DNA of 28,147 nt from positions 1 through 28,147 of the IMG/VR virus record IMGVR_UViG_3300025280_000124; one strand, given 5' to 3'. A program made the translations under genes and the position numbers. The stretch's first letter is position 1; every line of letters begins with the position of its first letter. Origin of the DNA: a virus. The notes under the pieces are model-generated. The model searched no databases and was not told where the DNA came from. It saw nothing but the letters and a program-made list of their open reading frames with translations. This document shows, in pieces, positions 1-28,147 of this stretch.

Positions 1-191
1 GACAGGAACTGTTAATCAGCAGCCAAGCCTTGAAAAAGGAAGGTCCAACGATCATCCCGAAAGGGAGTACACTTTAAGCAAAGTGGAAGCGGAGGAAACC
101 CGAAAGGGTTGTGATATGATCTGATCTGCACAGTCGAATGTGCAGCTGCTTAAAAGCGGGGTAGAATTTGCGAAGCTACCTGAACACAATG
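1..191 (+). ncRNA. Group I intron 1 of the capsid gene (core and 3' part)
   Basis: This is the 3' two-thirds of a self-splicing group I intron; its 5' end lies before the window. Visible helices are the P4 3' strand CAGCAG (17-22), P7 GATCAT (50-55) with ATGATC (116-121), P7.1 CCC-GAAA-GGG (56-65), P7.2 CACTTT/AAAGTG (70-85), P8 AACCC-GAAA-GGGTT (97-110) and P9 CTGCACA/TGTGCAG (126-145). P7.1 and P7.2 suggest subgroup IA. By alignment with intron 2 the last base is G191, which puts the next exon in the capsid frame. No homing endonuclease is visible in the part seen. The P7 helix differs from intron 2 at two base pairs but still pairs fully. Confidence 0.85.
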
Positions 192-400
192 AAAGACGAG
201 AAGTTTCGAGGTGTCAACGCTCCAATACCGGTGTATTACACTCGTCCTCAAGGACGATCTGCAACTTTTGCCACTGCGCAATCGGCTGCAAGTGCTTCTA
301 AGATCGGTGAATTTCTATTAACCCGAAAAGCAAACTATGGAGTAGCCACAATTAGTGGTGAGGCCGTGGCAGCTAGTGAGGGTGATAGGTATAGTTTCCT
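192..400 (+). CDS. Major capsid protein, exon 2
   Basis: This is an internal coding exon of the major capsid (coat) protein, lying between two group I introns. It encodes 69 codons plus two bases of the next, running from KDEKFRGVNAPIPVYY through RPQGRSATFATAQ to EGDRYSF. The RPQGRSATFATAQ stretch resembles coat proteins of podovirus-like environmental phages (recalled, not searched). The frame is also open upstream to an ATG at 168 and downstream to a stop at 408, but both extensions are intron sequence, so an unspliced reading would give only an 80-residue fragment. The exon starts in phase 0 and ends in phase 2; joined to exon 3 it reads SFLNAMTTEIDG without a break. Exon 1, with the N-terminus, is outside the window. 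Confidence 0.85.
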
Positions 401-647
401 TAAAAGTTAGGGCGATTATATAGCAATATATAATATGAACTTCGTGAATTGCTGGAAAAGCAAGATCTGCCAATCAGCAGCCAAGCCCTTAAGGAGGGAA
501 GGTCCAGAGACTATCCGAAAGGAGTACAGCCAAGTGGCTGGAAGCGCGAGGCAACCCATGTGGTTGAAGATATAGTCCGATCTGTACAGTTGAATGTACA
601 GCTGCTTAATTGCGGTCCAGAATTAACGAATCTGGATGAACATAATG
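401..647 (+). ncRNA. Group I intron 2 of the capsid gene (complete, 247 nt)
   Basis: This is a complete, compact group I intron without an open reading frame of its own. P1 pairs exon CCU (398-400) and intron UAA (401-403) with UUAGGG (407-412), giving the hallmark U400.G410 wobble at the 5' splice site. P2 is ATTATATA-GCAA-TATATAAT (415-434). P3 is CTTCGTG (440-446) with CGCGAGG (545-551). P4 is TTGCTG (449-454) with CAGCAG (475-480). P7 is GACTAT (509-514) with ATAGTC (572-577). P7.1 is CC-GAAA-GG, P7.2 is CAGCC/GGCTG (527-540), P8 is CAACC/GGTTG (552-566) and P9 is CTGTACA/TGTACAG (582-601). P10 pairs GUUA (406-409) with UAAC of exon 3 (648-651). The last base is G647. P7.1/P7.2 suggest subgroup IA, as in T4 introns. 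Confidence 0.92.
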
Positions 648-1539
648 TAACGCTATGACCACCGAAATTGACGGTGTGATGAGAAGTGTAGGAGATTCAA
701 TTTCAAGAAACCTTTTCCGTGACGGTTCCGGTGCAATTGGAAGAGTGAATAATGGTTCTTTTTCAACAACTGCACTTGACCTGGTAACAGACATGGACAG
801 TCTTAATTTTGAAGTCGGAATGGTTCTGCAAGTATCTGGAACCAAGTCTGGCGGATCTGTTAGGTCTGGTACATTAACTGTTTCTGCAGTCAACCGTGGC
901 GCAGCATCAAACCAGATTACCATGAGTGGTAATTTAAGTGGATGGTCCTCAGTTGCACAAAATGATTATATTTACCAAAGTGGTGATTATGATGGTGCGC
1001 TGACCGGACTTGAAGGATGGCTGCCAGCAACGGCACCGTCTTCAACTGCGTTCTTTGGTCAGGACCGTACTGCAGATATTTCCCGCCTCTCAGGACAACG
1101 CTATGACGGCAGCAGCGGTACGATTTTGGAAGCACTCATTGAAGGAAGTGCTCTTGCAGCCAGGGAAGGAGGTTCCCCATCGCATATGTTCTGCAGTTTC
1201 GCTGATTTCGTGAGCATTGAAAAAGCCATGAACAGTCAAGTCCAGCGGGAAGTCAAACAGAGTGATTCCGTTTCCGGTTATCGGTCCCTGGAATTTTATG
1301 CACCTCACGGTGTCGTAAAAATTGTTCCAGATAAAGACTGTCCTGGAGGAACTGCTTATATGCTTCAGATGGACACTTTTTCGCTTATGAGTATCGGATC
1401 TTGCGTACAGCTCACTGAGCTTGACGGAAACCGTGTTCTGAGACAGTCTGCAGACGATGGCATCGAGGTGCGTGTTCACTCGTACTCTCAGCTGGCGTGT
1501 ACTGCTCCTGGCAAAAACTGCGTTGTAACCTTACCATAA
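648..1539 (+). CDS. Major capsid protein, exon 3 (C-terminal part)
   Basis: This is the final and largest exon of the major capsid protein, which builds the icosahedral head shell. Its first base completes a Leu codon begun in exon 2; it then adds 296 residues starting NAMTTEIDGVMRSVGDSISRN and ends ...CVVTLP. The DGSGAIGRV and NFEVGMVLQ stretches fit the same coat family as exon 2. An ATG at 655 lies just inside the exon, so a naive gene call would start there; however, the residues from 655 onward are mid-protein capsid sequence and there is no ribosome binding site, only intron structure, in front of it. Exons 2 and 3 together give about 366 residues, leaving a short N-terminus for exon 1. 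Confidence 0.9.
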
Positions 1540-1554
1540 ACGAAAGGGGGCAAT

Positions 1555-1935
1555 ATGGCAGAAAAAATCTTCTTTGATATGCAGGCGTTAAATCCTCATG
1601 TCAAAATTGTTTGCGGATCATTTAAGCCAAACGGCACCAGTGCAGTAGATAACACTGCAAATACTGGTGCAGGATGGACTGTAGCCAGAGGGGGTGTGGG
1701 AATATTCACAGTCACTTTGGGTGACACATATCCAGGCGTTTTATCAGCAACGTGTTCCGTAGCTCTGAATGCAGTTGCAGATACAAAGGTCCAGTTTGGG
1801 GCAATTGATGTTGCATCAGCTAAAACAGTTGTGATTAATGTAATCACTACTGCAAGTGCAGCTGACATTGCAGCAAACGCAAATAACCGTATTCACTTTT
1901 GTTTAGTCCTACGCAACACTGATATGACCAAATAA
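1555..1935 (+). CDS. Putative capsid-associated structural protein
   Basis: I do not recognise this 126-residue protein from a named family. It follows the capsid gene by 15 nt and has a strong purine-rich ribosome site (AAAGGGGG) before ATG. It starts MAEKIFFDMQALNPHVKIV and is rich in Ala, Thr and Val in alternating patterns that suggest a beta-strand fold. There is no signal peptide and no membrane segment. Small beta-rich proteins directly after the coat gene are often head decoration or head-completion proteins, so a virion role is a reasonable inference from position, not from homology. Confidence 0.7.
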   Translation: MAEKIFFDMQALNPHVKIVCGSFKPNGTSAVDNTANTGAGWTVARGGVGIFTVTLGDTYPGVLSATCSVALNAVADTKVQFGAIDVASAKTVVINVITTASAADIAANANNRIHFCLVLRNTDMTK

Positions 1936-1945
1936 GGAGGTTAAT

Positions 1946-2176
1946 ATGATGAGTGGAGGAAAAGACGCAGCCATGATTATTTTGGGAAAGGGTAAGAGTA
2001 AAAGAAACTCTGAACCTGATGAAATGATGGATGAAGAAGATGAATACGAAGATGAAGAAATGGAGGAGTATTCCGATGAACAGTATGAAATGGCAGATGA
2101 ACTAATTTCCGCTGTAAAAGGTGGGAACAGTGAAGCTGTCCTGGATGCTATTCACGGAATATACAATAGCTATTGA
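1946..2176 (+). CDS. Small acidic protein, unknown function
   Basis: This encodes 76 residues with a very acidic middle (residues about 26-52, runs of D and E such as DEEDEYEDEEMEEYSDEQ) and a helical C-terminus ending IHGIYNSY. The start ATGATG is preceded by AGGAGG, a near-perfect ribosome site. The N-terminal part carries a short basic stretch (KGKSKRN), so the protein is charge-polarised. It sits between a putative decoration protein and a connector-like gene. Acidic small proteins here may be assembly chaperones or capsid-interior proteins, but that is inference only; I do not recognise a family. Confidence 0.65.
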   Translation: MMSGGKDAAMIILGKGKSKRNSEPDEMMDEEDEYEDEEMEEYSDEQYEMADELISAVKGGNSEAVLDAIHGIYNSY

Positions 2177-2186
2177 AGGTAGAGTA

Positions 2187-3062
2187 ATGGCTGATATTGT
2201 AAGTTTAAGTGAGCTGCGCCTGTTATCGCAGCAACGTGCAGACATGGAAAATTCGCAATTCATCACAGATGATGAGTGGCGCAGGATGTTAAACAGAAGT
2301 TATGCAGAGCTGTATGATCTGATAGTAACATCAGCAAACAGTGAAGATTACTTCTTAAAGTCCGGTACAATTTCTTTGGTCAGTGGGACTTCAACTTATG
2401 ATCTTCCAACAGATTTCTACAAAAGTCGCGGGGTGGACCTCAATACCGGTGGTAGTGTGGTCCCCCTAAGACGATACAATTTTAGTGAGCGCAATGTGGG
2501 AGGACTATATGCAACTGCATCCGATATGCGCTACCATATCCAATCAAATTCAATTGTTTTCAATCCAAAACCAAGCAGTGCAGATACAGTCACAATTTAC
2601 TACATTGCTTCACCCAGGAAATTTTTAGAATACACAACAACTGCAATTGGCAGAGGATCAACTACCCAGTGGACCATTGGCACAAATACCTTTCAGGTAG
2701 GTGATTTATTAGATGGAGTTGGATTCCTGGCAGATGATTATAATGTATTGCAAACGGTTACTGCAGTGGCAGCAGCAACTATTAATACAGACCTAAATTC
2801 AACTGGTCTTGCAGATCCATCAGTATTTGGATCTATTGAATCGAGGTACGATTTCTACAGTGGATGGGATGAATATGTAATTGTGGCAACTGCGATGTCT
2901 GCACTCATTAAAGAGGAAGCAGATGTGTCTGCACTTTTTGCAGTAAAGCAGCAGATCCAGGATCGTATTATTGCAGTCTCAGAGATGAGGGATCTGGGTG
3001 AACCCACGACTGTAACAGATGTAAGTAATTACAATTCACTCTGGAACACGGCAACAGCATGA
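2187..3062 (+). CDS. Putative head-tail connector/adaptor protein
   Basis: This encodes 291 residues. I chose the ATG at 2187 (GGTAGAGTA before it), which starts MADIVSLSELRLLSQQRADM, and not the earlier in-frame ATG at 2121, whose 22 extra codons overlap the preceding gene. The N-terminal helical part followed by GTSTYDLPTDFYKSRGVD is typical of a conserved protein found after the coat gene in short-tailed phages and thought to be a connector or adaptor between portal and tail. The middle is beta-rich and the C-terminus is helical. The role is inferred from that resemblance and from position; the family name could not be checked. The stop overlaps the next start (ATGA). Confidence 0.65.
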   Translation: MADIVSLSELRLLSQQRADMENSQFITDDEWRRMLNRSYAELYDLIVTSANSEDYFLKSGTISLVSGTSTYDLPTDFYKSRGVDLNTGGSVVPLRRYNFSERNVGGLYATASDMRYHIQSNSIVFNPKPSSADTVTIYYIASPRKFLEYTTTAIGRGSTTQWTIGTNTFQVGDLLDGVGFLADDYNVLQTVTAVAAATINTDLNSTGLADPSVFGSIESRYDFYSGWDEYVIVATAMSALIKEEADVSALFAVKQQIQDRIIAVSEMRDLGEPTTVTDVSNYNSLWNTATA

Positions 3063-3373
3063 GTAGGATTTCATTTACTCAGCTGTCAACCGGATCACCG
3101 GCAACTGACCAGGTACAGGGTTACATTGCAACGGCCCTGAATCCGCTTTTTCAGCTGCCTTTTGCTTCTGGCAACCGTGTGCAGGACCAGGAGATAACAA
3201 CTGCAGATACAGTTGTGGATCATGGACTTGAGCAAGCACCAGAGGGGTGGATTATTTTAAAGCAGAATGCAGCCCAGGTAATATATGAATCAGCAACAGT
3301 AAATGACTTTCCAGAAACTACAGTCATCCTGAAAGCAGGAGGAACTGTAACAGCAGATTTATTTTTTTTCTAA
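3059..3373 (+). CDS. Small virion/tail-associated protein
   Basis: This encodes 104 residues and overlaps the previous gene by four bases (ATGA), so it is probably translationally coupled. It begins MSRISFTQLSTGSPATDQV and contains DHGLEQAPEGWIILKQNA, a pattern (hydrophobic NHGL/DHGL, then G-W/Y-I/L) I recall from small conserved phage structural proteins encoded near fibre genes. It ends in DLFFF, encoded by a T8 run. It is probably a small beta-sandwich virion protein. The exact function is unknown. Confidence 0.65.
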   Translation: MSRISFTQLSTGSPATDQVQGYIATALNPLFQLPFASGNRVQDQEITTADTVVDHGLEQAPEGWIILKQNAAQVIYESATVNDFPETTVILKAGGTVTADLFFF

Positions 3374-3382
3374 AAAAATACT

Positions 3383-4642
3383 ATGGCAACAGCAGGGACA
3401 AACATCACATCACTGGCAAAACCGGCAGTTGGAGTAACAGTAGGTCCAACGTGGGCTACTGACCTCAACACAAGTATTGATGCAGTTGACAATCACGATC
3501 ACAGCACTAATAAAGGAGTGAGAATAACACCAGCTGGATTTAATATTAATGCAGACCTGGAGTTTAACGAAAACAGTGCAACAGAATTAAAAAATGTCAT
3601 TTTTGACAGCAGCGTTACAGCTGCCACAACAAGTTATTCACTTTACCAGGCAAGCGGAAATTTATATTGGCGGGATGGCAGTGGAACCGCAATACAAATT
3701 ACATTGTCCGGTTCTGTTAATTCGGGAGCAGGTTCCATATCGGGGATGACCGGAACTGATGCAGGAGCATCATATGCAGATGGTTCCAAGACATTTAATT
3801 TCTTCACGGACAGTGGCAATGGAGACTATGGAAAAATGGCTCATGCAGACTTGCTGTTGTTCAAATACACAAATAATAATTCCACTGATACAGATTATGT
3901 AACTATTGCAGCCAATGCAAACGTAAGTGGTGCATCTGGAACAATATATGTACCATCAGAAAACGGTACTTTTCTTACTACTGCCACATCCTATGCAACA
4001 GCTGCAATCAATATTGCAACTTCTGCATCCAACTATCCAATCAATCTCAAACCACATGGAACTGGTCATGTTGTGATTGGTAATGGAGGTGCAACCGGTA
4101 AGCTCACTTCCAATGGTGCGTATGATCTTATCCTGGACACAAACTCAGGTAGTTCAAGTTCTAGCATTGCCATTGTAGATGCAGCAAATGGAGATATAAA
4201 ATTTATTCCAAATGGTACTGGAAAAATTCTGGTAGGAAGTGGAAGTGCAGCTGGTGTAGTAACTTCCAGTGGTGCGCACGACATAACCGTAAGTACAAAC
4301 AGTGGGACCAACAGCTCATATATCACCATTACAGACGGTGCAAATGGAAACATTAACCTGGTTAATAATGGTACTGGTGAGGTTGTAATCGGCAGCGGAT
4401 CTGCTTCAGGTAAGATTACAACTTCAGGTGCGCATGATCTTGTGCTGGACACCAATGCAGGTTCTTCAAGTTCAAGCATAACAATCACAGATGCTGCCAA
4501 TGGTGACATTACCCTTGCTTGCAATGGAAGTGGGGATATTGAGTGCAGCAGTGATGTTAAAACATCAACAAATAAAAAGATTTATTCAAAGGGAAACTGT
4601 GTTCAGACAAGTTTCCATTCGTCATTAGTTTTTGGATATTAA
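3383..4642 (+). CDS. Tail fibre/appendage-like protein with tandem repeats
   Basis: This encodes 419 residues: a repetitive, Gly/Ser/Thr/Asn-rich, beta-structured protein. The N-terminus (MATAGTNITSLAKPAVGVTV) may attach to the virion. Residues about 53-230 have alternating beta character. From residue about 233 there are three tandem copies of a 52-residue unit with the pattern G-x-G-x-A-x-G, T-S-x-G-A-H-D, D-T-N-x-G-S-S-S-S and D-A-A-N-G-D-I. A short C-terminal tip follows (SKGNCVQTSFHSSLVFGY). This architecture fits a trimeric fibre or spike that reaches for the host surface. No enzymatic motif is visible. The receptor is unknown. Confidence 0.7.
   Translation: MATAGTNITSLAKPAVGVTVGPTWATDLNTSIDAVDNHDHSTNKGVRITPAGFNINADLEFNENSATELKNVIFDSSVTAATTSYSLYQASGNLYWRDGSGTAIQITLSGSVNSGAGSISGMTGTDAGASYADGSKTFNFFTDSGNGDYGKMAHADLLLFKYTNNNSTDTDYVTIAANANVSGASGTIYVPSENGTFLTTATSYATAAINIATSASNYPINLKPHGTGHVVIGNGGATGKLTSNGAYDLILDTNSGSSSSSIAIVDAANGDIKFIPNGTGKILVGSGSAAGVVTSSGAHDITVSTNSGTNSSYITITDGANGNINLVNNGTGEVVIGSGSASGKITTSGAHDLVLDTNAGSSSSSITITDAANGDITLACNGSGDIECSSDVKTSTNKKIYSKGNCVQTSFHSSLVFGY
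4079..4546 (+). repeat. Three tandem 156-bp coding repeats in the fibre gene
   Basis: The unit begins at 4079, 4235 and 4391, exactly 156 bp (52 codons) apart. The DNA copies differ at many positions while the protein pattern is conserved, so the repeats are not recent. The consistent period suggests one structural turn or module of the fibre per unit. Confidence 0.85.
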
Positions 4643-4680
4643 ACGATTGATATTATTAACAATTTTGTAGGAGATCGAAA

Positions 4681-5067
4681 ATGGCAATACCCACAGCAAG
4701 TGGAACGGAAATTTTAACAAGTGTATGGTTAGAGGATGTAGATGATACAGAACAATTAGCGATTACTGGCGTTGAGAATCATATATATACTGTACTTGGA
4801 TTCACGATTTGTGAGTCAAGCAGTGCCACAAGAGAAATAAGTGTTTATCTGTATGGGAGAGATTCAGGTGAAAGTGCTGCAAATAATCAATATATAGCAC
4901 TTTTGAGAGATTATTCAATGAAATCAAAGTCAACTTTCTCTTGGAATGATAGGTTCTCTTTTCATGGGTTTGGAAGTAATGGTGGAGCACAAAGTTTACG
5001 TTTTCAAGGAAGTGCTTCTTCAGCATTTGATATACAAGTAACTTATGTTGATCAAAACTGGACTTAA
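4681..5067 (+). CDS. Small fibre-associated beta-rich protein, unknown
   Basis: This encodes 128 residues, with a good ribosome site (AGGAG) before ATG. It starts MAIPTASGTEILTSVWLEDV and has many alternating hydrophobic/polar stretches such as REISVYLYGRD and FDIQVTYVDQNWT, suggesting a beta sandwich. It has no signal peptide or membrane segment. It lies between a repeat-containing fibre and another fibre-like small protein, so it may be a fibre tip, adaptor or virion decoration. I do not recognise a family. Its base composition is somewhat richer in A and T than its neighbours, which would fit a swapped host-range module. Confidence 0.6.
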   Translation: MAIPTASGTEILTSVWLEDVDDTEQLAITGVENHIYTVLGFTICESSSATREISVYLYGRDSGESAANNQYIALLRDYSMKSKSTFSWNDRFSFHGFGSNGGAQSLRFQGSASSAFDIQVTYVDQNWT

Positions 5068-5078
5068 GGAGTTAGCAT

Positions 5079-5552
5079 ATGACAGGAATAATTAATTCGG
5101 CAGGATCTAGGTCTGGTGTCATCAGCACACATGAACTGGATTATGAAGAAGGTTTTCACACTGTGACTATTGCAACATCGTCAAGTGGCACAGTAGCTAT
5201 TGATGCGAGTTCCGATCAATTATCTTATACTAAAATTGGCAGATTAGTTACGGTAACTGGGGGTTTTATTGTTGCTGCTACAGGAACAAGCTCACCAGTA
5301 GGTTATTTCAAAATTTCAATGCCATTCGCAACTGCAAATGAAACGGAATCATCAAGTCGAGCGTGTGGTTCTATCATTGTAGGGGATGGTGCAAGTGCTG
5401 ACAGTTCAGAGTACGGTGCAGTCGGTTATCAAAACGAAGCTTGGTGTCGAGTTTATTTATGTGATCAGACGGGACTGGGAGCCGATTCAGCACAACAATT
5501 AGCGAGTGGTAGTGTTCATATTTTTTTAACTTTTAGCTATTTCACAGTATAA
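5079..5552 (+). CDS. Putative tail fibre/receptor-binding C-terminal module
   Basis: This encodes 157 residues, with ribosome site AAGGAG before ATG. It begins MTGIINSAGSRSGVISTHELDYEEGFHTVTI. The N-terminal GIINSAGSRSGVI pattern followed by DYEEG and later YTKIGRLVTVTGGFIV is one I recall from short tail fibre tips in marine and freshwater phages, where it forms a beta-rich receptor-binding end. There is no catalytic motif. The protein is much shorter than a normal fibre, so it may be a separate subunit attached to the fibre encoded just upstream. Function is inferred from pattern and position. Confidence 0.6.
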   Translation: MTGIINSAGSRSGVISTHELDYEEGFHTVTIATSSSGTVAIDASSDQLSYTKIGRLVTVTGGFIVAATGTSSPVGYFKISMPFATANETESSSRACGSIIVGDGASADSSEYGAVGYQNEAWCRVYLCDQTGLGADSAQQLASGSVHIFLTFSYFTV

Positions 5553-5558
5553 ATAAAC

Positions 5559-5774
5559 ATGGCATTGACATTAGATAGAATAGAAGTAGTCACCGATTAC
5601 AAACATCTCCAAATTAGAGAGATTACAGATACAGGTGGATACCATCGGAGAGTTATAGAATGTAATCAGACTCTTGCAGATGATGAACACCAAGAGATAA
5701 AGGACAAAGCAGAAGAGTTATGGACTGATGAAGTTAAGACTGCATGGACAACTTTTCAGGCAGAACAAGAATAG
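5559..5774 (+). CDS. Small hypothetical protein after fibre genes
   Basis: This encodes 71 residues, starting MALTLDRIEVVTDYKHLQIREI six bases after the previous stop. The first half looks beta-stranded; the second half is helical and acidic (DDEHQEIKDKAEELWTDEV) and ends QAEQE. Small proteins with this arrangement are common next to phage fibre genes, possibly as fibre chaperones, but no function is established from the sequence alone. Confidence 0.6.
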   Translation: MALTLDRIEVVTDYKHLQIREITDTGGYHRRVIECNQTLADDEHQEIKDKAEELWTDEVKTAWTTFQAEQE

Positions 5775-5780
5775 CAATAA

Positions 5781-5954
5781 ATGAAAAAACTATCCCTGGA
5801 TGAACAATTAAAAAAAGCAGACCAGGAACTGGAATCAATATCCACAACTATAAATGAATTAGCAACGCGCCAGCAGCGTTTAATCGGTTACAGACAATGC
5901 CTGGTTGACATGAAGGAAGGTAATGCCACTCCAAAAAACCCTGGTTCCAGTTGA
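5781..5954 (+). CDS. Small coiled-coil protein, unknown
   Basis: A short frame of 57 codons starting MKKLSLDEQLKKADQELESI, helical with heptad-like spacing (LDEQLKKADQELESISTTINEL) up to about residue 45, then a short tail KEGNATPKNPGSS. It begins seven bases after the previous stop and overlaps the next gene by 32 nt in another frame. Its ribosome site is weak. The clean heptads and the tight packing support it being real. A small helical protein here may aid tail assembly; that is inference. Confidence 0.5.
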   Translation: MKKLSLDEQLKKADQELESISTTINELATRQQRLIGYRQCLVDMKEGNATPKNPGSS

Positions 5955-8952
5955 TATTGTTGCAGGATTGGACACAAAGAATGATCCAAAACTCACGCCT
6001 AAATTAACTGATCTGCAGAATGGCAGGTACACTGTTGGCAGCCAGATCTCAAAACGCCTGGGCTACACTGCACTTTCCCAGGATATTTCAGGTTCAACTG
6101 ATATATTATCTTCTGGTGAGGGATTAACATCCTTTCAAGATGAACTACTGGAATTTTCTGGTTCAAAACTTTACAGTTATTCTGAATCAGTTGCACGCTG
6201 GATTGACAAAGGCGGGTTTCAGTCTGTAAAGATAGATTCTGATGATATAATCAGAAACACTTCTGAATGCAAAAACCAAGACAGTTGCGTTGCATCCGGC
6301 CTGCAACTTTTTGCCTGGGAACAATACTCAAGTGCAGGGGTTTTGGAGGGAATATTCGCCTCAGTTTTGGATTCAGTTTCTGGCGGTATGATCCAGGCTG
6401 CAACTTTGATTGATGCAACAGCAATTAATCCCAGGTGTGTACGTTTAGGCCCAAATCCCACCCTCTGTTACATCGACACTTCTGCATCTCCACATTTGCT
6501 GAAATGTGTCCAGGTGGATATTAATAATCCAGTTGCATTTAAAGCTGCAAATACAATTTCATCAGTAGTTAATGCTACAAATCCAGTTTATGACGTTGCA
6601 ATTTATTCAGATAATGTAAATGTTGGCAACGGTATTTTTTGCTACAACAATTCAGGTGTAACGAGAATTGATGTTGGTTATCTGACAACAGAGGGTGTAC
6701 TAGGTACACCAGGGTCTGGTTATCCTACGGTTGTAACAATTTTATCTACCAATGCCACTGACTGTATTGCAATTTGTGCAGATAAAGTTAACACAGCAGC
6801 AGCAGAAGAAGAAAGAATTTATGTTGGATATGCTTCAACAGGTTCATCAGCAGGGTTAAAAATTAAACGTCTTGAAAGTATATTGACGGTGGAAGCTACC
6901 CACACGGTTGAAGGAACTGCAACTTTAATTGATGGTGCATCAATGATGGTCACGCAGGCTGGAGATTTGCAGATAGTCTACACGCTCAATGCTACGAATA
7001 CTTATGATCACCAGGTAAAAGGCGCACTTTATAATATAACAAGTGATTCTATGGGAGCAGCTGCAGTTATCAAGCGCAGTGTGGGGTTAGTCTCAAAACT
7101 ATGGGAATATGACTCAGAAAAATATTTTATTGCAGTCCATGATTCTAGTCTGCAGCCAACTTATTTTGTAATCAATACAGATGGACTTATTTCTGCAAAA
7201 ATTCTACCTGGAACTGCAGCTACACTTCCTGCCAAGTTTCTTGCTTCTGTAGATTCATCAGCAACTGGTATTTTCAAATATGGTGGTCTGGTCCGTACCA
7301 GGTTGACAAGTAAAAATAATGACCTGTATTCACTCACTGGTGTTTCAAATATCATGGTTGATTTTACATCAGTTGAAAGATTTGAATCTGCAGAATTAGG
7401 AGGTAATCTGCATATTGGAGGTGGATTTGTTTCAATGTATGATTCACAGCAGATTGTCGAACTGAATTACCATTTGTATCCAGAAAATATTAGTGCAGCA
7501 GTCAATAATTCTGCTGGATCTCTGGCAGCAGGTACTTATCTCTACCAGGTAATCTGGATCTGGACTGATGCCAAAGGACAGGACCATCGAAGCGCACCAT
7601 CAGTGGCAGTTTCAGCTGCACCCTCTGGTGGATCTTCAACTGTAACACTCACAATACCTTCCCTGCGCCTGACTCAGAAAACAGATGTAATTTGTGAAAT
7701 TTACAGAACCGTTACTACAGGCAGGCTATTTTTCAAGATTGGCACAGTGGCAAATAACACAGCAGCAGATTCGGTTTCTTTTGCAGATGCAGGTGCAATT
7801 TCTGATGCAAATTTAGTTGCAAAAGAGAGTCTATACACTAACGGTGGAATCATTGAAAACATACCACCACCTGCTTCATTGATACTGACACCATACAAAA
7901 ACAGGCTTGTTTGTGTATCTTCTGAGAATCCCAAAAAACTGATATATTCAAAAAACAGAATACCTCTAGGTCCAGTGGAATTTTCAGATGTTTTCAGCAT
8001 TGTTTTGAACAAGGCAACCAGGATTACAGCACTTTCTGAATTTGACCAGAAACTGATAATATTTGAACCAAACCAGATATTTTACATCACAGGTAACGGA
8101 CCAAACAGTACCGGTGCGCAAAATGATTTCAGTGCAGCAAATTTGGTTACTGGAGATGTGGGATGCAGCAATACTAACAGTCTTGTTTTAATGCCGTTGG
8201 GTTTAATGTTCCAATCAAACAAGGGCATATATCTTTTAGACCGTTCTCTGCAGACTATTTATATTGGGGCCGAGGTGGAAGCATATAACTCTCTTACAAT
8301 TACATCAGCAGAACTGATACAGAATGAAAACCAGATCCGTTACCTCACCAGTGATGGCAGATGTTTAGTTTACGATTATTTCTATGGGAAATGGTCAACC
8401 TGGACAAATCACGAAGGACAGGGAGGAACAATCTGGAACAGCAATGGGGATTACGTATATTTACGGACCGATGGGCGCATATTTCAGCAGTCAAGTTCCA
8501 GCTACAAGGATGATAACGATCCAATAGAAATGAGCCTGACCACTTCCTGGGTAAAAACCGGAGGTATCCAGGGATTCCAGAGAATACGCAGGGCATTGGT
8601 CCTGGGAGATTTCAAAAGCACCCACACCCTGCAGCTGGAAATTGGACACGATTACCAGGATTACTTCAATGAGCTGCACAAATTCAACTACATAACAGAC
8701 CTGGAAATTATCGAGTATGGAGATTCTAGCCCATACGGTGATGAGGGTTATTTTGGAACAAATTCTGGTGTTGCAGATGGAGTCTACCAATTTCGTGCGC
8801 ACTGCAAAAAACAGAAATGTCAGAGTGTGCGTTTCCGAATATCTGATACAGAAGAAGCAATTCCAGGTCAAGCCTATTCTATTTCTTCACTGATGCTTGA
8901 GGTGGGTGTCAGATCTAATTCTATGAAACTTCCACAGCAAAAACTAACATGA
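5923..8952 (+). CDS. Large tail tube/nozzle-like protein
   Basis: This encodes 1009 residues with GAAGG before the ATG. The N-terminus (VDIVAGLDTKNDPKLTPK, then LQNGRYTVGSQISKRLGY) resembles tail proteins of short-tailed phages in the broad T7 gp12 nozzle / P22 gp10 class. Around residues 510-610 there is a fibronectin-like beta region (AAGTYLYQVIWIWTDAKG). Residues about 650-830 form a propeller-like section with KNRLVCVSSENPKKLIYS, LIIFEPNQIFYITGNGP, GLMFQSNKGIYLLDR and VYDYFYGKWSTWTN, a pattern characteristic of that class. It probably extends the tail tube below the connector. It is longer than T7 gp12 (about 794 residues). The exact orthologue could not be assigned. Confidence 0.7.
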   Translation: MPLQKTLVPVDIVAGLDTKNDPKLTPKLTDLQNGRYTVGSQISKRLGYTALSQDISGSTDILSSGEGLTSFQDELLEFSGSKLYSYSESVARWIDKGGFQSVKIDSDDIIRNTSECKNQDSCVASGLQLFAWEQYSSAGVLEGIFASVLDSVSGGMIQAATLIDATAINPRCVRLGPNPTLCYIDTSASPHLLKCVQVDINNPVAFKAANTISSVVNATNPVYDVAIYSDNVNVGNGIFCYNNSGVTRIDVGYLTTEGVLGTPGSGYPTVVTILSTNATDCIAICADKVNTAAAEEERIYVGYASTGSSAGLKIKRLESILTVEATHTVEGTATLIDGASMMVTQAGDLQIVYTLNATNTYDHQVKGALYNITSDSMGAAAVIKRSVGLVSKLWEYDSEKYFIAVHDSSLQPTYFVINTDGLISAKILPGTAATLPAKFLASVDSSATGIFKYGGLVRTRLTSKNNDLYSLTGVSNIMVDFTSVERFESAELGGNLHIGGGFVSMYDSQQIVELNYHLYPENISAAVNNSAGSLAAGTYLYQVIWIWTDAKGQDHRSAPSVAVSAAPSGGSSTVTLTIPSLRLTQKTDVICEIYRTVTTGRLFFKIGTVANNTAADSVSFADAGAISDANLVAKESLYTNGGIIENIPPPASLILTPYKNRLVCVSSENPKKLIYSKNRIPLGPVEFSDVFSIVLNKATRITALSEFDQKLIIFEPNQIFYITGNGPNSTGAQNDFSAANLVTGDVGCSNTNSLVLMPLGLMFQSNKGIYLLDRSLQTIYIGAEVEAYNSLTITSAELIQNENQIRYLTSDGRCLVYDYFYGKWSTWTNHEGQGGTIWNSNGDYVYLRTDGRIFQQSSSSYKDDNDPIEMSLTTSWVKTGGIQGFQRIRRALVLGDFKSTHTLQLEIGHDYQDYFNELHKFNYITDLEIIEYGDSSPYGDEGYFGTNSGVADGVYQFRAHCKKQKCQSVRFRISDTEEAIPGQAYSISSLMLEVGVRSNSMKLPQQKLT

Positions 8953-11579
8953 TGAATCAAATGGGGGGCCAATCCCAATTCAGTGACGAAGATCTCAGAA
9001 AACTTGCAATACTTCTCCAGCAGATGCCTGCAAATGAAGGTCTGGCATCAGTCACTCAAAATGAAACACAGTTGATGAAGGATTATGGTGGTTCAGGTAC
9101 GCCTTTGCCTGGAACAGAAGGACTTGGACCAGATGGTGGTCTGGTGCAGAGTTTTCAACCACCAGGTGGTGGTGCAACTTCAGAAGGTAGTGGGAGAGAT
9201 GTTGGTGGAGGAAGTACAAGTGGTGGTTCAAGAGGTGGTGATTATGGACAATCTGGTGGCGCATCTACAGGAGGACATGGTTCACATGAGGGTGCAGCTC
9301 AACCAGGTTACACTGGCACTCAACATCCACAAGGACCAGGTCCACAAGGTTTCACAACTGGAGATTCAAGTATAACAGGGACAGGCCCAGGTCCAGGTGC
9401 TTCAGGTGGTGGTCAACCATTTTTCGACCCCCATCAGCTGGGACTGGTGGAGGATGAGGGTGAATTACAAGAAACCTTTGGAGGTGGAACAATAACTCAC
9501 CCAGATGGAACTGTTGAATCGGGTGGAGTAATAATTCACCCAGATGGAACTGTTGAATCTGCTGGAGATGGAACAGGAGGTACAACAACAGCTGCAACAG
9601 TTGCAGTTGCACCTCCAACATACAAGGACAAAAACGGTAATGAGTATGATTCCCCAGATAAAGCAAATAAAGCAAATATAACGATTGATGCTAATATTGC
9701 TATAATTGAAGGTTTGGATCTAACAACAGATGAAAACTTTAAAAGTTGGATGTTAAATAATAAAGACAGCTACCCTGTTCCACCAAATTCTGCAGCATCA
9801 CTGGAGGATGCATTTAACAATGCCAAACTCAAGGCAACTGATGCTGCTGCTGTAGAGTTGCCAAAAATGGTTGAGAACATGAATATTTATCTCAGCAAAA
9901 ATGGCGCAGCTGTTCCGTATGATGAATGGGCTAAAACTTATCCAAAACCAGCAAATTTATCAGAAACTACTATGCGTACAATGTATGCAAAGGCAGTTTT
10001 CAAAGCTGAAAGAAAGGAAGCATTTACACTGACAACTGAAGAGCTGGAAAGTTGGATGAGACCACCTGTTGTGATTGCAACTGCAGACAACTTTGAAGAG
10101 TGGTGGGAAGGTAAAAAAGGTCAGTTTAAGGATGGAACTTTTGATGATAGAGCATTTGCAGAAGAAGCACACGCATCAGCAATTATAGGAGATGCAAAGA
10201 AAGTTACAGTTGGTTCGGTCTCAGAGGCAACTGCACCCACATTAGGGACCATTGATGCAGCAGATACTGTGACAGTGGGAACAACTGGAGATGTTTCTGA
10301 CACAACAGTTGATGCAATTCAGGCAGTGACTGATGCAGACATGGATGTTATTTTTGCAGGAGGTGAAGGTGAGGATGCAACTGGAATTGATACTGCAGAA
10401 GCACTACTGATTAAAAGAGTAGAAGGCACTGCAGTAAGTCCAGCAGAGGTGCAGCTGAAGAGAAGTGTGGAGAATAACTTGAGGATGCTTTTGGGGGCCA
10501 CGGTTGGAGCAGATGTAGATCCAGCCAAGGTAAGACAGCTCAGAAATATCTGGGCAGACATGACTCAGGAGGTGACAGGCAAAGCTGCAGAGATCCGTTC
10601 CCAGGAATCTATGGCAGCAGAAAAGGAATTGGTTGCACTCTACCAGGGCAAGTCCACAATGAAACTTCAAGTTAGGCTTGCAAACCTGGAAGTTGAAAAA
10701 CAGACTGCATTTAAGAATGGTGAGCTTGAACTTGCTGGAAAATTGGCAAATCAGCAGACACGATTAACTGAGGTAATTACGCAAGCAAATATTGATAAAA
10801 GTCTCAGTGAAGCAGATCTGAAATCGAGAACAGATGCAATGATTGCACAGGGTACAATGGACCAGGCAACTACCCTTGCAAATCTGCAAGCGAAAAAAGA
10901 TATTGCAATTGCACAGGGCAAAGCGGATGTGGCACTTTCCGTTGCAAATCTGCAGAAAAATATTTTACTTGCACAAACAAATGTGGAAGTTGCCGTTAAG
11001 CAGCGGGCTATGGACGATGCATTAGCAATGGTGGCCTACAAAGGAGAAATGGCATTAATGGGATTGGAAGTTGAGATAGATGTTGAAGAGATGAAGACAG
11101 ACCTAACCAAGATGGGATTTGAACTCACAAGAGATCTTGCAGAACTGGATGCTGCAACTCAAATAGAGGTTGCAAGATTGGTCGGGGAATATAAAGCTGC
11201 AATTAATAGATCCAATAGAGATACACAACGTGAGGCATCTATACTGACTGCAATTGGAACTGCAATTGCTGCTTATGCAGCCTTTTCATCAGACATACGA
11301 GCAAAAACAAATATATCACCTGGATCTGGAGAAGTTGAGTCATTCCTGGATGCACTGAACAGTTACAAATATGAGTACAAAGATCCAAATGCACCTGGTT
11401 CTGATGCAGGAATGTTTGTTGGAGTAATGGCGCAGGATCTTGAAAAAACGCCTATGGGAGCATCATTTGTCCAGGATACACCCAGGGGTAAGATGGTGGA
11501 CTACGGACACGGTCTGGCTGCAATCCTGGCTTCACAGGCAAATATTCATGATAGGCTCAAACATTTGGAGGAGGGTTAA
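8949..11579 (+). CDS. Long helical virion protein with C-terminal S74-like chaperone domain
   Basis: This encodes 876 residues and overlaps the previous stop (ATGATG). Residues about 35-215 are Gly-rich and low in complexity, with a duplicated HPDGTVES motif. Residues about 500-760 are long Ala-rich helices, probably coiled coil. A hydrophobic AIGTAIAAYAAFS stretch then precedes a C-terminal segment beginning SDIRAKTNIS (Ser about 781), followed by YKYEYKD, VGVMAQDLEKTP and DYGHGLAAILASQ. This matches the layout of the S74 intramolecular chaperone, which usually trims itself from fibres at the Ser of SDIR. Finding it on a helical, probably internal or tail protein is less usual. Whether self-cleavage occurs cannot be told from sequence. 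Confidence 0.7.
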   Translation: MMNQMGGQSQFSDEDLRKLAILLQQMPANEGLASVTQNETQLMKDYGGSGTPLPGTEGLGPDGGLVQSFQPPGGGATSEGSGRDVGGGSTSGGSRGGDYGQSGGASTGGHGSHEGAAQPGYTGTQHPQGPGPQGFTTGDSSITGTGPGPGASGGGQPFFDPHQLGLVEDEGELQETFGGGTITHPDGTVESGGVIIHPDGTVESAGDGTGGTTTAATVAVAPPTYKDKNGNEYDSPDKANKANITIDANIAIIEGLDLTTDENFKSWMLNNKDSYPVPPNSAASLEDAFNNAKLKATDAAAVELPKMVENMNIYLSKNGAAVPYDEWAKTYPKPANLSETTMRTMYAKAVFKAERKEAFTLTTEELESWMRPPVVIATADNFEEWWEGKKGQFKDGTFDDRAFAEEAHASAIIGDAKKVTVGSVSEATAPTLGTIDAADTVTVGTTGDVSDTTVDAIQAVTDADMDVIFAGGEGEDATGIDTAEALLIKRVEGTAVSPAEVQLKRSVENNLRMLLGATVGADVDPAKVRQLRNIWADMTQEVTGKAAEIRSQESMAAEKELVALYQGKSTMKLQVRLANLEVEKQTAFKNGELELAGKLANQQTRLTEVITQANIDKSLSEADLKSRTDAMIAQGTMDQATTLANLQAKKDIAIAQGKADVALSVANLQKNILLAQTNVEVAVKQRAMDDALAMVAYKGEMALMGLEVEIDVEEMKTDLTKMGFELTRDLAELDAATQIEVARLVGEYKAAINRSNRDTQREASILTAIGTAIAAYAAFSSDIRAKTNISPGSGEVESFLDALNSYKYEYKDPNAPGSDAGMFVGVMAQDLEKTPMGASFVQDTPRGKMVDYGHGLAAILASQANIHDRLKHLEEG
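9497..9559 (+). repeat. Two-copy 39-bp-period repeat in the Gly-rich region
   Basis: A 24-bp near-identical segment occurs at 9497-9520 and 9536-9559, encoding HPDGTVES twice with a 13-codon period. It is a short in-frame duplication within the low-complexity part of the gene. Confidence 0.8.
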
Positions 11580-11580
11580 G

Positions 11581-13398
11581 ATGGAAATTACAGTACAACC
11601 TGGTGACACACTAACATCCATTGCAGCAGCAAATCCAGGGACAACTCCTGTTTCAATTGCAAATGCAAATGGCATTAAGAATATTAACGAAATTACTGTT
11701 GGTCAGGTACTCCAAATTCCAGATGTTGCACCAGAAGCAGTGATCCCTGGTGAAGAACCTGGTGAGGTTCCTGAAGCTGTAGAAGCAGAGTTGCTGGAAA
11801 AAGTATATTTTGATTCTGAAAAAAAAGGTCAGATGGAGGTGAATATATACGATAAAACAGGCGCACTTGTGACAGGTGGCTATTCTGCAGGCAAATTCAC
11901 TGGTCCAGGTATTGATGTAAGCCTGGAAGGAGAGGGTGATTTAGATACAAAACCACGTAGTTTCATGCGTGAAACAATTACAGAAAAAGGCCCAGGCACA
12001 TATAGTTTAGATTTAACTAAGGGTAGTGGTGAAGGTTTATTATCAGAAGCAGCTGAACTTTCAGGTGGAGTGACCAAAGTGGCAGGTTATGGTGAGCTTC
12101 CTTTAGGACAAGAACCAGTAGTAGCTGAAGCAAAGCCTATTATTGAAGAAGCAGCTATTCCAGAGGGTTCATTAGCTACTCCTGTAAGTGCCACAACTTT
12201 AGATAAAGTAGCACCACCAGGTAAAGACATACCACCAACTGAAGATGAGCTTGCCACATTAATTGCCAGTTTTACTCCAATGTCAACTAGTGGTAAGGAA
12301 GTTTATGAAGGTGTTATAACTGCTTTAAAGGGTATTGAGTTTGATAATACAGAAGATGCAAAAGTGTTATATCAACAACTCTCAGAAGATGCAGAAAAAG
12401 AAACTAAAATAATTGATGATTCAATTGCAGAAATTGCAGCAGAAAAGATGAAGCCCACTTTTGAGGGATGGAACAAATTTCTTGCAGTTTTAGGTGCAGC
12501 TATGGGGGCATACGGTTCAGCAATGACCGGAACTCCAAATTATGCATTGCAAATAATGAATCGAGCAATTGATGCAGACAGGGAACAGTTTCTTGCAAGT
12601 CAAGAGGTCCGTACCAAGTCATTACTTGAGCAACGGAAAGCTGTACTCCAAAGAAGATCTGATTTACTACAGTTAGGACTTAATGAAGCAGATAAAATGC
12701 TGAAAGTAGCACAAAATCAGCAAGACAAACAAATACAAATTGCTAATGTGCAAGGTGTTATAGATAAGATGGAGAATGATGCAATTAAAACTAAAAACGA
12801 TCAAACATTACTCCTTATAGAAATTTTATCCAAAAAAGCAGCTGCAACATTATTAAGGGAAACAGCTCAAAAGAAAGATTCTCTTGAAAGAGAGATAGAA
12901 CCAGTTACTTTAAAGGATGGTAAAGGAGAGTTGCACGAAATGCCTGCGTTTTTAGCAAAAACTAAAGAGGAAGGTGTAGCACTTAGAAAAACAAGCGGGT
13001 TTGGTTCCCAAATCCAAGATGTATTAAACAAGTTAGATGCCCTTGCTGATGAAAAAGGTGATTTACCATTATCTGCGATGGGACCAAAAGCTATTAGTGA
13101 TACCAGGACAAAAGTTGCAGCCCTAGCAAATGAATTAATTATTAAACTTAAAGATTTCTATGGGATGGGTGCAAACTTTACTGTGTATGAGCAAGAACTG
13201 ATACAAGCACTAACGCCTACTGATAAGTGGCTAGAAAAATGGGGTATGTGGAAAGTTAAATCTAATAATTTAAGAGACACAATTGTTAGAACACACAGAA
13301 GTATGGCAGCAGCTCAAGGTGCAAAATTTGCTCAAATGCCAAATGCTGCTAATAAAAAGAAACTAGGGCCAGGCATGAAAACAGGAGTGTCTAAATAA
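11581..13398 (+). CDS. LysM-domain virion protein
   Basis: This encodes 605 residues. I chose ATG 11581 because GAGGAGGGT lies just before it and because it begins directly with a LysM domain; the 47-codon upstream extension overlaps the preceding gene. The LysM (about residues 1-48, ITVQPGDTLTSIAAANPG through VGQVLQIPD) binds N-acetylglucosamine polymers such as peptidoglycan. A Pro/Glu-rich linker, a beta-rich part and a long helical part (about 260-460, rich in Q, K and E) follow; a hydrophobic AVLGAAMGAYGSAM segment is near 300-315. It is likely a tail or ejected protein that touches the cell wall during DNA entry. No muralytic motif is visible. Confidence 0.75.
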   Translation: MEITVQPGDTLTSIAAANPGTTPVSIANANGIKNINEITVGQVLQIPDVAPEAVIPGEEPGEVPEAVEAELLEKVYFDSEKKGQMEVNIYDKTGALVTGGYSAGKFTGPGIDVSLEGEGDLDTKPRSFMRETITEKGPGTYSLDLTKGSGEGLLSEAAELSGGVTKVAGYGELPLGQEPVVAEAKPIIEEAAIPEGSLATPVSATTLDKVAPPGKDIPPTEDELATLIASFTPMSTSGKEVYEGVITALKGIEFDNTEDAKVLYQQLSEDAEKETKIIDDSIAEIAAEKMKPTFEGWNKFLAVLGAAMGAYGSAMTGTPNYALQIMNRAIDADREQFLASQEVRTKSLLEQRKAVLQRRSDLLQLGLNEADKMLKVAQNQQDKQIQIANVQGVIDKMENDAIKTKNDQTLLLIEILSKKAAATLLRETAQKKDSLEREIEPVTLKDGKGELHEMPAFLAKTKEEGVALRKTSGFGSQIQDVLNKLDALADEKGDLPLSAMGPKAISDTRTKVAALANELIIKLKDFYGMGANFTVYEQELIQALTPTDKWLEKWGMWKVKSNNLRDTIVRTHRSMAAAQGAKFAQMPNAANKKKLGPGMKTGVSK

Positions 13399-15786
13399 AT
13401 GGCAAAACTTTACGATTACAGATTAGGTGCTGGTGTCCTGGTTGCAGATGAGCGTGTAGATGAACTTATCAGTAGCGGTAATTATTCATTCATAAAAGGT
13501 GACACAATCCATGTCACTGATGAATCCGGTCAAATATATAATGTACCTGCAGAAAATGCCCAGGAATCACTAAATCTTGGCTACACTTATGCACCAAAAG
13601 AGGTGGTGGATAAAGCCAGGATGCGCCAGGAAATTGAGGAATCACCCCTTACTTCTGCAGGTCTTGGATTAGCCAGGTCTTTAACTTTTGGACTTTCAGA
13701 TGAACTTATATCTAAACAAAAAGGTGGCCTCACAAAAGAAGAAATACGCCTGCGCAGAGAAGTAAGTCCAATTGCCACCACCATTGGTGAAATTGGTGGA
13801 TTAGTTACGCCTATGGGACTCACTGGGCTTGCATCCAGGGGTGCGCAGAAAGCTGCAACTGCATTACTGAAAAATACAGCAAGTGCAGCAGAACGTACCA
13901 AGAGACTTAAAACAACAGGTTCAGTATTAAATTCCAGGGTTGTAAAAGGTGCAGTGGGAGGTGCAGCAGAAGGCGCAGCCATTGGGACCATGTATGGCAC
14001 TTCCAGCCAGCTGCTGGATGATCCAGAGAACTACCCCACCTTTTCAGATCATATCTATGCTGGTGCAGGATTTGGTTTGGTTGGAGGAGGGATTATCTCT
14101 GCAATTGGGGCTTCACTGAAAGGTGCAGGCGGGAAGTTTAAGAGGGAAGCACATAAAGCCTATTATCGTGCATTAGATCCAAAAAGAAAGGATACCAGGA
14201 GAGTTGGAGGAACTCAGGCAGCTATTAGGCTTGGTGAGAGAATAAAAGAGCTGGATGATAAAGGCATACTGAAAAACCTGGATGATGCAATTGAGCTGGA
14301 AGCAGAAATTAGTGAGACTCTGTTGCCTTTATATGGAGGAAAAATTGATGACTTAATTACTGAAGTTGAAAAAGCAATAAAAAAGTCTGGTCAATCTATG
14401 GATGATGTGCAATTTAACATCAAAAGAATTGCAGACCGGATGGAGAAGGATATTCTGACTGATGAGAAATCTTTTGGATTTAAAGGAATGCCCCAGGAAG
14501 ATGCAATTGTTAATAAAATAAAACGTGCAAAAAAATCAATCCAGGCATTCCGTGACTTAACAAAAGGAAAAGAGACTTTAACTTTCAGGGAGTCGGAAAG
14601 ATTGAAAACCTGGTATCAGAAAAACCTGGCAAATTACCAGAAGGAACCACTGGATTATGATTACTTCAATAGAATGGCATATATCATCCGTGATGAAAGT
14701 GAACTTGCCCTGGAAGCAATTAGTGCAAAGTTGTCAACAGTTAAAGGGTTTTCTCCACTGACATACCAGGAATTTCTGGAAGCAAAACAAATGTATGGAT
14801 CACTAAAGCAGATCCGTGATGTAGCAGCAGAAGCGTCAGCAAGGCAAATGGTAAATGCCAGGTTCCCAATCACTTCCTACATTACTGCTGCACCATTAGC
14901 CGGTGGTGTGTTTGCAGGTGCTGAATCTGCACTTACAGGAGGACTAGGAGCAGCTGCCACTTTTGCAGGAACTGCACTGTTACGCAAATATGCAAAAGAT
15001 AATGGTGAGTTGATCCTTGCCAGGACAATTGGCCGGTTATCAGATTATGGTGAGATGCTGAACTTTGCAGGCAAGTCCCAGGTGGCTATTGATAAATTTG
15101 TGCAGATCCTGGTAAGAGGAGGTGCAGCCACCACTATTAAAATAACGAACCCATTTCCAGACTCACCAAAAGGTACAGTAGAGAGGTACAAAAAACTAAA
15201 AGAAGATTTACAGGAAATAAACACAAACCCCCAAACATTATATACACGTTTAGATGCAATGTTGCCAGATGTTGAGGGAGATCAAACCATCAACCGTGAA
15301 CTTGCCCAAACGATGGCCAACATTGTTGGGTTCCTCCAGGAGAAATTACCTGAAAACACTTCTGGAAGCCAGCTGCTGTTCAATAATAACCAAGTGCCAC
15401 CAATGAACCAGATTCTAAAGTTCATGCGCTACGTGGACGTTCTGAATGATCCAAACAAGGTTCTGCAATTAGTTGTAGCTGGTCAACTGCTACCTGAACA
15501 CATGGAGGCACTAAAAACAATATTTCCCAAACTTCACCAGGCACAGATAGAAGCACTTTTGGAAGGACTAACTGAGAAGGGGCTGCCACTGAAACTTAAC
15601 CAGGCACAAAAACAAAGCCTGGGACGTTTCCTGAATACTGCAGCCAGCAGAATGTTTAGCACAGAATTTATCAAGAACACTCAGGGGGCATACGCGGAAG
15701 CCAGGGAGCAGCAGAGTAAAAACAAAGGCATGAATATGAAATTCCCAGACTACACAACAGCAGCTGGATCTGCCCAGGCATTATGA
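13399..15786 (+). CDS. Large putative internal virion / DNA ejection protein
   Basis: This encodes 795 residues starting one base after the previous stop. The N-terminus (MAKLYDYRLGAGVLVADERV) is a small globular section. Residues about 70-240 contain ARSLTFGLSDELI and several Gly/Ala-rich hydrophobic stretches (VKGAVGGAAEGAAIGTM and AGAGFGLVGGGIISAIGAS), and a further one (AAPLAGGVFAGAESAL) lies near 500; the rest is mainly helical. Large proteins with Gly/Ala-rich amphipathic segments placed last in the virion block are often pre-ejected proteins that form a channel through the envelope in short-tailed phages. No enzymatic motif is seen. The role is inferred from size, composition and position. 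Confidence 0.65.
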   Translation: MAKLYDYRLGAGVLVADERVDELISSGNYSFIKGDTIHVTDESGQIYNVPAENAQESLNLGYTYAPKEVVDKARMRQEIEESPLTSAGLGLARSLTFGLSDELISKQKGGLTKEEIRLRREVSPIATTIGEIGGLVTPMGLTGLASRGAQKAATALLKNTASAAERTKRLKTTGSVLNSRVVKGAVGGAAEGAAIGTMYGTSSQLLDDPENYPTFSDHIYAGAGFGLVGGGIISAIGASLKGAGGKFKREAHKAYYRALDPKRKDTRRVGGTQAAIRLGERIKELDDKGILKNLDDAIELEAEISETLLPLYGGKIDDLITEVEKAIKKSGQSMDDVQFNIKRIADRMEKDILTDEKSFGFKGMPQEDAIVNKIKRAKKSIQAFRDLTKGKETLTFRESERLKTWYQKNLANYQKEPLDYDYFNRMAYIIRDESELALEAISAKLSTVKGFSPLTYQEFLEAKQMYGSLKQIRDVAAEASARQMVNARFPITSYITAAPLAGGVFAGAESALTGGLGAAATFAGTALLRKYAKDNGELILARTIGRLSDYGEMLNFAGKSQVAIDKFVQILVRGGAATTIKITNPFPDSPKGTVERYKKLKEDLQEINTNPQTLYTRLDAMLPDVEGDQTINRELAQTMANIVGFLQEKLPENTSGSQLLFNNNQVPPMNQILKFMRYVDVLNDPNKVLQLVVAGQLLPEHMEALKTIFPKLHQAQIEALLEGLTEKGLPLKLNQAQKQSLGRFLNTAASRMFSTEFIKNTQGAYAEAREQQSKNKGMNMKFPDYTTAAGSAQAL

Positions 15787-15787
15787 A

Positions 15788-16060
15788 ATGGATCATCATC
15801 ATGACCATTCAAGATCGTTATTTGGAGGGGGTGGAGATCCCCTGGAGAACAGAAAATTACTATTCTTTTGGGCCAGGTTTATAATTAGCATTGCGCAGGC
15901 AATCACCTTCATTTGTTTGATTTTGCTGTTATTCTACTCAGAAATACCCCAGGCCAGCAGGGACTTGGTGAATATTTTGATAGGAGCATTTGTGGGAGGT
16001 CTTAATTCTAGTCTAAGTTATTTCTTCAAAACATCAGATTTGGATAAAGATAAAAGATAA
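15788..16060 (+). CDS. Small two-TM membrane protein, possible holin
   Basis: This encodes 90 residues with a His-rich N-terminus (MDHHHDHSRS), two predicted membrane segments (about 30-50, FIISIAQAITFICLILLLF; about 60-82, LVNILIGAFVGGLNSSLSYF) and a charged tail SDLDKDKR. It begins one base after the previous stop. Two-TM proteins with a charged C-terminus at the head of a lysis cluster resemble class II holins, which make the inner-membrane holes that start lysis. Another membrane protein in this cluster could be the holin instead. Confidence 0.6.
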   Translation: MDHHHDHSRSLFGGGGDPLENRKLLFFWARFIISIAQAITFICLILLLFYSEIPQASRDLVNILIGAFVGGLNSSLSYFFKTSDLDKDKR

Positions 16061-16067
16061 GGCTTAA

Positions 16068-16355
16068 ATGGCTTTACAGAAAAAAAGAGTCATTGTGGAT
16101 GATAATGGTAATAAAGCACAAACGGTATTCGAACATAACATTGTCAAAATTGGGACACCTGTTTTGGGAATACTCCTATTATCGATTGTCACGTGGCTTT
16201 TCCAGACGGTACTTGAAATTGATGAACAAATGCAAAAGCACAGTATTATGCTTGAACATCTTCACGAGGCAGAGGAACATTTTGGGGAACAAATGGAAGA
16301 AGTTGAAAAAACATTAACTGATCTCAGGATTAACGTAGGCCGCTTATCACATTGA
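16068..16355 (+). CDS. Small membrane protein with coiled coil, lysis cluster
   Basis: This encodes 95 residues. There is a basic N-terminus (MALQKKRVIVDDNGNK), one membrane segment (about 28-48, IGTPVLGILLLSIVTWLFQTV) and then a charged helix with heptads (EQMQKHSIMLEHLHEAEEHF through LTDLRINVGRL). With the N-terminus inside, the coiled coil would face the periplasm, as in an i-spanin (Rz-like). It may instead be an antiholin or an unrelated small virion membrane protein. Confidence 0.6.
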   Translation: MALQKKRVIVDDNGNKAQTVFEHNIVKIGTPVLGILLLSIVTWLFQTVLEIDEQMQKHSIMLEHLHEAEEHFGEQMEEVEKTLTDLRINVGRLSH

Positions 16356-16361
16356 GGTAAT

Positions 16362-16580
16362 ATGGAAGTAGCTTTGAAAGTTTTATTTGTTAGTACAGTA
16401 ATTGCTGTCTCTGGGTTTTTCTTCTTGGCTATTTCTGGTTTACAGGCAAAACAAGGTCTTACTGACTACCAGGTTGGAGAATTAATAAAAGCAAATGAAT
16501 TACACGCAAAGTTACTAGAAGACCAACGAATTTTGTTGACAGTCATAAGTGATAAACTTCATGCCCAATTTAACTGGTAA
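16362..16580 (+). CDS. Single-TM protein, candidate i-spanin
   Basis: This encodes 72 residues: N-terminal membrane segment (about 5-27, LKVLFVSTVIAVSGFFFLAI) followed by a helix (about 38-70, YQVGELIKANELHAKLLEDQ). The 3' end overlaps, in another frame, the start of a small lipoprotein gene. An N-terminally anchored helical protein whose gene overlaps a lipoprotein gene is the classic arrangement of i-spanin (Rz) and o-spanin (Rz1), which join to fuse inner and outer membranes at lysis. It is shorter than most Rz proteins, so the call is tentative. Confidence 0.55.
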   Translation: MEVALKVLFVSTVIAVSGFFFLAISGLQAKQGLTDYQVGELIKANELHAKLLEDQRILLTVISDKLHAQFNW

Positions 16581-16746
16581 ATTAATTATGCTGGCACTGG
16601 GGTTGTCATTATCTGCTTGCACAAGCTCAAATGGATTTGTGGGTAGTAACGAAATTGGCTATTGGGTTGATGGAAAACCCAGGAAGTGGTCAGTTTGGCA
16701 ATGTGTGGAGTCATTAAAACCACACCGTAATAAAGAATGTAAATAG
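16561..16746 (+). CDS. Small lipoprotein, candidate o-spanin
   Basis: This encodes 61 residues from ATG 16561 (a GTG at 16549 is an alternative start). Residues 1-19 form a lipoprotein signal peptide (MPNLTGKLIMLALGLSLSA) ending in lipobox LSAC with Cys20 as the lipidated residue. The mature part, about 42 residues, is CTSSNGFVGSNEIGYW and so on, with two more Cys and a basic tail. The first 20 bases overlap the end of the upstream membrane-protein gene. A tiny outer-membrane lipoprotein embedded in a lysis cluster fits an o-spanin (Rz1-like), although it lacks the usual Pro-rich region. It supports a Gram-negative host. Confidence 0.65.
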   Translation: MPNLTGKLIMLALGLSLSACTSSNGFVGSNEIGYWVDGKPRKWSVWQCVESLKPHRNKECK

Positions 16747-16766
16747 AATGTAAATAGGAGGAAAAA

Positions 16767-16958
16767 ATGCCGTTTTTAATTCCAGTATTAACATCAACAA
16801 TAACATCAATGATAACAGCACTTTGCACCCAAAAGGTCATTGAAAAAACATCCTTGCTTTTGCTTACCTATTTAAGCTCACGTACTACCAATACCGTTGA
16901 TGATAAATTGGTGGCTATGCTCCAGGAAGCAATTGATGATAAGAATAAAAAAGCCTAA
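16767..16958 (+). CDS. Small hypothetical protein with hydrophobic segments
   Basis: This encodes 63 residues preceded by a strong ribosome site (AGGAGGAAAAA). It starts MPFLIPVLTSTITSMITALC; the first half is moderately hydrophobic, with a second hydrophobic stretch (SLLLLTYLSS) near 28-38, and the C-terminus is helical and charged (KLVAMLQEAIDDKNKKA). It may be membrane-associated. I do not recognise it. Its place in the lysis cluster makes a holin, antiholin or regulator role possible but unproven. Confidence 0.6.
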   Translation: MPFLIPVLTSTITSMITALCTQKVIEKTSLLLLTYLSSRTTNTVDDKLVAMLQEAIDDKNKKA

Positions 16959-16961
16959 GTT

Positions 16962-17036
16962 TTGGATTTTAAAGCATTAGCTTTAATCCTAATCATTGTG
17001 GCACTTCTGGCTGCAATTATTTGGTTCACTCGCTGA
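16962..17036 (+). CDS. Possible 24-residue membrane peptide (TTG start)
   Basis: A very short frame three bases after the previous stop encodes LDFKALALILIIVALLAAII followed by WFTR, almost entirely one membrane helix with a basic end. It would need a TTG start and has only a weak purine-rich stretch upstream. The clean hydrophobic composition suggests it may be real, like other tiny phage membrane peptides, but confidence is low. Confidence 0.3.
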   Translation: MDFKALALILIIVALLAAIIWFTR

Positions 17037-17044
17037 GTGATCCG

Positions 17045-17515
17045 ATGGGGATAACTAGGCGCAATTTTATTAAGTCAACATCTATAATTATAGTGGGGGG
17101 ATTTATGGCAACAAAACATTTTACAGACCAGGAATTAATGTGCGGATGCGGATGCTTAGACTGTTATATGCAGCTGGATTTTATGGAAACCTTGGAGAAG
17201 ATAAGAGTGGAGATGAACAGACCACTAAAATTGTCGAGTGCAAAACGCTGCTCTTCACACAACCAGGCCGTAAGTTCAACTGGTCCTAATGGGCCACATT
17301 GTGACCACGGAGACGGTGGACAGGCTTGTGATATTTTGATTTCGGGGGCCGATGCTCTAAGGCTTGTGGAGGTTGCCAAGAAGTATGGTATGACAGGAAT
17401 TGGGGTGAAGCAGAATGGTCCTGCAGGCAAGAGATTCATCCATCTGGATAACCTGGGAAGCAACTACACTAAACTGACCGGAGGACCACGGCCCTGGTTG
17501 TGGAGTTATGCTTGA
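17045..17515 (+). CDS. M15-family peptidase endolysin, possible Tat signal
   Basis: A zinc peptidase that cleaves peptidoglycan cross-bridges. The core starts at an inner ATG (17105) with MATKHFTDQELMCGCGC; counting from there, likely zinc ligands are His68 in HCDHGDGGQACDI, Asp76 and His113 in FIHLD, as in Peptidase_M15_3. In frame upstream, ATG 17045 adds 20 residues, MGITRRNFIKSTSIIIVGGF, with TRRNFIK close to the Tat consensus S/T-R-R-x-F-L-K and a short hydrophobic stretch. The inner ATG has a G-rich upstream (GTGGGGGGATTT), the outer only GAGTGA. Both starts may be used: a long exported form and a short cytoplasmic one needing a holin. I report the longer start because the Tat motif is unlikely to be chance. 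It is the last gene of the lysis cluster. Confidence 0.8.
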   Translation: MGITRRNFIKSTSIIIVGGFMATKHFTDQELMCGCGCLDCYMQLDFMETLEKIRVEMNRPLKLSSAKRCSSHNQAVSSTGPNGPHCDHGDGGQACDILISGADALRLVEVAKKYGMTGIGVKQNGPAGKRFIHLDNLGSNYTKLTGGPRPWLWSYA

Positions 17516-17566
17516 ATGTCTGTACAAATGTCTGTACAATAAGGGGTGTCTGTACGTGTCTGTACA
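17516..17566 (+). repeat. Left arm-type repeats of attP (four copies)
   Basis: Four copies of ATGTCTGTACA or a one- to two-base variant lie at 17516-17526, 17528-17538, 17546-17556 and 17556-17566, all in the same orientation, between the endolysin stop and the tRNA-like core. Multiple short direct repeats flanking an attachment core are the usual arm-type binding sites of a tyrosine integrase. Two more copies lie on the other side of the core. Confidence 0.75.
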
Positions 17567-17610
17567 ATGTTTTATGGGTTAAGTCACTGATATTGTTAGA
17601 AGGTGCGGGA

Positions 17611-17655
17611 TTCATAACCCAGAGGGCGGGAGTTCAAATCTCCCCCCTGCTACCA
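17611..17655 (+). other. attP core: 3' half of a CAT-anticodon tRNA
   Basis: The sequence reads as a tRNA from the anticodon loop to the 3' end: loop TTCATAA with anticodon CAT (17613-17615), the T arm GGGAG-TTCAAAT-CTCCC (17628-17644), acceptor strand CCCTGCT (17645-17651), discriminator A and encoded CCA (17653-17655). There is no matching D arm or 5' acceptor strand (AGCAGGG) upstream, so this is not a working tRNA gene. Tyrosine integrases commonly recombine in the anticodon loop, and the phage copy restores the 3' half of the host gene on insertion. The host target is a Met or a lysidine-type Ile tRNA (CAT). Confidence 0.85.
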
Positions 17656-17700
17656 GTAGTAGCAAGGGATTTGGAGTTTGAGGCTTTTTAGAAAAGGGCA

Positions 17701-17722
17701 ATGTCTGTACAATGTCTGTACA
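17701..17722 (+). repeat. Right arm-type repeats of attP (two copies)
   Basis: Two adjacent copies of ATGTCTGTACA (17701-17711 and 17712-17722) end two bases before the integrase stop codon. With the four copies on the other side they bracket the tRNA-derived core. Confidence 0.75.
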
Positions 17723-17724
17723 AA

Positions 17725-19017
17725 TTAACCATTTCCGTAAAGCACCTCATTAAGAACAGCTGTTGATTTCCTGGTTTGTTTCGGACACAAATGGGAGTAT
17801 CTTTCCAGGGATTGAAGAGACTCATGCCCACCATGTGCTTTCATGGTCCACTCATCCACACCATTTTGTGCAAGGTATGAAAGACAGGTGTGGCGAAAAT
17901 CATGCCAGTGAAACGATTCTGAGAACGATACAGAACCTTCTGCTTTTGCTTTTTCAGTTGCACGTTTTACTGCAGTCCTAAATGCGGTCCGTGGATTCTT
18001 TGGAAAGATAAGTTTGCTGGTGGATTCCAGTTTTCTTTCCAGTAGCATCATTCGTAATTTAGGCAAATTCTCAATATCCAAAACTCTACCCTTAGAACCA
18101 TTCTTTAATCCATTTCTAAGCTGGTTTTTTTCATGGATTAGTTTAGTCTTACCCTTGACAATTTCTTTTCCACTAAAGACCGATCTGGCAAGAACCTTAT
18201 TGAATAGAATTACGTTTTGGTCCTTGTCAAAACAATCCCAGGTCAACCCCTGCATTTCAGACCACCGGCATCCAGCTGCAAGTAAGAAATCACAAACATC
18301 TTCCAGGTCATCTGAGGTGGATAGTTTGATTTGCTCTTTAAGTCTTTTCAGCTCATCTGGTGAAAGATAACGGTTGCGCTCATTATCCAGATCCATTGCT
18401 TCAACATCTTTTGATACATCATTAGTTACCCAGGCAGGCCGAACTCTAAATTTTTTGTTTTTGCCTGCTCCAAATCGAAACGCTGACTTTAAACATTGAA
18501 CACGGTTATTAATTGATGATGCAGCCAATTCTTTATTAATCAGCTTATCTTTAACATCCTCAATATGGTCTGCAGTAATTTCGTTCAATGTAAGATGACC
18601 GATTTCCGGTTCCCAAATTTCACGCAAATCCTTCTCATAGCGTTCAGAGTTTTTTAATGATGGCAGCACCGTATCAACATACTTATTAATGAGTTGTGCC
18701 ACGGTACGTTCACCAGGCTTCACTATAACTGCTTTCCCATCTTCCTTATTATCCAACTCTGCAATCTTTTCATTGCGCTTTCCGTGGATTTTCCCAAACT
18801 GGTCATTGTCTGGCAGATCACTGACCAGGCACAAAAATGGGCGCAACGGTCTTCCAATACTTTGCGGAATTATTGCACGCACCTGGACACGATTTGTAGG
18901 CAGCTTCGGTATGTCTTTTACATTGTATTTCCTGGTATCAACTGGCAGGAGCATAAAATCACCACCCAGTGCTTTATTGCCAGGGAATTTTTTTAAGTCT
19001 TTTAGATTAATACTCAT
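17725..19017 (-). CDS. int: Tyrosine recombinase integrase
   Basis: This catalyses site-specific insertion and excision of the phage at the tRNA site. From the start at 19017 it has 430 residues: an N-terminal arm-binding part, a SAM-like core-binding domain (about 100-195, TVAQLINKYVDTVLPSLKN) and a catalytic domain with Arg251 (GCRWSE), His372-x-x-Arg375 (HDFRH), His398 (GGHES) and the nucleophile Tyr407 (LERYSHL). I chose 19017 because GGAGAG lies just before it; an in-frame ATG at 19056 would add 13 residues. The start overlaps the end of the upstream gene. The stop is two bases from the attP arm repeats, so the gene and its site are joined as in most phages. Confidence 0.95.
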   Translation of the reverse strand: MSINLKDLKKFPGNKALGGDFMLLPVDTRKYNVKDIPKLPTNRVQVRAIIPQSIGRPLRPFLCLVSDLPDNDQFGKIHGKRNEKIAELDNKEDGKAVIVKPGERTVAQLINKYVDTVLPSLKNSERYEKDLREIWEPEIGHLTLNEITADHIEDVKDKLINKELAASSINNRVQCLKSAFRFGAGKNKKFRVRPAWVTNDVSKDVEAMDLDNERNRYLSPDELKRLKEQIKLSTSDDLEDVCDFLLAAGCRWSEMQGLTWDCFDKDQNVILFNKVLARSVFSGKEIVKGKTKLIHEKNQLRNGLKNGSKGRVLDIENLPKLRMMLLERKLESTSKLIFPKNPRTAFRTAVKRATEKAKAEGSVSFSESFHWHDFRHTCLSYLAQNGVDEWTMKAHGGHESLQSLERYSHLCPKQTRKSTAVLNEVLYGNG

Positions 19018-19288
19018 TTTTCTCTCCATTAGATTGTGGAAAAATGTATTCTCCATTATATTCAGGAATCAACTCATCAAATGCTCCTTCAGCAATTGTA
19101 TTCCCATTCTCCTTATACATATCAATAATGTTTTGTTTCAACTCCTCCTCAGTTTTTCCTCTATTCCAGGAAAAATCCATTAACCATTCAATCCTTCTTT
19201 TTAATTTTACTTGAGTTTCTTTTGCCAATTTCTTTTCTACAGCATCTTTTAATTTTGCATTTGGCATATCTATTATTATTTTACTCAT
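19007..19288 (-). CDS. Small protein upstream of integrase, unknown
   Basis: This encodes 93 residues with a perfect ribosome site (AAAGGAGAAGAAA) before ATG. It starts MSKIIIDMPNAKLKDAVEKK and is mostly helical and charged, ending PQSNGEKNEY. It overlaps the integrase start by 11 bases, so the two are probably translated together. Small genes in this position sometimes encode excisionases (directionality factors), but no winged-helix motif is evident. I do not recognise the family. Confidence 0.65.
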   Translation of the reverse strand: MSKIIIDMPNAKLKDAVEKKLAKETQVKLKRRIEWLMDFSWNRGKTEEELKQNIIDMYKENGNTIAEGAFDELIPEYNGEYIFPQSNGEKNEY

Positions 19289-19325
19289 TTTCTTCTCCTT
19301 TAGTTAAAATTATAAACAATATCAA

Positions 19326-19466
19326 TTATTTCGGGGGGGGGGGTGGTTTCCCACTCACCTTTTTTTTATCAATCATGGACCTTTGTTCTTCTTCCATTTC
19401 AGATAAAAGTTCTTTGTTCTCACGCAAAAGCGTTTTCAACTCATGCAATAGTGCTTTCAATTTCAT
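19326..19466 (-). CDS. Small coiled-coil protein ending in a poly-proline tract
   Basis: A short frame encodes 46 residues starting MKLKALLHELKTLLRENKEL, a leucine-heptad helix through EMEEEQRS, then KKKVSGKPPPPPK. The prolines are encoded by CCA followed by a run of 11 C (minus strand). It begins inside the 3' end of the repressor gene (26-nt overlap) with an AGGCAGGA-like ribosome site. The coiled-coil pattern and tight arrangement suggest a real gene. Because the C11 run sits at the end, length changes in it would only alter the last residues. Confidence 0.5.
   Translation of the reverse strand: MKLKALLHELKTLLRENKELLSEMEEEQRSMIDKKKVSGKPPPPPK
19333..19343 (+). repeat. Homopolymer of eleven G
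   Basis: A G11 run (C11 on the coding strand) lies in the 3' end of a small coiled-coil gene. Runs this long are slippage-prone in replication and sequencing, so the exact length should be treated as uncertain. Confidence 0.85.
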
Positions 19467-19824
19467 GTGTCCTGCCTTCCGATTGCTGGTTTAATTTTTC
19501 TAGCCGGTTTACATAGTATTCCAGCTTAGATATTAAATCCAGAGCATCATCCAATTTCGCCTGAACTGTTTCCAATGTGGCAAGGGAGTTTCCATCTCCT
19601 TTGCTGGTCCACATTCCCGCCTGTCCCTTTACTAACCAGTTCAAATTCATGCCTGCTTCTGCAAATCCCTTGAGCAGTGTTGCAGACACACCCTTCTTTT
19701 GGTTAGTAATTACTGATGCAAGATAGTTGGGTGTAACCCCAATCAGTCTTGCCATCTTTGAGGAGTTTCCACCAAGATCTTCAATGGCTTCCGTGATCCT
19801 CTTTTTTATTAATTCATCTTTCAT
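19441..19824 (-). CDS. CI-like phage repressor (HTH, no peptidase domain)
   Basis: This encodes 127 residues: an N-terminal helix-turn-helix of the Cro/CI (XRE) type (about 18-45, NSSKMARLIGVTPNYLASVI), followed by LKGFAEAGMNLNWLVKGQAGMW, a pattern common in phage repressors with an NW-L-G-G-M/P-W loop. A C-terminal coiled coil (about 80-115, LETVQAKLDDALDLISKLEY) probably dimerises it. It lacks the S24 autocleavage domain of lambda CI, so induction would not rely on RecA-stimulated self-cleavage. Divergent to the Cro-like gene across a control region with operator-like palindromes. It heads the minus-strand lysogeny operon ending in integrase. Confidence 0.85.
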   Translation of the reverse strand: MKDELIKKRITEAIEDLGGNSSKMARLIGVTPNYLASVITNQKKGVSATLLKGFAEAGMNLNWLVKGQAGMWTSKGDGNSLATLETVQAKLDDALDLISKLEYYVNRLEKLNQQSEGRTHEIESTIA

Positions 19825-19853
19825 AATTATTTTAAAGAAAAATTAAAAAAGTG

Positions 19854-19880
19854 TTGACAACCCATTACCACGGTGATAAT
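19854..19880 (+). promoter_or_regulatory. Candidate early rightward promoter
   Basis: TTGACA (19854-19859) and GATAAT (19875-19880) are separated by 15 bases, which is short; TAATTT at 19878 is an alternative -10 at spacing 18. The -35 box lies inside the palindrome GTTGACAAC. It points toward the Cro-like gene. Confidence 0.45.
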
Positions 19881-19929
19881 TTTGTGTCTCATGGATGTGC
19901 TTAATGCCTTGTTACAACCATGAGTGTAT

Positions 19930-19958
19930 ATTATCTGATACTTTGTTGCAACTGTCAA
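19930..19958 (-). promoter_or_regulatory. Repressor-side sigma-70 promoter
   Basis: On the minus strand, TTGACA (19953-19958) is separated by exactly 17 bases from GATAAT (19930-19935). It would drive the repressor and the integrase operon. The palindrome GTTGCAAC fills the spacer next to the -35 box. Confidence 0.7.
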
Positions 19959-20023
19959 GAAAAAAGATTACACATTAAATCAGTATGATAACAGCAACCC
20001 ATTGATATAGAAGGGAAAGAAAA

Positions 20024-20248
20024 ATGAATAATAGTGGAAAAAAGACAAATTTAAAATGGATGATGAAAGATTTAGGAATCAGTATGCAAAGTGTAGCAGA
20101 TAATGCTGGTGTTTCAAAAGCAGATGTTTCCAGGGTCATGAATGATGAAATGGAGGAGATTGTAATAAAAACTGTTACCAGACTCTGTGCTGATAAAAAA
20201 CGTGCTACAGAAAAGAGACACAATAAAATCCTGGCAGAATGTAACTGA
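20024..20248 (+). CDS. Cro-like HTH regulator with a LacI-type recognition helix
   Basis: This encodes 74 residues, with GAAGGGAAAG before ATG. The helix-turn-helix at about 21-40 reads MQSVADNAGVSKADVSRVMN, which is close to the N-terminal helix-turn-helix of LacI-family regulators (VA-x-x-AGVS-x-x-x-VSRV-N), but there is no sugar-binding domain. It is the first gene of the rightward early block and divergent to the repressor, so it is likely the Cro-type switch protein. The next gene starts at its last base (TGATGG). Confidence 0.75.
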   Translation: MNNSGKKTNLKWMMKDLGISMQSVADNAGVSKADVSRVMNDEMEEIVIKTVTRLCADKKRATEKRHNKILAECN

Positions 20249-20436
20249 TGGATGCTGAAGATAAAAAACTACTGAGGGAACATTCTCAGAAGATGGCAGA
20301 TCTGCAGAATGATTTCCAGATGTTTTACAAAATTGTAAAACAGATCCTACCTGAAATTGAACACACCAAAACATTGACCAGGTTGGAAAAACGTATGAAT
20401 GATTCCAGGAAAAAAATGAAAGTTGACCTGGTATGA
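20248..20436 (+). CDS. Small helical protein, unknown
   Basis: This encodes 62 residues starting MDAEDKKLLREHSQKMADLQ, almost entirely charged helix with possible coiled coil and ending RKKMKVDLV. Its start overlaps the stop of the Cro-like gene and its stop overlaps the next start, so it is part of a coupled early operon. No family recognised. Confidence 0.6.
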   Translation: MDAEDKKLLREHSQKMADLQNDFQMFYKIVKQILPEIEHTKTLTRLEKRMNDSRKKMKVDLV

Positions 20437-20579
20437 AACGCAAAAGCAGAAACTGGAAGTGCAGCCACCAGTGTAAATACCACGAACTATGTGACAGGTA
20501 TGATGGGCGTGGTGGGAATCACAAAGCATACTGTCTGCCAGACTTCCTGAGATATGGATTTGTGGAGAAGGGGAAGTGA
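20433..20579 (+). CDS. Small Cys-rich protein
   Basis: This frame encodes 48 residues starting MKRKSRNWKCSHQCKYHELC. Four Cys (C10, C14, C20 and C34) and several His suggest a single metal-binding site, either a small zinc finger or an Fe-S site. It overlaps the previous stop (ATGA) and the following GTG start by four bases, a gene-dense arrangement that supports it being real. Function unknown. Confidence 0.55.
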   Translation: MKRKSRNWKCSHQCKYHELCDRYDGRGGNHKAYCLPDFLRYGFVEKGK

Positions 20580-21181
20580 GAATATTAAATTTATATTCAG
20601 GGTTAGGCGGGAATAGATCAGCTTGGGGTTATTATGAAGTTACTGCAGTTGAGTCTAACCCAAAAATTGCTGCAGTTTATCAAGACAGGTTCCCTCAAGA
20701 TAATGTGGTTGTTGGTGATGCCCATGAGTATTTGTTAAAGAATTTCAACGATTATGATTTCATTTGGTCATCCCCCCCCTGTCAGACACACAGCAGTTTC
20801 AGGCATAATCTTTGTGTCAGATTTAGAGGTACAGAAGCAGTTTACCCAGACATGAAATTGTATCAAGAAATTTTATTGCTTCAGCACAATTCAAAAGCAT
20901 TGTTTATTGTTGAGAATGTGACTCCATATTATAAGCCTTTAATAAGTCCAAATGGTAAAGCAGGCAGGCACTTAATATGGTCAAATTTTATTGATGGTGA
21001 AATTGATATTTCAAAAAAGCCAAAATTAAGAAATGCACAAATTCCTGAGTTACAAAAATATCACAATATTGATTTATCAAAATATGATTTGAAAGGATTG
21101 AATAAAAGGCAGTTATTAAGAAATTGTGTAGATGCAGAGATTGGGGGAAAAATATTACGAAAAATTTATGACAGAAACTGA
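20576..21181 (+). CDS. DNA cytosine methyltransferase (short, C5 type)
   Basis: This encodes 201 residues from GTG (overlapping the previous stop, GTGA). Motif I is LNLYSGLGGNR (about 4-14), the SAM-binding loop; motif IV is SSPPCQTHS with catalytic Cys69; motif VI is VENV (112-115). The C-terminal NCVDAEIGGKILRKI resembles motif X. These are the marks of DNA (cytosine-5-) methyltransferases, though the protein is much shorter than a normal one (300 or more residues), with a reduced target-recognition part. With no restriction enzyme beside it, it probably protects phage DNA from host restriction. Its bases are A/T-rich compared with neighbours, which would fit recent acquisition. Confidence 0.8.
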   Translation: MRILNLYSGLGGNRSAWGYYEVTAVESNPKIAAVYQDRFPQDNVVVGDAHEYLLKNFNDYDFIWSSPPCQTHSSFRHNLCVRFRGTEAVYPDMKLYQEILLLQHNSKALFIVENVTPYYKPLISPNGKAGRHLIWSNFIDGEIDISKKPKLRNAQIPELQKYHNIDLSKYDLKGLNKRQLLRNCVDAEIGGKILRKIYDRN

Positions 21182-21317
21182 AGCACAGATCCAGAAAGCA
21201 ATTATGCAGTGGGGGCAGTATAAAAAGGTACTGATGCACCGTATTAAAAATAATTTTAAGTTACTGATATTATTATTAAATAAAACATCAAAACCCCTAA
21301 CTTACTGTAATCATTAA
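21168..21317 (+). pseudogene. Truncated 5' copy of the VRR-NUC nuclease gene
   Basis: An ATG at 21168 opens TETEAQIQKAIMQWGQYKK then VLMHRI, matching the N-terminus of the VRR-NUC gene downstream (ETEAQIQKAILQWGAYKR then ILMHRI). After about 76 bp the similarity ends and the frame continues into unrelated hydrophobic sequence (NNFKLLILLLNK). About 15 of 76 bases differ, many at third positions, so the copy is not a recent duplication. It overlaps the methyltransferase end, which is where the nuclease gene would have begun before the cassette arrived. Confidence 0.75.
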
Positions 21318-21326
21318 ATATTTAGC

Positions 21327-21355
21327 TTGACACTGATATTCGACTTTGATATAAT
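21327..21355 (+). promoter_or_regulatory. Consensus sigma-70 promoter of an accessory cassette
   Basis: TTGACA (21327-21332) and TATAAT (21350-21355) are both perfect consensus hexamers with the optimal 17-base spacer. It lies 75 bases before the 113-residue gene at 21431, and so gives that gene expression independent of the early phage promoter, including in a lysogen. Confidence 0.85.
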
Positions 21356-21430
21356 AGATTTAGGATAATCAGAAATGTATCTGGTTATTCCATTAGAATG
21401 TTCTTTGCCAATCTAATAAAGGAGAAAGAG

Positions 21431-21772
21431 ATGAAAAAAGGTTTTTGTGTCGGATATGAATGGGTGCTAGAAGTTCTTACGATTGATGATAATGGAGATG
21501 TTTTGGAAAGAGAACCGTTTCAATCTAAAGAAATTTCGATGCCAGAGAATCCAGGCGAAGTCTATTTTGAAGAAGATGGAAAACAAAAAATGACAGACGA
21601 ACTCTGTTTAGTCAGGGATGTTTGGGATACTGAGTTCGGTGATCTTGAAGACAGAACATGGGCTTATGTTGAAACAAAAGATGAAAACGGTAAATGGATT
21701 CTGCCGGAACATTTTGACAATGGGGTTAAAGTGCCTAAACGATTCCATAATGAATTATTCAAAATACAATGA
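21431..21772 (+). CDS. Acidic accessory (moron-like) protein, unknown
   Basis: This encodes 113 residues. I chose ATG 21431 because AAAGGAGAAAGAG precedes it; an in-frame ATG at 21398 would add 11 residues. It begins MKKGFCVGYEWVLEVLTIDD and is acidic, with a beta-rich first half and aromatic patches (TWAYVETKDENGKW). No signal peptide or membrane segment. It has its own consensus promoter and sits between two copies of the VRR-NUC start, which are signs of an inserted cassette. Such genes are often expressed from prophages and affect the host or rival phages, but nothing here shows the role. I do not recognise it. Confidence 0.7.
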   Translation: MKKGFCVGYEWVLEVLTIDDNGDVLEREPFQSKEISMPENPGEVYFEEDGKQKMTDELCLVRDVWDTEFGDLEDRTWAYVETKDENGKWILPEHFDNGVKVPKRFHNELFKIQ

Positions 21773-21776
21773 GAAG

Positions 21777-22151
21777 GTGAAAGAAACTGAAGCCCAAATA
21801 CAGAAAGCAATTCTGCAGTGGGGTGCATACAAACGCATACTGATGCACCGTATCAATGTGATAGGCACACCGCTGCATAAGAATGGCCTGACAGTTTACC
21901 GGCCCAGTACCAACCGTGGTATGGCAGACATACACGCCACTGTCCTGGTTGGTGATATTCCGGTATCAGTGTGGCTGGAAGTCAAAACAAAGAAGGGCAG
22001 GATCTCAGAGAACCAGAAAGCATTTAATGATGTTATTGCAGCTGCTGGTGGATTTTACTATGTGGTCAGGTCTATTGATGATGTGGAACTTGTCGTTGCA
22101 GAAGTCAGGCAGAAAACGTTTACAAAAATGAGTGCAGCAATACCGTTTTAA
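21777..22151 (+). CDS. VRR-NUC domain nuclease
   Basis: This encodes 124 residues from GTG 21777. The start matches the ATG of the partial copy upstream; ATG 21750 is an alternative that would overlap the previous gene. The VRR-NUC fold is a PD-(D/E)xK nuclease: NRGMADI (Asp51), WLEVKTKKGRIS (Glu68, Lys70), NQKAF (Gln80) and GGFYYVVRSIDDV are the conserved elements. Such stand-alone domains in phages cut branched or flap DNA and are usually placed in replication/recombination operons, as here. It precedes a RecE-like exonuclease. Confidence 0.85.
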   Translation: MKETEAQIQKAILQWGAYKRILMHRINVIGTPLHKNGLTVYRPSTNRGMADIHATVLVGDIPVSVWLEVKTKKGRISENQKAFNDVIAAAGGFYYVVRSIDDVELVVAEVRQKTFTKMSAAIPF

Positions 22152-22155
22152 ACAT

Positions 22156-22232
22156 TGGACAGTCTCAGGCGGGGCAGTGGAGGGAATATTCAGGTGTAAG
22201 GTGATTCTGGAGTATTCAGGCAGGACTGTCCA
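22156..22232 (+). promoter_or_regulatory. Long-range inverted repeat in the leader of the exonuclease gene
   Basis: TGGACAGTC (22156-22164) and GACTGTCCA (22224-22232) are perfect 9-bp complements separated by 59 bases. The loop holds two copies of TATTCAGG. It fills the gap between the nuclease stop and the exonuclease ribosome site, so it may be a structured leader or a weak terminator; there is no U tract. Confidence 0.45.
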
Positions 22233-22248
22233 TTAACTAGGAAGAGAA

Positions 22249-23073
22249 ATGATTAAAGAAAACCTAACCCTGGAGGATTACCACAAGCTGGAGCCAAAAT
22301 CTGCACACTTCTTAATGGATGTGATGGAGAAAAATTGCAGCAAGGCAGTGCGTAACCAGGAACATCCAAAGAAACCTACAAAGGCAATGCAGAATGGCAC
22401 GCTGATTCATACTGCAATTGAACTAAGGGGAAATTTGACCTGGGATATTGGAGATTATTATGTCCAGGAACCACCAGACATAAATAAGAGGACCAAAGCA
22501 GGGAAGCTGGAGCTGGAAGAGTTTCACAAATCCATTGGTGACAAAATAGTAATTACTGAGGATCAGTGGGACATGGCAGTGGGCTGCATGGAAGCAGCCT
22601 GGTCTGATATATATGCAAGACCATACCTGGAAGCAGCAAGGTTTGAACGCAGCGGGTTTACCAATATAAAGGGTGTGGATGTAAAGGCCAGACCAGACCT
22701 GGATTGCTATAAGAAACAGAGAACCCTGGTGGACATAAAGACCAGGCAGAAAGATAAGTCTGATGAACCATCTTGGACCAGGGATTGGTGGAACAGCAAG
22801 ACATATATACAGGCAGGTTTACAGCTGCTGGTTTGGGAGAAACTGAATATGCCCTGTGAGCATTATTATTATCTACTGGTGGAAACTGAAGATCCATACG
22901 ATACCAACCTGGTAGACCTGGGTGAAGAGCTAATGGAGATTAGCAAGGATAGAACAATTGAAGCATTGGAGAAATGGAAATCATGGATTGGCGCAGGCTC
23001 GCCAAAAGGTTATGGACAACCGCAAAAAATGCAAACAAAACCGTGGTACAGAAATCACGAACTCACCCTGTAA
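22249..23073 (+). CDS. RecE-like PD-(D/E)xK exonuclease
   Basis: This encodes 274 residues with a GGAAGAGAA ribosome site. The conserved elements of the RecE / exonuclease VIII-like (DUF3799-type) PD-(D/E)xK nucleases are present: NGTLIHTAIE (His54, Glu58), KARPDLD (Asp150), TLVDIKTR (Asp162, Lys164) and the QAGLQLLVWE helix (Gln188, Gln192). It probably digests one DNA strand to make recombinogenic ends for phage recombination. An ssDNA-binding-like gene lies shortly downstream, but no recognisable single-strand annealing protein (RecT/Beta) is in this window. The 3' end overlaps the zinc-finger gene by about 100 bases. Confidence 0.8.
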   Translation: MIKENLTLEDYHKLEPKSAHFLMDVMEKNCSKAVRNQEHPKKPTKAMQNGTLIHTAIELRGNLTWDIGDYYVQEPPDINKRTKAGKLELEEFHKSIGDKIVITEDQWDMAVGCMEAAWSDIYARPYLEAARFERSGFTNIKGVDVKARPDLDCYKKQRTLVDIKTRQKDKSDEPSWTRDWWNSKTYIQAGLQLLVWEKLNMPCEHYYYLLVETEDPYDTNLVDLGEELMEISKDRTIEALEKWKSWIGAGSPKGYGQPQKMQTKPWYRNHELTL

Positions 23074-23675
23074 GGCAGTGTCCATATTGTGGGAAGGATG
23101 TGGTTTCACGTGGATACCAGGTAAAGCGGTATTGCAACAACATCTGCTACCAGAGATTCCAGCGTGCAAGGACAAAAAAGCGCAGAGCAGAAAGGCTCTG
23201 CCTGGAGTGCGATAAGGTTTTTACGCCAAAAAGAGACAACCATTTTAGATGCTCAGATCACTGCAGGAAAACTTTTCAAGCAAGGTATTTAAAGCAGAAC
23301 CGGATCAGATACAAAAGCACCAGGGAGAGACACCCCTGCAAGTTTTGCGGGCAGCTGTTTGTACCATTGCATTACCTTACAATATTTTGTTCTCCACCCT
23401 GTAAACGTGCGCATGAAGCAACTATCAAAGTTAAACCAAAATTAACAATAGAACCAACCCAAAGAGAAATTACAGAAGATGACCTGTCCACCAGTAATCA
23501 TGCAGCTGCAATTGCAGAGTTCAAAGCAGCTGGTGGGAAGGTAAAAGTGTATCCTACGCTGCCAAGTCCAAAGATTCAAAATACTGGAGCAAGCAAAGGT
23601 GCAGAGTGGTCCATCAAATCTAATATTGATGACCTGGATGATGAATACAATGATGTATTCAATATGAAGAACTAA
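22974..23675 (+). CDS. Protein with three C2C2 zinc fingers
   Basis: This encodes 233 residues. It contains three clear C-x2-C...C-x3-C modules: Cys36/39/54/58, Cys76/79/93/97 and Cys122/125/139/143, each followed by basic helices (YQRFQRARTKKRRAERL, KTFQARYLKQNR). These look like treble-clef or MYM/FCS-like zinc fingers, which bind DNA or RNA. The C-terminal part (about 155-233) is acidic and probably flexible. ATG 22974 has a GGAG four bases upstream; ATG 22983 and GTG 23043 are alternatives, and the last would cut the long overlap with the exonuclease. No exact family is recognised. Its position suggests DNA replication or recombination. Confidence 0.75.
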   Translation: MEIMDWRRLAKRLWTTAKNANKTVVQKSRTHPVRQCPYCGKDVVSRGYQVKRYCNNICYQRFQRARTKKRRAERLCLECDKVFTPKRDNHFRCSDHCRKTFQARYLKQNRIRYKSTRERHPCKFCGQLFVPLHYLTIFCSPPCKRAHEATIKVKPKLTIEPTQREITEDDLSTSNHAAAIAEFKAAGGKVKVYPTLPSPKIQNTGASKGAEWSIKSNIDDLDDEYNDVFNMKN

Positions 23676-23708
23676 CCTAAAAGATGAAATAACTAGAAGG
23701 AGAATGAT

Positions 23709-24396
23709 ATGAGTTTTGATCCAATACCGGAACCAAGTATGTCATCAGATTATCTGAAGATAAATCCAGATGAGAAGCACCGTATCCGCATTATGGACAT
23801 TTATCCAGGGATGGGAGTCCTGGGGTGATGATAACAAACCGCATAGAATGCCGTATATACTAAACCAACCATGTCCAAAAGAGTTGAGGGATCTGGACAG
23901 GGATGGCAAACCAAAGCTGTTTTGGATGTTCACTGTCTGGCACGTTGGTGAGGAAAAGCCAATGGTGTTTGAAGTAACACAAAGCACAATTAAAACTCCA
24001 ATCCTGGCATATGCCAATAATCCAGCCTGGGGTGATCCATCGCATTATGTCCTGGAGATTGGCAGGACCGGTTCTGGATTAGAAACAGAATATACAGTGA
24101 TTGCAGAACCACCATCCGAACCACCACCTAAAGCTGTTACTGATGCAATGAAGGATGCAATGATTGATTTGCGTGTAGTGTTTGATGATGGTAATCCCTT
24201 TGGTGCATTGGCAACCAATGACCAGGAAAACATTAGGCGTTTGCGTGAGCAGGGTGAGCCGATTCCTATGGGTGCAGAAGTAAGTAGTGTAAGTAGTGTA
24301 GGCAGCGTTGCCAGGGATGCAGTCGAAACACTTAAAGCAGCAAAGGATAAAGCTGAAGGACTTGCACCTGAAATGGAAGGTAAAGTACCGTACTAA
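23709..24396 (+). CDS. ssDNA-binding-like protein split by a +1 frameshift
   Basis: Two frames together make one protein. From ATG 23709 (GAAGGAGAATGAT before it), the frame reads MSFDPIPEPSMSSDYLKINP then DEKHRIRIMD and stops at 23826. The second frame carries on from TTT at 23800 as FIQGWESWGDDNKPHRMPYI, VWHVGEEKPMVFEVTQSTIK, NNPAWGDPSHYVLEI and so on to 24396. Skipping one base, near A23799, joins RIRIMD to FIQGWESWG, which fits a family of phage ssDNA-binding-like proteins I recall (I-R-I...GW-x-x-W...NKP...EITQ-x-TI...WGDP). The C-terminus (about 150-208) is flexible and acidic. Whether the base is an error, a mutation or a programmed shift is unresolved. The name is tentative. Confidence 0.6.
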
Positions 24397-24399
24397 AAA

Positions 24400-24422
24400 C
24401 TGTATATACAGGGGCTATACAG
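24400..24422 (+). repeat. Palindrome and hairpin after the SSB-like gene
   Basis: CTGTATATACAG (24400-24411) is a perfect 12-bp palindrome, and its left half also pairs with TATACAG at 24416-24422. It lies four bases after the SSB-like stop and could be an operator or a weak hairpin. No U tract follows. Confidence 0.5.
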
Positions 24423-24444
24423 GAAATGAAAATTGAAAGGAAAC

Positions 24445-25290
24445 ATGGATGTTGACAGGCAAAGTTTTATCATTTATAAGAACTTTTATGAGCCGATTAA
24501 GCACCTGAATAATACAGATTTGGGTAAGCTGTTCAGGGCAATATTTGAGTATAATTTATCTGTAGATGGTACTGAAAAAGTAAATGGGTATGTGGTCCCA
24601 CCAGAGGTGAAAATACCTTTTGAGTTCTTCAAAAATCAGTTCAACCTGGATGATGCCAAGTGGATGAAAAGAGTTAAAGCCAGCAGGGAGAATGGATTGA
24701 AGGGTGGAAGACCACCACAACCTAGTGAACCTACTGGGTTAGTTGGGTTAGAAACGGAACCTGAAAAAGGCGATACTGTTACTGTTACTGTTACTGATAC
24801 TGTAACTGGTACTGTTACTGAAAATGAAACTGAAAAGGATTTAAAAGAAATACAAAAGAAAAGTTTTGATGTGTGGTGGTCAGATTACAGGGGAAAAAGT
24901 TGGAGGGGAACTGGTGGAGTGAAAAGTACAGCAGCTAAAAATTATGCTGCCTGTCTCAAGAAATATTCTCCAGAGCAAATACAAAAGGCTACTGATAATT
25001 ATCTGCAGCATTGTAGAACATCCAGATCATTCCACAAAGATCCTGAGAGATTTGTTGATCCGGTTAAGAAGATGGTGGAACAGTGGCTGGACTTTACACC
25101 ACCACCAAAACAGTCTGCTGAACCAGACAGGTCTGCTCCCATAGAAAAATCATGGAAGAACCAGATAGATACCGTTAGGCGTTTACTGCACGGTAAGAAT
25201 AAACAGCAGGCACAGGAGGAGTGGGGGAAGATACCAACAGCCTGGAAGGATAACTTGAAGATCCAACAGATGTTTGCAGAGAAAAACTAA
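24445..25290 (+). CDS. DUF6291-like phage protein, possible replication role
   Basis: This encodes 281 residues from ATG 24445 (GAAAGGAAAC ahead). The N-terminus, MDVDRQSFIIYKNFYEPIKH with LFRAIFEYNL, is typical of DUF6291 proteins found in replication modules of many phages. A conserved WMKRVKASRENGLKGGRPPQ follows and then a low-complexity TVTVTVTDTVTGTVTE stretch. The C-terminal half, with WWSDYRGK, KSTAAKNYAACLKKY and HKDPERFVD, resembles the C-terminal section of phage replication initiator-like proteins that bind or recruit a helicase loader. It contains no ATPase motif. Function is inferred from family and context. Confidence 0.65.
   Translation: MDVDRQSFIIYKNFYEPIKHLNNTDLGKLFRAIFEYNLSVDGTEKVNGYVVPPEVKIPFEFFKNQFNLDDAKWMKRVKASRENGLKGGRPPQPSEPTGLVGLETEPEKGDTVTVTVTDTVTGTVTENETEKDLKEIQKKSFDVWWSDYRGKSWRGTGGVKSTAAKNYAACLKKYSPEQIQKATDNYLQHCRTSRSFHKDPERFVDPVKKMVEQWLDFTPPPKQSAEPDRSAPIEKSWKNQIDTVRRLLHGKNKQQAQEEWGKIPTAWKDNLKIQQMFAEKN
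24775..24820 (+). repeat. Degenerate ACTGTT hexamer repeat
   Basis: About seven hexamers close to ACTGTT run in frame inside the DUF6291-like gene, encoding Thr-Val pairs (TVTVTVTDTVTGTVT). Such tracts can expand or shrink in six-base steps without breaking the frame and form a flexible linker between the two domains. Confidence 0.8.
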
Positions 25291-25369
25291 AAGTGACATT
25301 CAAGTTCAGTTTCTCAAATTTCGGTGATAGTGTTAAATTAACCCCAAAACCCTTTGATGCGAGGACAAG

Positions 25370-25702
25370 ATGAATCCAGTGCAATTCAGGAATTCTACCG
25401 CTTATATCGTTGGTGGAGACATTGAAGCAGATGTGACAGGAACAACAATTGATGCAGGACAATTCCGGAAAGTCTGCATGGTTGCAGTAAATACCGGCAC
25501 TAACTCACCAGCTGGTAATATTTATATCCAACATTCAAACGACGACAGTACCTGGGTAAATGGTACAACAGCTGCCGTTGCTGGTGCTGAAACTAATCTC
25601 CTGGAAGATGATCTGTATGCAAGATATACCAGGTTCTTTTACGATGTTACCAGTGGTGGTGCAACTGCAACCATTGCTGTGACCTACACGCTCAAGAGCT
25701 AG
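25370..25702 (+). CDS. Small beta-rich protein, possible virion decoration
   Basis: This encodes 110 residues with GCGAGGACAAG before ATG. It begins MNPVQFRNSTAYIVGGDIEA and reads like a small beta sandwich (IYIQHSNDDSTWVNGT, ARYTRFFYDVTSGGATATIA). No signal peptide or membrane segment. It resembles small virion proteins in composition, yet it lies in front of the terminase genes and not in the structural block. It may be a late virion gene at the left edge of the packaging region. No family recognised. Confidence 0.65.
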   Translation: MNPVQFRNSTAYIVGGDIEADVTGTTIDAGQFRKVCMVAVNTGTNSPAGNIYIQHSNDDSTWVNGTTAAVAGAETNLLEDDLYARYTRFFYDVTSGGATATIAVTYTLKS

Positions 25703-25706
25703 ACCT

Positions 25707-25895
25707 ATGCCAAAGATTAAAAAAGGTAAAAGCAAAGGGGTAGGCGCAAACGTAACGAAAGCTGAAAGAAAGATTGCTAATGCTTTCCCAGGTTCAAGTG
25801 TGAGAATAACTGATATGTTTGGTGCAAACTATACTCCGTACGAAAAGAAACTGTTTAAGAAAACCAAAAGACCACTCAGGAATGGTCCGAGGTAG
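25707..25895 (+). CDS. Small basic protein, unknown
   Basis: This encodes 62 residues, starting MPKIKKGKSKGVGANVTKAE four bases after the previous stop. It is strongly basic, with FPGSSVRITDMFGANYTPYE in the middle and KKTKRPLRNGPR at the end. It probably binds nucleic acid or is packaged. Unrecognised, but the tight spacing and the similar basic neighbours support it. Confidence 0.6.
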   Translation: MPKIKKGKSKGVGANVTKAERKIANAFPGSSVRITDMFGANYTPYEKKLFKKTKRPLRNGPR

Positions 25896-25898
25896 CTG

Positions 25899-26012
25899 AT
25901 GCCAAAAGTAGTGGAGAAGTTAGCAAAGAAACTCAGGAAGAAGGGTAAAAGCAAATCCTCAAGCTATGCGATTGCTACAGCTGCATTGAAGAAACGCAAG
26001 AGGAAGAAGTGA
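25899..26012 (+). CDS. Very small basic protein, partly in a tandem repeat
   Basis: A frame of 37 codons encodes MPKVVEKLAKKLRKKGKSKS, SSYAIATAALKKRKRKK, nearly half Lys/Arg. It resembles the small basic proteins often found near phage packaging genes. The last seven codons and the stop lie in the first unit of a 23-bp tandem repeat. Confidence 0.5.
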   Translation: MPKVVEKLAKKLRKKGKSKSSSYAIATAALKKRKRKK

Positions 26013-26045
26013 AGAAACGCAAGAGGAAGAAGTGAAGAAACGCAA
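25988..26045 (+). repeat. 23-bp tandem duplication (2.5 copies)
   Basis: Units lie at 25988-26010 and 26011-26033, identical in sequence, followed by a 12-base partial copy (26034-26045). The repeat carries both a Lys/Arg-rich coding end with stop codon and the ribosome site plus GTG start of the HNH gene. It therefore looks like a recent duplication that preserved both. Confidence 0.9.
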
Positions 26046-26256
26046 CTACCGCAAAGAGTATGACACATACCACAAGAAACCAAAGCAGCGTAAGAATAAC
26101 AATGCCAGGCACAGGGCAAGATACTCAATGAAGCTGAAGCCTGGTGATAAGCGTGAGGTGGATCACAAAAGACCACTGAGCAAAGGTGGAAGCAACTCAC
26201 GCAAGAATCTGCGCCTGGTCAGTCGAACCACAAACAGAAGGAAAGCTGCAAAGTGA
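26032..26256 (+). CDS. HNH endonuclease (packaging-associated)
   Basis: This encodes 74 residues from GTG 26032, with AGGAAGAA before it from the tandem repeat. The HNH motif is visible: EVDHKRPLSKGGSNSRKNLR (Asp44-His45, Asn59) followed by LVSRTTNRRKAAK, giving a short HNH core with a basic N-terminus. Small HNH nucleases next to terS/terL are common in tailed phages and are needed, with the terminase, for specific DNA cleavage in some of them. Its stop overlaps the next gene's GTG start (GTGA). It could be a stand-alone mobile nuclease, but location favours packaging. Confidence 0.8.
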   Translation: MKKRNYRKEYDTYHKKPKQRKNNNARHRARYSMKLKPGDKREVDHKRPLSKGGSNSRKNLRLVSRTTNRRKAAK

Positions 26257-26657
26257 AAGCATTTGAAGTGACTGAGGAAGTATTAGCTGAAGCTGAAGAG
26301 TGTGGTGCGTTAGGCTTAAACCTGGAACAGACTGCACTGTGCCTTGGTGTGAATCCCAGTACGTTGTATCGCAATAAGGTTAAATCTGGGGCTTTGCAAT
26401 CTGCTCTTACACGCGGGCAGGCGCGTGGTATTAGGAATATGACCGGATGCTTGAGGGACCAGGCAGAGTCTGGAAACACTCACGCTACGATGTTTTACCT
26501 GAAGAACCGTGCAGCGGATCAGTGGGCTAATGATCTCCAGAATGTGGCTAAAATACAGGTTAATCTCTCTAGAATTAGCGATTCTGAGCTGCTTAGTGAA
26601 CTCAGGGATGATCCTGCACTACTCAAAGTTGTAAACGCACAACAAATAGAAGAATAA
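26253..26657 (+). CDS. Terminase small subunit-like protein
   Basis: This encodes 134 residues from GTG (GTGA overlap with the HNH stop). An N-terminal helix-turn-helix (about 20-45, LNLEQTALCLGVNPSTLYRN) is followed by a helical section with GNTHATMFYLKNRAADQWAN, which is the characteristic end of phage TerS-like proteins. It recognises the packaging site in viral DNA and stimulates TerL. It lies directly after the HNH gene and two genes before TerL. The C-terminus (SELLSELRDDPALLKVV) is typical of these too. Confidence 0.75.
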   Translation: MKAFEVTEEVLAEAEECGALGLNLEQTALCLGVNPSTLYRNKVKSGALQSALTRGQARGIRNMTGCLRDQAESGNTHATMFYLKNRAADQWANDLQNVAKIQVNLSRISDSELLSELRDDPALLKVVNAQQIEE

Positions 26658-26680
26658 TGATAAATTTTATATGTGCGATA

Positions 26681-26717
26681 ATGTACGTTTAACGTACATA
26701 TGATGTTTATCAACATC
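26681..26717 (+). promoter_or_regulatory. Two adjacent perfect inverted repeats between terS and the GNAT gene
   Basis: ATGTACGTTTAACGTACAT (26681-26699) has 9-bp arms around a single central base. Next to it, GATGTT (26702-26707) pairs with AACATC (26712-26717) around four bases. They may be operators or a packaging/regulatory structure. No U tract follows, so a terminator is unlikely. Confidence 0.55.
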
Positions 26718-26741
26718 CATGAGTTGTGATATTACACAAAT

Positions 26742-26763
26742 GGTACAGACATTGTACAGACAT
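26742..26763 (-). repeat. Two distant copies of the attP arm repeat
   Basis: Read on the minus strand this is two adjacent ATGTCTGTAC(A/C) units (11 + 11 bp), the same array as the right attP arm at 17701-17722. It lies about 9 kb from attP, just in front of a GNAT-like gene. See the finding on shared sites. Confidence 0.8.
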
Positions 26764-26770
26764 TGGGGTT

Positions 26771-27295
26771 ATGACTGAGAAAAGTTCAACAATAACAAAG
26801 AGTTCACCTGCCAACCTCGGGATTGTTTATCCCACGGTCCGTAATACTGAAAGAATTGGTGTGCTTTTACGTAAGATTGAACCGGATGAGCGTGCGCTGC
26901 GCTTTGTGCTGGATTCCTGGTGCAAAACCGTTGCAGCAGAGCCTCCCTGGAATTTCAGCACCCCCCACCATACTCCACCCCTACCCCACCCCTTACTGAT
27001 TTATGAACACGACACACTCCTCAAAAAAATAATCCGCAATTCCACCATCACGCTTGGGTGTGATCCAGATGATCCCGATACGGTGTGGGGTTATATCTGC
27101 ACCGATGATAATTTGTTGCATTTTATCTATGTAAAGAGTGCATTCCGTGGATTTGGGATAGGCGGGTGTTTATTGAGGTCAGCAGACTTGCCTGGCAGCA
27201 ATGTTATCACTTCACACCGGACACAGAGTTTGTTTGTTGCATTCCCTGGAGTCCGTTTTTTATGGAACCCTTACAGGATGATTTATGGAACTTGA
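26771..27295 (+). CDS. GNAT acetyltransferase-like protein between terS and terL
   Basis: This encodes 174 residues from ATG 26771; an earlier in-frame start at 26726 would run through the repeats, so I prefer the later one. The C-terminal half shows a GNAT pattern: VWGYICTDDNLLHFIYVKSA and then FRGFGIGGCLLRS, which is the acetyl-CoA-binding motif A (R/Q-G-x-G-x-G/A). The central part has an unusual Pro/His-rich stretch (FSTPHHTPPLPHP) at about 73-88. Acetyltransferase-like genes within terminase loci are seen in some phages but their substrate is unknown. Its end overlaps the next gene by 11 bases. Confidence 0.65.
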   Translation: MTEKSSTITKSSPANLGIVYPTVRNTERIGVLLRKIEPDERALRFVLDSWCKTVAAEPPWNFSTPHHTPPLPHPLLIYEHDTLLKKIIRNSTITLGCDPDDPDTVWGYICTDDNLLHFIYVKSAFRGFGIGGCLLRSADLPGSNVITSHRTQSLFVAFPGVRFLWNPYRMIYGT

Positions 27296-27593
27296 GCGAG
27301 TACATTTACTGAGGATCTTGCAGATGCCAGGAGGCACTTCTGAGATACTTTTGCGTGGAGAGAAGAACGGCACTGATACTAAACTTTTCTACACAGAGGG
27401 AATGATTTGTGTGAAGCGCAATGTGCAGGGTGTGAGTCACACCAGGTTGGTTCCTTTAAACAACGTACAATCTATGGAAGAATATGGCGGGCAATCCACT
27501 AAAAAGGCAGCGCAGGGAAGCAGCAAACGATCTGAACTGGAACAGGGAAAAGCGTCTTCTGGTGGAAGAGGCCGTCCGAAGAAAGCGGGCTAG
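27285..27593 (+). CDS. Small protein with a C-terminal AT-hook-like motif
   Basis: This encodes 102 residues starting MELERVHLLRILQMPGGTSE. The first two-thirds look globular and beta-rich (FYTEGMICVKRNVQGVSHTR). The C-terminus is low in complexity and basic and ends GGRGRPKKAG, with an AT-hook core (RGRPKK) that binds the minor groove of A/T-rich DNA. It overlaps the GNAT gene by 11 bases and the terL gene by up to 110 bases, so the AT-hook tail is encoded in a different frame of the terL start. Confidence 0.6.
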   Translation: MELERVHLLRILQMPGGTSEILLRGEKNGTDTKLFYTEGMICVKRNVQGVSHTRLVPLNNVQSMEEYGGQSTKKAAQGSSKRSELEQGKASSGGRGRPKKAG

Positions 27594-28147
27594 GGACCAG
27601 GTACGCAACAAGCTGAAGGACTTATGCGGAGGTTTGGAAAATTCTCTGCATCCATTTCAGAAAGTATTTTTAGATTCCCCCAAAAAAAAGAAATTAGCGA
27701 GGTGTTCCAGGCGTGCAGGGAAAACGCATCTGGCTGCAGTGGGGTTAATTTCTGCAGCAGTGAATAATGACAATTTGCTGGTTCCATATATCACCCTGTC
27801 AATCAAGAATGCAAGGCGTATTGTCTGGACCACTTTGAGGGAGATTGAGAGACAGTTTGCTTTTGGAATGGAGTTCCTGGAGAACAGTTTAACGGTCCGG
27901 TTTCCCAATGGTTCTCAGATCATAATGGGAGGCTGCCAGGATGCAAATGAGATTGAGAAGTTCCGCGGACCTAAATACGCTTTAGCAGTAATTGATGAAG
28001 CACAGAGTATCAAGAGTTCCACTTTAGCCACTTTAATTGATGATATTTTAGAACCAGCAAGTTTGGACTTAGACGGTGCAATCTGGATGTTTGGAACACC
28101 AGCTGCAAGTGCTGCAGGATTTTACTATGACTGCGATAATTTAGAGA
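27484..28147 (+). CDS. Terminase large subunit, N-terminal part (cut by window end)
   Basis: The first 221 codons of the packaging ATPase-nuclease, open to the window edge. Walker A is SRRAGKTH (residues 75-82, after KKLARC), Walker B is LAVIDEAQS (Asp171, Glu172) and the coupling motif FGTPAAS follows at about 203. LHPFQKVFLDSP before the Walker A is typical of TerL proteins. I chose ATG 27484 (GGAA before it); GTG 27562 is a later in-frame option that would shorten the 110-base overlap with the upstream gene. The nuclease domain lies outside the window. Confidence 0.9.
   Translation, partial: MAGNPLKRQRREAANDLNWNREKRLLVEEAVRRKRARDQVRNKLKDLCGGLENSLHPFQKVFLDSPKKKKLARCSRRAGKTHLAAVGLISAAVNNDNLLVPYITLSIKNARRIVWTTLREIERQFAFGMEFLENSLTVRFPNGSQIIMGGCQDANEIEKFRGPKYALAVIDEAQSIKSSTLATLIDDILEPASLDLDGAIWMFGTPAASAAGFYYDCDNLE

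Follow-up and report, generated by a model that had tools for sequence, protein, structure and literature searches.

A promoter and a single accessory gene next to a truncated nuclease start in the early region of a temperate phage

Gene content of the early region

The window, a 28,147-base uncultured virus record analysed over its whole length, contains integrase, repressor, capsid and replication/recombination genes, and the phage is therefore a temperate tailed phage. Its rightward early genes begin with an HTH gene (20024–20248), a 62-codon gene, a 48-codon gene and a C5 methyltransferase gene, and continue with a nuclease stub, a promoter, a gene of 113 codons that we call ORF113 and an intact VRR-NUC nuclease gene (Table 1). 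On the 3′ side of the nuclease lie an exonuclease VIII-like gene, a zinc-finger/HNH-like gene and an SSB-like gene. No terminator was found on the plus strand from 19800 to 23100, and none was detected separating the nuclease from the exonuclease VIII-like gene.

Table 1. Features of the early region, in window coordinates
Feature	Position	Strand	Evidence
Cys-rich 48-codon ORF, last conserved backbone gene ahead of the variable slot	20433..20579	+	DNA-level alignment with relative L088
Compact C5-cytosine DNA methyltransferase, 201 aa	20576..21181	+	PF00145, E 3.5e-10; phrog_363, E 3.3e-15
Truncated nuclease start (copy 1), 26 nuclease-like and 23 unrelated codons	21168..21317	+	81% repeat of 21778–21856
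AT-rich intergenic DNA with promoter and leader	21248..21430	+	25% GC
Consensus sigma-70 promoter, TTGACA-17-TATAAT, extended −10 TG	21327..21355	+	12/12
Hairpin at predicted mRNA 5′ end	21363..21390	+	−11.5 kcal/mol, z −4.1
ORF113, acidic 113-aa protein, family phrog_15581	21431..21772	+	phrog_15581, E 4.4e-11
Intact VRR-NUC nuclease, first 26 codons = copy 2	21777..22151	+	PF08774, 27.0 bits
Exonuclease VIII-like PD-(D/E)XK protein, downstream of nuclease	22249..23073	+	phrog_412 exonuclease VIII, E 1.7e-32; DUF3799

The methyltransferase, whose start overlaps the 48-codon ORF, is identified as a C5 cytosine enzyme by its PF00145 match and by the SGLGG, PPCQ and ENV motifs, which it retains in an alignment with six relatives; it is 60–65% identical to many phage relatives. 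An eight-C run at 20772–20779 encodes the proline codons of the PPCQ catalytic motif, and slippage in this run would turn the methyltransferase off.

Between the stub and ORF113, the GC content of the DNA at 21248–21430 falls to 0.251, against 0.416 across the window. This DNA gave no convincing match among GenBank phages; a match of the AT-rich leader to a Vibrio phage (E 0.05) was taken as chance. The perfect consensus promoter that the initial annotation had placed between the two nuclease copies is present, with an extended −10, and is the sole 12/12 sigma-70 match in the window on either strand. The hairpin that follows it was equalled in stability by 0 of 200 shuffles, and the stability of the whole 84-nt leader when folded is not significant (z −1.3); a search of the locus for structured RNA in Rfam gave nothing above threshold. 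The sequence AAAGGAG stands ahead of the ORF113 ATG. A phage repressor operator was sought at the ORF113 promoter and not found, and no motif is common to this promoter and the repressor-side regulatory region (19821–20030). Because no phage operator motif is seen there, the promoter is predicted to be active in lysogens too. It should also read through into the nuclease and the recombination genes behind, a prediction made because no terminator was detected after ORF113.

Elsewhere in the window, within 1–655, the putative major capsid gene is interrupted by a group I intron at 391–601 (Rfam RF00028, 96.8 bits, E 4e-24). The 3′ part of the intron is repeated at 3–194 (73% over 199 nt), and this repeat seems to be the tail of another, related intron that the contig end truncates; no ORF is seen inside either of the two. 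Behind the integrase gene, within 17518–17726, lies a sequence resembling a tRNA 3′ half, at about 17604–17655, with CAT in the anticodon position, for which ARAGORN called no tRNA. Several TGTCTGTACA repeats surround it, and an inverted 28-nt copy of the repeat occurs at 26738–26765. Together these sequences are likely to be an attachment site with integrase arm sites.

Two copies of the nuclease start

The beginning of the nuclease gene occurs twice at this locus. Copy 1 (21169–21247) and copy 2 (21778–21856) align without gaps at 81% identity, in keeping with the value of about 80% first reported, and their self-match by BLASTN (83.8% over 80 columns, E = 1.5e-15) is far beyond chance. A nuclease protein search also recovers copy 1, at E about 1e-9. 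The homology runs from the start codon to codon 26. Copy 1 heads an ORF that begins with ATG at 21168, shares the final 14 bases of the methyltransferase gene, departs from the nuclease sequence after codon 26 and ends at a stop at 21317. The intact gene begins with GTG at 21777; its product exceeds the curated PF08774 cut-off for VRR_NUC (27.0 against 23.8 bits), matches the phrog_93 endonuclease (E 9e-12) and is 74% identical to that of the relative L002. Like other virus-type replication-repair nucleases, it keeps the predicted PD-(D/E)XK catalytic residues D51, E68 and K70, which were called as likely catalytic from an alignment of the window, L002, L003 and L004 and from the known PD-(D/E)XK motif. 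Copy 1, in contrast, comprises the N-terminal 26 codons only; its homology ends before these residues and it lacks every one of them.

The two copies differ at 16 positions in 78 nt, which change 12 codons, six silently and six not (start codon included), so that the description of the changes as mostly silent was overstated. Codons 2–26 hold five amino-acid changes, where random change would be expected to give 10.5 (P about 1.5e-4), and for this reason the comparison points to some past coding constraint during part of the divergence. Polarity was assigned by rooting with L002 and L088, the only two relatives close enough for a comparison over 78 nt. By this rooting, of the nine changes that could be polarised, eight are on copy 1, where they fall 4:2:2 by codon position with no third-position excess, and four of its six changed codons are replacements, which runs against the earlier argument from silent change. 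Because the polarised changes are concentrated on copy 1, spread over codon positions in this way and mostly replacements, copy 1 seems to be a decaying fragment that evolved without constraint, while copy 2 remained a gene. The longest exact run common to the two copies is 16 bp.

The slot in relatives and the ORF113 family

Nuclease relatives were gathered from IMG/VR, and 18 had readable upstream DNA, several of them near-identical, so that the independent number is smaller. A conserved small gene of 61–64 codons directly abuts or overlaps the nuclease in 14 of the 18 (L003, L004, L089–L099, L104). A different, larger C5 methyltransferase occupies the slot in three (L002, L088, L102), and the remaining one (L101) has neither. 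ORF113 or a second nuclease start was found at the slot in none of the 18, and ORF113 was absent throughout the 15 relatives' records that were searched whole; among GenBank phages there was no nuclease relative at E 1e-3. The initial annotation had proposed an accessory cassette at the nuclease start, to be checked by looking in relatives for an alternative gene there, a reading that would fail were the cassette always present and the first copy functional. It is borne out: the relatives carry nothing or another methyltransferase in a variable slot, and in none of them is that adverse situation seen.

Similarity of the window to L088 at the DNA level spans the repressor, 62-codon and 48-codon genes. 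It reaches the 3′ end of the Cys-rich 48-codon ORF, which L088 conserves at the same position, ends at 20563, just before the methyltransferase, where the methyltransferases of the two phages start, and resumes within the nuclease at 21786. Between L002 and L088, most of the methyltransferase sequence cannot be aligned, yet near-identity sets in some 30 bp ahead of the nuclease start. Their nuclease genes form a patchwork, with six silent differences in codons 2–7 (own numbering), none in the next 59 bases and then blocks of differences. Judged from these alignments, the nuclease start is a module boundary and recombination boundary in these phages, because the L002 and L088 methyltransferases differ and the sequences agree from about 30 bp before it. 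In L088 the slot methyltransferase (3820–4870) seems split over two frames of 78 and 257 codons, perhaps by a frameshift or a sequencing error. A further record, L108, is 99% identical over its positions 1–5573 to window 22498–28071, begins just right of the locus and evidently comes from nearly the same phage.

The acidic gene reported between the copies is there, with a product of pI 4.46. It had been called unknown, but it is no orphan: residues 7–113 match positions 5–113 of the 114-position phrog_15581 profile (E 4.4e-11), as did 11 of 11 aligned homologues, and the family motifs YEW, DR-WAY, LPE-F and VPKRFH are all carried. Identity to the nearest members is about 40%. Aeromonas phages hold relatives at about 31–47% identity, and further members occur in Pseudomonas phages 16Q and Cygsa01 and Xanthomonas phage Rb1. 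The protein alone gave no match in viral contigs; profiles built from its homologues found 13 and then 26 IMG/VR loci. Searches for ORF113 in Pfam, NCBIfam, padloc, plasmids and bacterial genome contigs gave no matches.

Members of phrog_15581 sit singly in unrelated neighbourhoods of diverse phages: at the left end in Aeromonas phages; adjoining an AAA_24 ATPase and a DUF669 protein (L114/L117); upstream of an SU10-type capsid gene (L127); and, in Rb1 (L146, 1–5000), between genes annotated as a defence-against-restriction A N-terminal protein and an internal head protein. Such wandering between settings is typical of accessory genes. One member is in phiA8-29, of the Ackermannviridae, and another in Ahp2, a phage reported not to lysogenise (PMC8001559). 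Comparison across the 26 family members found a promoter of this kind only in the window; candidates in L117 and L118/L119 are weaker, though above chance. The proposal that every family member comes with a promoter of its own was therefore rejected. Because such promoters are rare among the 26, we take this one to have arrived with the window's cassette and not with the family. ORF113 thus resembles phrog_15581 over residues 7–113 and in its motifs, and differs in a consensus promoter specific to the window's phage.

An AlphaFold2 model of ORF113 is confident (pLDDT 88.8, pTM 0.77) and consists of beta strands and a C-terminal helix. PDB profile and fold searches returned chance matches only, with no solved counterpart, and the hits in a viral fold library were all phage proteins that are uncharacterised or unnamed.

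Origin of the cassette and role of ORF113

Morons, as described by Juhala et al. 2000 (cited in PMC7067206 and PMC2147016), are phage accessory genes that carry a promoter of their own; often, not always, they have a terminator as well (PMC2147016). The window's cassette resembles them in being a single gene with its own predicted promoter, unique in the window, in a variable slot where all 18 relatives lack both ORF113 and copy 1, and in its lower GC content (36.5% in ORF113 and 25% in the leader, where the nuclease has 45% and the gene after it 44%); codon usage is not distinctive. It differs in lying inside an early operon on the same strand, in leaving a scar of the neighbouring gene and in having no plus-strand terminator behind ORF113, for which reason we call it moron-like only. 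As at the boundaries of other mosaic phage modules, differing methyltransferase modules adjoin a conserved nuclease start in L002, L088 and L102; unlike those, the exchange in the window left a stub and a whole gene. The event is an ordinary phage mosaic exchange, of a known kind, that brought in a moron-like gene.

We consider it probable that the promoter and ORF113 form a moron-like cassette, acquired by illegitimate recombination that left the nuclease stub. The cassette (21248–21776), a strong promoter plus one gene, would have entered the early operon of a temperate phage whose starting order was 48-codon gene, methyltransferase, nuclease. That phage would have been joined, near nuclease codon 26, to DNA carrying the promoter, ORF113 and an intact nuclease. 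The product would have kept copy 2 as its one working nuclease and copy 1 as a dead stub of 26 codons, which would have decayed since. These joining steps we infer from the anatomy of the locus and from its relatives; no candidate donor, in which ORF113 would immediately precede a VRR-NUC gene, was found. ORF113, a small, acidic and mostly beta-strand protein, would be expressed early and at a high level from its own promoter, in lysogens too, and this promoter would transcribe the nuclease and recombination genes behind it as well.

Whether the two flanks came from two related phages, as first proposed, can be weighed from the copies themselves. At codons 6–8, copy 1 reads GCA CAG ATC, as in L002, and copy 2 reads GCC CAA ATA, as in L088. 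Because these silent haplotypes match different relatives, a meeting of two circulating gene versions is favoured, and the recombination boundary at the nuclease start is in its favour too. A two-phage origin is plausible, with a modest edge over duplication; the haplotypes comprise three sites, and duplication within one lineage is possible. In the latter account, which we hold to be somewhat unlikely, the cassette arrived with a duplicate of about 79 bp of the nuclease start, whether by template switching or through target duplication, after which copy 1 decayed; no second phage would be involved. Both copies have A11, G16, Y18 and H24, where L002 and L088 have S, A, A and Y, and because of these shared residues the copies are each other's nearest relatives, as duplication would have it; the concentration of changes on copy 1, even over codon positions, is also what a dead duplicate would show. 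The silent sites of codons 6–8, however, would require repeated parallel changes, and the DNA to the left of each copy differs, so that simple insertion is insufficient. Recombination within the shared gene start, the mechanism originally suggested for trapping the cassette, would by itself give a single hybrid gene; a non-homologous join is therefore needed whichever the origin. An assembly artefact joining two phages in the metagenome is extremely improbable: the record is of an uncultured virus and the locus is spanned by no other, near-identical one, but an exact common run of at most 16 bp is too short for a usual assembly join, and both flanks match one relative, L088, in order. Nor do we give much credence to a working copy 1, whether it would act as a short peptide or offer a target for recombination by which the cassette could exit. 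Its start overlaps the methyltransferase stop, making coupled translation possible, and recombination with copy 2 would restore the methyltransferase–nuclease order; against this very improbable account, copy 1 has none of the catalytic core, replacements predominate among its changes, no exact run common to the two copies exceeds 16 bp and the relatives do not have it.

Other readings concern what the cassette does. It might serve mainly as a promoter that drives the nuclease, exonuclease VIII-like and SSB-like genes independently of the repressor, with ORF113 a passenger; the same-strand consensus promoter, the 4-nt gap between ORF113 and the nuclease and the lack of a terminator between them fit this. 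We regard it as quite doubtful, since ORF113 retains a good ribosome site and the family motifs, phrog_15581 is kept in unrelated phages that lack such a promoter, and constitutive nuclease expression in a lysogen is expected to be costly. That the prophage expresses ORF113 for lysogenic conversion or superinfection exclusion also seems unlikely, if less so. Integrase and repressor genes are present, the promoter has no recognisable operator and accessory loci are often the expressed prophage genes (PMC7067206), but the occurrence of family members in phiA8-29 and in Ahp2, reported not to lysogenise (PMC8001559), does not tie the family's role to lysogeny. A more elaborate scheme, in which the nuclease start is a docking point for repeated methyltransferase and accessory-gene swaps, ORF113 an undescribed anti-defence protein beside a self-methylating enzyme and the stub a swap record that could allow the cassette to exit, strikes us as improbable.

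For the moron-like cassette that we favour, neither a functional annotation nor a padloc match nor a solved fold speaks for a host-directed role of ORF113. Small early accessory proteins in varied phages, including Ahp2 with its reported lack of lysogeny, usually act on the host, and because of this our best guess is that ORF113 acts in early host takeover or against a defence.

The locus offers a clean case of accessory gene pick-up, in which the stub of a neighbouring gene marks the join and the slot in relatives is empty or otherwise filled. The phrog_15581 proteins form a small family common to Aeromonas, Pseudomonas and Xanthomonas phages; found here beside a DNA methyltransferase and under a very strong predicted promoter, the family is a candidate for host-takeover and anti-defence screens.
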